The notes beneath the pieces are model-generated. The model saw only the letters and a program-made list of their open reading frames with translations. It was not told where the DNA came from and searched no databases. Source: an uncultured Sinobacteraceae bacterium (GTDB lineage Bacteria; Pseudomonadota; Gammaproteobacteria; Nevskiales; Nevskiaceae). From it: a DNA stretch of 64,000 bases. The position numbers were made by a program, and so were the translations under genes. Below are positions 1 to 64,000 of this stretch, piece by piece. Every line of letters starts with the position of its first letter. The first letter of the stretch is position 1. Location: assembly GCA_903822975.1 (NCBI GenBank), contig CAIJRD010000007.1:1-64000 (forward strand), in the 5' to 3' direction.

Positions 1-327
1 GCCCTTGCCCTTGCCGTGTTCAAACACCGATATCGTCGGTGCAAACTCCAGCGACAGCACGTCGTTGAACATGTGGCCGTAAATCGCCGACCCGCCGTAC
101 CCGTGACGCGTCGTCCCGCGATCCTTGTCCGCAAATACAAATGTCCCCAGGAAGCTGATGTAGTCGTGCTCGCCACCCGACACCCCATTGCTCGACGTCG
201 TCGCAACCGGCTCGCTCGGCTCCGATCCGTACGCCGCAGGCGCCGTTATGTCCCCGTTGCCCTGCCCGTAGGCCGTGCTTGCACCCACGACCAGTCCAAA
301 AGCGACTATCAGCTTGCTGTTATTCAT
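1..327 (-). CDS. OmpA-like outer-membrane protein, N-terminal part (runs off the window)
   Basis: The minus-strand reading frame opens with ATG at 327 and stays open for 109 codons to the window edge, so only the N-terminus is visible. Residues 1-19 form a signal peptide (MNNSKLIVAFGLVVGASTAYG). The mature part has the alternating pattern of a beta-barrel; the stretch FVFADKDRGTTRHGYGGSA followed by a segment on size and 'leading' strands (LSLEFAPTISVFE) resembles the OmpA/OprF N-terminal barrel. Whether a C-terminal peptidoglycan-binding OmpA domain follows lies outside the window. No recognised neighbour is operonic with it. The family call rests on barrel style only. Confidence 0.6.
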   Translation of the reverse strand, partial: MNNSKLIVAFGLVVGASTAYGQGNGDITAPAAYGSEPSEPVATTSSNGVSGGEHDYISFLGTFVFADKDRGTTRHGYGGSAIYGHMFNDVLSLEFAPTISVFEHGKGKG

Positions 328-918
328 TATTTTCCCTGAGATTCGGCTACGTCCAAACTGCTCACCCGCTACCACGCCCCAATCGACACACCGGCTAGTC
401 CAAGCCGCATACAGACGCCGATGTCGTATGCCCCCAGACCATCACGATAAATTGTCGCCACAGACATTAAATCCGTGTTGTCGTGCCAGCGCAATAGGTC
501 TTTGGTCCGAACCAGTGACTTGTCGCAACTGTGTTAGTTCAGTAGCGCGTGCGAAATCAGCGGCCGGCGCTGATCAGGCGGGCGCAGTGGACCTGCCGGA
601 CTTAACGCGCCGCACATCGCAATGTTGTCTCTAGCGACGTCGTAGGCATGCCCACTCCCAGCTGCGCGCGCTACCCGGCTCCGATCACGGCGACGCGCTC
701 AAACGCGGTCGCTGGCGAACTGGCACACGCACGTTCGTAAGCTCAGCCCGAAGCCCTCAGCGAACGAGCAAAATCAGTCCGATCTTGGTCGATGACGGCA
801 ATGGCCACAGGTACAAGTCGGGGTCGGACGGCTACGCGCCCGTAGGCGCAAGCGCTCCCGCGCGCATCGGTCGATGCATCACCCCACCCGCCCTCGCGAT
901 TGTTACTGGGCGTCTGGA
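328..918. other. Intergenic stretch with no recognised gene
   Basis: Reading frames here are short, lack ribosome-binding sites and give arginine-rich translations of no recognisable family. It should contain the promoter of the OmpA-like gene on its left side and the 3' end of the S-formylglutathione hydrolase transcript on its right. No strong hairpin with a T run was found. Confidence 0.4.
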
Positions 919-1752
919 CTAGAGCAGTTCGCGCGCATGGTGGCGCAGATGATCCGCCACGAAGCTCTGTACAAACCAGTAGGAATGATCGTAACCAGCT
1001 TGCATGCGTAACTGCAGCGATTGTCCGCTCGCATCTGCGGTGGACTGCAGCCGATCCGGCTTTAGTTGAGATTCGAGGAACTGGTCGGCATCGCCTTGGT
1101 CGACCAGGATCTTGCCGGGATACGGCCGCAGCCGCATGAGCTCGCAGGCGTCCCATGCGCTCCAGGCGCCGCGATCGGCACCAAGATAATTGCCGAAGGC
1201 CTTCTCGCCCCAGGGCACGGTGACCGGATTGGCGATCGGCGCGAACGCAGAGACCGATTGCCATCGCTGCGGATTACGTAGCGCGACCACCAAGGCACCA
1301 TGTCCGCCCATCGAATGACCGAAGATTCCTCGCCGATCCGTTCGCGCAGGAAAGTTCGCCTCGATCAGCGTCGGCAACTCCTCATTGATATAGCTCCCCA
1401 TACGGTAATGAAGGCGCCAGGGGTCGGCTTGCGCGTCGAGGTAAAAGCCCGCCCCCACGCCGAAGTCCCAGGCATCCGCTTCGCCCGGAAGCCCGAGCCC
1501 GCGTGGGCTGGTATCGCAAGCCACCAGCATCAGACCCAATTCCGCCGCGAGCCGCTGCGCGCCCGCCTTGATAACGAACGTCTCTTCATTGCAAGTGAGG
1601 CCTGCCAGGTAATACAGCGCCGGCACACTGCCGAATCGCGCCTGCGGCGGCTGGTAGACCGCGAAGCGCATCGGAGTTCCGGTTTGAATCGACGCGTGGC
1701 TGTAGAACCCGATACGTCCTCCAAAACAAGCCTGCTCGCTGCGTGTGTCCAT
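919..1752 (-). CDS. fghA: S-formylglutathione hydrolase
   Basis: This cytosolic esterase-D family enzyme hydrolyses S-formylglutathione to formate and glutathione, the last step of glutathione-dependent formaldehyde detoxification. I chose the internal ATG at 1752 (277 residues, the usual family length) rather than the first in-frame start at 1833, because homologues begin a few residues before the conserved CFGG. The alpha/beta-hydrolase triad is visible: Ser147 in GHSMGG, Asp223 in VDQGDADQFL and His256 in YDHSYW. The usual partner, the class III alcohol dehydrogenase (adhC/frmA), is not adjacent; the neighbour is an orphan receiver protein. The family assignment is firm. Confidence 0.93.
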   Translation of the reverse strand: MDTRSEQACFGGRIGFYSHASIQTGTPMRFAVYQPPQARFGSVPALYYLAGLTCNEETFVIKAGAQRLAAELGLMLVACDTSPRGLGLPGEADAWDFGVGAGFYLDAQADPWRLHYRMGSYINEELPTLIEANFPARTDRRGIFGHSMGGHGALVVALRNPQRWQSVSAFAPIANPVTVPWGEKAFGNYLGADRGAWSAWDACELMRLRPYPGKILVDQGDADQFLESQLKPDRLQSTADASGQSLQLRMQAGYDHSYWFVQSFVADHLRHHARELL

Positions 1753-1838
1753 CGTGGTTTGGATGTCTGAAATGAATGCGTGATTGCGCGCGCTGACCGT
1801 GACCGGGCGTTCAGCAACACTGCGACGCCGCAATCACT

Positions 1839-2186
1839 TTACAAACAAGATTCGAGGCGCGCCAGCAATTCTGTCGCCGAGAAAGGCTTGCCGAGCCGCT
1901 CGATCATTGTGTCGTGTTGCAAGTGAAACTCACCATGTCCGGTCATCACAATCACGGGCAAGTGTGGACGCAAGGTTCGCGCGATTTGTGCGACTGCCCG
2001 ACCGTGCACATTCGGCAGATCCAGATCCACCAGCAATAGATCGATAACGGTGCCGGACTCGAGTAGCCGAATCGCGGCGAGCCCTTCTGACGCCTCAATG
2101 CCGTGATACCCATTCGACTCCAAGATTTCCATCACGAGTTGACAGACGCCGGGCTCGTCATCGACTACCAAGACGGTCTTACTCAT
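1839..2186 (-). CDS. Single-domain response regulator (CheY-like receiver)
   Basis: The 115-residue protein is one receiver domain with no output domain. All phosphotransfer residues are present: the acidic pair Asp9/Asp10, phosphoacceptor Asp54 in LLVDLDLP, Thr82 and Lys100 in LGKPF. Such proteins act in phosphorelays or bind a partner when phosphorylated. No histidine kinase lies in the window, so it is an orphan here. It lies 86 bp upstream of the fghA start on the same strand and might share its transcript. No clear Shine-Dalgarno precedes the ATG. Confidence 0.88.
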   Translation of the reverse strand: MSKTVLVVDDEPGVCQLVMEILESNGYHGIEASEGLAAIRLLESGTVIDLLLVDLDLPNVHGRAVAQIARTLRPHLPVIVMTGHGEFHLQHDTMIERLGKPFSATELLARLESCL

Positions 2187-2712
2187 TTCAAGCGAGGCAA
2201 AAAGTGTGAGATGTGGAGCCGGGAGGTTGTAAAAAGTGCGCGCGCGAAATGTCAGGAGGACTGAGCAAAAAACGTGTGTTCGCCTGAATCCCGTAGGCTC
2301 GACGGCGGTCGAACCTGCGAATCTCCTTATCCGCTCGGATCATTGGCTCAAACATTGGAACCTTCGACGCGCTGGGCTCGACCGCCAGCGACTTGAGCCT
2401 CATCCATGAACGCTGCGCCGGCGGCTTCAGTCGGACATTAGGTCCTGTCGAGGATCGAAAGTTCCGGTTCAGGCCAACTCACAGTGGAGCAGCAAAGCGG
2501 ATTCGCACGGCGCCATTGATCGCCGCGGCGGAGCAGGCCTTCCGCAACGATCCGCAACACTCGACGTTTATGGTTTGATTGCTGATCATACGGGTCGATT
2601 CGGATGATGACGTCGTTGCCAATCAGCGGAATCTTGCGAAGTCGGCGATGGTTAAGCGCCCAATCGCGGCGGCAACGGCCTCCGCGCATCGATATCCCTG
2701 GAGTACACGCGA
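2187..2712. other. Divergent intergenic region, no recognised gene
   Basis: This 526-bp stretch separates the receiver gene (minus) from a small outer-membrane protein gene (plus) and must hold both promoters. The short frames in it have no ribosome-binding site or recognisable product. Confidence 0.4.
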
Positions 2713-3372
2713 ATGCATTCCCCAAGTTCGGTCGTCCGCAGCGCAGCAGTCGCAGGTTTTGCATTGATACCTTCACTGACGTATGCGCAAGTCGACAGCG
2801 GCGCATACCTTGCGGGTTCATTCGGCGTCGATCTGCAGAACAGTCGTGGAACCACCACGTCTACCAAAGGCACCGCGGGCTCGGCCGACGGCACCGCGCA
2901 TTTCGGTACGGGCGTCACCGCAATGCTCACACCCGGACTGGCTCTGAACAACAGTCTGCGAACCGATCTGGAACTCGGCTATCGCGACAAGCCGGCTAAG
3001 TCGGACGGCATCTCGGAACAGGCGTATACGGCGATTGCGAATGTGTGGGTCGACGTACTGCATCAGTACGGATATTTCATTTATTTCGGCGGCGGACTGG
3101 GCGGTGCGGACCTGCACTTGCACACGAACAACGGTTCCGACTCTTCCGTACCGGCGGTCTGGCAAGTCGGCGGCGGGGCCGGTGCCGCGCTGACTTCACA
3201 TTGGGAAGTGTCGGCCGACTTTAGACGGCTCTCAGGCTTCAGTCGCTCGAAATTCGATCTCGATAACAACAGTGCGCTGAAAACACGCCTCGCCACCAAC
3301 GCGGTGACGCTGAGCTTGCGCTACTCATTCGGCAGCCTTTCGACGCCGCTTCTGTCAACGTCGGACGACTGA
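2713..3372 (+). CDS. Small outer-membrane beta-barrel protein
   Basis: The 219-residue product starts with a signal peptide (residues 1-25, ending LTYAQ). The rest looks like an eight-stranded opacity/OmpW-style barrel: alternating hydrophobic strands, glycine-rich turns (FGGGLGGADLHLHTNN), and a typical ending in which aromatic strand residues (LSLRYSFG) come shortly before the C-terminus. A short Ser/Thr/Asp tail follows the last strand, which is slightly unusual because barrel proteins normally end on an aromatic residue. It is a single gene and its ligand or role is unknown. Confidence 0.7.
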   Translation: MHSPSSVVRSAAVAGFALIPSLTYAQVDSGAYLAGSFGVDLQNSRGTTTSTKGTAGSADGTAHFGTGVTAMLTPGLALNNSLRTDLELGYRDKPAKSDGISEQAYTAIANVWVDVLHQYGYFIYFGGGLGGADLHLHTNNGSDSSVPAVWQVGGGAGAALTSHWEVSADFRRLSGFSRSKFDLDNNSALKTRLATNAVTLSLRYSFGSLSTPLLSTSDD

Positions 3373-3546
3373 AATCGGTCAGCCGCTAGCGATTAGCGAA
3401 CGCGCCGAAAACCTGCAGGCCTGGGATGCAGCACTGACGTCATAGCCGATCCCGCGCCTAAGGACGGGATCACGCCAGGGGTACGATCACGCAAGACCGG
3501 TGTGTTACCGGAATAGAGCCGACTAAAAGGCGCCATGATCGCCCCG

Positions 3547-5709
3547 CTAGTGCGTGGTCCAGGCGAACGTGTGCTTTCCACTGATATTGGGCACCACCAC
3601 GTAGTCGCCGTCCTTGCGTGGCCCCCCGCTGGCGGCGGCCTGACCATGCCGCCAGATCACAGCACCGTCCATTGCGATATCCCGATCGCTACCCAGCAGC
3701 GGCACTGAGACCGTACCTTGCGCACCCGACGGGCCGACAACTGTGAGTCGAAACCACGCGCTCGACGTCCCGCGCTCCCAGCGCGATGCGACGACACCTT
3801 GCGGTGTGTAGGTCTGACCTTGCGCCCAAGCGAGATCGCCCAACTGCGGTTCGACAATCCATTCGGAAAAGCCGGGCGCGGTTGGCCTGATGCCCAGCAC
3901 ACTGCCGGACAAGGCTTCCACCGGCGCACCCGCCCAACCATGGGCCATCGAATTCGATGAATAGACGGGATTGCCGTCGAGGCCGACCTTCTCCCAGACC
4001 GTGACGTTCGGATCCGTGTTGACCATGTGGCCCCATAGCGCACGCAGCAACGCGAGTGCGCTGGCGCTGTCGTAGCGCTTGAAGTCGGCAAGCACTTCCA
4101 CGCCGCTGATGAACGGCGAGACGTATTGCGACATGTATCCATCGCCAGCCAATTCGCCGGTCATCGTGCCGAGCGGCGATGCAAGATGTTGTCGGAGGTA
4201 ATTCATCGCCGAGTCTGCATTCGCGCCGTCGATCAGGCCCGAATAGACCGCTTCGACGTTGCCATCCTGCGGATGATTCGGCTTCGTGTCTTTCGTGTTG
4301 AGCAGAAACGCACCGGCCTTCGCATCCCACAGGCTGGCCATCAACGACGCCCGAAGCGCACTGGCCAATGCCTCGTCGGCAAGCGCTGCCTGCTCGCCTG
4401 CGCCCTGCTGACGCTCTATCGCTGCGAGTGCCGTGATCGCGCGATACCAAACGGCATTGGTATGCGTATCCACGCCATTCGCGCTATCGAACGGATGCCA
4501 GTTGATCTCGAACGGCTTCTGCCCGGTGACATAGACGCCGTTGACACTGCGCGACGAGAAAAACATGACCGCCCGGCGCATTGCGGGCAACAGCTTCTGC
4601 AGCATTGCCACGTCGCCGGTGTATTGATAGTGCTTGATTGCATCGAGCATCCACCAGGCGGTGTACTCGCCGAGGCTCGCCGCCGCCAATGTGCGGATCT
4701 GCTCAGGATCGGCCGGGGGACCATCGGGCGTGATCGTGTCGGGACACGTAAAGTGGATTTGGCTGACCATGGGCACGTAGCCGGCATCGTTCTGCTGGCA
4801 GGCGAACATATAGATCGAGTCGTGCATGATCGTCGCCGCGCGCGGAGTCGTGTAGTACGCAATTCCGCCTTCGATCCCAAGATCGCCCGTCCAGACCAGC
4901 CGATCGCGCTTAGCGCCGTCCATCGCCACCATATTGCCGCCGCGCTGTGCGTCCTGTGCGCTGTCCAGGTTGAAGGTGTAGGCGCTGGCATACCAGATTC
5001 GATTCAGCAGCTCGTCGCTGGAAAGAAAATGGCCGACATAGTCGTCGACGCTCGGCCGATAGTGATTCTCGCGGACCCGCACATAGTCGATTGAAACGCT
5101 GCCGCGCCCTTCGAGCTGCAGCAGGATCCAGCGCTGGCCGCCGCGAATGCCGGGAATGACATAGTCTTCGGCAACTTTAGTCGTCACCAGATCGTAGCGC
5201 TGGTCCGGGTTGTCGTCGTAGCCCAGCCCCGGAAAAATCTCATCGCCATGCGTGCTCATCTGCGCGCGCTGCTCGGCGTAGGCAAGGCGAACTGCGGTGC
5301 CGTCGCTCTTCGTAATGCCAATCTCGACGTGACCGCCGGCATTTGTGCCCAGGTCGAGCATCAGTGTTGGCTTGCCGGTGCCTTTCGCATTGAGCGTCAT
5401 CACGCGGCCATCCGCGGCTTTCAGCGCATCCGGGTTCGAAACCGACGCCGCGTCGCCTTGGATATAAATCGCTTTGGGATAGATCAGGCCGTCCGCGCTA
5501 TCGAGTACATAGCCGCGCCAGTTCGATTTCTCGCTGACGTCGCAACCCGACAGCTGGCTCACCGATTGAGTGGCCGGCGTCGCGCAGTTTGAGGCTTCCC
5601 CGGGTGCCGATGCGGGTGCGGTAATCGGCACGCTGGACTCGCAGCCTGCGAGAACCGCAACGATGCCGAGCAGCATTGAAACACCGGTGTTGCGAATGGC
5701 CACCAACAT
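3547..5709 (-). CDS. Alpha-L-rhamnosidase-like lipoprotein (GH78 family)
   Basis: The 720-residue protein has a lipoprotein signal with lipobox LAGC (Cys23). A beta-sandwich-like N-terminal region (about 60-215) carries FxLxYAEQR-type jelly-roll strands, followed by the (alpha/alpha)6 barrel. The key GH78 signature DGAKRDRLVWTGDL (264-277) contains the acidic residues expected around the active site. A C-terminal beta-sandwich (about 600-720) completes the family architecture. GH78 enzymes remove terminal alpha-L-rhamnose from glycans or plant glycosides by inversion. An envelope-anchored position fits scavenging from external glycosides. ATG at 5709 is preceded by an AGGA ribosome site. It stands alone, with no TonB receptor or transporter next to it. 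Confidence 0.82.
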   Translation of the reverse strand: MLVAIRNTGVSMLLGIVAVLAGCESSVPITAPASAPGEASNCATPATQSVSQLSGCDVSEKSNWRGYVLDSADGLIYPKAIYIQGDAASVSNPDALKAADGRVMTLNAKGTGKPTLMLDLGTNAGGHVEIGITKSDGTAVRLAYAEQRAQMSTHGDEIFPGLGYDDNPDQRYDLVTTKVAEDYVIPGIRGGQRWILLQLEGRGSVSIDYVRVRENHYRPSVDDYVGHFLSSDELLNRIWYASAYTFNLDSAQDAQRGGNMVAMDGAKRDRLVWTGDLGIEGGIAYYTTPRAATIMHDSIYMFACQQNDAGYVPMVSQIHFTCPDTITPDGPPADPEQIRTLAAASLGEYTAWWMLDAIKHYQYTGDVAMLQKLLPAMRRAVMFFSSRSVNGVYVTGQKPFEINWHPFDSANGVDTHTNAVWYRAITALAAIERQQGAGEQAALADEALASALRASLMASLWDAKAGAFLLNTKDTKPNHPQDGNVEAVYSGLIDGANADSAMNYLRQHLASPLGTMTGELAGDGYMSQYVSPFISGVEVLADFKRYDSASALALLRALWGHMVNTDPNVTVWEKVGLDGNPVYSSNSMAHGWAGAPVEALSGSVLGIRPTAPGFSEWIVEPQLGDLAWAQGQTYTPQGVVASRWERGTSSAWFRLTVVGPSGAQGTVSVPLLGSDRDIAMDGAVIWRHGQAAASGGPRKDGDYVVVPNISGKHTFAWTTH

Positions 5710-6179
5710 GCTGCGATCCTCAGCTATGACTTCCGTGCCGCACCAACGTGCCTCCGAGTCGTCTGCTTACGCCTTCCTTACGACCTTCGCGCCGCATTTC
5801 AGCAATGCTTCGCAAAGTAACAGTGTTTCGGTGCTTGACTCCCGAAACGCAGCTTTTCGTAAGTGCAATCGACATCTAGAGCAAATCGAAGTGTCGACCT
5901 CGGTTGCGGATCGCGGAGTATAGGAGTGAATCAATGCGTAGCAGGCGGGGAAATATCCGCTACTCCTTATGCGTGGTTGCTACGCCTACGCGTCTTACTG
6001 GCAAAAGGTCGAAGCGAGGACTTATTGGCGATATGAACTTTCGTGCCAGAGCCTATATTCGTAGCGCAGCTTTACCTTTACTTAACGTCACAAGCTGACG
6101 ATGTCGTGCACAATGCGGCGCGAGGCGGACTCATACGTCATGTTGATTTGGCCGCCGCATCAACCTACAAGGAGCTGGA
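5710..6179. other. Divergent promoter region of the GH78 and HxlR genes
   Basis: The region lies between two divergent genes and its AT content rises toward position 6060-6100. The one short frame inside (5904-6098) has no ribosome-binding site and no recognisable product. An HxlR binding site near 6100-6170 would be expected by analogy, but I could not identify one. Confidence 0.4.
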
Positions 6180-6584
6180 ATGACTGGAACTGCTAAACGA
6201 AACAATGCGATCAATGCCGCGATCAGCCTGTTTCACCGCCGCTACGTGCTTCGTATTTTGTGGGAGCTGCGCTCCGAATCCTTGACTTTCCGTCAACTTC
6301 AGGAGGCTTGCAATGATATTTCCCCGAGCACTTTGAACCTGCGGCTCGGCGACCTGCGCGCCGCGGGCCTGGTCGTCCACGTCAGTGGAGAAGGCTATGC
6401 CGTGTCGGATCAGGGTCGCAGCCTGTTAGTCGCGGCTGCGCCTGTCGCCGACTGGGCAGTCGAGTGGCACGGAACTGGAAAGCCACGTCGCAAAGCGGCA
6501 GCGAAGCCTAAAGCGGCTCCGCGCAAGAGCACCCCGAAGAAACGCGTCGTTCGTCGTCGCGTGGAAAAAGCTCAGCGTCGTTGA
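6180..6584 (+). CDS. HxlR-family winged-helix transcriptional regulator with a basic tail
   Basis: Residues 14-95 match the HxlR winged helix: the typical opening (FHRRYVLRILWEL), the helix-turn-helix with TFRQLQEA and SPSTLNLRLGDL, and the wing ending in GYAVSDQG. The tail (about 100-134) is almost entirely Lys/Arg/Ala/Pro, like a histone-H1-style tail, which is not usual for this family and should add non-specific DNA affinity. A strong ribosome site (AAGGAG) precedes the ATG and a textbook terminator follows directly. The target genes are unknown; the divergent GH78 gene is the nearest candidate. Confidence 0.85.
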   Translation: MTGTAKRNNAINAAISLFHRRYVLRILWELRSESLTFRQLQEACNDISPSTLNLRLGDLRAAGLVVHVSGEGYAVSDQGRSLLVAAAPVADWAVEWHGTGKPRRKAAAKPKAAPRKSTPKKRVVRRRVEKAQRR

Positions 6585-6588
6585 TCCC

Positions 6589-6616
6589 GACGCCGGCTTT
6601 CAGCCGGCGTCTTTTT
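6589..6616 (+). terminator. Rho-independent terminator of the HxlR gene
   Basis: A 10-bp stem GACGCCGGCT/AGCCGGCGTC with a 3-nt loop is followed directly by five T residues. It starts 5 bases after the regulator's stop codon. Confidence 0.9.
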
Positions 6617-6754
6617 GAGGGATCGCCGTTAAATCGGCCCGAAGCAACTGCGAGTAACTTCTGATTCGCTGGGCGCCAGAACGAACTCCCATCCACGCTG
6701 GCATGCCGCCGGCGCTGTGGATCACGAAAGTTCACTACTTATTAAGTCGCTCGC

Positions 6755-7465
6755 TTACGCGTTCTTCGAGGACGCGGGATCAAGCAAGCGATAAACCACG
6801 CTGCCGCCGATCGCGCCGATAACGGGTGCCGCCCAAAACAGCCACAGCTGCTGCAGGGCCCAACCGCCTTCAATGATTGCAACCCCAGTGCTGCGCGCCG
6901 GGTTCACCGATGTATTGGTTACGGGAATGCTGATCAGGTGGATCAGTGTAAGACCCAACCCGATCGCAATGGGCGCGAGTCCGGCCGGCGCGCTGACCGA
7001 CGTCGCACCCATGATGATGAACAGGAACATGAAGCTCATCACGACTTCGGTGATGATCGCGGCCGACATCGAATATCCGCCCGGCGAGTGTTCGGCGTAG
7101 CCATTCGACGCGAAGCCGTCAGCGAGATGGAAGGTCGCGGCGCCACGAGCGATAAAGTAGAGCGCGGTTGCGCCGGCGAGGCCGCCAATGACCTGCGCGA
7201 CGATATACGGCACGACGTCCTTCGCAGGAAAGCGTCCGCCGACGCAGAGGCCGATCGACACCGCAGGATTGAGGTGGCAACCGGAGATATGACCGATCGC
7301 AAAGGCCATCGTCAGCACGGTCAACCCGAATGCGAGCGAAACACCAAGCAGGCCGATCCCGACCGATGGAAAGGATGCGGCGAGAACTGCGCTGCCACAG
7401 CCACCCAGCACCAACCATGCAGTGCCAATCATCTCGGCAGTCATACGTTGCGGCAACGTTTTCAT
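6755..7465 (-). CDS. aqpZ: Aquaporin Z
   Basis: This 236-residue inner-membrane water channel has six membrane spans and two NPA loops at 66-68 and 188-190. The selectivity-filter residues of water-specific aquaporins are present at the expected places: Phe46, His176, Thr185 and Arg191. His and Thr at this constriction argue for a water channel rather than a glycerol facilitator. The length is close to E. coli AqpZ. A ribosome site (AGGA) precedes the ATG. It is transcribed alone; a terminator of an upstream transcript lies about 130 bp before the start. Confidence 0.95.
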
Positions 7466-7908
7466 TGATTCCTCGTGTGGTTCGGTTGGCGGTGCGATTC
7501 AGGAAAATGATAGTCCTGTCCGGCGATTCTGTGCAGTAGACTGACCGATAGCCTGGCAAGAAATATTTTGCGGACTCTTAACACTGCGGCCAAAAAAAAG
7601 GCCGGGCAGTGCCCGGCCAAGGCTCAGGAACTGTGCGCTCGGTGATGGCGTAGCCACAGCCGACCGGTTTCATGCCGCGAATATGCGAGCGCCTGCATAG
7701 TTTGAACGTTGATCGAATTCGATTATCGCCAGCGTTCACGGGTAGGTCTTTGCCGCCTACGCCAGAAACTCGTTCGTTCACCGTGCGTATCGTCGCTGTC
7801 GCTGAGACCGCCGATTCCCGATGAAATCGGAATCGGACGGGCTCAACATCCAAACGGCGTCCTTATGCCGCTGGCCAATACTTTGCCTTACAGGCGTGGC
7901 TTCGCCGA
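7466..7908. other. Gap between aqpZ and the AraC gene
   Basis: It holds the aqpZ promoter, a strong minus-strand terminator (7592-7618) and about 290 bp between that terminator and the AraC stop codon. One frame on the minus strand (7578-7853) runs straight through the terminator hairpin, so it is unlikely to be a protein gene. The stretch may be a long 3' UTR or contain a small RNA. Confidence 0.45.
7592..7618 (-). terminator. Rho-independent terminator, minus strand
   Basis: On the minus strand an 8-bp stem GGCCGGGC/GCCCGGCC is followed by eight T residues. It ends transcripts coming from the right, that is from the AraC gene or from something within 7620-7900. Confidence 0.88.
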
Positions 7909-9006
7909 TCAGGCGTGGGCGTCGAAGTGGCTGCGATCGACGATTCGATCGACGCCACCGATCGGTAGCGGCGACAAAGCACGTCGGTACCGACGCGGCG
8001 TACTGCTGAACCAGCGCAGAAATGCGCGCTGGAACGTACTTTGATGCGCAAAGCCGAGCATCAATGCAATCGTCACCAACGACAGTTCTCGATTGCGCAC
8101 GTATCGGTCTGCGAGCGTCTTGCGGACTTTTTCGACGATGTCGGAGTAATTGGTGTCGCGCGAACTCAAATATCGTTGGAATCCACGCTGCGACATACCC
8201 ACAACGCCGGCCACGCGCTCGATCGGTGGCACGCCGCGATAAAGATTTTCGGCGACGAATCGCTTCACTTCCGCGATCAGCGGATCGGCATCGATCTGTC
8301 CAAACGACAGCGATACCAGCCGTGTCCGCGCCTGCTCCTCCAGCTTGTCGCGGAACTCGGCACCGCTATGACGCAGGCGCTGCGATACGAACTGAGCCGG
8401 TACGAGAATTCGAAAACGGCGTGCATCGTAGACCAGCGGGCAATTGAAGAAATGCTGCTGCTCCGCGAGCGATTGCGGCCGCGAGAACGGGAATTCGATG
8501 CGCGCGATTCCAACACCGGTGCCAACCAGTCGATGCCGAATGATCGACATGATGAACGCAAGCTGCGCTTCAACCGCATGTCGATTGAACGCCGATGCGC
8601 CTTCGACCTGCTCCATTTCGAAACCGATCAAGCCATCAACCGCGCACGGCTTGATTCGATTGCTGTTGCAAACCAAACCGTAAGAGCGGCGGCACAGCTC
8701 AAATACGGCGCCAACTGTCTGCCCGGTCATAATCAGGTGTCCGAACAGTCCGAGGTCCGCAGGCGACATGAGCTGGCCGGAATGCAGGCCGATATTGTGG
8801 TCGCCGGTGATACGCTCGGCCATTGCGAACGCCGTGTTGACGCTGGCCTGCGGGACCAAGCGGTCGATGTCGGCGAGATCCTCCTCGGACAGGCCCAAAC
8901 CCTCAAGCACGGGGCGCACCGGCGCTCGGTGTTTGCGGAGGTGGACGATGAGGCCGTGCAACACACCGGCAGTCACGTAAAGACGATTTGCGCTAGTTTT
9001 GTTCAT
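7909..9006 (-). CDS. AraC-family regulator with an N-terminal ligand-binding domain (OruR/ArgR-like type)
   Basis: The 365-residue protein has an N-terminal Arabinose_bd-type domain (about 25-215, with the typical HLIMTGQTVGAVFELCRRS stretch) and a C-terminal AraC double helix-turn-helix (about 255-345) with recognisable elements GMSQRGFQRYLSSR and IALMLGFAHQSTFQRAFLRW. Regulators of this architecture respond to small metabolites, lipids or virulence cues. The ATG is preceded by GGAG. There is no obvious neighbouring regulon: aqpZ lies downstream and a gene-poor stretch upstream. Confidence 0.88.
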   Translation of the reverse strand: MNKTSANRLYVTAGVLHGLIVHLRKHRAPVRPVLEGLGLSEEDLADIDRLVPQASVNTAFAMAERITGDHNIGLHSGQLMSPADLGLFGHLIMTGQTVGAVFELCRRSYGLVCNSNRIKPCAVDGLIGFEMEQVEGASAFNRHAVEAQLAFIMSIIRHRLVGTGVGIARIEFPFSRPQSLAEQQHFFNCPLVYDARRFRILVPAQFVSQRLRHSGAEFRDKLEEQARTRLVSLSFGQIDADPLIAEVKRFVAENLYRGVPPIERVAGVVGMSQRGFQRYLSSRDTNYSDIVEKVRKTLADRYVRNRELSLVTIALMLGFAHQSTFQRAFLRWFSSTPRRYRRALSPLPIGGVDRIVDRSHFDAHA

Positions 9007-10180
9007 TGCCGCTCCACGCTAAGTGATGGCGTCCGCGATCAACTGCGACGCGCTAAGCAAACAACCCGATCCCCGAGCAATAGTGCGGGTTGCAGACGCC
9101 TATTCGCGGGCGTCTAGGCAAAAAAAGCCATGGGCAATTTATTCAAAAACAGCGCGATTCTGGATGAACGGTAGTTCTAAGGGGGTTCAACGGCAGACAC
9201 AGCCACCCGTTCGGATAGCGAAACCGGAGCCGTTAGCCATTGGTTCCAATAGGGGCGGACTGACCCGACCTTCGATTCGACATTTTTGGTACGGGTCCGG
9301 ACTCGGTCGAAAGCCGACGCCGAAGTCAAAGGCTAGCGAGGGAATATTCGCGCGCTTGCGCGACCGGGTTGCCTGGGACTCGTGATTTCGGGCCACGCAG
9401 ACGTCGCGCACTTGCCAAATGGAACAAAAGCGCTTACACCGAACCGACACGGATGCGCATTGAAAGCAAGGGAACGCTTGTCAGTAGGCGCGAGAGACAG
9501 TTCAAAAACTGGCAGCGGTTCAGAAATGGAGGTGGATGATGAATCCCGATCAACTGCAACCCCAAACCGACCGAGCTGCGACGCCGCCGAATCCGTCACC
9601 CGCGATGGCAGCTACTGCGGCGGTGAGCGCCTCTGATGACAAGACCTCCCCCGCTACGCTCTCCACTGACAAAGCGGTCGAAGGCAGCAAGCCGCGCCGT
9701 CGCATACACAAATGCGGCGAAGACGAGCGCTGCTGACACGCTAAACGCACCCGCCAAAGTCGGATAGTTTGTCCGGAACGCGGCTGACATCACTCTCTGT
9801 GACAGAAATCGCGGGCGTCGTATCGAACGACCGCGCCCGCATCGCATTCGACTGACATCGTCAAGAACGCCGCCGATAACTGAGCTTGCGTGCATTCGCT
9901 CTTGCACGCGTCGGCAACGAAATGGCAGGCCTGCTGACGGTTGAACGTTGGACAGTGAATTTTTCGAACACGCTCGAATCGCTCACCGCAATCGTTGATC
10001 GAGACACTCAGAGTCGACTACGACATCTCAGAGCCGACGACGACATTCAGCGATCACGACACCCCGCTTTGTCTCGCGCTCAGCACTCACAACGCAGCAT
10101 TGATTGCGGCTCGGCGTCACGACGCGCCTTCACGGCCGCAGGCGCCGCGAGTCATACCGCCCTTCTGCAGTTGAGTTCTT
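9007..10180. other. Gene-poor 1.2-kb stretch
   Basis: Apart from one short frame with a good ribosome site (9539-9736) I see no convincing gene. Translations on both strands are low in recognisable motifs. Around 10000-10070 there is a loose direct repetition of CGACGACGACATTCAG-like words with a period near 21 bp. The upstream region of the AraC gene is at the left end. Confidence 0.4.
9539..9736 (+). CDS. Possible small protein, Ala/Pro/Thr-rich (uncertain)
   Basis: A strong Shine-Dalgarno (GGAGGT, 9528-9533) lies 5 bp before the ATG at 9539 (a second ATG sits at 9536). The 65-residue product is low-complexity, Pro/Ala/Thr/Ser-rich, with a basic, Cys-containing end (KPRRRIHKCGEDERC). No family is recognised and there is no terminator. 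The ribosome site is the only good evidence, so it may be chance. Confidence 0.3.
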   Translation: MNPDQLQPQTDRAATPPNPSPAMAATAAVSASDDKTSPATLSTDKAVEGSKPRRRIHKCGEDERC

Positions 10181-10387
10181 TCAGTGCTGCAGTCGCTTCC
10201 GCGAGTGTGTCGGCTTGCCCGCCGCTTGGATTGGCACCGCCTTAGAGCCATGCGAGCCGACCGAGTGCGAGCCTTGGTCGGCTTCGCGATTTTTCAAGGT
10301 TAAATAGAAGACTTCGGCCTCTTCTCGGGTCTTGAAGCTGTAATTGCTGGTTTCGGTGAATACCTGCATGTCGATTAAACGCGTCAT
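10181..10387 (-). CDS. Small hypothetical protein downstream of the YbhN-like gene
   Basis: The 68-residue product (start MTRLIDMQVFTETSNYSFKT) has a mixed, protein-like N-terminal half and a basic, Ser/His-rich tail. A ribosome site (GAGGAG) sits 5-6 bases before the ATG. It begins 50 bp after the YbhN-like gene on the same strand, so the two are probably co-transcribed. I do not recognise a family. Confidence 0.55.
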   Translation of the reverse strand: MTRLIDMQVFTETSNYSFKTREEAEVFYLTLKNREADQGSHSVGSHGSKAVPIQAAGKPTHSRKRLQH

Positions 10388-10437
10388 GGGTGTCTCCTCG
10401 CTGCTTCAACAGACTCATTAACCACACCCATGCGACC

Positions 10438-11430
10438 TCAATGCTGGGTGATCGTTCGCGCATCGACTGCTGGCGCCTCCGCAACGGGCAGATCGGAAAC
10501 TCGGATGCGTCGCGCACGTGCCTCGAGCAACAGGTACAAGAAGAACCCGAGGACCAGCGGGCCGAGGTAATAGATGCCGCGATACGCGAAAATTGCTGCG
10601 AGCAATTCGTGGTGCGGCATGCGTGTGCCCAACAGACTCAGAAACACCGCCTCGGTCACGCCAAGGCCTGCGGGAATGTGTGTCGCGGCACCGGCAATGC
10701 TGCTCAACAGGAACACCGCGAGCACGGTCGGATAGTCGATGCGGCGTTCGAACAGTACGAACAAAACGGCGGCAATCAACAACCAGTTCACCGACGAAAG
10801 TACGATCTGCGCGAACGCCGTCCGCACCGACGGCAGCGTCAATTCACTTCCTCGAATCGTCCAGCTGCGCCGTTTCGAAAACGCACACATCGCCACGTAA
10901 GCGCTGATCGTCAGCAACAGCCCACCACCGCAGAACTGCAATCCGACGGTACCCAGATGCCAGCCCTCGGGAAGTTCGACGAAGCGCAGTAGAAACGCAA
11001 TGCCAGCGACCAGAAAATAGCCGGACCAATTGGTCACCAAACTGAGTCCGACGATGCGGCCAATGAGCTCCGGTGCAACGCCGAAACGCGAATAAAGTCG
11101 GTAGCGGAAGCCGATGCTGCCGACCAGGGATCCAAGATTCAGGTTGAACGCATAGCTGACAAATGCAATTGCCATCGACAGCACGCGCGGAATCGCCTTG
11201 CCCGTGTAAGCCCGTGCGAACAGATCGACACAGGAATACACCAGATAGCTGGCGAGCGCCGCGGCACTCGCCAGGGCGATGGTCTGCGGCTGGAAGTGGT
11301 GCAACGACTGCAGCACCTTGTCCCATTCGATCGACTTCGCACGCGAGACCAGCAGCCAGCTGACCAGCGCAAAAAACGCAATGAGGGTCAACCGGCGCAG
11401 CAGGCGCCAATGTTTCTGTTCTAGCCGCAT
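10438..11430 (-). CDS. YbhN/UPF0104-type integral membrane protein (LPG synthase transmembrane family)
   Basis: The 330-residue protein has about eight hydrophobic segments and the family's conserved features: the NLNLGSLVGSIGFRYRLY loop and the HIPAGLGVTEAVFL motif near the end. The family corresponds to the membrane half of lysylphosphatidylglycerol synthases without the aminoacyl-transferase domain. It is thought to bind or flip lipids, but its exact activity is not established. In E. coli ybhN sits next to clsB and ybhP; here the same three genes are adjacent but ybhN is divergent. The ATG follows an AGGA site. Confidence 0.85.
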   Translation of the reverse strand: MRLEQKHWRLLRRLTLIAFFALVSWLLVSRAKSIEWDKVLQSLHHFQPQTIALASAAALASYLVYSCVDLFARAYTGKAIPRVLSMAIAFVSYAFNLNLGSLVGSIGFRYRLYSRFGVAPELIGRIVGLSLVTNWSGYFLVAGIAFLLRFVELPEGWHLGTVGLQFCGGGLLLTISAYVAMCAFSKRRSWTIRGSELTLPSVRTAFAQIVLSSVNWLLIAAVLFVLFERRIDYPTVLAVFLLSSIAGAATHIPAGLGVTEAVFLSLLGTRMPHHELLAAIFAYRGIYYLGPLVLGFFLYLLLEARARRIRVSDLPVAEAPAVDARTITQH

Positions 11431-11713
11431 GAATGTCCTATCGACCTGAGCGCTCGTGACGAGAGACCCCGGCAGGTCGACAAAGTTTGCTGCGCCAGGG
11501 ATTTCACAGGAGCCGCTTCAAGATGGATGGGGCGCGCCGTTGCGCTTCGAGACTGACGCGCGGGGAACTCGTACGCAAAACGTCGATCTGTTCAGTGGAC
11601 TCCCGCAATGCCCACTTCGCGCGTGCTCGTTTCTGCGACTGCTGCGCGAAGCTGGCATTTTTGGGAACGGCAAATCTACTCGACCAGAGCTTAAGCGCAG
11701 ACAACCGCTATCG

Positions 11714-12508
11714 ATGGAATCCGCGCGATCCAAACTTGCCATCGCCGAGCCGGCCGCTGCGTCTTTGCGTCTGAAGATCCTGACCATCAATACGCACAAG
11801 GGCTTCACGACGTTCAATCGCCGCTTCGTCTTGCACGAACTGCGCGACGCAGTGCGCGACACCGCTGCGGACATCGTCTGCCTGCAGGAAGTCTTGGGTA
11901 GCCATGCGGCGCATGCGTCTGCGCATCCCAATTGGCCGAGCGAACCGCATTACGAGTTTCTGGCCGGATCGATCTGGGGCAATGTCGCGTATGGGCGCAA
12001 TGCGGTGTACACAGAAGGTCATCACGGTAACGCGGTGCTGTCTAAATTTCCGATTGTGCACTGGCACAATCACGACATTTCCTCCGGCACCAGTGAAGAG
12101 CGCGGGCTGCTTCATTGTGTGTTGCAGCCACCTGCGCCCTCGCCGCCGATCCACGTCATCTGCACCCATCTGGCGCTGCGTGAAGCCGAGCGCGCGCTGC
12201 AGGCCCGGCATCTGCGCGAACTGATCGCCCGCGAAGTACCCGCAGATGCGCCGCTGCTCGTGGCCGGCGACTTCAACGATTGGCGCAACCGGCTCAATGA
12301 CGTCTTGACCCAACAGAACCATCTCGCCGAAGCCTTCGAGCAGGCTCACGGCCGTGTCGCGCGTTCGTTTCCGGCGCGCTTGCCGATCCTGCGGCTGGAC
12401 CGCATCTACTTTCGCAACGCCACGCTGCAGCATGCAGCGGTGCTGTCGGCGCAGCCCTGGTCGCGACTGTCCGATCACGCGGCGTTGACGGCTGAGCTGA
12501 GCCTATGA
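11714..12508 (+). CDS. ybhP: Endonuclease/exonuclease/phosphatase-family protein YbhP
   Basis: The 264-residue protein has the EEP fold motifs: an N-terminal strand with INTHKG, the catalytic LQEV glutamate, HLALRE, AGDFNDW and the terminal SDHAAL with the catalytic Asp-His. The in-frame extension up to 11456 lacks similarity and a good ribosome site, so I chose the ATG at 11714, giving about the length of E. coli YbhP (253). Its stop overlaps the clsB start (ATGA), which suggests coupled translation. A role in phospholipid metabolism together with ClsB is inferred from this pairing; the substrate is not known. Confidence 0.85.
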   Translation: MESARSKLAIAEPAAASLRLKILTINTHKGFTTFNRRFVLHELRDAVRDTAADIVCLQEVLGSHAAHASAHPNWPSEPHYEFLAGSIWGNVAYGRNAVYTEGHHGNAVLSKFPIVHWHNHDISSGTSEERGLLHCVLQPPAPSPPIHVICTHLALREAERALQARHLRELIAREVPADAPLLVAGDFNDWRNRLNDVLTQQNHLAEAFEQAHGRVARSFPARLPILRLDRIYFRNATLQHAAVLSAQPWSRLSDHAALTAELSL

Positions 12509-13785
12509 GCAACGTCTGCTGGCACGCCGGCAGCCAGGTTCGGCTGCTCGAAAACGGTGAGGACTTCTTTCCCTGGGTCTTCGAGGCGGTCGATTCCGCC
12601 AAGACCGAAGTGCTGATCGAAACCTTCATATTCGAGAACGATTCGGTCGGCGACGCGCTACGCCTGCACCTCATTGCCGCCGCGCGCCGCGGCGTCGATG
12701 TGCAGGTCGTTGCCGATGGCTACGGTTCGGCCGAGCTGGCGCCTCGCAAGATCACAGAGATGATTGATGCCGGTGTGCAGTTCCGTTTTTACGATCCGCA
12801 GCCGCGCGTGATGAATGTTCGCGTCAACCTGTTCCGCCGCCTGCACCGCAAGCTGGTGGTGATCGACGGTGAAGTCGCCAGCGTCGGCGGCATCAACTTC
12901 ACTTTGCAGCACTTGCGCGAATATGGCGCGCTGTCGAAGCAGGATTACGCGGTCGAAGTGCGCGGTCCGGTGGTTGCGGACATTCGCGCACTGGCGCTGA
13001 CACACGCGCTCCCGCGACCGCGCGCGCATCTGCGTGCCTGGCGCCGGATCAGTTCGCTCGCAGGCAACGCGATGCGACAGTTGCGCAGCGGCGAGACCGA
13101 AATTGCGCTGGTGCAGCGAGACAACCAAGCGCACCGCAACGACATCGAGCGCATCTATCGCGTCGGCATTCGCAGTGCACGTCGCCGCATTGTCATTGCA
13201 AACGCCTACTTCCTCCCCGGCTATCGGCTGCTGCGCGACTTGCGCAATGCCTCGCGTCGCGGCGTCGAAGTCAGCCTGATCCTGCAAGGCAATCCCGACA
13301 TGCCGATCGTGCGCGCCGCCACCGTCGCGCTGCACGATTACCTGCTGCGTGGCGGAGTGCGGATCTACGAATACGTCGAGAGGCCTTTGCATGCGAAAGT
13401 CGCCGTGATCGACGACGAATGGTCGACGGTCGGCTCCAGCAATCTCGACCCCTTGAGTCTGTTCCTCAATCTCGAAGCCAATCTGGTCATCCGCGACGTC
13501 GCCTTCAATCAGCGTCTCAGCAGCTCGCTCGAAGCACTGATGGCGCGACATTGCAAGCAACTCGATGCCGCAGCCGCCCGCAATCCGACCTGGCGGCGCC
13601 AGGCACTGAGCTTTTTCGCGTTTCACCTGATCCGACGGATGCCGCGCGTCGCCGGCTGGCTGCCGGCGCATATCGCCAAGGCCGGCATACCTGACCTCAC
13701 CACGACCGCCGCGAAAGCTGCACTGCAAGGCGACGACCGATCGACCGATACGGACTCCCGCAGCGCAGCTGCAACCAAGCCCTAG
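12505..13785 (+). CDS. clsB: Cardiolipin synthase B (phospholipase D family)
   Basis: The 426-residue protein has the two HxK(x)4D phospholipase-D motifs needed for catalysis: His114-Lys116-Asp121 and His296-Lys298-Asp303, each followed by the conserved Gly/Ser-Asn run. ClsB condenses phosphatidylglycerol with another lipid (phosphatidylglycerol, or phosphatidylethanolamine in the related ClsC) to form cardiolipin at the inner membrane. There is no N-terminal membrane span, as in E. coli ClsB and unlike ClsA. It is translationally coupled to ybhP through an ATGA overlap. Confidence 0.92.
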   Translation: MSNVCWHAGSQVRLLENGEDFFPWVFEAVDSAKTEVLIETFIFENDSVGDALRLHLIAAARRGVDVQVVADGYGSAELAPRKITEMIDAGVQFRFYDPQPRVMNVRVNLFRRLHRKLVVIDGEVASVGGINFTLQHLREYGALSKQDYAVEVRGPVVADIRALALTHALPRPRAHLRAWRRISSLAGNAMRQLRSGETEIALVQRDNQAHRNDIERIYRVGIRSARRRIVIANAYFLPGYRLLRDLRNASRRGVEVSLILQGNPDMPIVRAATVALHDYLLRGGVRIYEYVERPLHAKVAVIDDEWSTVGSSNLDPLSLFLNLEANLVIRDVAFNQRLSSSLEALMARHCKQLDAAAARNPTWRRQALSFFAFHLIRRMPRVAGWLPAHIAKAGIPDLTTTAAKAALQGDDRSTDTDSRSAAATKP

Positions 13786-14211
13786 CCGGCCCTAGCTCGC
13801 CCTAGTTCAGACTCTGGATTCAACGGTCAGTCGAACGCTGAATCGAATGTTGATCGAATGCTGGATCGAACACGGGCTCAGCCCCGCTGACGCCGGCCAC
13901 ACTGCGTGTGAAACTAAGCGCATGGATCTGCCCATTCGCTTCGACCGAATCTGCCAAGACGCTCGCCGTCCAATACGTGCTTGGCAAGCCGGTCGCCGCG
14001 CAGGGCCGGCGGTGTCGCGACTACTGCTCGCTGCGTCGCGCATGACGATGCGGACGAAGATTCGAACAAAGATTCGAACGAAGATGCAATGGACGCCGCG
14101 AATGCCGCGACGAAATCAATCGGCGAAAATCGCGCATCCCTGCGCGCTTCCGACGCGCACACCCGCCTCATGGCGCTGCACGCAACGAAGTCGAAACCCG
14201 GCTGCGTCGCA
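13786..14211. other. Gap before the DUF58 gene with short degenerate repeats
   Basis: No gene is supported. The left end has CCCTAG words repeated about every 10 bp (13785-13810), followed by TCGAAYGNTGRAT words about every 12 bp (13831-13880). The right half contains a 12-bp repeat listed separately. The DUF58 frame is open back to 13981, so its true start could lie here. Confidence 0.45.
14056..14091 (+). repeat. 12-bp tandem repeat, about three units
   Basis: The units GAAGATTCGAAC, AAAGATTCGAAC and GAAGATGCAATG follow one another. In the DUF58 frame they encode an acidic E/K-D-S-N repetition, which would lie in the N-terminal extension if translation starts upstream. Confidence 0.7.
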
Positions 14212-15249
14212 ATGAGAACTGTGCCGCCGACTTCGAACCCAGCGGCATCGCGCGTGAACGGCTTCGATGGCCCGTTGCGGCGCGCGCGTCGACGCATCGA
14301 GCGCTGGATTGCCACGCGTACACCACGCATTCCTGGCCCCTGGGTGGTCAATCGTCGCCGCGTCTATATCCTGCCGACGCGCTACGGCTATGGCTTCGCG
14401 CTGTTGTTGCTGGCCATGCTGCTCGGCGCGATGAACTACAGCAACAGCATGGCGTTCGCCTTGACCTTTCTGCTCGCAGGGCTCGGGCTGGTGGGCATGC
14501 ATTACACGCATGCCAATCTGGTCAATATCGAAGTTCGGCAAACCCGCGTCGAGCCGGTTTTTGCCGGCGAAACGGCGAGCTTCTGCGTTGAACTCGCGAA
14601 CACGGCCAGCGTGCCGCGCTTCGCGCTGAGTGCCGCCTGGCAGCGCGGCGCGCCACCAAATGCGGGCATCGCGCCGGCCAGCGTTGATCTGGCGCCAACC
14701 GGTGTCGCCCGCCTGAGCCTGACTCAGCCCGCAAACACGCGCGGCTGGCTCGGCGCTCCGCGCTTCGCCGTTTCCACCGAATTTCCACTCGGGCTGTTCT
14801 ACGCCTGGACCTGGGTCGAGCTCGACATGGCCTGCCTGGTTTATCCGCGGCCTGCCGCGCGCGGAGCGGTGCTGCCCGACAGCGCGGGCGCCAATGGCAG
14901 CCGCAGCGGAAGCCGCAGTGGTCAGGACGACTTTGCCGGCTTGCGCGCCTACCAACGCGGCGACTCACCGCGCTCGATCGACTGGAAGAGCTATGCGCGC
15001 CAGCGCAGTCCGCTGGTCAAGCAGTTCGCCGAAACGCTGGCACACGAACTGTGGATCGATTGGTCCGAATTGCCGAGCCAATGGGACGTCGAACAGCGCT
15101 TGTCGCAGTTGACGCGTTGGGTCGTCGACGCCGATGCGGCCGGCCGCGTCTACGGCCTGCGGCTGCCCGGTCAGAGTCATCCGCCCGCAGCCGGCGCGAG
15201 CCAACGGCAACGCTGCCTGCAAGCGCTGGCCTTGTTCGAGGCCCGATGA
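14212..15249 (+). CDS. DUF58-domain membrane protein
   Basis: The product has two closely spaced membrane segments near the N-terminus after YILPTRYGYGFA, then a beta-rich region, then the DUF58 core with GLRAYQRGDSPRSIDWKSYA, the family's best-conserved motif. DUF58 proteins usually stand between a MoxR AAA+ ATPase and a TgpA-type transglutaminase and are thought to act in envelope assembly. Here the TgpA gene follows with an ATGA overlap but no MoxR gene precedes it. The start is uncertain: ATG at 14212 gives 345 residues with the usual N-terminus (RRARRRIERW), but there is no clear ribosome site. Confidence 0.82.
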   Translation: MRTVPPTSNPAASRVNGFDGPLRRARRRIERWIATRTPRIPGPWVVNRRRVYILPTRYGYGFALLLLAMLLGAMNYSNSMAFALTFLLAGLGLVGMHYTHANLVNIEVRQTRVEPVFAGETASFCVELANTASVPRFALSAAWQRGAPPNAGIAPASVDLAPTGVARLSLTQPANTRGWLGAPRFAVSTEFPLGLFYAWTWVELDMACLVYPRPAARGAVLPDSAGANGSRSGSRSGQDDFAGLRAYQRGDSPRSIDWKSYARQRSPLVKQFAETLAHELWIDWSELPSQWDVEQRLSQLTRWVVDADAAGRVYGLRLPGQSHPPAAGASQRQRCLQALALFEAR

Positions 15250-17228
15250 CGCCCTTGACGGCCGGCGTGACGGTGCCACGCGACGCGCTGCTGCGCCTGT
15301 TGGTGGTGCTCGCCATCGTGCTGTTGCCGCACGTCGTGCACCTGCCGCTGTGGGCCAGCGGTCTGGTGATTGTGATCGTCCTGTGGCGTGGGCTCGCGGC
15401 CGTTTACGAGTGGCCGCAGCTGCCTCGATTTGCGCGCGTGCTGCTGGCGCTCGCTGGATTTGCCGCGGTTTACGCCAGCTTCGGCCGAGTCAGCGGTCAG
15501 AGCGCCGGCGTGACTTTGCTGGTCGTGATGGTCGCACTCAAGCTCACCGAGCTTCGCGCACGGCGCGATCAGATGGTGCTGGTCCTGCTGATGTACTTCC
15601 TGCTGATCACGCACTTCCTGTTTTCGCAGGAGCTGTGGACGGTTGCGTACCTGATGCTATGCGCCGTGCTGATCACCGCAGTGCTGGTGGATGCCAATCA
15701 TCCCGCCGCAGTGCTGCCCTTGCGTCGCAGCCTGCAGTTCGGTGGCCGCCTGATTCTGATGTCGCTGCCGCTGATGCTGGTGATCTTCGTGTTGTTCCCG
15801 CGCATCCCCGGACCGCTATGGGGATTGCCTGCCGATTCCGGCGCGGCGCGCTCCGGACTGTCCGACAGCATGGAGCCGGGCGAAATCTCGAATCTGGTCG
15901 AGTCGGATGCGGTGGCGTTTCGCGTGCGGTTCGACGGTGCGGTTCCGCCGAATCGCGAGCGCTACTGGCGCGGGCCGGTGTTTGGTCACTTCGACGGACA
16001 TCGCTGGGACGCCGTGCTGCATGCCACGGTCAGCGCACCGCCGCAGGTCGTCGCCGACGAAGGCGGCGTCTACGTCTATGAGGTGACGCTGGAAGCGCAG
16101 CGCTCGCGCTGGCTGTTCGCGCTCGATCTGCCGAACGCCGACAAACTGCCGGACGACGCGCGCCTCGACACCGACGAACTGTTGCAATCGCCACGCGAAG
16201 TGCGCGAGCGGCGTCTGTATCGGGTCGAATCCCGAACCCATTACCGGCTGCTGCAGCCGCTCGACGACGCGCAGCGCGCGTTCTACACGCACCTGCCGGT
16301 GCACTCAAACCCGCGCACGCAGGCACTCGCACGGCAGTGGCGTGCGCAGGGACTCGACGATCAGGCGATCGTCGACGCCGCACTGCAGCGCTTTCGCAAA
16401 GAGCCTTATTTCTACACGCTGCACCCGCCGCCGCTGGGCCGCGACAGTGCCGACGAATTCCTGTTCGATACGCGCAAGGGCTTCTGCGAACACTACGCCG
16501 GCAGCTTCAGCGTGCTGATGCGTGCCGCCGGGATTCCCGCACGCGTGGTCACCGGCTACCAGGGCGGCGAGCGCAACGAGATCGGCGACTACTACATCGT
16601 GCGCCAATCCGACGCGCATGCCTGGAGCGAAGTCTGGCTCGGCGAGCGCGGATGGGTGCGCGTCGATCCGACTGCCGCGGTGGCACCCGAGCGGATCGAA
16701 CGCGGCATTGGCGAAGCCCTCGGCGAGCGCGGCGAATTGCCCGGCTTCATGAATCCGAACCGCCGCGGCTTCCTGCTGCGCTATGCGCTCGAAGCACGCT
16801 GGGACTGGCTCAATGCGCAATGGAATCACTGGGTGCTCGGCTACGGGCCGGAATTGCAGCAAGCCTTCCTGCGCCGCTTTGGACTGCTCGACTGGAGCGA
16901 CATGGTGCTGGCGCTCACGGCAGCGGTTACCGTGATTGGCGGCGCACTCGGGTTTTGGCTGCTTCGAAAAAGCCGCACGCCAGACGTCCGCGATCCTGCG
17001 CTACGGCTGTGGCAGCGCGCGCAGCAGCGTCTGGCCCGCGCAGGACTTCCGCCACAAACCGCCGAAGGTCCAAGCGACTATGCAATGCGCATCGCGCAGG
17101 CGCGGCCCGAATTGGCCGTCGAGATCACCCGCATCGCCAATCTGTACCTGCAGCTGCGCTACCTGAAAGCTAACGACAGCCGGACCGAGCGCGCACTGGC
17201 CCAGGCGGTCGCACAGCTAATTGTGTAG
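15246..17228 (+). CDS. tgpA: TgpA-type transmembrane transglutaminase (DUF3488-transglutaminase-DUF4129)
   Basis: The 660-residue protein has about six N-terminal membrane spans (DUF3488), a periplasmic transglutaminase-like domain and a further membrane span near 560-580 before a short cytoplasmic DUF4129-like tail. The papain-like triad is visible: Cys414 in GFCEHYAGS, His in SDAHAWSEVWL and Asp in RVDPTAAVAP. In Pseudomonas aeruginosa TgpA is essential, though its substrate is not known. I place the start at the ATG overlapping the DUF58 stop, because the in-frame extension to 15051 lies inside the DUF58 gene. The gene symbol follows the P. aeruginosa name. Confidence 0.88.
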   Translation: MTPLTAGVTVPRDALLRLLVVLAIVLLPHVVHLPLWASGLVIVIVLWRGLAAVYEWPQLPRFARVLLALAGFAAVYASFGRVSGQSAGVTLLVVMVALKLTELRARRDQMVLVLLMYFLLITHFLFSQELWTVAYLMLCAVLITAVLVDANHPAAVLPLRRSLQFGGRLILMSLPLMLVIFVLFPRIPGPLWGLPADSGAARSGLSDSMEPGEISNLVESDAVAFRVRFDGAVPPNRERYWRGPVFGHFDGHRWDAVLHATVSAPPQVVADEGGVYVYEVTLEAQRSRWLFALDLPNADKLPDDARLDTDELLQSPREVRERRLYRVESRTHYRLLQPLDDAQRAFYTHLPVHSNPRTQALARQWRAQGLDDQAIVDAALQRFRKEPYFYTLHPPPLGRDSADEFLFDTRKGFCEHYAGSFSVLMRAAGIPARVVTGYQGGERNEIGDYYIVRQSDAHAWSEVWLGERGWVRVDPTAAVAPERIERGIGEALGERGELPGFMNPNRRGFLLRYALEARWDWLNAQWNHWVLGYGPELQQAFLRRFGLLDWSDMVLALTAAVTVIGGALGFWLLRKSRTPDVRDPALRLWQRAQQRLARAGLPPQTAEGPSDYAMRIAQARPELAVEITRIANLYLQLRYLKANDSRTERALAQAVAQLIV

Positions 17229-17616
17229 GCAGCCGGCCGCTACGGGTGTGCGCAATTCGCCGTCACGCAAACGGCATCTGGGACGGGTGACTTGCGACTT
17301 TGGACTTGCGACTTGCGACTTGCGACCTGCGACCTGCGACCTGCGACTTGCGACTTGCGACCGTGAATATTTTCCTCTTGCCGATGCCCGCCGGCCCTGG
17401 TCCATCGCCAGCAATAGTGGTCGCAGAACGTACCTCTATAAACCCGCACGTGTCGCTATCGAAGAACCTTGGGCAGTGCGCGCGGTCGAAGCGACGCTGG
17501 CAGGCAAACGTAGGACTGCGTACAAACCACCCGCTAGCCATCAGTTAACGTCGTCTGGACAATGTTAAATAGGCTGCATATGAATGACGTGCTGACGAGA
17601 AGTCTCTGGATCTCAA
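17229..17616. other. Gap between tgpA and a secreted protein gene, with a heptad array
   Basis: Besides the 7-bp tandem array (17289-17365) nothing coding is seen. The right end, which is less GC-rich near 17560-17616, should contain the promoter of the following gene. Confidence 0.45.
17289..17365. repeat. 7-bp tandem repeat, about eleven units
   Basis: Units of GACTTGC or GACCTGC follow without gaps, 11 in all counting the degenerate second (GACTTTG) and last (GACCGTG) units. Seven is not a multiple of three, so the array is not a protein repeat. Both variants occur in blocks (three GACCTGC in a row), which suggests copying by slippage. Confidence 0.92.
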
Positions 17617-18132
17617 ATGTTTCCGATTCGATTTAATTTGCGGTTGCCACGATTGCTCCGGTCGCAGCCTACTGATGCCCGGAGATTCGTGCCGCTTCGT
17701 GGCGCGGCGATCGCCGTTTCGCTGCTCACGACCTGCAGCGCAGCACAGGCCTGCGACCAGTTGGTGGAAGTGCAGGCGGCGAGTGAAAAGGCGGCGACTG
17801 CGACTGCAGTTGCCGAGCAGCTGCATGTTCCGCATGTCAGCGTCCGTCAGGTCTATCGCAGCGACGAGTGGCGTCTGATCAACGTCGTCACCAGCGACAA
17901 GGATCGCCCGATCCTGATCTATTCGGCCGACCCGCTGACCACACGCTACGTCACGATGTGGGGCGGCATGTCCGATTCGCACAGCGACGAACAGGTGCTG
18001 AAATGGGCGCACGACAACGCGCCCGACATGCCCGAACCTTTGGCGCAGTGTCTCGCCACGCTGGCGCAGAAGGCGCACGCATCACCGATCGAAAGCGGCA
18101 GCGACCTGACCATCGACATCTCGACGCCGTGA
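17617..18132 (+). CDS. Secreted hypothetical protein
   Basis: The 171-residue product has a long basic N-region and a hydrophobic core (AAIAVSLLTTCSAAQA) that ends before a cysteine at about residue 46, so it is probably exported, perhaps as a lipoprotein. The mature part is a mixed sequence with conserved-looking elements (QVYRSDEWRLINVVTSDKD and VTMWGGMSDSH) and a second cysteine near 144 that could form a disulfide with the first. No family is recognised. It is a single gene with a weak ribosome site. Confidence 0.65.
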   Translation: MFPIRFNLRLPRLLRSQPTDARRFVPLRGAAIAVSLLTTCSAAQACDQLVEVQAASEKAATATAVAEQLHVPHVSVRQVYRSDEWRLINVVTSDKDRPILIYSADPLTTRYVTMWGGMSDSHSDEQVLKWAHDNAPDMPEPLAQCLATLAQKAHASPIESGSDLTIDISTP

Positions 18133-18226
18133 ACGGCACCCGCGCGTGCACCGCCGCTGCGATGCCCGCGCTTTTTTGAAACCTGCGTTTAGCTACGCGA
18201 GCTGTCGCGCAGCACGCTCCCAGATT

Positions 18227-20143
18227 TCAGAATCCATAACGCGCACTGAACGCGACGTAGTCGCGATCCGCCAGTGGTCTGCGCGTGTAATTGCCCGACC
18301 CCAGAAACGCGTTGTAGCTGAGGCTCAGGCTCAGTCGCTGCAGGTAGGTGAAGCTGGTGCCGAGACTGCCGCGGATGTCGCCCGGCCCGGCCAGCGCGCC
18401 GAAGCCGCCCAGCAAGGATGACTGGCCGAGCAGCACCCCTTGGACGTTCAAAGGTACCGTCAGATCCCAGCCTTCGAATACATTGCGCCGATCCACCGAG
18501 ATCAGGACTGAGGCGGCCGAAGCAGTCTTCGAATACGTCAGATCGCGCGACGTCACGCTCGGGTCCGGGCCGCTGACCGGATTCACCGAATTGACGTGGA
18601 TCGCACCGACATCGCCGACCAGCGTGATGCCGTCCCAGAACGGACCCGGATCGATCAGGTAGATCGCGTTCAGGTCGATCTGCGAAATCTTGCCCTTGGT
18701 CGGCGTCGGCACCGGCCCCAGCACGCCGGCGTTGACATCGACCAGCACCGGAATCTTGTCGCGATAGATGAGTTCGCCGGCAACACTCGCGCCGAACAGG
18801 CTGGTCGAGAAACTCGCCGCGGTCATGTCGACGCCGGCGAAGTGCTCCACCTGATAACTGATCGGCGTTTTCAGTCCGATTGCCTGGGTGGTGATCGCCG
18901 GGATCGGCCCCTGCGCTACCGTCAGCGGACCAAACCCGTAGGTAAACACCGGCACCGGGTTGGTGTCCGCATAGCGCAGGCGATACACGCCAACTTCGGT
19001 CTCGGTGGTGAGCTTGTATTTCAAGCCGACCGAGTACTGGCCAAAGTCACTGGGCAACACTTCGCCGGCATACGGTACGTTGATGTACTTCGGCGCGCCG
19101 AGAATGACGACGTTGGTTGCCGGCAAGTGAATCTGCGACAGCAGCGTCGGCGGCAGATTGATCGGCAGGTTGGCGGGAAGCCCGAACAAGCTGCCGACGG
19201 TTTGCAGCGCCTGCACCAGATCGTTGGACAGCGGATGGAAGCCGGCCAGATTGTTGGCATACAGCGGATTCCGTATTCCGTAGGCGAACTGCGCGCCGGG
19301 TCCGACAACGTCGGTGGAGGAAAAGTATTCGCCGACGGGATTCACTTCGGTCGCCTTGTAGGCCAGCTTGTACTGGCCCAACAGCGTGAAGCGCTCGCCG
19401 AGGCTCGCCGTCAGACCGATCTGGTTGACCGGCAGCAGGATGCTCTTGACGTCCGCGCCCGGCACGTTGGCGATGGCACCGTCGGCCGGCCCCTGCGCCA
19501 GCGAGATGCCGGAGAAGAACAGGCTTTCGCCCCAGGCGACCACCTGCTGGCCGACGCGCAGATTCACTGTCGCACTGTCACCGATATTCCAGGTGCCAAA
19601 TCCATAGGCATCGAGCAGCCGCGCACGGCGCCCGTCGAAACGTCGCGCATCGGCAGTGAAGCGATTGACGTTACCGGTCTTGTTGACGGTGTCGGGTGAG
19701 TTGTTGTCGTTGGCGTGAAAGTAAACGTTGTCGTAGAACGCGTCGCCACGCACCAAGGCGCCGTAGTTGTCGCGCTTGAACAGCAGTTCGCCGAGCAGCG
19801 ACAGGCGGTTGTTGATCAGCGAGCCTTGCTTGAAGTTGCGATCGCCGTCGTCGGAATTTGCACTACCCGGAACCTTGAGAAAGTCCGGCACTGGAATGCG
19901 CGGGTCCGGTGGCGCATTGATCAACTGCTTGCTCGGCGCTTCGACCCGAACGGCAGCGGCATAGGTCGCGCTCAACTCATACGCGGTGTTGACTCCGAAC
20001 AGATCGAAGCTGTCGCCCGCGAAGGCAGACGTGCTGGCGAGCGCCAATGCCGCAGCGCTCGCAAGCTTGAATCGATCGCGGACCTTCAACTGCGGCGCGA
20101 ACGCGCGCAGACCTCGCGACGCCGAGACTTTCCCCTGAGCCAT
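18227..20143 (-). CDS. DUF1302-family outer-membrane protein
   Basis: The 638-residue protein has a signal peptide (about 1-43, ending TSAFAG) and a long beta-strand pattern ending in VAFSARYGF, the aromatic C-terminus of an outer-membrane barrel. The opening DSFDLFGVNTAYELSATYAA and the RVGQQVVAWGESLFF motif are typical of DUF1302. These proteins almost always occur with DUF1329 proteins, and are suspected, not proven, to form a channel or acceptor for hydrophobic compounds. A strong ribosome site (AAGGGGGAG) precedes the ATG. It is the last gene of a minus-strand run after two DUF1329 genes. Confidence 0.88.
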   Translation of the reverse strand: MAQGKVSASRGLRAFAPQLKVRDRFKLASAAALALASTSAFAGDSFDLFGVNTAYELSATYAAAVRVEAPSKQLINAPPDPRIPVPDFLKVPGSANSDDGDRNFKQGSLINNRLSLLGELLFKRDNYGALVRGDAFYDNVYFHANDNNSPDTVNKTGNVNRFTADARRFDGRRARLLDAYGFGTWNIGDSATVNLRVGQQVVAWGESLFFSGISLAQGPADGAIANVPGADVKSILLPVNQIGLTASLGERFTLLGQYKLAYKATEVNPVGEYFSSTDVVGPGAQFAYGIRNPLYANNLAGFHPLSNDLVQALQTVGSLFGLPANLPINLPPTLLSQIHLPATNVVILGAPKYINVPYAGEVLPSDFGQYSVGLKYKLTTETEVGVYRLRYADTNPVPVFTYGFGPLTVAQGPIPAITTQAIGLKTPISYQVEHFAGVDMTAASFSTSLFGASVAGELIYRDKIPVLVDVNAGVLGPVPTPTKGKISQIDLNAIYLIDPGPFWDGITLVGDVGAIHVNSVNPVSGPDPSVTSRDLTYSKTASAASVLISVDRRNVFEGWDLTVPLNVQGVLLGQSSLLGGFGALAGPGDIRGSLGTSFTYLQRLSLSLSYNAFLGSGNYTRRPLADRDYVAFSARYGF

Positions 20144-20254
20144 CCGACTCCCCCTTGCATTCGAATCGCGCGGACGCTGCTTGGTCGCCCGCTTGCGTGC
20201 TACTTTTTCAGTACCGGACTCTGCGCCACTGTAAGCGGATCAACGCTGCGCCAG

Positions 20255-21625
20255 CTAGTGACCGCCCATCGCCGCACCCGTCGGCGAAAACATTTGCGGC
20301 GTCAAATTCGGATCGTCCAACTTCCACCAGTTCGCCCCGGCTTCGTTGACCAGGTAGCCGGCTTCGTATCCGCCGGACTGGAGGTCGTGGTAGATGCTGG
20401 CGCCACGGTGATAGCTTTGCGCATTCGGCGCGTAGCGGTAATTGATGAACGCCACGCGCCACAGCTCGCCGCGGTTGTCGTAGTTGTCGCCCCACACCGC
20501 CAACCAGGTGTCCTCGTCGACGTAGATCTCGCGCTTCTTGTAGATGTGGCGATAGCCGTCGCGCAGCGTCGCTTCGATCACCCACACACGATGCAGTTCG
20601 TAGCGCTCGTAGTCCGGGTTGATCGTATTGGGCGTGATCAGCGTGCTGTACTTCACCGATGGATCGTTGACCTTGAAGTTGTTCCAAGGAATGTAGATCT
20701 CCTTCTTACCGATCAGCTTCCAGGTGTAGCGCTTCGGCGGTCCGTTGAAGATGTAGTCGTCGTCGACGGTGCGCACACCGGCCGGCGGCACCGGATAGTC
20801 GCAGCAGACATCCGGCGCCTGGCGTACGCGCCGCGTGCCGGGAATGTATTGCCAGGCTTGCGTCGTCGCGGCGGAGAAATCGTTCGGCTGAATGCCCACC
20901 GCAACCGAGCCCTTGTCGCGCGGCGGCAGTAAGGATTCGTTGAGGAAGTAGGAGTTGATGCGGTCCTGCATCGAGCCGCGTACTTTCGGATTGGCGAACA
21001 CGCTCAGCGTGCTGAAGCGCTGCTTGCCCCAGGCGATCGTGCCGTTGCCGTAGACATCGGCAATGTCGTCGATGCAGGCATCCGACCACACGCGATACGG
21101 CAGGATGACATTCCAGATCGCCTCGGTGCCGTTCTGCGGAAACGGAAAGGGATGCGCACCCGTGGTGCCGGTGGCACCCAGGCCGTCGTGGATCACTTCG
21201 GATTCGACCGCATTCTTCTTGACGACCTCGCAGGCCCAGTCTGGCATGCGGAAATCGCGATGGCTCGGGTACACCAGCATCCGGTAGTTCTTCGGATACT
21301 TGGTCAGCATCGCCTTCTGCCCGGCGGTCAGGTGCTCGGCATACTTCGCCTGATTCTCGGACGTGATCGTGAACAGCGGCTTCTCGTCGGCATAGGGGCC
21401 CGGATCGTAGCCGTCGGCGCTCTTCATGCCGGGCCAGCTGTCGAGCCATTTGCCGCTGTAAGGCGCAACACCGCTCGCCGTACCTGCGCGCTCGGCACCC
21501 GCACAGGTGTACTGGCTGCCATTCAGCAGCGCCGCCTGCGCCGCGGGCACCTTCGCCTCGGCCGCACCGCCGATGACGCAACCGAACAACGCAGCCAACA
21601 GCACAGCAGCCGTCTTGCGCTTCAT
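20255..21625 (-). CDS. DUF1329-family secreted protein (copy A)
   Basis: The 456-residue protein starts at the ATG at 21625, which has a good ribosome site (AGGGGAG) and begins a signal peptide ending AEA; the longer frame to 21679 is unlikely. DUF1329 features are present: GAERAGTASGVAPYSG near the start, YPSHRDFRMPDWAC, and YELHRVWVIEATLRDG towards the end, followed by the conserved MFSP ending. Five or more cysteines in the mature part suggest disulfides. The fold has been compared to lipoprotein carriers such as LolB, which would suit binding of a hydrophobic molecule in the periplasm; that role is inference. It lies 111 bp upstream of the DUF1302 gene. Confidence 0.88.
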   Translation of the reverse strand: MKRKTAAVLLAALFGCVIGGAAEAKVPAAQAALLNGSQYTCAGAERAGTASGVAPYSGKWLDSWPGMKSADGYDPGPYADEKPLFTITSENQAKYAEHLTAGQKAMLTKYPKNYRMLVYPSHRDFRMPDWACEVVKKNAVESEVIHDGLGATGTTGAHPFPFPQNGTEAIWNVILPYRVWSDACIDDIADVYGNGTIAWGKQRFSTLSVFANPKVRGSMQDRINSYFLNESLLPPRDKGSVAVGIQPNDFSAATTQAWQYIPGTRRVRQAPDVCCDYPVPPAGVRTVDDDYIFNGPPKRYTWKLIGKKEIYIPWNNFKVNDPSVKYSTLITPNTINPDYERYELHRVWVIEATLRDGYRHIYKKREIYVDEDTWLAVWGDNYDNRGELWRVAFINYRYAPNAQSYHRGASIYHDLQSGGYEAGYLVNEAGANWWKLDDPNLTPQMFSPTGAAMGGH

Positions 21626-22133
21626 AGTCTCCCCTGAGCACCGCAGGCGTATCGGTGTCCGGACTCGCTCGCCGGGCACGATCGCGTTTGATCTAGTGCA
21701 ATGCTTATAGGACGCGCCGGACGCAACAGCCTCGTCCGATCAGAGTATGGCGCGATGCCCAGCCGCCGCCCTCAGGGTCGCATCGGCCGCCACAAGCTCC
21801 TCGCGATTCCTGGCGCATGACAGCTTGGCCTCCAAGGCGACCGCAGGCTCAACAATCGTCGTGACGGCGAGGATGACGACGACAACGGCCCCATCGAGTG
21901 CGCGCCGATAGTCAATCATCTCGGTCGATCATCTCGGTCGATTATCTCGGTCGATTATCTAAGTCGATCATCTCAGCCGATCATCTGAATCGATCGTCTC
22001 AGACGAAATCGCTGGCGTGCGCTCAGCTCGAATTCATTCGCTGGAGGCGTGTCCGAGCGCGATCAGCCTCGGTGTACACCCGGCGCGCACGCCCTATTTG
22101 CGCGGTGGCGTGCGCGCGGGATGCGCGTCGCGC
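21626..22133. other. Gap between the two DUF1329 genes
   Basis: This 508-bp stretch separates tandem paralogues and carries a 13-bp tandem array (21909-21999). No gene is supported. The copy A promoter must lie here unless copy B and A are co-transcribed. Confidence 0.45.
21909..21999. repeat. 13-bp tandem repeat, seven units
   Basis: Seven consecutive 13-bp units resemble GTCGATCATCTCG. The first four differ at one to three positions and the last three are more diverged. Each unit contains the near-palindrome CGATCATCTCG/CGATTATC. There are no indels, so the period is exact over 91 bp. Confidence 0.93.
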
Positions 22134-23582
22134 TCAGTGACCGCCGCGCAAGGCCGCGTTCGGCGAAAACATTTGCGGCGTCAGGTCATCGCGATTGAGT
22201 TGCCAACCGTGCTCGCCGGCTTCGTTGACCAGATAGCCCGCCTCGTACGCACCCGAGCTCAGGTCGTGATAGACCGACACGCCGCGGTGCCAGGCCTGCG
22301 CCTGTGGTGCGTATCGGTAATCGACGAACGCAGTGCGATACAGCGCGCCGCGCGCATCGTAGTTGTCCGCCCACAGCGCCGCCCAACTGTCCTCGTCGGC
22401 GTAGATCACGCGGCGCGCGTACAGGTGCCGCATGCCGGCTTTCAGCCGCGCCTCGATCACCCAGACGCGATGCAGCTCGTAACGCTGGTAATCCGGATTG
22501 AGCGTATTCGGCGTCAGCAACTGGCTGTACTTCAGGGCCGGATCGTCGATGCGAAAGTTGTTGTACGGCACGTAGATTTCGCGCTTGCCGAGCAGCTTCC
22601 AGTCGTAGCGCTCGGGCGAGCCGTTGAACATCGCGTCGTCATCAACCGTGCGCAGGCCCGATGGCGGCACCGCGTAATCGAACGCAATGTCCGGCGCCTG
22701 CCGCAGCCTTCGCGTGCCGGGGTTGTATTCCCAGACGCGCGTACTGCCGTCCTTGAAATCGTTCGGCTGGAAGCCGACACCGATGTTGCCCTTGTCGCGC
22801 GCCGGCGCCAGCGTCATCACGTTGAAGTAAGCCGCGACGGTTTCCTGCGTGGAGCCGTGCTGCTTCGGATCGCCCGACGGACTGAGTGTCTGGTAGCGCT
22901 GCTTGCCCCAGGTGATGTTGCCATTGGCGAACACATCGGCGATGTCGAGCGTCGCGGTTTCATTCCAGACATGGCGCGCGGCGAGCACGTTCCAGATCGC
23001 TTCGAGTCCGCTCGCCGGAAACGGAAATGGAATCTCGCCGGCGGTCGCGGCGATGCCGAGACCGTCGTGCACCAGGGACGCCGAGGCGGCGTTCTGCTTT
23101 GCGACATCGCAGGCCCAGTCCGGCGCACGGAAGTCGCGATGACTCGGATACACCGGCAACCGGAATGCGTTCGGATACTTCTGCAGCAGTGCCTGTTCAC
23201 CGTCGGTGAGGTGCGCGGCGTACTGCGCACGGTTCGCCGCAGTGATCATGAACAAAGGCTTTTCGCCGGCGTAGGGACCGGCGTCGAAGGCCGGCGCCGG
23301 TTTCATGCCAGGCCAGTCGGCGAGCCACCGACCGCCATAGGCGGCAACGCCGCTCGCGCTGCCGGCGCGCTCGGCACCGGTGCAGGTCAGCTGCGGGCCG
23401 TCGAGCTGTGCGATCTGCTCGGTCGTGGCCTTGGCCCAGAGCAAACCGGAACCTGCTGCGAGACCGAGCGCGAGTGCTGGTCGCAGTGCGGACCACTGCC
23501 CGGACCGCAGCACAGACCGCAGTACCGACCACAGCACAGACCTGTATGCAGCCGGGATCGAGTCGCGAATTCCAAATTTCAC
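22134..23582 (-). CDS. DUF1329-family secreted protein (copy B) with a repetitive signal peptide
   Basis: The 482-residue protein is a paralogue of copy A and shares GAERAGSASGVAAYGG, YPSHRDFRAPDWAC, NDFKDGSTRVWEYNPGTRR and the MFSP ending. I place the start at a GTG (23582) with an excellent ribosome site (GGAGGT, 5 bp spacing); the ATG-started frame to 23780 has no site and reads as junk. The unusual feature is residues 14-37, a tetrapeptide repetition (RSVL, WSVL, RSVL, RSGQ, WSAL, RPAL) encoded by a 12-bp DNA repeat, which forms the long basic N-region before the hydrophobic core (LALGLAAGSGLLWA). It is the first gene of the DUF1329-DUF1329-DUF1302 run. Confidence 0.87.
   Translation of the reverse strand: MKFGIRDSIPAAYRSVLWSVLRSVLRSGQWSALRPALALGLAAGSGLLWAKATTEQIAQLDGPQLTCTGAERAGSASGVAAYGGRWLADWPGMKPAPAFDAGPYAGEKPLFMITAANRAQYAAHLTDGEQALLQKYPNAFRLPVYPSHRDFRAPDWACDVAKQNAASASLVHDGLGIAATAGEIPFPFPASGLEAIWNVLAARHVWNETATLDIADVFANGNITWGKQRYQTLSPSGDPKQHGSTQETVAAYFNVMTLAPARDKGNIGVGFQPNDFKDGSTRVWEYNPGTRRLRQAPDIAFDYAVPPSGLRTVDDDAMFNGSPERYDWKLLGKREIYVPYNNFRIDDPALKYSQLLTPNTLNPDYQRYELHRVWVIEARLKAGMRHLYARRVIYADEDSWAALWADNYDARGALYRTAFVDYRYAPQAQAWHRGVSVYHDLSSGAYEAGYLVNEAGEHGWQLNRDDLTPQMFSPNAALRGGH
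23472..23543 (-). repeat. 12-bp repeat inside the signal-peptide coding region
   Basis: Six 12-bp units, for example CCGGACCGCAGC and ACAGACCGCAGT on the plus strand, encode six tetrapeptides of the copy B signal peptide. Because 12 is a multiple of three, unit gain or loss would change only the length of the N-region and leave the frame intact. Confidence 0.8.
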
Positions 23583-23662
23583 CTGAGACCTCCGTGTCGC
23601 AGGATCGAGAAGGCGTTGGATGTGAATGCAGACGGCCTTAACGCGCAGACGCGTGCGAGCGG

Positions 23663-24190
23663 CTAGCTGGCCACGGCCGCTGCACTCGACTCCGCCACGG
23701 CTGCAGGCATGCGACCGATCACCATCGCTTTCACCGCATCCGGTGCCAGGCTCAGCACCAGCAGCGAAGTGACCACGCATCGCGTGGCCTCAATTTTCCA
23801 ACCTTGCGCGGTGCGCCGGTATTCATCGTCGTAGTAGGCGCCGAGCTGGGTCAGACTGTTCTCGCGCGTATTGATCAGTTGGTAATGCAAACCCCAATGC
23901 GCCTTGGCCGTATCCGCGCCGGTCAGCTCGATCTGCGGATTGACGCCGTGATGCATCTCCACCATGTAGTCGTGGCAGCCGATCTGGCGAAACACTTCGA
24001 CCAGCGGATCGGCCCGATCGAAACTGCCGACCGCACCGAAATCGATCCGCGCCGGACCATCGACAAAGCACGCGCGCATCCCCGCCGGATCCTTGCCGTC
24101 GGCACTGGCGAGATAGCGCGCCTTCAACGCGCGGATCGCCTCCACATCTTCCAGCGCACGCAGTCGCCGCTCGAGTCCCGACAGGTCCAT
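23663..24190 (-). CDS. SnoaL-like/NTF2-fold protein
   Basis: The 175-residue protein matches the SnoaL_4 type: an N-terminal helix with ALEDVEAIRALKARYLASAD, the FGAVGSF strand, a middle HDYMVEMHHGVNPQIELTG segment and a W-Lys-Ile-Glu strand. The fold forms a cone-shaped pocket that in relatives binds or converts polycyclic, steroid or polyketide compounds; some are dehydratases or isomerases. Catalytic residues cannot be fixed from sequence. The ATG at 24190 has an AAGGAGGAG site. It lies 80 bp upstream of the DUF1329 copy B start and is probably in the same transcript. Confidence 0.85.
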   Translation of the reverse strand: MDLSGLERRLRALEDVEAIRALKARYLASADGKDPAGMRACFVDGPARIDFGAVGSFDRADPLVEVFRQIGCHDYMVEMHHGVNPQIELTGADTAKAHWGLHYQLINTRENSLTQLGAYYDDEYRRTAQGWKIEATRCVVTSLLVLSLAPDAVKAMVIGRMPAAVAESSAAAVAS

Positions 24191-24387
24191 TCGCTGCTCC
24201 TCCTTGGATTTATAGGCCTCCACTTCACGCGATTGCGCGCAGCAACGAATCCTCCATATGGCTGAGGTGCGGACATCCGACTACCTCAAACAGGTGAAGC
24301 CGGCGCCGGCGGCGCAAGGCTACTGTCGCCGCCACGACAGACACCGTTCGCGCCTCGATGCGCACGGTGCACATGCGAGGAGCGCAG

Positions 24388-25518
24388 ATGGCAGCGGAAG
24401 GATCAGTCGAACAGCGCGTCGAGAGCGGTCAGACCTGGGACGAGTTCTGCGACGCGCTGAAGCGCGCCGGTGCACAAATCCTGCGACCGGAAGCGCCGGC
24501 CGACGCGATGACGCGCGCCGAAGGCTGGCGCTACCTGACGCGCCTGCTGCGCATCGGCCTGGAAATGCATCTGGAATTTGCCGACCCGGATTTTCCAGGC
24601 TTCTTCGCGCCCTCGCACGAGACCGGCAAGATCGGCGCCGATAATCCGGACAATCTCTATCTGATGGGCCGCATCAACGGCCGCAATGAGTACGTGATTC
24701 GTGGCGAGCGCGGCAGCGTGCCTTACTTGAGTTTCGGCTCGCAGAAAGGCGGCTACGAAACCAATGGCCGAATGGAGCAAACCGGCTTTCTCGACGCTGC
24801 GCAATTGCAACTCGATGCCGAAGGTCATTTCGAGATCGTGCTGAGCGCGGAACCACAGAGCGGCAACTGGCTGCGCATCGAGCCGGACAGCAACGCGGTG
24901 ATCGTTCGTCAGACTTTTCTCGACCGCAAGCAGGAACGCCCTGCCCGGCTCACGATCGAGCGGCGTGGCGGCGACGCCAAACCCGAGCCGCTGTCTGCGG
25001 CGAAATTGCAGCAGGGTCTCGGCAATGCCGCGCGCTTCGTCGAAGGCACCGCAACCCTGTTCGCCAACTGGGCGCAGGGTTATCTTGCGCATCCGAACCA
25101 GTTGCCGCCGGCCGACCAGGCGCTATGCCAGCGCGTCGGCGGCGATCCCAATATCGTCTATTACCACTCGTACTGGCAGCTGGCCGACGACGAGGTCTTG
25201 ATTGTGCACGTGGCCAAAGTGCCGCGGTGCCGCTTCTGGAATCTGCAGATCAACAACTGGTGGATGGAGTCGCTCGACTACCGCTACTTCCGCATTTGTC
25301 ACAACAAGCATTCGGCGACGCTCGATGACGACGGCGGCGTCACGCTGGTGCTGGCGCATCGCGATACGGGTCATCCGAATGCGCTGGAGACCGCCGGACA
25401 CGATCGCGGCACGATGTGTCTGCGCTGGGTCGGCGCGGATGCTCCCGTGCATCCGACCACGCGCGTGGTCAAGCACGCCGAACTCGCCGCGGCACTCGCC
25501 ACAAGGGCAGTCGTATGA
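24388..25518 (+). CDS. DUF1214-domain protein
   Basis: The 376-residue protein has the DUF1214 ending: YYHSYWQL, the FWNLQINNWWMESLDYR block, then VTLVLAHRD and the RWVGADAPVHPTTRVV stretch. There is no signal peptide, so it is probably cytoplasmic. DUF1214 proteins are widespread next to hydrophobic-substrate degradation genes, but no activity is established. The ATG at 24388 has a GAGGAG site with 5 bp spacing; two upstream in-frame ATGs lack one. The stop overlaps the next start (ATGA). It is divergent from the SnoaL-like gene across a 197-bp promoter region. Confidence 0.86.
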   Translation: MAAEGSVEQRVESGQTWDEFCDALKRAGAQILRPEAPADAMTRAEGWRYLTRLLRIGLEMHLEFADPDFPGFFAPSHETGKIGADNPDNLYLMGRINGRNEYVIRGERGSVPYLSFGSQKGGYETNGRMEQTGFLDAAQLQLDAEGHFEIVLSAEPQSGNWLRIEPDSNAVIVRQTFLDRKQERPARLTIERRGGDAKPEPLSAAKLQQGLGNAARFVEGTATLFANWAQGYLAHPNQLPPADQALCQRVGGDPNIVYYHSYWQLADDEVLIVHVAKVPRCRFWNLQINNWWMESLDYRYFRICHNKHSATLDDDGGVTLVLAHRDTGHPNALETAGHDRGTMCLRWVGADAPVHPTTRVVKHAELAAALATRAVV

Positions 25519-26696
25519 ATCTCGAACAAAGTTTCGATGTGCCGCAGCTACTGGCCGATGCCCGCGCCGCGTGCAATGGCCTCGATGACTTTGGCGATGC
25601 CAGCTTTCGCCCGGCGCTCGAGGTGTTGTGCCGCGCCTTGATCGACGAAGCCAAATTGTCTGAAACCGGCGCCTACCTGTTGCGACTGAAGCTGCTCGGT
25701 CACTTGAGCAATCGTCTGCGCATCGAGGACTATTTCAAGCGCTATCCCGAGATCGCGCAGGAGACGGTCGCCGCACCGCTGGTGATTGTCGGTCTGCCGC
25801 GCACCGGCACGACCAAGCTGCATCGCTTGCTGTCGCGCGATCCGCGCTTCTACTGGATGGCGTTCTGGGAATCGCAGTTCCCGGTGCCGTTTCCAAACGA
25901 GACGCTGCAAAAGCCCAGCGCGCGAATCGCCGAAGCCGAATCGATGGTGGCGATGATGACCACCGCGATGCCGAAGCTGATGGCGATCCACCCGATGGCC
26001 GCCGAGGAAGCCGACGAAGAAGTAATGCTGATGGAGCATTCGCTGCTGTCGGCGTTCAATGCGTATGCCGACGTGCCCTCTTACATGCGCTGGCTCGATG
26101 CGCACGACCAGACGCCGGCCTACGCGTACCTGCGGCGCATGCTGCAATTCCTGCAATGGCAGAAGCGCCAGCGCGGCGTCACCGGCGAGCGCTGGGTTTT
26201 GAAGGCGCCGCACCACCTGCTGCGAATGGACCTGTTGCTGCGCGTGTTTCCGGGTGTGCAGGTGATTCAAACACACCGCGATCCGGTGCAGAGCATCCCG
26301 TCGATCGCCAGCTTCATCCACACGCTCTGGTGCATCTACAGCGAGCAGGCCGATGCGCACGCTGCGGGCCGCTCCTGGAGCGAGACGATGCAGCGTGCGC
26401 TGAACCATACAATCAAGGTTCGCCAAAGCGCGCCCAAGCAGTTCCTCGATGTGCGTTTCGAAGATACGGTCAAGCGTCCGCTCGAGGTCGTTCGCGCGAT
26501 CTATGCCTTCATCGGCTGGCCGCTGCAGCCGACCGCCGAGTCCGCCATGCAGGCCTGGCTGATCGAGGATCAGGCCAGCCATCAGGGCGGACACGACTAC
26601 GGTCCCGAACAGTTCGGTCTCAGCGTGGAAGGTCTGCGCGACGACTTCGCCGAGTACCGCCGCCGCCATCTGGCCGAATCGATCGCCGCGGCCTGA
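25515..26696 (+). CDS. PAPS-dependent sulfotransferase-family protein
   Basis: The 393-residue protein has the sulfotransferase P-loop-like motif GLPRTGTTK (93-101) that binds the 5'-phosphosulfate of PAPS, and the 3'-phosphate motif THRDPVQSIPS. It is of the Sulfotransfer_3 type common in Actinobacteria and Gammaproteobacteria, whose members act on small alcohols or phenols. No PAPS-synthesis gene lies in the window. Translation is coupled to DUF1214 by an ATGA overlap, so a joint role is likely: perhaps sulfation of a hydroxylated lipid-like substrate, which is inference. Confidence 0.87.
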   Translation: MNLEQSFDVPQLLADARAACNGLDDFGDASFRPALEVLCRALIDEAKLSETGAYLLRLKLLGHLSNRLRIEDYFKRYPEIAQETVAAPLVIVGLPRTGTTKLHRLLSRDPRFYWMAFWESQFPVPFPNETLQKPSARIAEAESMVAMMTTAMPKLMAIHPMAAEEADEEVMLMEHSLLSAFNAYADVPSYMRWLDAHDQTPAYAYLRRMLQFLQWQKRQRGVTGERWVLKAPHHLLRMDLLLRVFPGVQVIQTHRDPVQSIPSIASFIHTLWCIYSEQADAHAAGRSWSETMQRALNHTIKVRQSAPKQFLDVRFEDTVKRPLEVVRAIYAFIGWPLQPTAESAMQAWLIEDQASHQGGHDYGPEQFGLSVEGLRDDFAEYRRRHLAESIAAA

Positions 26697-26881
26697 ATCG
26701 AACCGTGCGGCCGCGACGAAGGATGACCGCGGCGATGAACCGTTTGCGACGCCCTGCACCTGCAGTCCGAAGGCGGCCCGTTCACTGCGCCCGACGTTGC
26801 GCCCCAACAACACGTCGTCTCACCACAGGCCTCTGGCCTGCCTGAGACGACCGCATTCATAACGACAAAAGGAGAATCGCA

Positions 26882-27673
26882 ATGCTACTGAAGGACAAGA
26901 TCGTACTGGTGTCGGGAATCGGGCCGGGCCTCGGTGTCAAGCTCGCGATTGAAGCCGCGCGTGAAGGTGCGTCGGCCGTCGTTGCAGCGGCGCGCTCGGC
27001 CGACAAGCTCGACGACGCCGAGCGCCGCGTGCACGCGGTGAATCCGCGCTGCCAGGTTCTGAAAGTCGTCACCGACATCACCGACCGCGCGCAGTGCGAT
27101 GCACTCGCTGCCGCCGCGAGCAAGGCCTTCGGCCGCATTGATGCGCTGATCAACAGCGCGTATGCGCACGGCGCGATGGATTACGCATCGACCGCCGATC
27201 TCGACAGCTGGAGCGAACCGCTCAATACCAATTTGCTCGGCACGCTGAAACTCACCCAAGCCGTCCTGCCGCAGATGAAACAGCAGGGCGGCGGTGCGAT
27301 CGTGATGATCAATACAATGGCTGCGCGCACCGTGCCGCCGCTCGGTGAAGCCGGCTATGCGGCGTCCAAAGCGGCGCTGGCGATGTCGGCGAAATTTCTC
27401 GCGAAGGAACTCGGGCCGTACAAAATCCGCGTGAACACGGTGCATATGGGCTGGATGTGGGGTGCGCCGGTTGAGGGTTACGTCAACTGGCAGGCACAGA
27501 CGACCGGTGTACCGGCCGAACAGATCAAGGCGCAGATCGCCGCGAATATTCCGCTGGGTGAAGTGCCGACCGACGACGACTGCGCCAAGGCCGCGTTGTT
27601 CATGGTGTCCGACTACGCGCGCGTCATTACCGGCGCTTCGCTCGACGTCAACGGTGGCAACTACATGCCCTGA
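26882..27673 (+). CDS. SDR-family oxidoreductase with a divergent active site
   Basis: The 263-residue protein has a Rossmann fold with a variant cofactor motif SGIGPGLG (11-18) instead of TGxxxGIG, LINSAY instead of NNAG, and the catalytic YAASK. The usual catalytic serine, about 13 residues before the tyrosine, falls in INTMAARTVPPLGEAG, where Thr or Met occupies the position. Such SDRs convert alcohols and ketones with NAD(P)(H); a weak or altered activity is possible. A good ribosome site (AAGGAG) precedes the ATG. It lies 185 bp after the sulfotransferase on the same strand. Confidence 0.88.
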   Translation: MLLKDKIVLVSGIGPGLGVKLAIEAAREGASAVVAAARSADKLDDAERRVHAVNPRCQVLKVVTDITDRAQCDALAAAASKAFGRIDALINSAYAHGAMDYASTADLDSWSEPLNTNLLGTLKLTQAVLPQMKQQGGGAIVMINTMAARTVPPLGEAGYAASKAALAMSAKFLAKELGPYKIRVNTVHMGWMWGAPVEGYVNWQAQTTGVPAEQIKAQIAANIPLGEVPTDDDCAKAALFMVSDYARVITGASLDVNGGNYMP

Positions 27674-27838
27674 AGGGGCGACTGCTTGTGCGGCCGATTC
27701 GAAACCGCACCCGACGGGCGACCGATTCGAAACCTGATTGGGGGTAGCCATTCGGGTGGCGATCGGGCGGCCCGCATCCATCGCGGCGGCGGCGTCGTAG
27801 AATGGCTCCGTAGTCAAGGAAGACAGGGGAGAAAGATC

Positions 27839-28555
27839 GTGGAAAAGGTCATGTATCTGGTCTGGCGCCAGCCGGGCCAGACTAGAGATGCGTTCGCACA
27901 GCGCTTGCGTACACAGCTGGCCGCACCGCTGCAGCTCGCAGGCGTTCGGGCATTGCAGGTGAACGTTGCCGATGCGGACGTGGAACCGGCGGCCAAGCTC
28001 AAGCAGACGCATACCGATCCGCCGATCGAGGCCATCGTCAGCGTCTGGGTCGACAGCGCGATCGCCCACCTGCGCGCGCCGGTGGATCGCATCATCGCCG
28101 AACACGGTCGCGCCACGGCGGCCTATCTGGTGACCGAATCCCAGCCGCTACGTAATAAGAAGCATCCGCCGCATATCGGCATGCGCACCGAAGGCTTCGC
28201 CCAGGTTGCTTTGTTGAAGCGACCTGCGCGGCTTGCGGCGCACGAGTGGCTCGACATCTGGCACAACCATCACACCCAGGTTGCGATCGAAACTCAATCG
28301 ACTTTCGAGTACACCCAGAATGTTGTCGTGCGCAGCCTGAGCGCCGGCGCACCGGTGTTCGATGCGATCGTCGAGGAATGCTTCCCGGCCACGGCGATGA
28401 CCGACCCCTACACGTTTTTCGACGCCCCCGGCGACGAGGCGAAATTCCAGCGCAATCTCGCACGCATGATGGACAGCGTCGGACGCTTCCTCGATCTCGG
28501 CACGATCGATGTGGTCCCGACCAGCCAGTTCCGGCTCTACTCGCAGATCGGATAG
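27839..28555 (+). CDS. EthD-domain protein, two EthD-like repeats
   Basis: The 238-residue protein seems to contain two dimeric alpha/beta-barrel (EthD) modules: the first near 1-100 (MYLVWRQPG) and the second near 110-225 (VALLKRPARLAAHEWLDIWHNHHT). The KRPxxSxEEFxxxWxxxH-like motif with conserved Trp-His is clear in the second. EthD proteins take part in degradation of ethers and other hydrophobic compounds, but their chemistry is unknown. I chose the GTG at 27839, which has GGGGAG upstream; ATG at 27851 is the alternative. It is the last gene of the DUF1214 run. Confidence 0.83.
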   Translation: MEKVMYLVWRQPGQTRDAFAQRLRTQLAAPLQLAGVRALQVNVADADVEPAAKLKQTHTDPPIEAIVSVWVDSAIAHLRAPVDRIIAEHGRATAAYLVTESQPLRNKKHPPHIGMRTEGFAQVALLKRPARLAAHEWLDIWHNHHTQVAIETQSTFEYTQNVVVRSLSAGAPVFDAIVEECFPATAMTDPYTFFDAPGDEAKFQRNLARMMDSVGRFLDLGTIDVVPTSQFRLYSQIG

Positions 28556-28922
28556 CCCGAACGCTGCGGGCGACGTTTCGTCTGCGACGTCGCAGGCTAG
28601 ATCGATTCGCACGCGAACCTGTCGTGCGGACGTAACGCCCTTAGGCGTCGCGGTCGCGCCCTGCTCCGCGTGCCGCAGCTTCGATTCGCCTTCGTGATCA
28701 GATCGCTTCGCTCGCCTCCGTGTCGTGCGGACATCGCGCCCTTAGGCATCGAGGTCACGCCCTGCTCCGCTCGACGCACCGTCGATCGTGTCGATATCAC
28801 TTCGCCCGGATTTGCGACATCGATGCGGCGGCGCGGTCGCAAACGCTGCGCATTTGTGTGCCCCACGCGCGACGCTGCCGATTGGGAATGCCTAGAATGG
28901 CGCGCGACGAACTGGAGCTTTG
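28556..28922. other. Gap before transaldolase with a duplicated 50-bp element
   Basis: It holds the pair of direct repeats listed separately and, at its right end, the transaldolase ribosome site. No gene is supported; the frames on the minus strand are not conserved between the two repeat copies. Confidence 0.5.
28620..28770. repeat. Imperfect 50-bp direct repeat, two copies 101 bp apart
   Basis: Copies at 28620-28669 and 28721-28770 agree at 44 of 50 positions. Each starts TGTCGTGCGGAC and ends CGCCCTGCTCCGC, with the shared core CGCCCTTAGGC. The differences would change amino acids in every frame, which argues against coding. This looks like a dispersed intergenic repeat family rather than a mobile element. 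Confidence 0.85.
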
Positions 28923-30002
28923 ATGAACGCGACACGACAGCTGCACGAACTCGGCCAGAGTCTGTGGCTCGACAACATCACCCGGGCCTTGCTCGATAGC
29001 GGCACGCTGGCGCGCTACATCCGCGAGTTGTCGGTGACCGGGCTGACGTCGAATCCAACCATCTTCGACCAGGCGATCCGCAACAGCAGCGACTACGATG
29101 CCGCGATCCGCGAGAAGGCCCGAACGGATGTCAGCGACGAAGCGCTGTTCTTCGAACTGGCGATTGCGGATCTCAGTCGGGCAGCCGCGCTGTTTCTGCC
29201 AGTGCATCAGGACAGCAGCGGCGTCGATGGCTGGGTGTCACTCGAAGTCTCCCCCTTGCTGGCGCATGACGCCGCAGGCACGGTGGCCAGCGCGCTGGCG
29301 CTGCATCGACAGGCCGCCTGCCCGAATCTCTACATCAAGATTCCCGGTACGCCAGAAGGCCTGATCGCGATCGAGGAATGTATCTTTGCCGGTGTTCCGG
29401 TCAACGTGACACTGCTGTTTTCGTGTGCGCAAACCCTCGCAGCCGCAGAGGCCTATCTGCGCGGCATCGAGCGGCGTGTGGCCGCCGGTCTCGACGCCCA
29501 CGTGCAATCGGTGGCCTCACTCTTCATCAGCCGCTGGGATGTTGCGGTCAAAGACAAGCTGCCTTCGGAGTTGTCGAACCGTCTCGGCATCGCAGTGGCA
29601 CAGCAGACCTACCACCGCGCACAGGCACTGTATTCGAGTGCCCGCTGGCTCAAGCTGAGCGTGGCCGGCGCACTGCCGCAGCAACTGCTGTGGGCCAGCA
29701 CTGGCGTCAAGGACGCCGGCTTGCGCGACACCGCCTACGTTGAAGCGCTCGCCGCGCCGCGCACCATCAACACCATGCCGGAAAAAACCCTGCTCGCGTT
29801 TGCCGATCATGGCCACCTCGGCGCACCGATGAACCCGGACGACGACGCCGCAGCGCGGCTCGCACAATTCAGCGCAGCGGGCATCGATATCGATGCGCTT
29901 GCGTTACGACTGCAGCAAGAAGGCGCGCAGTCGTTCGAGAAGTCCTGGCATGAGTTGATCGGCTGCATTCATCGGAAACGGGCGGAGCTGCTGCCCGCTT
30001 AA
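28923..30002 (+). CDS. tal: Transaldolase
   Basis: The 359-residue cytosolic enzyme of the non-oxidative pentose phosphate pathway moves a dihydroxyacetone unit between sugar phosphates. The catalytic Lys139 lies in YIKIPGTPEG and the N-terminal SVTGLTSNPTIFD motif is typical. Its length and features match the long class that is sometimes fused to phosphoglucose isomerase, but here it stands alone. I use the ATG at 28923; a TTG one codon earlier is possible. GGAG lies 7 bp upstream. Confidence 0.93.
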   Translation: MNATRQLHELGQSLWLDNITRALLDSGTLARYIRELSVTGLTSNPTIFDQAIRNSSDYDAAIREKARTDVSDEALFFELAIADLSRAAALFLPVHQDSSGVDGWVSLEVSPLLAHDAAGTVASALALHRQAACPNLYIKIPGTPEGLIAIEECIFAGVPVNVTLLFSCAQTLAAAEAYLRGIERRVAAGLDAHVQSVASLFISRWDVAVKDKLPSELSNRLGIAVAQQTYHRAQALYSSARWLKLSVAGALPQQLLWASTGVKDAGLRDTAYVEALAAPRTINTMPEKTLLAFADHGHLGAPMNPDDDAAARLAQFSAAGIDIDALALRLQQEGAQSFEKSWHELIGCIHRKRAELLPA

Positions 30003-30224
30003 TTGATCGGACGCCGTACAACCGCAATCGATAACGCCCGACTCTCGCCGCCGCGACTAGTGCCGTACCACTGGATTTCGGTTCAACGCGCGCAGCCTGC
30101 AGTGGTGCGCGCGAGACAGCGACACCTGCTGGTTTTCGTCGCCGCTGCGCCGTCTCGCGCGATACTGCGACGCCCGCGTCCCGCTCGGATGATGCGGACC
30201 GTCTCGCCTAGCCGTTGATTTGCC

Positions 30225-31532
30225 ATGTCCGCTCCCACCATCATCGATTCGACCGCGCGGTCCATCACCGCACCGCATCCGGCGCGAATTGCCTTCGCCA
30301 GCTTCATCGGCACCGCGATCGAGTTCTACGACTTCTACATCTACGCCACCGCGGCGGCGTTGGTGATCGGTCCCTTGTACTTTCCGCAAGTGTCGGCATC
30401 GGCGCAGGCACTGTCCGCGTTCGCGACCTTCGGCATCGCGTTCTTTGCACGGCCGGTCGGATCGTTCGTATTCGGACACTTCGGCGATCGTCGCGGCCGC
30501 AAGACCACGCTGGTCGCTTCGCTGATCCTGATGGGTGTGTGCACCACGCTGATTGGTCTGGTCCCCGACTACGGCTCGATCGGTGCCGCAGCACCGGTGC
30601 TGTTGTGCTTGCTGCGCTTCGGTCAGGGCTTCGGTCTGGGCGGCGAATGGGGCGGCGCGGCCCTGCTGGCGGTGGAGCATGCACCGGCCGGTCGACGCGG
30701 CTGGTACGGCATGTTCCCGCAACTGGGGCCTTCGGTGGGTTTTCTCGTCGCGAACGGCCTGTTCTTTGGTCTCGCCCTGACGTTGACCGATGCGCAGTTT
30801 CGCAGTTGGGGCTGGCGCGTGCCCTTTCTGCTGAGCGCCGTGCTGGTCGCAGTTGGTCTCTACGTACGCTTGAAGATTGCGGAAACGCCGGCATTCCGCA
30901 CACTGAGTGCGCGCGGCGCACAACTGCGACTGCCGCTGCTGGAATTGCTTGCGAAGCACTGGCGACCGATGCTGCTCGGCGCCTTGGCAATGATGGTTTG
31001 CTACACGCTGTTCTACATCGCCACGGTCTATGCGCTGTCCTACGGTGTAGCGACACTGCACTACAGCCGAGAACGCTTCCTGGCGCTGCTGTGCGGCGCC
31101 GTGTTGTTCATGCTCGGGGCTACACCGCTATCGGCCTGGGCGAGTGATCGCTTCGGCCGTCGTCCGGTACTGATCTGCGGCAGCATCACTGCCCTGCTGT
31201 CCGGGTTCACGCTGGCCCCTCTGCTGGGCGCCGGAACGGATTTGTCGGTGGCGACGTTTCTGGCACTGGAGTTGTTCCTGATGGGCATCAACTTCGCGCC
31301 GATGGGCGCGCTGCTGCCGGAATTGTTCCCGGCGGCGGTGCGCTACACCGGCGCCGGACTTGCCTACAGTCTGGGCGGCATACTTGGGGCCTCGATAACG
31401 CCCTATGTCGCGCAACTGCTCGCTGCACGCGGCGGTCTGACTTGGGTCGGCGCCTACGTATCGAGTATCGCCTTGATCAGTCTGATCAGCGTGCTGTGTC
31501 TGCGCGAAACGAGCGAACGCAGCCTCGGCTGA
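30225..31532 (+). CDS. MFS transporter, metabolite:H+ symporter (MHS) type
   Basis: The 435-residue protein has twelve predicted membrane spans. MHS features are the first span with IGTAIEFYDFYIYATAAAL, the GHFGDRRGRKTTL loop and RFGQGFGLGGEWGGA in helix 4. Relatives include ShiA, KgtP, ProP and YhjE, which import organic acids or betaines with protons. The substrate cannot be read from the sequence. There is no strong ribosome site. It is single, after tal with a 222-bp gap, and faces a convergent gene across a shared terminator. Confidence 0.9.
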   Translation: MSAPTIIDSTARSITAPHPARIAFASFIGTAIEFYDFYIYATAAALVIGPLYFPQVSASAQALSAFATFGIAFFARPVGSFVFGHFGDRRGRKTTLVASLILMGVCTTLIGLVPDYGSIGAAAPVLLCLLRFGQGFGLGGEWGGAALLAVEHAPAGRRGWYGMFPQLGPSVGFLVANGLFFGLALTLTDAQFRSWGWRVPFLLSAVLVAVGLYVRLKIAETPAFRTLSARGAQLRLPLLELLAKHWRPMLLGALAMMVCYTLFYIATVYALSYGVATLHYSRERFLALLCGAVLFMLGATPLSAWASDRFGRRPVLICGSITALLSGFTLAPLLGAGTDLSVATFLALELFLMGINFAPMGALLPELFPAAVRYTGAGLAYSLGGILGASITPYVAQLLAARGGLTWVGAYVSSIALISLISVLCLRETSERSLG

Positions 31533-31650
31533 TTCAACGCGACAAACGTGGTCAAGGGGCGGGCGCGAACTTCTGGCGTCCATCTTGTTCAGCGGAATTT
31601 GCGTGAGGACGACTGGCTCGGGCGCAGATCCCGGCTTCGTCCGGAAACGA

Positions 31651-31676
31651 CAAAGGCGGCCCTGAGGCCGCCTTTG
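31651..31676. terminator. Hairpin between convergent genes
   Basis: A perfect 11-bp stem CAAAGGCGGCC/GGCCGCCTTTG has a CTGA loop. The stem itself contributes short A and T runs, so it can serve both the transporter gene (plus) and the Asn/Gly-rich gene (minus). Confidence 0.75.
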
Positions 31677-31753
31677 TGTACCGATTGCAATCTACGCTTG
31701 GATCTCGGCGTTAGATGTCGCGCGTGGATCGCGTGCCGGCTCGGAAAACCGCT

Positions 31754-32668
31754 TTACGGGTGCGTGGTATTGGTCGACGTAGTCGTCACGACCGGTGCGC
31801 CGCCGCCGGGCGGAACCGTCCGCGTGACCGTGCTGCCGCTGCTGACGCCGGCTGCGTTGATGCCATTGACGCTGAGCGAACTGTTGACGCCCTGGCCAAT
31901 GCCAGCCGTGGTCGTGCTGCTGCGCTGCAGGCTGCCATTCGGCCCGGTGACGCTGCCATTGACGCTGCGGTTCAAAGAAGTCGGCGAGCCATTCAGGTTG
32001 ACCGTGCGGGTGCCGCTATTGCCGTTGACGTCGGTGAATGACGTCGTTCGTTGATCGGTGAGGCTGCCGCCACCCGCTTTGCCGCTGCCGATGGTTGTCG
32101 ACGTTGCGCCATTGGCGCCGGTGCGCGTTGCGGTATTGCTGAAGGTGCCGTTGGCGTTTTCGGTGTACTGCTTGTTGACCGTGCCGCCGTTCGCGGTCTC
32201 GCGCGTCACGTCGTAGGTCTTTACGCCGTTGGCGTTGTTGTAGGTTTTGTCGACACTGCCGCCACTGGCGAAAGTCTTCTGTGAGCTGGCATCGACCGCG
32301 CCCGTGGCGCTGCGGTTATAGGTCTTGTCCGCCGAAAATCCATTCGAGGCGTTGCGGTTGACTTGCGCACTGGCGCTGCCATCGGCATTACGCACCGCGC
32401 TGTTCTGCGCGTTGTAGCTGCCATTTGGGCCGGAAATCTTGTTTTCGTGTTGCAGCATGCCGCTGCCGTCTGCATTGCGCTGGCCAATGGTCGACGACTG
32501 CTGACGGACGTCGGCCGCGGGCGCAGCATTGTTCTGGCGCCTTGCCATGAAACCGTGACCATTGGCACTGCGGTCTTTGCGCTGGAACAAGCCGGCGTCG
32601 GAAGTGGTGCTGATCAGCAGAACGCTGACCGCGAGAGTTGAGTGCAATAGAACCCGAAGATTATTCAT
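31754..32668 (-). CDS. Secreted low-complexity Asn/Gly/Ser/Thr-rich protein
   Basis: The 304-residue product starts at an ATG with GGGGA upstream and has a signal peptide ending TTSDAG. The mature part is about half Asn, Gly, Ser and Thr, with loosely repeated elements such as NADGSG/NADGSA, TYNRSATGAVD/TYNNANGVKTYD and NANGTFSNTATRTG, roughly every 15-20 residues. No domain is recognised. Composition and export suggest an extracellular or surface matrix protein, but that is inference. It is divergent from icd over a 476-bp gap. Confidence 0.75.
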   Translation of the reverse strand: MNNLRVLLHSTLAVSVLLISTTSDAGLFQRKDRSANGHGFMARRQNNAAPAADVRQQSSTIGQRNADGSGMLQHENKISGPNGSYNAQNSAVRNADGSASAQVNRNASNGFSADKTYNRSATGAVDASSQKTFASGGSVDKTYNNANGVKTYDVTRETANGGTVNKQYTENANGTFSNTATRTGANGATSTTIGSGKAGGGSLTDQRTTSFTDVNGNSGTRTVNLNGSPTSLNRSVNGSVTGPNGSLQRSSTTTAGIGQGVNSSLSVNGINAAGVSSGSTVTRTVPPGGGAPVVTTTSTNTTHP

Positions 32669-33144
32669 GGTGATTCCCCGTCTGATCGTTTCAAGGCGAC
32701 GTTTGTTGCCGGATGGCCACACTGCGCAGCTATCGAAATGGAACGCTACGCCGCGTGTCTGAACTCTGGCTGAACCAAATGACGCTCCTGAGTAGCGACC
32801 GACGACGGGTGTGTTCTACCGGTCAAACCCTTGGTCCGCCAGCAAACATAAGCACGTTCGAGGCGCTGACTCGGCATGGATTCTTTCCCGCAGGGCAATC
32901 AATCCTTTGCGCTAGACTTGAAGCCAGATTGATTCATTGGAGCGCACGCGTAACATAGGGTCAGGAGCCCCGCTGCATGGTTCGTCGAGAGCGCCGAACG
33001 CTGCAGTAGAAGAGTCTAAAACACGCCACGCAAACCGAATTTCGTGACAGCCTCAGCAGATGCGAGTGCACTGGGCCGGCCAGATCCGGCGACGAGTCGC
33101 ACCTCGATCGGCGGGGCTATGGCAACCCATAAAGGACCCCCATC
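32669..33144. other. Divergent promoter region of the secreted protein and icd
   Basis: No gene is supported. The lower-GC middle (32820-32960) is the likely place for the icd promoter. The icd ribosome site (AAAGGA) is at the right end. Confidence 0.45.
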
Positions 33145-35382
33145 ATGAGCACCCAACAGCCGACGATCATCTACACGCTGACGGACGAGGCCCCGCTGCT
33201 TGCGACCCGTGCGTTTCTGCCGATCGTGCGTGCGTTCGTCGAACCCGCCGGCATCAAGATCACCACCAGCGACATCTCGCTGGCGGCGCGCATTCTTGGC
33301 GAATTTCCAGACTTCCTCACCGAAAACCAGCGCGTGCCGGACAACCTTGCAGAGCTCGGCCGGCTGACGCTTCTGCCCGATACCAACATCATCAAGCTGC
33401 CCAACATCAGCGCTTCGGTGCACCAGCTGGTCAACGCGATCAAGGAACTGCAAGCCAAAGGCTTCAAGATTCCGGATTATCCGGAAGACCCGAAGACCGA
33501 AGCCGAAAAGAGCGTGCGTGCGCGTTACGCGAAGTGCCTCGGCAGCGCGGTCAATCCGGTGCTGCGTGAAGGCAACTCCGATCGCCGCGCGCCGAATGCG
33601 GTGAAGAACTATGCCCGCAAGCATCCGCACAGCATGGGCGAATGGAGCATGGCCTCGCGCACGCACGTCGCACACATGCGCCACGGCGATTTCTATCACG
33701 GCGAGAAGTCGATGACGCTCGACCGCGCACGCGATGTGCGCATGGAGCTGGTCACCAAAAGCGGCAAGTCGGTGGTGTTGAAACCGAAAGTCGCGCTGCT
33801 CGATGGCGAGATCATCGACAGCATGTTCATGAGCAAGAAAGCGCTGTGCGAATTCTACGAACAGCAGATGGAAGACGCGCGCAAGACCGGCATGATGTTC
33901 TCCTTACACGTCAAGGCGACGATGATGAAGGTGTCGCATCCCATCGTGTTCGGTCACGCCGTGCGCATCTTCTACAAAGAGGCGTTCGAGAAACACGGCA
34001 AGCTGTTCGAGGAACTCGGCGTCAACGTCAACAACGGCCTGGTCAACCTCTACGATAAGCTCGAGAACTTGCCAAGCTCGAAGCGTGAAGAGATCGTCCG
34101 CGACCTGCACGCCTGTCACGAGCACCGCCCCGAACTGGCGATGGTCGATTCGGCCAAGGGCATTTCCAACCTGCACGCGCCGAACGACGTTATCGTCGAT
34201 GCGTCAATGCCCGCGATGATCCGCATCGGCGGCAAGATGTGGGGTGCCGATGGCAAGCCGAAGGACACCAAGGCGGTAATCCCCGAAAGCACTTTCGCCC
34301 GCATCTATCAGGAGATGATCAACTTCTGCAAGACCAACGGCAATTTCGATCCGGTCACCATGGGCACCGTGCCGAACGTCGGCCTGATGGCGCAGCAGGC
34401 CGAAGAATACGGCTCGCACGACAAGACTTTTGAAATTCCCGAGGAAGGCGAAGCGCGCATCGTCGACATCGCCAACGGTGATGTGCTGCTGGTGCAGCAT
34501 GTCGAGGCCGGCGACATCTGGCGCATGTGCCAGGTCAAGGACGCGCCGATTCGCGACTGGGTGAAGCTCGCGGTGACCCGCGCACGCAACTCCGGCATGC
34601 CCGCGCTGTTCTGGCTCGACCCTTACCGCCCGCACGAAGCCGAGCTGATCAAGAAGGTCGAGACCTACCTGAAGGACCACGACACAAGCGGACTCGACAT
34701 CAAGATCATGTCGCAAGTGCGTGCGATGCGGTACACACTCGAGCGCGTGATCCGCGGCCTCGATACGATTTCGGTGACCGGCAATATCCTGCGCGACTAT
34801 CTGACCGACCTGTTCCCGATCATGGAACTCGGCACCAGCGCGAAGATGCTGTCGATCGTGCCCTTGATGGCGGGCGGTGGCATGTACGAAACCGGTGCCG
34901 GCGGCTCCGCGCCGAAACACGTCAAGCAACTGGTCGAGGAAAACCATCTGCGCTGGGATTCGCTCGGCGAGTTCATGGCACTCGCGGTGAGCCTCGAAGA
35001 CCTCGGTCTGAAAACCGGCAACGCCCAGGCGACGATCTTGGCCAAGACGCTCGACACGGCCACCGGCAAGCTGCTCGACAACAACAAGAACCCGTCGCCG
35101 AAAACCGGCCAGCTCGACAATCGCGGCAGTCAGTTCTACCTCGCCTTGTACTGGGCGCAGGAGCTGGCCGCGCAATCCGACGACAAGGTGCTGCAAAAGC
35201 GGTTTGCGGCACTGGCGAAAACACTCGGCGAACAGGAGCAGACGATCGCTGCCGAACTGTCCGCAGTGCAGGGCCAGCCGACGGACATCGGCGGCTACTA
35301 CCTGCCGGATATCGAAAAGCTCGACGCCGCGATGCGCCCGAGCAAGACACTCAATGCTGCGCTGAAATCGGTGCACGGCTGA
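33145..35382 (+). CDS. icd: NADP-dependent isocitrate dehydrogenase, monomeric type
   Basis: The 745-residue product has the length and sequence of the monomeric IDH family (as in Azotobacter and Corynebacterium), not the 420-residue dimeric type. Recognisable elements are the opening [34 protein letters not shown] and [20 protein letters not shown], which bind isocitrate and metal, and the terminal [14 protein letters not shown]. It converts isocitrate to 2-oxoglutarate in the citric acid cycle and provides NADPH. It is a single gene that ends in a bidirectional terminator facing tRNA-Leu. Confidence 0.95.
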
Positions 35383-35466
35383 TCGCAGTCAGCACGTTTG
35401 CCGGCTGCACACCCGAGGCGATTGGGACCACGCAGCCTCGGCGGACGAGATTTGCAGATGCAACAA

Positions 35467-35491
35467 AAAACCCCGCGAAAGCGGGGTTTTT
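35467..35491. terminator. Bidirectional rho-independent terminator after icd
   Basis: The stem AAAACCCCGC/GCGGGGTTTT with a GAAA tetraloop is followed by T on the plus strand and six A upstream, so it works in both directions: for icd (plus) and for the secG-tRNA-Leu transcript (minus). Confidence 0.92.
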
Positions 35492-35534
35492 CACTTCATC
35501 CGAATGCGCTGAACGAGCTTTCGGATCTGTTGCA

Positions 35535-35619
35535 TGGTGCCGACGCCGAGACTCGAACTCGGACGAGTTTCCCCGCTACCACCTCAAGGTAGTGCGTCTA
35601 CCAATTCCGCCACGTCGGC
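35535..35619 (-). tRNA. leuU: tRNA-Leu(GAG)
   Basis: The cloverleaf is complete: a 7-bp acceptor stem GCCGACG/CGTCGGC, a D-loop with GGTAGACGC, anticodon stem and loop CTACC-TTGAGGT-GGTAG with anticodon GAG, a long type II variable arm, TTCGAGT in the T-loop and an encoded CCA. The position just after secG is the same as leuU in E. coli. Confidence 0.96.
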
Positions 35620-35693
35620 ATATCTTTCAATTCTAAATGCAGTACTGCGTTTTGTCGCTAAAGCGTCGCTAAAGCTATGTCGTTCGAGATCGA

Positions 35694-36149
35694 TTACTGC
35701 GGCGTCTTCGGCGTCTGTGCCGGTGCCGCTGCAGGCGCAGCCGGCTTGGCAGCTTCGTCGGTGACCGGCGCCTTTGCTGCTGGCGTAGTCGGCTGATCGG
35801 CCGGGACTTGAGGCGTAGCCGCTGCGGCGGCACCTTGAGGTGCAGCCGGCGCCGGCACGGTATCGGTTGCCGGAACGGCAACCGCCGGTGCATCGTCGAC
35901 CACGCTACGCACTTCAGTGCGACCGTGCACGACGTACGCCAGCGCCAGGCTCAACAGGAAGAACACGGTGGCCAGCACCGCCGTGGCACGGCTCAAGAAA
36001 TTCGCCGAACCGCGCGAGCCGAACACGGTGCCCGAAGCGCCGCTGCCGAAGGCCGCACCGGCGTCCGCACCCTTGCCCTGCTGGATCAGCACGAGGCCGA
36101 CCAGCGAGACCGAGACCAGCACGTAGAAAACGATCAGTAAGGTATACAT
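35694..36149 (-). CDS. secG: Preprotein translocase subunit SecG
   Basis: The 151-residue inner-membrane protein has the two spans of SecG (about 2-22 and 55-75) joined by the conserved loop with [22 protein letters not shown]. SecG binds SecYE and assists protein export. The C-terminal half (75-151) is a long Ala/Pro/Thr-rich extension, much longer than the roughly 110-residue E. coli protein. It lies 70 bp downstream of tpiA and upstream of tRNA-Leu, the usual order. Confidence 0.94.
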
Positions 36150-36219
36150 TGTTCTGTAGTTACCGCGAGGGAACGACTGCTTGATGCCAGCTTGACGCCC
36201 GATTGCACCGCATCCTCAG

Positions 36220-36990
36220 TTACTTGCCGAGACGCTGGGCCGCCGAGCAGATCGCCAGAAAATCTGCCGCTTTCAGCGCAGCGCCACCGATCAAACCACC
36301 ATCGACGTCGCCCATCGCGAAAAGCTCTGCTGCGTTGTCGGCCTTGACGCTGCCGCCGTAAAGAATCCGCAGCGAGTCGGCGATTATAGCATCTCGCTTT
36401 GCGATTTCGCCGCGGAGGAAAGCGTGCACTGCCTGCGCCTGCTCGGGCGATGCGGTGCGGCCGGTGCCGATCGCCCAGACCGGCTCATACGCCAGCACCG
36501 AGTGGGTCAGCGCGGCGATGCCGCAGGCCTGGATCACCGCGTCCAGCTGACGCGCCAGCACTTTTTCGGTGACACCGGCCTCGCGTTCGCCGAGGGTCTC
36601 GCCGACGCAGAGGATCGGCACCAGCCCGGCGGCTTGCGCAGCGGCGAATTTGGCGGCGACACGCGCGTCGTCCTCGCCGTATAAGGCGCGACGCTCGGAG
36701 TGCCCGACAATCACATACCGGCACCCGACTTCCGTCAGCATCGCGCCGAGAATCTCACCGGTAAAGGCGCCGGCCTGAACCTGCTCGCATAGGTTTTGCG
36801 CGCCGAGCAACAGCCGGCTGTCGGCCAATTCGCGGCCGACCGATTCGAGGTACACCGCGGGCGGACACACCAGCATTTCAATCGCGCCGAACTCGGCGGT
36901 CGCCTGCTTCAAGCCGGCAATCAGCGCGCTGTTGGCGGCATAGCTGCCATTCATTTTCCAATTGCCCGCGACCAGATAACGGCGTTGCAT
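36220..36990 (-). CDS. tpiA: Triosephosphate isomerase
   Basis: The 256-residue TIM-barrel enzyme interconverts dihydroxyacetone phosphate and glyceraldehyde 3-phosphate. All catalytic residues are present: Asn10 and Lys12 in AGNWKMNG, His97 in VIVGHSERR and Glu169 in LAYEPVWAIGTG, followed by the phosphate loops YGGSV and IGGAAL. It lies 81 bp downstream of glmM in the same operon-like run. Confidence 0.97.
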   Translation of the reverse strand: MQRRYLVAGNWKMNGSYAANSALIAGLKQATAEFGAIEMLVCPPAVYLESVGRELADSRLLLGAQNLCEQVQAGAFTGEILGAMLTEVGCRYVIVGHSERRALYGEDDARVAAKFAAAQAAGLVPILCVGETLGEREAGVTEKVLARQLDAVIQACGIAALTHSVLAYEPVWAIGTGRTASPEQAQAVHAFLRGEIAKRDAIIADSLRILYGGSVKADNAAELFAMGDVDGGLIGGAALKAADFLAICSAAQRLGK

Positions 36991-37071
36991 GTCTTTCCTC
37001 GTGTGTTCGAAAACGATGGTTGAAATTAAGTTGACAGATGTCGGCGGAGTCAGGCGGATGAACGCGGCCGA

Positions 37072-38424
37072 TCAGGCGATCTCGGCACCGGGCGCCGCAC
37101 TGCGCACGACTTCGGCCAGCGCATGGGCCGAGTGCTGGGTCTCCGCCGCGTCCTCGGCTTCGACCATCACGCGGATCAGCGGCTCGGTGCCGGAGGCGCG
37201 CAGCAGCACCCTTCCGCGGCCCGCAAGTAACTTTTCGGTGGCCGCGAGGGCCTGTCGCACGGCGGCCGTTTCCAGCACGGGCGCGCTGTCGCCGCGGAAA
37301 CGCACATTGACCAGCACCTGCGGAAATTTGATCAGGGCCTTCAGCAGCACATCGAGCGTCTGCCCGGATACGCGTACGGCGTCGAGCACCTGCAGCGCGG
37401 TAACGATGCCGTCGCCGGTGCTGGCGCGATCGAGGCACAGCGTATGGCCGGAGGTTTCGCCGCCGATGATGCCGCCACGCGCTTTCAGCCGCTCCAGCAC
37501 ATGGCGATCACCGACCGCAGCGCGTTCGAACGCGATGCCGAGCGCATGCAGCGCATGCTCCAGTCCGAGGTTGCTCATCACGGTGCCGACAACGGGACCG
37601 ACCAGCGCGCCTTGTGCAAGACGATGTGCGGCGATCACGTAAAGAATCTCGTCGCCATCGAGCGTACGGCCGTCGGCCGTCACCATCAGACAACGATCGC
37701 CATCGCCGTCGAGCGCAATACCGAGTTGCGCGCCGTGCAGCTTCACCGCATCGCGCAGCGGCTGGAGCTGGGTCGAGCCGTAGCCGTCGTTGATATTGAG
37801 ACCGTTGGGTCGATCGCCGATGACGATCACTTCGGCGCCAAGTTCGGCCAGCACGGCCGGCGCGACCCGATAGGCTGCGCCATTGGCGCAGTCGATGACC
37901 ATTCTCATGCCGCGCAGGCTGCGCCCCGCATAGGTGCCCTTGCAGTACTCGATATATCGGCCCTGCGCGTCTTCGATGCGTCGTGCGCGACCGAGCTGTT
38001 CGGAGGGCACGCAAACCAGTTCGCGCGCCAACTCGAGTTCGATCTCTTCTTCGATGTCGTCGCTGAGCTTGTCGCCATCGGACGAGAAGAACTTCACGCC
38101 GTTGTCGAAATGCGGATTGTGCGAGGCGGAGATCACCACACCGGCCTGTGCGCGCAGCGCGCGCGTCAGGTACGCGATTGCCGGCGTCGGCAGCGGACCG
38201 GTCAGATAGGTTTCGATCCCAGCGGCGGCGAAGCCGGCTTCGAGCGCGGATTCGAACATGTAGCCGGATCTGCGCGTGTCCTTCCCCACCAGCACTTTGG
38301 CGCCCGGCGTTTTTGCCAGCACGCGGCCGGCGGCCCAACCCAGCTTGAGTGCGAATTCCGGCGTCATCGGCGCTTCGCCGACGCGACCCCGAATGCCGTC
38401 GGTACCGAAGTAGCGCCGACTCAT
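37072..38424 (-). CDS. glmM: Phosphoglucosamine mutase
   Basis: The 450-residue enzyme converts glucosamine 6-phosphate to glucosamine 1-phosphate for peptidoglycan and LPS precursors. The phosphoserine is Ser101 in [11 protein letters not shown], the Mg2+ site is [10 protein letters not shown], the sugar-binding loop is GGETSGH and the phosphate-binding loop near the end is [14 protein letters not shown]. Its start overlaps the folP stop (ATGA), so the two are translationally coupled, as in many Gammaproteobacteria. Confidence 0.97.
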
Positions 38425-39284
38425 GCGGATGCCGCCACTGTGGGTGCGGTGGCTGCGGCCGCCTCACGCAGCGCCGCTGCGAGCCGCACGGCGGCGACCG
38501 TCGCGCCGACGTCGTGTGCACGCACAATGCTGGCGCCCGCGCGCACCGCCAACGCGGCCGCCGCAACCGACGGCGCTAGCCGCTGCGCAGTCGGCAGGCC
38601 GAGCAACTGCCCGAACAGCGACTTGCGCGACAGACCCACCAGCAGCGGCACGCCGAGGGCCAAGAAAGCGTCGAGATGGGCCAGCATCTGCAAATTATGC
38701 GGCAAGGCCTTGCCGAAGCCGAAACCGGGATCGATCAGCAAGCGGTCACGGGCGATGCCGGCGGCGGCGCAGGCGGCGACCCGCTCGCCCAGGAATGCGA
38801 CGACCTCGCCGATCACATCCTGATACTGCGGCGCCTGCTGCATCGTGCGCGGTTCGCCCTGCATGTGCATCAGGCAGGCTGCCGCACTGTGCCTTTGTAC
38901 CGTCTCCATCGCGCCCGGCGAGCGTAGCGCGGTGATGTCGTTGACCAGTTCCGCGCCTGCTTCGCAGGCAGCATCCATCACCGCTGGCTTGGTGGTATCG
39001 ATCGAAATCACGCAATCGAGTTCGCGTTTGAGCCGTTCGATCACCGGCAGCACGCGCGCGAGTTCCTCATCGAGGCTCACCGCCGCAGCACCCGGGCGGC
39101 TGGATTCGCCGCCGACATCGATGATCGCCGCGCCCTCGGAAATCATCGTGCGCGCTTGCGCCACCGCGGCATCGGGATTGCTGTAATGGCCGCCGTCGGA
39201 AAAGGAATCAGGCGTCAAATTGAGGACGCCCATCACTTTCGGCGCGCTCAAATCGAGCGTGCGGGTCGGCAGTTGGAGAATCAC
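38421..39284 (-). CDS. folP: Dihydropteroate synthase
   Basis: The 287-residue enzyme joins 4-aminobenzoate to the pterin diphosphate in folate synthesis and is the sulfonamide target. Both signatures are visible: [15 protein letters not shown] with the pterin/Mg site and GGESSRPGA, with DPGFGFGK and GLSRKS later. The frame starts with GTG at 39284; no in-frame ATG exists before the conserved MGVLN, and homologues have a similar N-terminal strand, so GTG is the best choice. No clear ribosome site is seen. A 32-bp hairpin array lies upstream. Confidence 0.95.
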
Positions 39285-39330
39285 GATTGCTGAATCATCG
39301 GAAGCTTTGACGAGTGCTTCTTTAACGTAG

Positions 39331-39357
39331 AAAAGCCAAGGGCCGCGTGAGCGGCCC
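39331..39357 (-). terminator. Terminator-like hairpin at the end of the ftsH transcript
   Basis: On the minus strand the stem GGGCCGC/GCGGCCC with a 4-nt loop is followed by TTGGCTTTTC. The hairpin is the first unit of the 32-bp tandem array, the one nearest folP, and the only unit followed by a T run. Confidence 0.6.
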
Positions 39358-39629
39358 TGATAGTTATAGCGCCGCCGCGCGAGCGGCCCTGATGATTACA
39401 TTGTCGCCGCGTGAGCGGCCCCGATATTTACAGCGCCGCCGCGAGCGCGGCCCTGATGTTTACAGTTTCGCCGTGCAAGCGGCCCTGATGCTTGCACCGT
39501 TGCCACGAGAGCGGCCCTGATGCTGAAACGGTCGCCGCAAGAGCGACCACGAGGCTTTCAGTGTCGTCGCGAGAGCGGCCCCGATGATTGCCCTGTCGCC
39601 ACGATTGCGAGGCTATGTTCCCCAGTCGG
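39342..39629. repeat. 32-bp tandem array, nine units, with hairpin cores
   Basis: Unit starts are at 39342, 39374, 39406, 39438, 39470, 39502, 39534, 39566 and 39598: exactly 32 bp apart with no indels. The core reads GCCGC-N4-GCGGCCCTGATG followed by a variable ATTACA-like tail. In units 1-4 the core is a perfect 5-bp hairpin (GNRA-type loops in units 1-3); units 5-9 drift. The repeat is not CRISPR: the 'spacers' are only about 12 bp and are themselves similar, and no cas gene is present. The array fills the 450-bp gap between ftsH and folP. Confidence 0.95.
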
Positions 39630-39734
39630 CGCCGAAACTGGGGCTTCGACCTCTGCAACGGTGCCGCCGGGCGGCTTCGCCGCTGTGCCGAGCGACGCGC
39701 GCGCCAGGGCGCGCCAGGAGAACGTTGCCTGCGC

Positions 39735-41666
<1,932 letters not shown>

Positions 41667-41721
41667 AGCAGCCTCTCATTCGCACTTCCGAATATCCGCA
41701 CGTGTTGCAATCTCTTGATCC

Positions 41722-42351
41722 CTAGAGTACGCCATAGTTGCGCGCCAGCAAATAAACTTCTCGGCTCCTCGGCCGCGAGGCTTTCGGCTTGCGCACCGTC
41801 ACCGTTGCGAACTGTGCACGCAGCGCCCGCACATACGCTTCGTAACCCTCGCCCTGAAACACTTTGGTCAGCAACATGCCGCCGCGCTTCAACCGCGCCT
41901 GCGAGAAATCGAGAACCAAATCAGCCAGATAACTAGAGGCTGCCGCATCCGCTGCGTCCACTCCGGAGATGTTCGGGGCGATATCGGATAACACAAGGTC
42001 CACCGATGCCGGGGCCGCGATCGATTCGAGCTTTTCGAGTACGTCGTTCTCGCGGAAATCTCCGCAAATGAACTCGACATCGGGCAATGGTTCCATCGGC
42101 AGGATATCCAGCGCGACCAGTCGACCATTTTTACCCAGCAAGGGCCGTGCGAACTGGCTCCAGCCGCCCGGCGCAGCGCCCAGGTCGACGACCGTCAGCC
42201 CAGGTCGCAGGATGCGATCTTTTTCCTGGATTTCCTTGAGTTTGAACACTGCGCGCGAACGGTAGCCGAGGCGCCTCGCCTCCTGTACGTAGGGGTCGTT
42301 CTCGTGTTCCTGGATCCAGCGCTTGCTGCTGGCGGTGCGCTTCTTACCCAT
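41722..42351 (-). CDS. rlmE: 23S rRNA 2'-O-ribose U2552 methyltransferase
   Basis: The 209-residue RrmJ/FtsJ enzyme methylates U2552 in the ribosomal A-loop using SAM. The catalytic tetrad Lys37-Asp123-Lys163-Glu198 and the SAM motif VVDLGAAPGGWSQ are all present, each one residue earlier than in E. coli. I start at the ATG at 42351 (MGKKRTASSKRW) and not at 42423, because the extension is unlike the family. It lies 55 bp upstream of ftsH, the classical rlmE-ftsH pair. The usual yhbY gene between greA and rlmE is missing. Confidence 0.95.
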   Translation of the reverse strand: MGKKRTASSKRWIQEHENDPYVQEARRLGYRSRAVFKLKEIQEKDRILRPGLTVVDLGAAPGGWSQFARPLLGKNGRLVALDILPMEPLPDVEFICGDFRENDVLEKLESIAAPASVDLVLSDIAPNISGVDAADAAASSYLADLVLDFSQARLKRGGMLLTKVFQGEGYEAYVRALRAQFATVTVRKPKASRPRSREVYLLARNYGVL

Positions 42352-42446
42352 GATTCGCCCTCGCGAGTACCTCGTCGGCGAGCGGCCGGACGCACTGCCC
42401 GCACGCCACCTTCGCGCGTGCACGCAGCTTCGGGGACGATTGTGGA

Positions 42447-42923
42447 CTAGATATAAAGGACGCGGACAATCTCCAACTCCCGCGCACCGGCCGGCGCCTG
42501 AACCACGGCGACATCGCCCTCCAGCTTGCCGATCAGCGCACGCGCCAATGGCGAGTTGATCGAGATCCGGCCCTGCTTGGAGTCGGCCTCGTCCTCGCCG
42601 ACGATCTGATACTTCAGCTCTTCGCCGGAGTCCGCATCCGCAAGCTCGACCGTGGTGCCGAAGACGACCTTGCCGGACTTCGGCAGCGACGCGACGTCGA
42701 CCACCTGGGCATTCGACAGCTTGGCCTCGATTTCGGTGATGCGGCCTTCGTTGAAGCCGTGTTGCTCGCGGGCGGCATGGTATTCGGCGTTCTCCTTGAG
42801 ATCGCCGTGCGCGCGCGCCTCTTCGACCGCGGCAATGATCTTGGGACGCAGCTCGCTCTTGCGATGGCGCAGTTCTTCGCGCAACGCATCGGCGCCACGC
42901 TGGGTCATCGGAACCCTGGTCAT
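42447..42923 (-). CDS. greA: Transcription elongation factor GreA
   Basis: The 158-residue protein, the same length as E. coli GreA, has the N-terminal coiled coil with the acidic tip ([16 protein letters not shown]) that reaches into the RNA polymerase channel to stimulate transcript cleavage, and the C-terminal FKBP-like domain ([15 protein letters not shown]-like region). ATG at 42923 is chosen because the product then aligns from the first residues ([18 protein letters not shown]); the longer frame runs into carB. It is 20 bp downstream of carB. Confidence 0.95.
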
Positions 42924-42943
42924 GAGTTGGTTACTCGATTCAA

Positions 42944-46162
<3,219 letters not shown>

Positions 46163-46244
46163 CTGTTTTAGTTCTTCGCAGCGGCGGCGTGCATGAAGCA
46201 GCCACGGGAATAGTTGATTCGAGTGTTGCGGGCGCCGCTCAGTG

Positions 46245-47384
46245 TCACGGCTTGCCCTCGCCCATCATCTGCACGAAGCGGTCGAACAGATAGCCGACAT
46301 CGTGCGGACCGGGGCTCGCTTCCGGGTGTCCCTGAAAACTGAACGCTGGTGCGTCGTTGAGGCGCAGGCCCTGGTTCGAGCCATCGAACAACGAACGATG
46401 CGTGATCGTCACGTTCGCCGGCAGGCTGGCTTCGTCGACTGCGAAACCATGGTTCTGGCTGGTGATGAGCACGCGCTTGGATTCGAGATCCTGCACCGGG
46501 TGATTGGCCCCGTGGTGGCCGAACTTCATCTTCAGCGTCTTGCCGCCAGCGGCGATTCCCATGATCTGATGGCCGAGGCAGATGCCGAAGGTCGGAATCT
46601 TGCGCGCGATGAATTCGCGCGCACTCGCTACCGCGTAATCGCAGGGCTCCGGGTCGCCAGGGCCGTTCGACAGCATGATGCCGTCCGGCTTCAGCGCCAG
46701 CGCTTCAGCCGCCGGCGTTTGCGCCGGCACCACGCTCACGCGGCAGCCACGGTCGACCAGCATGCGCAGGATGTTGCGCTTGATGCCGAAGTCGTAAACC
46801 ACCACATGGTGCGGACCCGGCGCCGGCTCGGTCTCGGCGTTCGACTTCAGTTCCCAGGAGCCGCGCGTCCATTGGTAAGGCGCTGCGACGCTGACGACCT
46901 TGGCCAGATCCAGACCCTTGAGGCCAGGAAACGCGCGTGCGCGCTTCAGCGCATCGCGCTGGTTGATCGTTTCACCGGCGACGATGCAGCCGTTCTGCGC
47001 GCCTTTGTCGCGCAGAATGCGGGTCAGGCGGCGCGTGTCGATGCCGGCGATCGCGACCACGTTCTGCTGCTGCAGGAAATCGGTGAGACTCTGGCGCGAG
47101 CGCCAGCTGCTGGGCGGTCGCGGCACTTCGCGCAGCACCAGTCCCGCGACCTGGTTTTCGGCGGACTCGCCGTCTTCAGGATTCACGCCGACGTTGCCGA
47201 CGTGCGGATACGTGAGGGTGACGATCTGCTGGCGGTACGAGGGATCGGTGAGGATCTCCTGGTAACCGGTCATCGCGGTGTTGAAAACGACTTCACCGAC
47301 GGTAGCGCCTTCGACGCCAATGGAAACGCCGCGGAACAGACTACCGTCGGCGAGAGCGAGCAGGGCCGGGGTGGCTGTGGACAT
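46245..47384 (-). CDS. carA: Carbamoyl-phosphate synthase small subunit
   Basis: The 379-residue glutaminase subunit has the N-terminal CPSase_sm domain ([27 protein letters not shown]) and a class I glutamine amidotransferase domain with the nucleophile in [10 protein letters not shown] and the His-Glu pair in [14 protein letters not shown] at 47384 matches homologues; the frame is open 47 codons further upstream but that part crosses a hairpin and has no family similarity. A G6/C6 hairpin 64 bp before the start may affect expression. It is the first gene of car-greA-rlmE-ftsH. Confidence 0.97.
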
Positions 47385-47447
47385 GATGCGAGTCGGCTCG
47401 TTGGTCAGATGAATCACGCGCGCGCCGTTTCGGATCGCGCACATGCG

Positions 47448-47469
47448 AAGGGGGGCTTGCGCCCCCCTT
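47448..47469. promoter_or_regulatory. Hairpin in the carA leader
   Basis: A perfect 9-bp stem AAGGGGGGC/GCCCCCCTT with a TTGC loop lies 64 bp before the carA ATG. The minus-strand sequence after it has no T run, so it is not a clear terminator; it could be an attenuator element, an RNA stability feature or just a structured leader. Confidence 0.5.
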
Positions 47470-47626
47470 TCAGGATTAAGGCGATAGTTTACCGGCGCGC
47501 GCGTCAAGCGTCCACGAATCCGCACGAAAAAAGTGCGTGGTGCCCGCGCGCCCAGCCCTCAAGCCGCCGCGGGGCGCCGTCCCGCCGATCCCGCATCTGC
47601 CGCTCGTCCCTGCGACGACGCCGGCC

Positions 47627-47704
47627 TTGCGCAAAACAGCTGCGCGAACCCGTTGCGCAAAACAGTTGCGCAAAACAGTTGCGCAAAACAGTTGCGCAAA
47701 AAAA
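47627..47704. repeat. 13-bp tandem repeat, six units
   Basis: The unit TTGCGCAAAACAG occurs six times in a row: units 1, 3, 4 and 5 are identical, unit 2 (CTGCGCGAACCCG) is diverged, and unit 6 ends in a longer A run. TTGCGCAA is a perfect palindrome, so each unit carries a dyad. The array directly abuts the terminator of the phosphoesterase gene. Confidence 0.95.
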
Positions 47705-47725
47705 AGGCGCCACTCTCGTGGCGCC
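47698..47725 (-). terminator. Rho-independent terminator of the phosphoesterase gene
   Basis: On the minus strand the stem GGCGCCAC/GTGGCGCC with a GAGA loop is followed by at least eight T residues. It lies 45 bp past the stop codon. Confidence 0.93.
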
Positions 47726-47769
47726 TCGTTAGCGGTGTTCCGGCGCGAAGGCCGGACGCGCCGTCGTGC

Positions 47770-49740
47770 TTAGTTGCCGGTGCCGCTCAGTGCGATCGTC
47801 GCCGGGCCATCCGGATCGTTGCTGACGATGGTGACGGTAGCGCTGCGCGCGCCACTGCCCTGCGGCGAGAACTGCACTTGCAGGCCGCACTCGGTGCCGC
47901 CGGTCAAGGTGACGCCGCTGCAGCCGTTGTACAGCGAGAAGTCGGCGGCGTTGGCACCGCTGACGCTGATCGAGCTGATCGACAGCGACGCACTGCCGAC
48001 TGCGTTGCCGACCTTCAGCTTGCGCGTCCCCGCCGTTTTGAACACCGAGGTGTGCACGTAGGTGATATCGGGCACCAGCGACAAGGCTTCGGTCAGATCG
48101 CCCATCTGCGCTTGACCATTGGCGCGCAGCGCCGCGGCGCGGGCCGACAGGCCCCGCAGGTTCTGCAGGCCGAAGCGGCGGATGATCAGGCGCAGGATCG
48201 ACGCGGTGTCGTACTGCGTGTGATCGACCAGGCCCTTCTTCGAAAACGGCGAGATGATGATCGCCGGAATGCGCGTGCCAGGGCCGAGCAGATCGCCCTT
48301 CGGCGGCGCCACGTGATCCCAGACGCCACCGAACTCGTCGTAGGTGATCACGATCATCATGTGCGCCCACTGCGGGCTTGCCTGCAGCTTGCCGACCAGA
48401 TCCGCGATGTGTGCGTCACCGTCGTCCAAGTTGGCATAACCCTCGTGCTGATTGAGGTTGCCCTGCGGCTTGTAGAACGTGACGGCGGGCAGCGTGCCGG
48501 CGGCGGCATCGGCGACCAGATCGGTGTAATCCTTCAGGTGCGCGGCGCGGTCGGCGGCATGGCTGACCGGATCGAAGCCCGCGTAGTAGTTGAACGGCTG
48601 GTGATGCGGCTGGAAATCCGGCGCGGCGCGAGCGGTCGAAGGCGTGTAGATCACCGAGCGCGGCGTCGACGGATTCTGCGTGCCATCGGCAACCGCGGCA
48701 TTCCACGAGCCGGCGTACCACTTCCAGCTGATGCCCTTGGCGTTGAGACGATCGCCGATGTTCGGCTCGGTCTGCGGCGGCAGCGTGGTCGCCGCGGACG
48801 GCTTGGCGTACAGCAGGTCGTTGCCGTTGGCGTCGACCGGTGCGTTGCCGCTCGGCTGATACGGCGCCTGCATGGTGTTGACCGCGTAGAACTTGCCATC
48901 ACCGAAGTAGTTGGCCGGCGTGATGTTGCCGCTCAGCACGAACTGCGGCGGGCCATCGAGCGCGGAGGCCGGCGAACTCGCCTTGGTGGTCAGCTGCGGC
49001 AGATAGTTGCCGGCGCCATCCTTGTCGAGCACGGCGATGGTCGGCTTCGCGATCGCGGTATCCGCATTCGGATACTGCGGCGCGCAGGCGCAGATCAGGT
49101 ACTGGTGATTCAGGAACGATCCACCGAAGGCACCTTCGAAGAAGTTGTCTGCCAGTGTGTACTGCTTGGCCAGGCCGTACAGCAGCGACGCGCTGCTGTC
49201 GAAGTGACCCATCGTCAAGCCGCCGGCATCGGCCCAGGCGGCGAACTTGTCGTTCTTGCCGTCGCCGATTTCCATCTGGTTTTCGTAGAAGCGGTGATAC
49301 AGGTCGCGCGTGACCGTGGCGGTCGACAGCGTCGAACCCGAAGCCGGCGCGAACGCATGCTCAACGGAGAACGGCGCATTCGGCAGACCGCCGCTCTGCG
49401 CCTGCGTCACCACCGGCGTCTGGCCGGCGGCGGTGACGCCACCCCAGGTCTGCGGCAGGCTCGCCAACACGGAACCGTCGCGATCGCGCTGCGGAAAGTA
49501 GGAAGACAGCGGAACGCCGTTCGAATCGACCACTTCGCTCAGGCCGTGTGCGCCGGGAAAGTTGCCGAACAGATTGTCGAACGCGCGGTTTTCGGCGTAG
49601 ATCACCACGACGTTCTGAATGTCGTTTTGCAATGCAACGGTGGTCGCGTCGGTGCGCGGGCTGCTGTTGGCGCTGGTCGCCGATCCGAGCGCGATAACCG
49701 CGCCCGCGATGATGCTGAGAGATCCGCTGAACGGTTTCAT
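47770..49740 (-). CDS. Secreted phosphoesterase (acid phosphatase/phospholipase C family) with a choice-of-anchor-type tail
   Basis: The 656-residue protein starts at the ATG at 49740 (AGGGGA upstream) with a signal peptide ending TSANSS. The phosphoesterase domain (about 35-540) has the family's IQNVVVIYAENRAFDNLFG with the catalytic metal-binding/nucleophile region, and later the ITYDEFGGVWDHVAPP motif. The C-terminal about 110 residues are a beta-sandwich (VSGANAADFSLYNGC, CGLQVQFSPQGSGARSATV) like choice-of-anchor/HYDIN-type domains. The enzyme probably releases phosphate from phospholipids or phosphomonoesters outside the cytoplasm. It is monocistronic. Confidence 0.88.
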   Translation of the reverse strand: MKPFSGSLSIIAGAVIALGSATSANSSPRTDATTVALQNDIQNVVVIYAENRAFDNLFGNFPGAHGLSEVVDSNGVPLSSYFPQRDRDGSVLASLPQTWGGVTAAGQTPVVTQAQSGGLPNAPFSVEHAFAPASGSTLSTATVTRDLYHRFYENQMEIGDGKNDKFAAWADAGGLTMGHFDSSASLLYGLAKQYTLADNFFEGAFGGSFLNHQYLICACAPQYPNADTAIAKPTIAVLDKDGAGNYLPQLTTKASSPASALDGPPQFVLSGNITPANYFGDGKFYAVNTMQAPYQPSGNAPVDANGNDLLYAKPSAATTLPPQTEPNIGDRLNAKGISWKWYAGSWNAAVADGTQNPSTPRSVIYTPSTARAAPDFQPHHQPFNYYAGFDPVSHAADRAAHLKDYTDLVADAAAGTLPAVTFYKPQGNLNQHEGYANLDDGDAHIADLVGKLQASPQWAHMMIVITYDEFGGVWDHVAPPKGDLLGPGTRIPAIIISPFSKKGLVDHTQYDTASILRLIIRRFGLQNLRGLSARAAALRANGQAQMGDLTEALSLVPDITYVHTSVFKTAGTRKLKVGNAVGSASLSISSISVSGANAADFSLYNGCSGVTLTGGTECGLQVQFSPQGSGARSATVTIVSNDPDGPATIALSGTGN

Positions 49741-50266
49741 GCTATCCCCTGTGGATTGATTGATTGCTTTTTGTAGCGCTGCGATTTTCACTGCGCTTGA
49801 TGACGCCGCCGTGTCGTGCGCATTGCAGTTGAATCTCGAAGCGCGAGCCTCGTCGACTGCTCGTGTGCGGTACCGGTCGCTCCGACACGCCTTCAGAAAA
49901 ACGGATCGCAGATGCAATTAGGCGGAAGCGGATACGAAGGCAGTTCGTACGGCGCGGTGCTTAGCTCGATCTGGCTAGAGGGTGAGTCGTGAATCTCAAT
50001 CCGACGTTGAAGACGGTTCAGACGGTTCAGACGGTTCAGACGGAATCGACGCGGACCATGCGAATCGGTTCAGACGGAATCGACGGAATCGACGCGGACC
50101 ACGCGAATCGATTCCGACGCGCACTAGATGCCACTACGCGTGTCCACGTCGCGCCGGTTTTTTACCCAGACGCCGTGCGCTGGTTAAACTTTGGCGAGCA
50201 TTCGGGCATCAAAGCCCGACGTACGTCAGGATGACGACCTCTTTCGAAGGAATCGAACACGCTGCC
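49741..50266. other. Divergent gap with a 9-bp array
   Basis: The region holds the phosphoesterase promoter (left) and the cytochrome b561 promoter (right), plus the repeats at 50012-50110. Reading frames across it translate only the repeats. Confidence 0.45.
50012..50110. repeat. 9-bp tandem repeat and a 43-bp-spaced duplicate
   Basis: GACGGTTCA occurs three times in a row (50012-50038) and continues as GACGGAATC. After it, the 20-bp word GACGCGGACCATGCGAATCG (50048) recurs at 50091 with one change, 43 bp later. Repeats sit immediately upstream of the cytochrome b561 gene. Confidence 0.88.
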
Positions 50267-50821
50267 ATGCCGTCCCACACCATTGCGCCGCCGACCGAGG
50301 CGCGTTATTCGCGCCCTGCGGTGGCCCTTCACTGGGTAATCGCCGGCCTGATCGTTTGCGGCTTTGCGTTGGGCTGGGTGATGACCGGACTGCCCTTCAG
50401 CCCGCAGAAACTCAAGTTCTATTCCTGGCACAAATGGATCGGCATGACGGTGCTCGGGCTATCGGCGCTGCGCGGCCTGTGGCGACTGAGCCATCCCCCA
50501 CCGCCAGCGCTCCCGGCGCCAGCCTGGCAGCACGCCCTTGCGCGCTTCACGCACGGCATGCTTTTCGCGCTGATGTTTGCAATGCCCTTATCAGGCTGGT
50601 TGTACAGCTCGGCGTCCGGCTATCCGGTGGTCTACCTGCAGCTCTTGCAACTGCCCGACCTCGTCTCCAAGAACAAGGAACTGGCGCGCACGCTCGTTCA
50701 GATCCACGAAAGCTTCGCCTGGCTACTCTTGGCAACGTTTGGCCTACACGTGCTGGGCGCGCTCAAACACCATTTGATGGATCGCGACGCCACGCTGCAG
50801 CGGATGCTCAGCTGGCGCTGA
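50267..50821 (+). CDS. Cytochrome b561 (CybB-like) di-heme membrane protein
   Basis: The 184-residue protein has four membrane spans and the histidines expected to bind two hemes: HWVIAG in span 1, HKWIG in the loop to span 2, and His in HESFAWLLL and GLHVLGALKHH. CybB transfers electrons from ubiquinol in the inner membrane and can act with superoxide. I chose the ATG at 50267; ATG at 50231 is an alternative with a closer GG run. Two YceI genes follow on the same strand, the arrangement known from yceJ-yceI in E. coli. Confidence 0.9.
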   Translation: MPSHTIAPPTEARYSRPAVALHWVIAGLIVCGFALGWVMTGLPFSPQKLKFYSWHKWIGMTVLGLSALRGLWRLSHPPPPALPAPAWQHALARFTHGMLFALMFAMPLSGWLYSSASGYPVVYLQLLQLPDLVSKNKELARTLVQIHESFAWLLLATFGLHVLGALKHHLMDRDATLQRMLSWR

Positions 50822-50860
50822 CGCAATCCCGCTGATTGATACTCAAGGACTAAGCACACC

Positions 50861-51415
50861 ATGCACACAGGCAAACTCGCGCTGGCCGCCGCCGCGCTGA
50901 TCGTACTCACGGCCGCCGCCATTCCGGACGCACCGGTCGATAACAGCAAAAGCACCGTAACCGCGCAGTTCAAACAGATGAGCGTGCCGGTTTCGGCGCC
51001 ATTCAAGAAATTTACCGGAAGCGTGCATTACGATCCGAAACACATCGACACCGCACGCGCGCACATCGAAATCGACATGAGCAGCCTCGATGTCGGCGAC
51101 GAGGATTACAACGCCGAAGTTCGTAAGGCCGAGTGGTTCAACAGCAGCAGCTATCCCGTGGCGATTTTTCAGGCGAGCACCATAAAACCCAGTGGTCCGG
51201 GACGATTCCAAGCGATTGGCGAACTCAGCCTGAAAGGCAAGACGCAGCCAATGGAGGTTTCCGTGACGATGGTGAGCGGCAACGGTGTCGATGCGTTCGA
51301 CGGCAGCGTGCCGATTTCGCGCAGCCGCTTCAAGATCGGCGATCCGCGCTGGGACGATACCGTGGCCGACGACGTCACGGTGAACTTCCACATCGTTGCG
51401 CCCGCCGTGCGCTAA
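50861..51415 (+). CDS. YceI-family periplasmic protein (first copy)
   Basis: The 184-residue protein has a signal peptide (about 1-20, ending TAAAIP) and the YceI lipocalin-like barrel: VSAPFKKFTGSVHYDP, the ARAHIEIDMSSLDVGDEDYNAEV block, WFNSSSYPVAIFQAS and IGELSLKGKTQPMEV. YceI proteins bind polyisoprenoids such as ubiquinone side chains. It lies 40 bp after the cytochrome b561 gene. It lacks the short DP-H-T motif of the second copy, so the two copies differ in their first strand. Confidence 0.9.
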   Translation: MHTGKLALAAAALIVLTAAAIPDAPVDNSKSTVTAQFKQMSVPVSAPFKKFTGSVHYDPKHIDTARAHIEIDMSSLDVGDEDYNAEVRKAEWFNSSSYPVAIFQASTIKPSGPGRFQAIGELSLKGKTQPMEVSVTMVSGNGVDAFDGSVPISRSRFKIGDPRWDDTVADDVTVNFHIVAPAVR

Positions 51416-51459
51416 GAATTCCCGAACCCTCGCACCAAGACCCGCGCCTGAACGCCTCA

Positions 51460-51498
51460 GGTGCATCGCCTGGATGCATCGCGTGGATGTGTTGCGTG
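51460..51498. repeat. 13-bp tandem repeat, three units
   Basis: The units GGTGCATCGCCTG, GATGCATCGCGTG and GATGTGTTGCGTG follow one another, with a weak fourth after them. The array lies between the two YceI genes. Confidence 0.75.
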
Positions 51499-51601
51499 GA
51501 CGTCTGGCATCAATAAATTCACAGACCGACATCAGTACCGCTTTATGCTTCAGCCCGCCGCAGACGCGCGCGGTTTACGTCCCTCGAACAGGAGTTCTGC
51601 A

Positions 51602-52195
51602 ATGTACAAGTCCATCGCCGCTGTCCTTTTGGCCACTGCTGCCGGCAGCGCCAGCGCAGCAGTCGATCACTACACGATCGATCCTGCCCACACCTACCCC
51701 AGCTTCGAAGCGCCGCATATCGCCGGAATCTCGATCTGGCGCGGCAAGTTCAACAAGACCTCCGGCAGCGTCACGCTGGATCGTGCGAACAAAACCGGCA
51801 GCGTGAATATCGTTGTCGACACGACGTCGGTGAACTTCGGCAACGAGAAAATGGACGAGCACGCCAAGAGCCCGGACTTCTTCGACGTTGCCAAATACCC
51901 GACCGCGACGTTCAAATCCGACAGCATCAAGTTCGATGGCGATACGCCGGTTGCTGTGGACGGCCAATTCACCCTGCATGGCGTGACCAAGCCGCTGACG
52001 CTGAAGATCAACTCGTTCAAGTGCATCCCCCACCCGATGCTGAAAGTGGAAGACTGCGGCGCCGACGCCTCGGCGGAGTTCAACCGGGCCGATTACGGCA
52101 TCGACTACGGCGTGCAATTCACCGGCAGCCCAATGGTGAAGCTGGCGATTCAGGTGGAGGCGCTGAAGGACGCAGCACCCAGCCCGCTGCACTGA
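51602..52195 (+). CDS. YceI-family periplasmic protein (second copy)
   Basis: The 197-residue protein has a signal peptide (1-20, ending GSASAA) and canonical YceI features: [47 protein letters not shown] and [16 protein letters not shown]. Two cysteines (FKCIPHP and VEDCGADAS) may form a disulfide. ATG at 51602 has AGGAG at 8 bp. It is the third gene of the cytochrome b561-YceI-YceI unit and binds, by family, an isoprenoid lipid. Confidence 0.92.
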
Positions 52196-52223
52196 TCAAG
52201 CGGGAATCCGCTCAGACTCTTGC

Positions 52224-52288
52224 TTGATTGAGGCTCTTGATTGAGGCTCTTGATTGAGGGTCTCGATTGAGGCTCTTGATTCAGGCGA
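52224..52288. repeat. 13-bp tandem repeat, five units
   Basis: The unit TTGATTGAGGCTC occurs twice exactly, then as TTGATTGAGGGTC, TCGATTGAGGCTC and TTGATTCAGGCGA. It sits between the second YceI gene and the cyclophilin terminator. Confidence 0.93.
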
Positions 52289-52291
52289 CCT

Positions 52292-52333
52292 AAAACAGCC
52301 GCGCCGGACGGAACTGCAATCCGTCCGGCGCGG
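52292..52333 (-). terminator. Rho-independent terminator of the cyclophilin gene
   Basis: A perfect 14-bp stem CCGCGCCGGACGGA/TCCGTCCGGCGCGG with a 7-nt loop is followed on the minus strand by CTGTTTTA. It starts 18 bp after the cyclophilin stop. Confidence 0.88.
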
Positions 52334-52351
52334 GTGCTTAACCGGCCGCGT

Positions 52352-52861
52352 TTAGAGAACGCTGGCCTTGACGATGCTCACCGGCTCCAGCGGCACGTCC
52401 TGACCAAACGGACGAATCCGGCCGGTCGGCGTGGCGGCGATCTTGTCGACCACGTCCATGCCATCCGTCACCTTGCCGAACACCGCATAACCCCACTGCC
52501 CCGGACCGCGCCCGTCGAGAAAAGCGTTGTCCTTGTGGTTGATGAAGAACTGGCTGGTGGCCGAGTGCGGATCGTTGGTGCGCGCCATTGCCAGCGTGCC
52601 GCGCGTGTTCTTCAGGCCGTTGTTGCACTCGTTCTCGATCGGCGCGCGCGTGCTGCGCTCCTTGTACCCATCCGCCGAGTAGCCACCCCCCTGAATCATG
52701 AAATCGGGAATCACGCGATGGAATGAGAGGCCGTCGTAATGACCGCTTTTCACGTACTCCACAAAGTTCGCAGTCGACTTCGGCGCATTCACTGCATCGA
52801 GTTCAATGGTAATGGCGCCATGGCTGGTTTCCAGCTGCACGCGGGGATTCGCTGTAGTCAT
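52352..52861 (-). CDS. ppiB: Cyclophilin-type peptidyl-prolyl cis-trans isomerase
   Basis: The 169-residue protein has the cyclophilin core: [14 protein letters not shown] with the catalytic Arg, then [21 protein letters not shown] and [17 protein letters not shown]. No signal peptide is present, so it matches cytoplasmic PpiB. It speeds prolyl isomerisation in protein folding. The gene is monocistronic. Confidence 0.94.
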
Positions 52862-53069
52862 AATTTATCGTCTAAGAGGGTAAGAAGTGGATCTGGACGC
52901 GCGAGATGCTCGTCACAGAACGCGACGCCCAGGCCGGTACTGGCGGGCACCATCGCTCCACGAATGGTAGCCTAGACGCAGGGGAAAAGTGACTTGGTGC
53001 TTGGCCAACTGAGCCAATCAACGGCAAAAGCCGAAAGCACAGAGCACATCGGGTTCGGGGAGAACGGGG

Positions 53070-54179
53070 ATGAGTCAGTTCGCATACGTGCGGAGCTTTG
53101 ATGGCATTCGCGCCATCGCGGTTGTCGCGGTGATCGGCAAGCACCTCAGCTACGGCATGCTCGCCGGTGGATGGGCCGGCGTCGACTTGTTCTTTCTGCT
53201 GAGTGGATTTTTGATCACATCCATTCTCTTGGCCGAAGCTGAAACTCGCGGATCGATCGCACTCACGAATTTCTACATCCGGCGCATGCTGCGCCTGTTG
53301 GCGCCGATCTTACTTACCGTAGCGCTCGGCGATCTGCTGTGGAATGTGATCGCGCAAGATGGCACTGCCGATCGAACGATCGCTTCGCTCAGCAGCCTCT
53401 TCTACCTCGCCAACATTGTCCAGGAATCGATCCTTGGACCCTTCGTCCATCTCTGGTCCTTGGCGGTCGAAGAGCATTTTTATTTCCTATGGCCGCTCGT
53501 GCTGTCGACGCTGCTATTGCGACTCAGCTATGCCAATCAGGTGGTGTCGCTGCTCACTGCAATTGCCTTTGCGACGGGCCTTCGTCTCTATCTTGCGAAC
53601 CATCCGCTGTCGTTCGGACTGTTCTCGTTCGACGCTTACCGATTCAGCTTCGCGAGAATGGACAATCTTTTAATGGGCTGCCTGCTGGCGATCGTATTGC
53701 AAAAGCAAGATTTCCAGTTCTTTAAGAGTGCAAACACTTCACGCCTGTTTGCGCGGCTGTTCGTGTATGCGGCCCTTTTGGTATTCCTTGGAATCGTCGC
53801 TACGATTTCGTCCTATGCCGCAGGCTGGCGGAATGGCGGGTTCCTGCTGACAAACCTGGCGTGCTTGATATTGGTCGTCGCCGCAATTAATTGCCCCGAC
53901 CATGAGCTGCTTGCCAATCGCGTTCTTCAATGGCTCGGACAACGCTCCTACGGGCTCTACATCTATCACTATCCAATCTATTTGGCGTCCGAAAGTCTCC
54001 GCACGCCGCACGACATGCTGAATCTGGTCTGGGTGACCGTGTTCCGCATCATTGTTTCCGTCGCCGTGGCAGAGCTTTCATTCCACTACGTCGAAATCCC
54101 GCTGCTTCGCCTGAAATCCAAATTCAAGAATTCGTCGATCGGCGAAGGCGCGTTGCTGCCCAAACCCATGGCGACCTAA
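53070..54179 (+). CDS. Membrane acyltransferase (acyltransferase-3, OafA/YrhL-like)
   Basis: The 369-residue protein has about ten hydrophobic spans and the family signature near the start: SFDGIRAIAVVAVIGKH with the catalytic His, then GWAGVDLFFLLSGFLIT and FYIRRMLRLLAPIL. It lacks the C-terminal SGNH domain of full OafA proteins. These enzymes acetylate surface polysaccharides, O-antigen or peptidoglycan. Base use is visibly more AT-rich than neighbours and no polysaccharide genes are nearby, which suggests acquisition by transfer. GGGGAG precedes the ATG. Confidence 0.9.
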   Translation: MSQFAYVRSFDGIRAIAVVAVIGKHLSYGMLAGGWAGVDLFFLLSGFLITSILLAEAETRGSIALTNFYIRRMLRLLAPILLTVALGDLLWNVIAQDGTADRTIASLSSLFYLANIVQESILGPFVHLWSLAVEEHFYFLWPLVLSTLLLRLSYANQVVSLLTAIAFATGLRLYLANHPLSFGLFSFDAYRFSFARMDNLLMGCLLAIVLQKQDFQFFKSANTSRLFARLFVYAALLVFLGIVATISSYAAGWRNGGFLLTNLACLILVVAAINCPDHELLANRVLQWLGQRSYGLYIYHYPIYLASESLRTPHDMLNLVWVTVFRIIVSVAVAELSFHYVEIPLLRLKSKFKNSSIGEGALLPKPMAT

Positions 54180-54342
54180 CTGCGCTGCAATCCGAGCTGG
54201 CCCGGCGGCGGCGCATCCTGGTACGAGCTACGAACGCTCTAATTGCTGGTTGTTAGTTCGCGACTCAGTCGCAAGCGTTCTAGGGCAATAACGCTGAGTG
54301 ATGCAGCGTGACGATCGCAAGCTAACCATCAGGCAGGAAGAA

Positions 54343-54432
54343 TGGCGGAGAGGGAGGGATTCGAACCCCCGGACGGGATGAACCGTCAGCGGTTTTCAAG
54401 ACCGCCGCAATAGACCGCTCTGCCACCTCTCC
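54343..54432 (-). tRNA. tRNA-Ser(UGA)
   Basis: The full type II tRNA is seen: acceptor GGAGAGG/CCTCTCC, anticodon stem and loop GCGGT-CTTGAAA-ACCGC with anticodon TGA, a long variable arm, T-loop TTCGAAT and encoded CCA. A TAAAAT box (minus strand, 54442-54447) lies just upstream and may be the -10 element. Confidence 0.96.
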
Positions 54433-54581
54433 GTCGGCAGCATTTTAAAGGAAGATGCGAACGCCGACGTGGCGCGTGTCGAGCAGCCCGAGTTCCGGCA
54501 CCGACCGAACTCAAGGTTTCTGCGGCTGCGGCGCGTTTGAAGTGCGCTTTGCGGCGTTCGCTAAATCCACCGCACCCAGGT

Positions 54582-54926
54582 TTAAGCGCGCGCCTTGCGC
54601 CGGTCGTTGGCGGGAAGCGTGCCGCTGCGCGGACGCGCACGAATCTGATACAGCGTCCGCAGCTTGTACCAGGCATCCGGTCGGAACAACGGAGGACGCT
54701 TGCGCAAAATCGCGACCGTTTCATCCTCGCTGCCTTCGAGGCTCAAGTACCCGCCGTTTTCGAGTCGAGCGAGGCCTTCAACCAGATCCGAACGCCGTAG
54801 ACCGGTCGCCCACCACTGGCGCGCCAGCGTGCTCAGCCGGATCCAACCGCCAACCTCCACCTGCTCACGCCGCAGAATATGGAAGATTGCTTCGTCAACG
54901 ATGCCCGCATTAATCGGAATAGTCAT
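54582..54926 (-). CDS. Hypothetical protein, possible winged-helix fold
   Basis: The 114-residue product begins at the ATG at 54926, which has AAGGAG 9 bp upstream; the longer frame to 54980 is less likely. The pattern VDEAIFHILRRE, WIRLSTLARQW, RRSDLVEGLARLENGGYLSLE resembles a winged helix, followed by ILRKRPPLFRPDAWYKL and a basic tail. No family is recognised. It is a single gene, divergent from tRNA-Thr. Confidence 0.65.
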   Translation of the reverse strand: MTIPINAGIVDEAIFHILRREQVEVGGWIRLSTLARQWWATGLRRSDLVEGLARLENGGYLSLEGSEDETVAILRKRPPLFRPDAWYKLRTLYQIRARPRSGTLPANDRRKARA

Positions 54927-55089
54927 GGCGGCTGGCTCCTTGGCCGGGAAATCGCCTGTTGCAAGCACTAGCGGCCCCACCGATCAAGACTTTAGGCTCA
55001 GCCGGGAGCGAACGCGCAGACGGTACCCGCGAGGCGCCGAAGGTTTCAGCGAGTCATACAAAACATTTCGCCTCGACATCCGCATTCGC

Positions 55090-55095
55090 TATAAT
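55090..55095 (+). promoter_or_regulatory. -10 element of the tRNA-Thr promoter
   Basis: A perfect TATAAT lies 12 bp before the tRNA 5' end, in a suitable position for a start site a few bases before the mature tRNA. The -35 (TTTCGC near 55066) is weak. Confidence 0.6.
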
Positions 55096-55107
55096 CGTCG
55101 ACTGTGC

Positions 55108-55183
<76 letters not shown>

Positions 55184-55199
55184 GACTCCCCTGTTTCGA

Positions 55200-55730
55200 C
55201 TAATACCCCGGATACCCCTGACCAGGCGGATAGCTCTGCGGGTATGCCGGCGGCGCGTAGTATCCCTGCGGTGGCGGTGGCGGTGGCGCGTAGCCGCCGT
55301 ACGACTGAGGCGGTCCGTAGCTCTGTTGCTGGTTGTAGTAGCCCTGCGGCTGGTTGTAATAGCCCTGCGGCGGGCCGTAGTTCGCGGGCGCAGGTGGCGC
55401 TTCGTAGCTTCCGGCGTAGAGCGGCGCTGTTACGACCGAGGCCACGGCGCCGACGATGGCTGCACCGGCTACAAACGGCAGCGCGATCACATCTCCGATG
55501 AACTGGCCAGGGCCGTAATAACGGCGACCGCCATAGCCGTACGCGTAGCGCCCGCGATCGCCGTACTGATAGCCGTGTCCGTATCCACGGTCGCCATAGC
55601 CGCCATAGCCGCGGTCGCCATGACCGCCATGACCGCCATGCCATCCGTCACGGCCGTGGTCGTGCGCTTGGGCAAGATTGGGAACCGCGAGGGTCAATCC
55701 AATGGCGGTTACGGCTATCAGTCGGTTCAT
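55200..55730 (-). CDS. Secreted Gly/Tyr-rich and Pro/Tyr/Gln-rich protein
   Basis: The 176-residue product has a signal peptide ending LAQAH. A His/Gly/Arg/Tyr-rich segment follows (HDHGRDGWHGGHGGHG, with repeated GDRGYG and GYGDRGYGHG), then a hydrophobic stretch (about 85-110, VIALPFVAGAAIVGAVASVV), then a Pro/Tyr/Gln tail with repeated PQGYYNQ and PPQSYGGY. The architecture suggests an envelope protein with one membrane or glycine-zipper segment between two low-complexity arms. No family function is known. Start ATG at 55730. Confidence 0.75.
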   Translation of the reverse strand: MNRLIAVTAIGLTLAVPNLAQAHDHGRDGWHGGHGGHGDRGYGGYGDRGYGHGYQYGDRGRYAYGYGGRRYYGPGQFIGDVIALPFVAGAAIVGAVASVVTAPLYAGSYEAPPAPANYGPPQGYYNQPQGYYNQQQSYGPPQSYGGYAPPPPPPQGYYAPPAYPQSYPPGQGYPGY

Positions 55731-55927
55731 TGCAGTGGCATCCAAGCTCGGGCATGAGCATCGGACGGTCATAGGCCCTTGCGGCTGAATGCGGACTGAA
55801 TGCTTGCGCGCGAGCCATCGCGACCGCCTTACGGTCCAGCTGTGCGCACCTGGAATGTGGGGTTTTCCGCAGACTCTGTCGTCTTTCGACCAGCACGTTC
55901 GCGATGGTTTTGAATCGATCGCGTTGA

Positions 55928-55961
55928 AGCTTCGGGCTCACGCTTGCGTGGGCCCGAAGCT
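55928..55961 (-). terminator. Long hairpin after ilvD
   Basis: A 15-bp stem (AGCTTCGGGC/GCCCGAAGCT extended by one G-T pair and CACG/CGTG) with a CTTG loop lies 23 bp past the ilvD stop. There is no T run, so termination is uncertain; it may stabilise the 3' end. Confidence 0.5.
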
Positions 55962-55984
55962 GATGCGGAGACTTCAGCGCAACG

Positions 55985-57826
55985 TCAAAGGTCGAGCAAT
56001 GCGAGGTTGCGCACGGCGCCTTTGTCGGCGCTCGTGGTGAGCTTCGCGTAGGCCCTGAGCGCGGCACTCACTCGGCGGTTGCGCGGCTGTACTGGCTTCC
56101 AACCGAGCGCGTTCTGTTCGGCGCGCCGACGATCCAGCTCGGCGGCATCGACGTCGATCGCGATCGATCGATTCGGAATGTCGATCAGAATCGTGTCGCC
56201 ATCTCGGATCAGGCCGATCGCCCCGCCCTCGGCGGCTTCCGGCGAGACGTGGCCGATCGAAAGTCCTGCGGTGCCGCCCGAGAAGCGCCCATCGGTGACC
56301 AAGGCGCAGAGCTTGCCGAGTCCCTTGGACTTCAGGTAACTGGTCGGATACAGCATCTCCTGCATGCCAGGACCACCGCGCGGACCTTCGTAGCGGATGA
56401 TGACGACATCGCCGGCCTTCACCCGATTTTTGAGAATGCCGTCGACCGCAGCGTCCTGACTTTCGAACACGACCGCCGTGCCGCGAAACCTGAGGATGCT
56501 CGCGTCCACACCGGCGGTCTTCACGATGCAGCCGCGCTCGGCAAGGTTGCCGTACAACACGGCGAGGCCGCCATCGAGGCTGTAGGCCGATTGCTTCGAG
56601 CGGATGCAGCCGCCGTCGCGGTCCGTATCCAGCGCGTCATAGCGACAGCTTTGCGAGAACGCGGTCTGCGACGGCACACCGGCAGGGCCTGCGCGATAGA
56701 ACTCGTGTACCGCTGCATCTTGTGTCCGCGTAACGTCCCAGCGATCCAGCGCTTCGGCGAGCGAGTACGCGTGAACGGTCGGCACGGACGTATCGAGCAG
56801 TTTTGCTCGGTCCAATTCGCCCAGGATCGACATCACGCCGCCCGCGCGGTGCACATCCTCGAGATGATAGTGGCTCGACGGCGCGACCTTGCAGAGATTT
56901 GGTACGCGACGCGAGAGCCGGTCGATGTCGCTCATCGTGAAATCGATCTCGCCTTCCTGTGCGGCGGCCAGCAGATGCAGCACGGTGTTGGTCGATCCGC
57001 CCATCGCGATATCCAGCGAGATGGCGTTTTCGAACGCCGCCTTGCTGGCGATGTTGCGCGGCAGTGCGCGTTCGTCGTTGCCTTCGTAGTAACGCTTGGC
57101 GAGTTCAACAACCACTTGCCCGGCGCGGCGGAACAGCTGCTCGCGATCCGAGTGGGTTGCCACCAACGAACCATTGCCGGGCAGCGAGAGCCCGAGCGCT
57201 TCGGTCAGGCAGTTCATCGAATTGGCGGTGAACATGCCCGAGCACGATCCGCAGGTCGGGCACGCGGAACGCTCGATCTTCTGCACGTCTTCGTCCGACA
57301 CTTTGTCGTCCGCGGCAGCGACCATTGCATCGATCAGGTCGAGTGCGACTTCCTTGCCCGCGAGTTTGGTCTTGCCGGCCTCCATCGGCCCGCCCGATAC
57401 GAACACGACCGGAATGTTCAGGCGCAGCGCGGCCATCAACATGCCGGGCGTGATCTTGTCGCAGTTCGAGATGCACACCAGTGCATCGGCCGTGTGCGCG
57501 TTGCACATGTACTCGACGCTGTCCGCGATGATGTCGCGCGAAGGCAGGCTGTACAGCATGCCGTCGTGACCCATGGCGATGCCGTCGTCCACCGCGATCG
57601 TATTGAACTCTTTGCCGACACCGCCCGCCTTCTGAATCTCCTCGATCACCAGCTGGCCGAGATCCTTCAGATGAACGTGCCCCGGAACAAACTGCGTGAA
57701 CGAGTTGGCGACGGCGATTATGGGCTTGGAGAAATCACCATCCTTCATGCCGGTCGCGCGCCAGAGCGCGCGTGCGCCTGCCATGTTGCGGCCGAAGGTA
57801 CTGGTACGTGAACGGTACGCGGGCAT
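55985..57826 (-). CDS. ilvD: Dihydroxy-acid dehydratase
   Basis: The 613-residue enzyme makes the 2-oxo acids of valine and isoleucine synthesis and 4-methyl-2-oxopentanoate's precursor for leucine. Iron-sulfur ligands are visible in [11 protein letters not shown] and [19 protein letters not shown], and the substrate/Mg region in [12 protein letters not shown]. Its length matches E. coli IlvD (616). It is single, not in an ilv operon here. Confidence 0.97.
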
Positions 57827-58337
57827 TGCGGATCCTCTACAACGAGTGTGTGGAACTCATCGCGAGGCGCGGCAGAAACACGCCTACCTCACGGAACGGG
57901 TGGGCAGGCATCATCGGTCCGTTGTGGGCGGTTCTAAATGGAATGCCATCTCCAGGCGCCTATTGTATCGGACTGATCGCAGCCGCCGGCAGCAAAATCG
58001 GCGGGCCATGTTGCTCGATCAAGTAGCGGGCGACAGCGATCGTCACCGGTCGTATCCTTGATGCGCGCCGACTTTTCGCAGCGACTTCCGACAATCGCGG
58101 TTCGCTGTTCGTGTGCATTGATCGCCACGTTCGCCGCTCATACGGAATCGCTGCCAGGAAGTCCCGCGCGCCCGCGCATGCGATCAGATATCTCACGCCG
58201 CAGCGGCTACGCGCCGCACCTCGGCCGCGAACCGTCACCGCTTTTATTTGTCCTAGTCGCGACGCGGTAAGGTTGGAACAGACGTAAAGCGCCGGGCAAT
58301 GCCGGCGACCATTCGAATTCGAGCAAGAGGGCAACCG
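57827..58337. other. Divergent gap between ilvD and a secreted protein gene
   Basis: No gene is supported. It must contain the ilvD promoter on the left and that of the secreted protein on the right. No leader peptide rich in Leu/Val/Ile codons was found in front of ilvD. Confidence 0.4.
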
Positions 58338-58928
58338 ATGAAAAAGATCCTGGGGCTGATGCTGCTGAGCGCCTGCGCGTTCCCGGCATGGGCCGATCAC
58401 GACTACGACGATCGCCATCTGAACGGTTACGAACTGGGCTTCGAGTCGCCGAGTTCGCGCCACATCGAAGTGATGTCGAGCCATTCGTACGACACCAGCG
58501 GCTCGCAGTCGGACATCATCGGGCGCGCGCAGGTCTGCGTCGAAAAGCACGTCAGTAATGCCCCGAACGCATCGACCGGCGTGCTCGGCATCATCGGCGC
58601 CAAGGGTCAGCATTCCTCGTCCTCGGACGCGACCGAGCCGGTGGTCGAAAGTGCGGATTCCGACAGCGGCAAACTGCAGGCACATGCGCGCGCGCCTTAT
58701 CGCCATCTGCTGCTGAGTTACGAAGCCCGCTCGCGCTTGTCGGTCGAAGCACAGGACGGCCACTTTCGCATCGTTCAGACCGATCTCGCGTATCGACAGC
58801 TGGATACCGGCACCGATGCGCAGCAGGACTTCTCGCCGATCCAGCGGCTCGCGATCACCGGCTGGGACGACGCGCTGGAAGCCCTGCAAGAGGTCAGCGA
58901 TCGCGTGGCGTCTTGCATTAAGGGGTAG
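58338..58928 (+). CDS. Secreted hypothetical protein
   Basis: The 196-residue product has a clear signal peptide (MKKILGLMLLSACAFPAWA) and a GAGG site. The mature part starts with an acidic/His segment (DHDYDDRHLNGYELGFE), has a Ser-rich middle (GQHSSSSDATEP) and a C-terminal region of mixed composition (RFRIVQTDLAYRQLDTG-like), with two cysteines. No family is recognised. A strong terminator follows at once, which supports expression of this strand rather than the long antisense frame. Confidence 0.7.
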   Translation: MKKILGLMLLSACAFPAWADHDYDDRHLNGYELGFESPSSRHIEVMSSHSYDTSGSQSDIIGRAQVCVEKHVSNAPNASTGVLGIIGAKGQHSSSSDATEPVVESADSDSGKLQAHARAPYRHLLLSYEARSRLSVEAQDGHFRIVQTDLAYRQLDTGTDAQQDFSPIQRLAITGWDDALEALQEVSDRVASCIKG

Positions 58929-58951
58929 TTCGACTCCTTCGACGTGCTTAG

Positions 58952-58981
58952 AAAAAAGCCCCGCATTGCGGGGCTTTTTTT
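58952..58981 (+). terminator. Rho-independent terminator
   Basis: The stem AAAAAAGCCCCGC/GCGGGGCTTTTTT with a short loop is followed by T residues, 24 bp after the stop of the secreted protein gene. It is symmetrical and can also stop minus-strand transcripts. Confidence 0.93.
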
Positions 58982-59095
58982 GAGTTCGTGAGCTTCGGTC
59001 AGATCACCAGCAGACCAGCAGAGCCGACTCCGGATTCGGCAGTCACTGATGCGATGCAGGCCGGCGCACGATGCGGCAGCGTCTGCCAGCCGCCA

Positions 59096-59377
59096 CTATT
59101 GCGGCTTGTGCGCCGCCATCTGCGCGCCCGAGTCGGACTGGCCGCGATCGTACAAATGCATACCAACCCAGGCGCCGAGCAGCAGACCGGCAAGCAGTGC
59201 GGTCTGCACGACTGCGCGGCGCACCCGTGGATGGCTTCCCGGCAGCCACGCGCCTGCGATCGCCTTGCCGGCAAACGTCACGGCCAATGCCACGGCGAAG
59301 AACAGCAGAAGGTTCAGGCTACCGATAGGCGCCCGGGTGGCCACGACCTGCGTGAGCTGCGATGCTGTTTGATCCAT
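59096..59377 (-). CDS. Small two-span membrane protein
   Basis: The 93-residue product has two hydrophobic segments (LNLLLFFAVALAVTFAGKAIAG and VVQTALLAGLLLGAWVGMHL) joined by a short basic loop, with a polar Gln/Ser/His tail. GGAG lies before the ATG. No family is recognised. The terminator of the neighbouring plus-strand gene lies downstream of it. Confidence 0.6.
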   Translation of the reverse strand: MDQTASQLTQVVATRAPIGSLNLLLFFAVALAVTFAGKAIAGAWLPGSHPRVRRAVVQTALLAGLLLGAWVGMHLYDRGQSDSGAQMAAHKPQ

Positions 59378-59691
59378 TGCCCGACTCCGCCTAAGCGCGC
59401 GGATTCTAACGCATGGCGCTGCCTTTAAGCTTTCAACGGTTCAAATCCGGCAACGATGACGATCGAAAAACTGAAGCATCCATAGCCGCGTCGCGAAGGC
59501 TTGAAGTAGACTGGTAGCGCTAAAGAATTCAAAGACGAATTCCGGCGACGGGCTCAATGCAGAGGCCAGCGTTAACAGGGATTCGATCGGTTCGGGGGTT
59601 GCGCAGGGTGCAAGCCATGCGCGATGAGGTGAAAACGAGGTCCGAGGCAAGCAGTGCCACGGCCTCATCATTGGGATATCCAAGGCTCGCT
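59378..59691. other. Divergent gap, no recognised gene
   Basis: The esterase-lipoprotein frame is open back to 59557 but this part lacks a ribosome site and signal peptide. The rest is unassigned. Confidence 0.4.
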
Positions 59692-60879
59692 ATGTTGATT
59701 CGTCGCACCGCCCCGTTCTGGGTCGGTTTGCTGGTGCTGATGCTGTGTGCTTGTGGGAGCAGTACGGTTCCTGATGTTGGCGGTACCGGCGGAACGAGTG
59801 GCGGAACCAGTGGCGGGACGACCGGCAGTACGACCGGTGGCAGCACCGACGGCGGCACCAGTGGCGGCGTTGGCGGCGGTCCCGATGTCGGCTCGACGAC
59901 TTACAATCCGTGCAACACCGGCGACTTCCCCTGGCAGGGTGGCTACGCCGCACTCGCGACGAGTTTCAGTTCAGTGCAGCTGGATCCCAGCACGCCCGAC
60001 TACAACCAGGCCGTGGTTCCAGCGTCATTCGACGGCACGCTTCTGCGGCCATCGGATACGCAAACTTATCCCGGCAAGCGCCCGGTCGTGATTATCGAGC
60101 ATGGCGAAGCCGGCGATCAGTGCAATATGTGGTGGCTGGCGCATGCCCTATCCGGTGCCGGCTACGTGACCCTGCTGGTGCAGCAGCCCAAGATCAGCCC
60201 GGCCAGCACCGAGGGCACCAGCATCGTGGCGATGGTGAGCGCGCTTCAGTTCATCGAATCGCCGGACAACCCCTACTCCTACTACATCGACACCAGCCGG
60301 ATCGGCCTGAGCGGCCATTCCGAGGGCGCCACCTCGGCGGCTTACGTGCAGGGTCTGCCGCTGGCGAGTTCGGTGCGCGCCATCGTCGCCTTCGACAATC
60401 TCAAGCACTACGTGCAAGGCGACACCGGCTCCGCGCTGATTGAATGCATCGCACCGAAGAAGTATCCGGTGACGCCGACCGTTCCGGCGCTCGGCTTCGC
60501 GCAGGACATGAGCTGTGTGGCGAAGCTCGCGGCGAACGGACCGGACATCAAGGAATCCGGCTGGTCGTGGTGGCTGCAGTCGGCACAGCCTTCGATCGAA
60601 CTCGTCATGAAAGGTTTTTCGCACCTGACGTTCACCGACACGATCGTGGTCGGTGGCAACAGCCAGCAGCTGCAAACCTTGGCGACCTACACGCAGGCCT
60701 GGTTCGATCGCTGGATTCAAGGCGACACGTCCGCAGACCAGACCTTGCTGTCCTGCACGGTGGTCAATCAGAACACGGTCGACGTGCTCAGCACCAAGTA
60801 TCTTTCCGGCGCCTATCTGCCGTCGCAGGGCACGCAGACCTCGGATTTCCGCACGCTACTGCAGCAGACCTGCCCCTGA
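59692..60879 (+). CDS. Lipoprotein with an alpha/beta-hydrolase fold
   Basis: The 395-residue product starts at ATG 59692 with a lipoprotein signal and lipobox LCAC (Cys21). A Gly/Thr/Ser linker (about 29-66, repeated GGT/GGS) tethers the catalytic part to the membrane. The nucleophile elbow is GHSEG (Ser209), and HGEAG near 137 is the likely oxyanion-hole motif. It resembles the platelet-activating-factor acetylhydrolase/dienelactone hydrolase type. A His near FSHLTF in the C-terminal third could complete the triad. Substrate unknown. Confidence 0.8.
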   Translation: MLIRRTAPFWVGLLVLMLCACGSSTVPDVGGTGGTSGGTSGGTTGSTTGGSTDGGTSGGVGGGPDVGSTTYNPCNTGDFPWQGGYAALATSFSSVQLDPSTPDYNQAVVPASFDGTLLRPSDTQTYPGKRPVVIIEHGEAGDQCNMWWLAHALSGAGYVTLLVQQPKISPASTEGTSIVAMVSALQFIESPDNPYSYYIDTSRIGLSGHSEGATSAAYVQGLPLASSVRAIVAFDNLKHYVQGDTGSALIECIAPKKYPVTPTVPALGFAQDMSCVAKLAANGPDIKESGWSWWLQSAQPSIELVMKGFSHLTFTDTIVVGGNSQQLQTLATYTQAWFDRWIQGDTSADQTLLSCTVVNQNTVDVLSTKYLSGAYLPSQGTQTSDFRTLLQQTCP

Positions 60880-60899
60880 GTTGTTGATCCGTGATTCCT

Positions 60900-60934
60900 G
60901 ACCGGTACGCGATGCACGGCATCGCGTACCGGTC
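60900..60934. terminator. 16-bp perfect hairpin between convergent genes
   Basis: The stem is GACCGGTACGCGATGC/GCATCGCGTACCGGTC with a 3-nt loop. It has no T run and overlaps the last bases of the epimerase stop codon. It probably stops or protects both transcripts. Confidence 0.6.
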
Positions 60935-61841
60935 ATTGGATCGATTCGTTCGACTCGCTCAACAGATCGCGCAACGCAGGCTCCAGCGTGGCATAGCGGA
61001 ATGCGAAGCCGAGCGACTCGGCGCGTGCGGGTTGTACCTGCTGACCGCCCAACAGCAGCGACGCCATTTCACCGAACATCGTTCGCAGCGCCAGCGCCGG
61101 CATCGGCAGGAGCGCCGGGCGGCCCAACACGCGCGCCAGGACGCTGCTGAACTCGGCATTGCGCACCGGCGTGGGCGCGGTCGCGTTGAAAGCACCGACT
61201 GCGTCTTGCGTCTGCAGCAGCCAGCACAGCAAATGGACGAGATCGTCGCGATGAATCCAGCTCATCCATTGACGACCATCGCCCATGCGCCCACCCAGGC
61301 CAAGCCGGAACGGCGCCAGCATTTTTGCCAAGGCGCCGCCGTCGGTTCCGAGCACGATGCCGATGCGCACGCGGCAGACCCGAACGCCCAGCACAGACGC
61401 CTCCTCCGCCGCCGCCTCCCAATCCCGGCATAGCAATGCGGCGAAGTCGCTGGCCGGCGGATCAGCCTCGGTCAGCACGTCATCGGCATGGTCGCCGTAA
61501 TAGCCGATCGCCGATCCTGAGACCAACACCTGCGGGCGCTGCGTGAGTGATTGCATCCAGGCGACCAGGCGCTTGGTGGTTTCGATGCGCGAACTGCGGA
61601 ACGCCGCTTTGCGACTGGCGCTCCAGCGGCCCCCGGCGAGATTTTCGCCGGCCAGGTTGATCACCGCCTCGATTCCTTGCAAGCCTTCGAGTTGCTCGAC
61701 GAGTGTTACGTCCGCGGGCACCTGCGCGCGCGCCTTCGCCGCCGTACGCGTCAGCACCCAGACCGAATGACCTTGCGCCAGCAGCTGCACAGACAGGTGC
61801 TTGCCGATAAATCCGCTGCCGCCGGTAATCAGTACGTTCAT
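60933..61841 (-). CDS. TIGR01777/YfcH-family nucleotide-sugar epimerase-like protein
   Basis: The 302-residue protein has an atypical SDR fold: NAD(P)-binding ITGGSGFIGKHL at the N-terminus, NLAGENLAGGRWS typical of TIGR01777, the YYGDHADD segment in place of YxxxK, and a conserved MSWIHRDDLVHLL motif. E. coli YfcH and plant SULA/GC1 homologues belong here; the reaction is not established. GAGGA precedes the ATG. It is a single gene. Confidence 0.9.
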   Translation of the reverse strand: MNVLITGGSGFIGKHLSVQLLAQGHSVWVLTRTAAKARAQVPADVTLVEQLEGLQGIEAVINLAGENLAGGRWSASRKAAFRSSRIETTKRLVAWMQSLTQRPQVLVSGSAIGYYGDHADDVLTEADPPASDFAALLCRDWEAAAEEASVLGVRVCRVRIGIVLGTDGGALAKMLAPFRLGLGGRMGDGRQWMSWIHRDDLVHLLCWLLQTQDAVGAFNATAPTPVRNAEFSSVLARVLGRPALLPMPALALRTMFGEMASLLLGGQQVQPARAESLGFAFRYATLEPALRDLLSESNESIQ

Positions 61842-62097
61842 CCGAGTTCCTCGCTATACCATTGGGCGCAAGCATGCTGCCGGTATTTGCCAATAAATAT
61901 TGACATTCAGCGCGGATGCGATGATTCATCTGTCAGTTCGCGTGCCAACGGTAGCGTAAGAACGGACGAGCGGTGCACCGAATTCGCGCAGTTTCCGCTG
62001 GTCCTCCGAAACGCTGCCGCACAACCGCCTGACCACTCGCAGGCTCTGAAATCGGCAGAGCCTCACTCCAGCTTATTCCAACGCGGGAGTGCGACAC

Positions 62098-62547
62098 ATG
62101 AAGGCATCCAAACTAGTTCCCCTGGCGATTGTCTGCAGTGGCGCGCTGCTCAGCAGCGCCTGCACGGTCGGCAGCATCCGCGGCACGGGCGAGTACGGCC
62201 CGAGCGCGTACACCAGCGATTCCGGCATTCGTCAGCGCGTCGTTTCCGTGCTGCACGCGCAGCCCGGCTTCGACGAGCAGCAGGTCAAAGTCGAAACCTT
62301 CCACGGCATCGTCCAGCTCACCGGCCATGTCGACACGCACGCACATCTGGTGACGATGCTGGCAGCAGTCGATCACGTCGATGGCGTGAAGACCGTGCAT
62401 ACCTACGTCACCGAACGCCATCCGAACGTGCAGGTGGATACGGTTACGCGCGTCGCCGCAGTGGCCGCGCCAACCGCCGCCGCACCGCTGCAGCTTGCTG
62501 CGAACGGCAGCGGCGGCGCCGACATCGCACACGGCGGCGCTCAATAA
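62098..62547 (+). CDS. BON-domain lipoprotein
   Basis: The 149-residue product has a lipobox LSSAC (Cys22) and one BON domain: DSGIRQRVVSVLHAQPGF, then VETFHGIVQLTGHV and AAVDHVDGVKTVHTYV. BON domains bind phospholipid at the outer membrane (OsmY and DolP relatives). Only one copy is present, compared with two in OsmY/DolP. The Ala-rich tail has no known role. GGGAG precedes the ATG. Confidence 0.88.
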   Translation: MKASKLVPLAIVCSGALLSSACTVGSIRGTGEYGPSAYTSDSGIRQRVVSVLHAQPGFDEQQVKVETFHGIVQLTGHVDTHAHLVTMLAAVDHVDGVKTVHTYVTERHPNVQVDTVTRVAAVAAPTAAAPLQLAANGSGGADIAHGGAQ

Positions 62548-62558
62548 ACACGACTTGC

Positions 62559-62585
62559 GCGTCGCTACCGTTCAGGTAGCGACGC
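62559..62585 (+). terminator. Hairpin after the BON lipoprotein gene
   Basis: An 11-bp perfect stem GCGTCGCTACC/GGTAGCGACGC with a 5-nt loop lies 11 bp after the stop. No T run follows. Confidence 0.55.
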
Positions 62586-62720
62586 AAGCTGTGAAGCAAG
62601 ATATCGGCAAGGCTCGTCGGTATCGGGCCTGATGAATCAGCGCCGTTCTTCGCGTGTTGACCTGTCTTGACGTGACTCGATGTGTCTTGACCTGCCTTGA
62701 TCTCAGCGGCCCAATGCCGC

Positions 62721-63164
62721 TCAGTAAGTCTTGTACGGCAGAAACTTGCCACTCATGACGATGTTGACGCGATCGCCTTTCGGATCGGCTTCGCGCTGCA
62801 GATCCATGCGAAAGTCGATCGCACTCATGATGCCGTCACCGAACTCCTCGTGGATCAGTTCCTTGAACGTGGTGCCGTAGACACTCACCAGTTCGTAGAA
62901 GCGGTAGATCAACGGATCGGTCGGCACCGCAGTTGGCAGCGAACCCTTGTAGGGCACGACTTGCAACCAGGCGATCTCGTTCTCGTCGAGACCGAATAAC
63001 TCGCCGACGATCTGCGCCTGCTTGGCGTCCAGCGTCATCTGGCCGAGACAGGCGGCCGTCGTCCATTCCTTGCTGAGCCCGATCCGTTCGGCGACCGTGG
63101 CCCAACGAATGCCTTTGGCGACCTTGGCCGCGATGATTTTTCGGGTGACGTCATTACGTTCCAT
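62721..63164 (-). CDS. cynS: Cyanate hydratase (cyanase)
   Basis: The 147-residue enzyme turns cyanate and bicarbonate into ammonia and carbon dioxide. The catalytic triad Arg88, Glu91 and Ser114 is present with a constant offset of eight from the E. coli residues, in PLIYRFYELV and GDGIMSAIDF. The N-terminal half is a helix-turn-helix-like bundle as in E. coli. No cynR or cynT gene is adjacent, so it stands outside a canonical cyn operon here. Confidence 0.96.
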   Translation of the reverse strand: MERNDVTRKIIAAKVAKGIRWATVAERIGLSKEWTTAACLGQMTLDAKQAQIVGELFGLDENEIAWLQVVPYKGSLPTAVPTDPLIYRFYELVSVYGTTFKELIHEEFGDGIMSAIDFRMDLQREADPKGDRVNIVMSGKFLPYKTY

Positions 63165-63239
63165 GGCAACTCCTGTTTGCGTCGAATCTGCTGAATGGGT
63201 TGAATGAGTGGATCGCTGCGCCGCTGCCGCTGCATAGCC

Positions 63240-64000
63240 CTACTGCAGTCCCGGTGCGGCCGACCCGGCGCCTGCAGCTGTCGGGTCCGGGCTTTGCGTC
63301 AGCGCTTCACCGATCAACTCCAACATATGCCTGCAATCGGTGCGATCCGCTGCACCACCCATGCACACGCGCACCGCTTCGGGCGGTGTGCCGGACACCG
63401 TGAACGCATCCGCCGCCACCACACCGACGCCCATCGAACGCAGATGATTGGCGAACGACGTGCGATTCCAAGGCGCCGGCACGCTGAGCCACAAGTGAAA
63501 CGCATCAAGCTTCGATACGTAGGACGCATTCGGCAGCAGCGTTGCGGCGTCCTCCTGACGCGCATGCGAGGCCTTGCGGATTGCGTTGAGCACGGTGCCG
63601 GCAATTCCTTCGTTGATCCACAAGGTCGATAGCGCGCAATTGAATGGCGAGGCCATGATCGTCATTGCGCGCAACGGCGGCATCAGCCGCTGCGTCTGCC
63701 GTGCATCGGGCGCCACCAGGTAGGCAATGCGCAAGCCGGCACCGACGCACTTCGCAAGCCCGGAAATATAGAACGTCAATTCCGGCACCAGCTCCGCGAA
63801 CGCGCTCGGCATGTCCGGCACCAGCAGGCCGTAGGCGTCGTCCTCGATGATCGGCACGCTGTAGCGGCGCGCGATATCGGCAATCGCCTCGCGACGCGCC
63901 TGCGAATAAATCGCCGTGGTCGGATTCAGCAAGGTCGGATTGCAATACAGCGCTTTCGGTGCGTGCGCGCCGCACGCCGCCGCGAAGGCCTGCGGATCGA
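63240..64000 (-). CDS. PLP-dependent aminotransferase, C-terminal part (MocR/GntR-type or class I/II); start outside the window
   Basis: The reading frame continues past the right edge. Visible features are YCNPTLLNPTTAIYS, EDDAYGLL with the PLP-hydroxyl Asp, and GLAKCVGAGLRIAYL containing the PLP Lys. The end ELIGEALTQ matches the small domain. These fit the aminotransferase half of MocR regulators (HTH part would lie at the N-terminus outside the window). Without that part a stand-alone aminotransferase cannot be excluded. It is on the same strand as cynS, 75 bp upstream of it, so the two may be linked. Confidence 0.8.
   Translation of the reverse strand, partial: DPQAFAAACGAHAPKALYCNPTLLNPTTAIYSQARREAIADIARRYSVPIIEDDAYGLLVPDMPSAFAELVPELTFYISGLAKCVGAGLRIAYLVAPDARQTQRLMPPLRAMTIMASPFNCALSTLWINEGIAGTVLNAIRKASHARQEDAATLLPNASYVSKLDAFHLWLSVPAPWNRTSFANHLRSMGVGVVAADAFTVSGTPPEAVRVCMGGAADRTDCRHMLELIGEALTQSPDPTAAGAGSAAPGLQ

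Follow-up and report, generated by a model that had tools for sequence, protein, structure and literature searches.

A probable PAPS-dependent sulfation module associated with aerobic steroid degradation in a Nevskia-like bacterium

What connects genes for an outer-membrane barrel and its exported partners with a sulfotransferase operon that stands back to back with them in a Nevskia-like bacterium, and on what kind of compound might the encoded proteins act? The genes lie in a window of 64,000 nucleotides (the whole stretch of DNA that was analysed), for which an initial annotation had described eight genes in two divergent runs, with DUF1214 and the sulfotransferase overlapping by ATGA. Pfam profiles, used for the domain calls, gave hits on each of the eight genes, and the overlap is indeed present at 25515-25518. 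The SDR alone among the eight proteins is named by NCBIfam. As read from the sequence, DUF1214 probably starts at the ATG that follows GAGGAG, and DUF1329 A near 21625. The open reading frame of DUF1329 B overlaps the SnoaL gene, and hence its true start should lie further in. The features are listed in Table 1. We give a probability of about 0.6 to the reading that the plus run encodes a module for PAPS-dependent sulfation during aerobic (9,10-seco type) steroid degradation, with DUF1302 and DUF1329 as its outer-membrane partners.

Table 1. Features of the divergent locus, with positions in the window.
Feature	Position	Strand	Evidence
DUF1302, predicted outer-membrane barrel with signal peptide	18227..20143	-	PF06980, 412.7 bits
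DUF1329 A, LolA-like exported partner	20255..21679	-	PF07044, 365.6 bits; LolA_like, sub-threshold at 28.7 bits
DUF1329 B	22134..23780	-	PF07044, 376.4 bits; conserved part 22137-23330
SnoaL_4 NTF2-fold protein, closest match BaiE (bile-acid 7alpha-dehydratase)	23663..24187	-	SnoaL_4, 77.6 bits
Candidate operator, conserved promoter site CTACCTCAAACAGGTGAAGC between the two runs	24281..24300	+	Recurrence at DUF1214, SnoaL and KshA starts
DUF1214 protein	24388..25518 (ORF from 24358)	+	Pfam, 25.0 bits, exactly at the cut-off of 25
Predicted PAPS-dependent sulfotransferase, Sulfotransfer_3	25515..26696	+	131.6 bits, cut-off 27
SDR oxidoreductase, PRK07890 subfamily	26882..27673	+	332.8 bits, cut-off 258
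EthD-like protein	27851..28555 (ORF from 27686; start near 27851 likely)	+	PF07110, 38.5 bits

The DUF1214, sulfotransferase and SDR genes form a conserved operon. This trio was found on one strand in 36 of the 37 Nevskiaceae loci, and was complete in 57 of 60 loci from other bacteria, among them Pseudomonas, Burkholderiaceae and Comamonas, where a 58th 'SDR' match (L181, 33% identical) was left out of the count. The initial annotation had made its module idea depend on co-occurrence in related genomes and on co-regulation, and the sequence evidence agrees with that idea. The same gene order is found much more often than chance would allow, and the eight genes are more than a chance neighbourhood. 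Orthologs of DUF1214 at E below 1e-60 were present in 39 of the 58 family genomes. The ortholog of G026, on a 4-kb contig, is absent from the neighbourhood set, G003 with its DUF1214 fragments was scored as a non-carrier, and the 37 loci leave out L093-L095, in which a distant DUF1214 (33-35% identical) adjoins distant sulfotransferases. An EthD homolog of at least 50% identity occurred in 20 of the 37 Nevskiaceae loci, and in some loci of Pseudomonas and Comamonas an EthD-related gene (34-40% identical) separates the sulfotransferase from the SDR; a PDB search with EthD gave no useful match. An in-frame TGA was flagged in several DUF1214 orthologs, and selenocysteine was rejected as its explanation. 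The TGA is an ordinary stop near the gene end past which the alignment runs, as read from loci printed in the gene's own strand, opposite-strand loci being uninformative on this point.

The catalytic motifs of both enzymes are intact. The PRTGTT loop and the HRxP...S loop of the sulfotransferase were invariant in the query and 94 homologs, and the GxxxGxG motif, Asn117, Tyr159 and Lys163 of the SDR in the query and 92 homologs (96 loci given; the sulfotransferase set includes two translated matches that contain a stop). Profile and intact PAPS-binding loops support the predicted assignment to the PAPS-dependent Sulfotransfer_3 enzymes. Furthermore, the neighbours of the trio in the 60 loci outside Nevskiaceae included CysNC in 56 loci, CysD in 55, a DHHA1-like protein in 43 and a CysQ-like protein in 14. 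The adjoining genes of PAPS synthesis in these loci make it very probable that the trio is a genuine sulfation module. For some Sulfotransfer_3 proteins the fold is the sole basis of annotation, which leaves room for a degenerate or moonlighting fold that does not use PAPS, but the invariant loops and the adjoining PAPS genes in 56 of the 60 loci make this highly improbable here. In the nearest relative, an APS kinase is encoded within the operon, and in four Solimonas-type genomes (G047-G050) the module's APS kinase was the sole one found. A Tsukamurella plasmid carries CysNC, CysD, DUF1214, SDR and sulfotransferase genes side by side. Among six annotated plasmid regions around DUF1214 relatives, with incomplete annotation tables, a sulfotransferase is listed in only two.

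Presence of the module tracks that of steroid-degradation genes. Across 556 genomes of three groups, a strong match to KshA (3-ketosteroid 9alpha-hydroxylase) was found in all 87 carriers of DUF1214, against 34 of the 469 non-carriers. Separated by group, carriers and non-carriers with strong KshA numbered 39/39 versus 2/19 in Nevskiaceae, 44/44 versus 9/255 in Burkholderiaceae and 4/4 versus 23/195 in Pseudomonas. These are raw genome counts, uncorrected for phylogeny, in which weak KshA matches (G019, G053, four Pseudomonas and nine Burkholderiaceae) were scored as absent. An HsaA-like gene was present in 44 of the 44 Burkholderiaceae carriers; among the 16 compared pairs in which it shares a contig with DUF1214, 11 have a spacing of 10.6-11.6 kb. 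The host genome has its KshA_C on the window's contig, beside a KstD homolog (596 bits, cut-off 788) and an HsaA homolog (373, cut-off 450), both of which thus score below the model cut-offs. Since most KshA-bearing Pseudomonas (23 of 27) lack the module, it is unneeded for steroid degradation in general.

A promoter site points in the same direction. The 20-bp site between the two runs recurs at DUF1214 in 27 of the 37 and at SnoaL in 11 of the 21 Nevskiaceae loci, and of 21 KshA regions, 14 have a related, weaker version at the gene start (best match at least 11 bits; 200 permuted matrices gave a mean of 0.12 and a maximum of 3). It was first spotted by eye in the output of a dyad scan and then tested with matrices; the scan itself, which looked for exact dyads common to ten divergent promoters, had shown no clear candidate (the best dyad occurred in 4 of 10, against 2 to 3 in shuffles). 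Scanning 435,612 bases of the host genome with the matrix returned one strong site, that of the window (32.0 bits), and five further sites of at least 13 bits, the third of which is the KshA site (14.5 bits); permuted matrices gave 0 to 7. Outside Nevskiaceae the matrix showed no excess (8 matches; permuted 1 to 16). The site is common to DUF1214, SnoaL and KshA and is a candidate operator, and the module and the steroid-breakdown genes are apparently switched on together. Candidates for binding it are a LuxR-like regulator whose gene lies near kshA and the response regulator of the DAHL kinase.

The minus run may belong to the same module. With 17 DUF1302 and 14 strong DUF1329 matches in the host genome, the minus run could be one of many DUF1302/DUF1329 sets for lipid uptake, and the plus run a separate modification operon. 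Only 4 of 34 loci have a DUF1329 gene at most 20 kb from the module, a DUF1302 more than 60% identical to the window copy occurred in only one fetched locus (L080; 66%, beside the module, as is an 80% relative of DUF1329 A), and the gap of about 450-510 bp between DUF1329 A and B has room for another promoter. However, DUF1302 of some type was found within the 20-kb neighbourhood in 25 of 34 loci, against about 0.08 expected in each at the density of the host genome. Relatives of DUF1329 B of at least 67%, from seven other genomes, were all linked to DUF1214, and its matches at E 1e-90 or better fell in 41 of the 58 family genomes, the same 41 that have strong KshA, with absence agreeing in 17 of 17. 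Together with a SnoaL gene that is always divergent and often carries the promoter site, these results make two unrelated neighbours quite improbable. The proposal that both runs form one module is partly supported, by SnoaL, DUF1329 B and the presence of a DUF1302, and is weakened by the scarcity of nearby DUF1329 and of close DUF1302 relatives.

The SnoaL gene lies divergently upstream of DUF1214 in all 21 loci that hold it, out of 37 in Nevskiaceae; some SnoaL match was present in 10 of the 60 loci elsewhere. BaiE is its best PDB match by sequence (4l8p, E 2.5e-8) and the best fold match of its predicted model (TM 0.75/0.83); scytalone dehydratases and LinA come next by fold, and LdpA ranks lower. 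Tyr37, Asp42 and His91 were invariant in 18 rows, and in the alignment they match the Tyr, Asp and His of the BaiE site (Tyr30, Asp35 and His83). The two proteins differ in that they are about 25% identical, in the aerobic proteobacterial context of SnoaL, and in Tyr114, which in 18 of 18 rows occupies the column of BaiE Asp106. Because of this Tyr, SnoaL was not filed as a BaiE.

As a special case of the sulfation reading, sulfate might serve as activation, becoming a leaving group that the BaiE-like SnoaL or another lyase eliminates to give a desaturated steroid ring or side chain. LinA and LdpA perform elimination chemistry, and the sulfotransferase of CurM prepares a sulfate leaving group. 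The constant divergent position of SnoaL and its likeness to BaiE, and by fold to LinA and LdpA, fit such a role, as does a sequence match to CurM at E 0.011, although TAL effectors, which are unrelated, have similar scores among the same matches. Against it speak the finding of SnoaL in only 21 of the 37 family neighbourhoods and of some SnoaL match in 10 of the 60 loci outside, the Tyr at the Asp106 column, and the known steps of the seco pathway, none of which, to our knowledge, requires sulfate activation. We consider activation unlikely. Still more speculative is an unrecognised sulfated-intermediate branch of aerobic steroid catabolism, shared with cholesterol degraders of the Actinomycetota, in which a PAPS-fed DUF1214-sulfotransferase-SDR complex would sulfate a hydroxyl and a BaiE-like lyase would eliminate the sulfate, with dehydroxylation of the ring or side chain; this we regard as doubtful.

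In the sulfation module that we favour, the SDR would set a hydroxyl or keto group, and the sulfotransferase would move the sulfate of PAPS onto a hydroxyl of a steroid or ring-degradation product. DUF1214 and EthD may act as binding or handling partners, and SnoaL may be a lyase or isomerase of BaiE type that takes the same compound, which would cross the outer membrane by way of DUF1302 and DUF1329. A single divergent promoter would drive both runs, and its site recurs at the KshA promoter. The computation shows which genes are present, that the catalytic motifs are intact, the linkage to PAPS genes in other genera, the co-occurrence with KshA and HsaA and the common promoter site; we infer that the sulfated compound derives from a steroid, what DUF1214, EthD and SnoaL do, that the genes are truly co-regulated and which way the compound is transported. 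The hydrophobic substrate suggested by the initial annotation can probably be narrowed to steroids, since the plus run adjoins PAPS genes in other genera and tracks steroid degradation.

A sulfated compound of another kind, such as an envelope lipid, quinone or surfactant made under the same regulation during growth on steroids, seems rather unlikely. The PDB relatives of the sulfotransferase, 2zq5 (the best match) and 2z6v, are presumably mycobacterial sulfotransferases, the former of which we take to be Stf1, and mycobacterial Stf3 sulfates a menaquinone. The nearest solved structure to DUF1214 is 6ans of Burkholderia cenocepacia (fold TM 0.91/0.95; DUF1214-family profile 584 bits), and there was no enzymatic precedent among its fold matches. 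The Tsukamurella plasmid record, the part of that genome searched, gave no KshA match. A compound of the steroid pathway is favoured by the close co-occurrence with KshA and HsaA, by the site common to the promoters and by the likeness of SnoaL to BaiE.

Gut Bacteroides have PAPS-dependent steroid sulfotransferases, and the proposed module would resemble them in bacterial steroid sulfation; we know of no tie of these enzymes to steroid degradation, DUF1214 or DUF1302/DUF1329. We take Rv3531c of mycobacteria to be a DUF1214 relative. In a table of cholesterol genes, Rv3529c-Rv3530c-Rv3531c are numbered between kshA (Rv3526) and hsaF (Rv3534c) (PMC6429209, Table 1), and Rv3529c is named as the sulfotransferase Stf1 and treated as an immune modulator in a passage of PMC8882603. 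The Stf1 locus shares sulfotransferase and oxidoreductase genes with the window and lies within a steroid catabolic region. The monoterpene system AmeABCD of Castellaniella defragrans (PMC6394551) and PP_0765/PP_0766 of Pseudomonas putida (PMC10866462), which serve in the use or tolerance of hydrophobic substrates, pair a DUF1302 protein of the outer membrane with a LolA-like DUF1329 protein, a pair that the window also has. Compared with these systems, the window has two DUF1329 copies and its set stands divergent from a sulfation operon. Neither a YCF48-like AmeC nor an HAE3 RND AmeD was found among the subset of window ORFs given to Pfam. In titles and abstract openings of the literature on DUF1214, the Rv genes and sulfotransferases with steroid degradation, CysNC or KshA, we found neither the module nor a sulfation step in bacterial steroid breakdown described. 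If the sulfation reading is true, it would add a step so far missing from the steroid-degradation scheme in Nevskiaceae and Burkholderiaceae, and give DUF1214, DUF1302, DUF1329 and the EthD-like protein a testable pathway. It may also explain why the cholesterol region of mycobacteria contains genes for a sulfotransferase and an oxidoreductase, and sulfated products would affect the environmental tracking of steroid pollutants, hormones and bile acids.

The module in the window contains no PAPS gene, and only 5 of the 37 Nevskiaceae loci have one. Elsewhere in the host genome (contig C10), an operon of CysC, ATP sulfurylase and a DHH gene (DHHA1-like protein) adjoins a sulfatase, an FGE-like protein, DUF1302 and DUF1329. 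It was considered as the PAPS half of the module and rejected, as the CysC regions of relatives never come with the sulfatase set. Among 20 APS-kinase regions of relatives, 12 have ATP sulfurylase after CysC, seven have the DHH gene as well, and none has the sulfatase set. Because the order CysC-ATP sulfurylase also occurs in the KshA-negative genomes G033 and G011, and the sulfatase set is absent from all these regions, the host's own operon is probably a housekeeping one.

All eight genes of the initial annotation were recovered by Pfam at their claimed positions with their named domains, and the proposed ATGA overlap between DUF1214 and the sulfotransferase was confirmed. The DUF1214 protein on its own scored only at the Pfam cut-off, and 6ans is a close solved relative of it. 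The host is a Nevskiaceae-type gammaproteobacterium; its nearest named relative locus comes from a Nevskia MAG (DUF1214 84% identical). SnoaL and DUF1214 are divergent genes separated by 200 bp.

Coordinates of features in the window, in its own genome and in one relative
Feature	Sequence	Position	Strand
Minus run (SnoaL, DUF1329 B, DUF1329 A, DUF1302)	window	18227-24187	minus
SnoaL start	window	24187	minus
Promoter site CTACCTCAAACAGGTGAAGC, between SnoaL and DUF1214	window	24281-24300	
Plus run (DUF1214, sulfotransferase, SDR, EthD)	window	24388-28555	plus
DUF1214 likely start	window	24388	plus
Bases shared by DUF1214 stop and sulfotransferase start	window	25515-25518	plus
PETase-like hydrolase match, weak (26.6 bits vs cut-off 28)	window	59557-60879	
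KshA (3-ketosteroid 9alpha-hydroxylase)	own genome, C7 (the window's contig)	113629	
Three SnoaL-fold genes and an intervening LuxR-like gene, KshA on one side and a molybdopterin oxidoreductase gene on the other	L115 (own genome, C7)	10475-13732	
Acyl-CoA synthetase, DUF1302, flavin reductase set	L105 (own genome, C9)	6553-11714	
Sulfatase with CAPSR motif, DUF1302, DUF1329, FGE-like sulfatase-modifying gene in a row	L101 (own genome, C10)	5499-12149	one strand
DAHL-domain kinase set between SnoaL and DUF1214	L060 (Nevskiaceae locus)	2500-8300	

The plus-run genes form a conserved operon. Of the 58 genomes of the family, 39 had a DUF1214 ortholog (E < 1e-60), and the neighbourhoods of 37 of the 38 besides the window's own were examined. 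Sulfotransferase and SDR genes lay on the DUF1214 strand in 36 of these 37 Nevskiaceae loci, the exception being a 3-kb contig, and EthD (at least 50% identity) was inside the neighbourhood in 20. The scan of named genomes covered the best 80 of at least 555 DUF1214 relatives, namely 20 from Nevskiaceae and 60 from Pseudomonas, Cupriavidus, Burkholderia, Paraburkholderia, Ralstonia, Comamonas, Aromatoleum and further genera. Within this best 80, the sulfotransferase was present in 60/60 non-Nevskiaceae loci and an SDR of at least 50% identity in 57/60. Six Nevskiaceae loci, from Stagnimonas and Solimonas relatives, had a second DUF1214 gene (50-52% identical) in the same run, adjoining SDR or EthD. 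Two other loci (L131, L136) were rearranged, with the SDR and a polyketide-cyclase-fold gene beyond CysNC and not after the sulfotransferase.

The DUF1214 module tracks steroid degradation. Strong KshA matches (KshA_C, E < 1e-50) were found in 39/39 Nevskiaceae genomes with a DUF1214 ortholog vs 2/19 without (Fisher 9e-13, phylogeny ignored), and several genera contained both states. The corresponding counts were 44/44 vs 9/255 in 299 sampled genomes of the Burkholderia aenigmatica family (4e-44, phylogeny ignored) and 4/4 vs 23/195 in 199 sampled genomes of the genus of Pseudomonas sp. Root71 (3e-4, or 0.002 once the centre genome, picked for having the module, is left out; phylogeny ignored). 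KshA was also present in all seven named module-carrying genomes tested directly. HsaA-like matches of at least 370 bits, none reaching the model's own cut-off of 450, occurred in 51 of the 299 Burkholderia aenigmatica-family genomes, including all 44 DUF1214 carriers. In 16 genomes with both genes on one contig, the nearest KshA lay 25-54 kb from DUF1214, and HsaA was 10.6-11.6 kb away in 11/16 same-contig pairs. Next to the own-genome KshA, on the window's contig, are 3-ketosteroid dehydrogenase and HsaA homologs, both scoring under the model cut-offs; a further neighbour shares 45% identity with the Pseudomonas module's LuxR-like regulator. Nevskiaceae neighbourhoods further contained a flavin reductase of the p-hydroxyphenylacetate-hydroxylase/HsaB kind (24/37, under model cut-offs), wax-ester-synthase-type genes (16/37), and TesG-like aldolase (7/37) and TesF-like acetaldehyde-dehydrogenase genes (6/37), the latter two names being inferred from Pfam. 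Two Novosphingobium plasmids carried DUF1214 relatives near annotated CysQ; on one plasmid a FadD3-type ligase and a steroid isomerase are close by as well. A set like that of L105 in the own genome stands close to the module in other Nevskiaceae.

A promoter site was common to the window and to seven relatives in which the divergent region is short. A first matrix, built from six of these sites, found 48 sites of at least 15 bits across 692,624 bases from Nevskiaceae loci, five training sites included; on the same bases, 30 column-permuted matrices averaged 3.4 sites and reached 19 at most. The site occurred at the DUF1214 start in 27/37 loci and at SnoaL in 11/21. Where SnoaL and DUF1214 stand about 1 to 5 kb apart, each had its own site in five loci; in a sixth with the genes likewise apart (L086), it was at SnoaL only. 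A matrix trained solely on relatives' module loci was then applied to KshA regions of the own genome and of 20 among the other KshA-bearing relatives, one copy each. In 17 of 21 regions the best match coincided with the KshA start, two scoring very low, and in 14 it scored at least 11 there; the equivalent numbers for 200 permuted matrices were 2.2 (maximum 9) and 0.12 (maximum 3) on average. KshA starts were placed by extrapolating alignments, and in three regions the start so placed overlaps the site. By eye, the KshA-type site approximates TTCAYTCAAACGGRTGATGY and is a weaker version of the one at the module. Its own-genome copy lies 26 bases upstream of the ORF start and about 100 upstream of the likely ATG. 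This computational evidence suggests common regulation of module and KshA within Nevskiaceae; outside the family the first matrix gave no excess over permuted matrices. In 17/37 Nevskiaceae loci, not in the window, a histidine kinase with a DAHL domain and a response regulator, duplicated in some, stand near DUF1214 and are a candidate sensor for the module.

Judging from conserved motifs and neighbours, PAPS-dependent sulfation by the module is very probable. The sulfotransferase motifs PRTGTT and HRxP...S were intact in the query and in homologs aligned from 94 of 96 loci, as were GxxxGxG and Tyr-x3-Lys of the SDR (92 of 96). Among the 60 non-Nevskiaceae loci of the best 80 of at least 555 relatives, the PAPS-synthesis genes CysNC (GTPase plus APS kinase) and CysD lay near the module in 56 and 55, respectively, CysD in two query forms (41 + 14). 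The same loci contained a polyketide-cyclase-fold protein (48/60), a LuxR-like regulator (44/60; GerE 22.9 bits, slightly under cut-off), a DHHA1-like protein (43/60; 21.4 bits, under the Pfam cut-off), which may act as pAp phosphatase, and a CysQ-like inositol-phosphatase-fold protein (14/60). An APS kinase sits between sulfotransferase and SDR in the window's closest relative and divergent from DUF1214 in four Solimonas-type loci, where it was the sole APS kinase found in the genome. On a Tsukamurella (Actinomycetota) plasmid, CysNC, CysD, a regulator, DUF1214, SDR and sulfotransferase are adjacent (29%, 36% and 35% identical to the window for the last three). Annotated plasmid regions around DUF1214 relatives listed a sulfotransferase nearby in 2/6 and not in 4/6, the tables being incomplete.

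The module would sulfate a steroid-pathway compound, with the SDR setting its hydroxyl or keto state and DUF1214 and EthD as putative partners. The sulfate might solubilise, trap or export a toxic intermediate, or activate a hydroxyl for elimination. We take 2zq5 to be Stf1 and Rv3531c to be a DUF1214 protein. Rv3529c, Rv3530c and Rv3531c, whose locus numbers fall between those of kshA and hsaF, appear in a cholesterol gene list (PMC6429209, Table 1), and Rv3529c is named sulfotransferase Stf1 in PMC8882603. Searches of titles and abstract starts, with subscription journals mostly uncovered, found no related work on DUF1214 and none on this module for sulfotransferase with KshA; its novelty is provisional.

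In the minus run, SnoaL (at least 50% identity) occurred in 21/37 Nevskiaceae neighbourhoods, always divergently upstream of DUF1214 (21/21). Its top match by sequence and by predicted fold was the bile-acid 7alpha-dehydratase BaiE, and it may be a lyase or isomerase. Tyr37, Asp42 and His91 were invariant in the window protein and the 17 of 21 orthologs aligned, whereas Tyr114 stands where BaiE presumably has Asp106. DUF1302 and DUF1329 would provide an outer-membrane route, by analogy with AmeA and AmeB, with a role in monoterpene tolerance and growth (PMC6394551), and PP_0765/PP_0766, linked to Tween 20 use and predicted to form a complex (PMC10866462). With 17 DUF1302 and 14 strong DUF1329 matches, such sets are by themselves common in this genome. 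Of the 34 loci exceeding 15 kb, 25 had a DUF1302 (at least 30%) in the neighbourhood, about 0.08 per neighbourhood being expected at own-genome density; these copies were 35-53% identical to the window's, except in L080, where 66% DUF1302 and 80% DUF1329 A adjoin the module. DUF1329 (at least 45%) lay inside 20 kb in 4/34. Relatives of DUF1329 B of at least 67%, in seven other genomes, all share the module's contig, 3 to 34 kb off, and the 41/58 genomes matched at an E-value of 1e-90 or lower are exactly those with strong KshA; the subfamily therefore belongs with steroid degradation, and more loosely with the sulfation module. The row in L101 holds a DUF1302/DUF1329 pair linked to desulfation.
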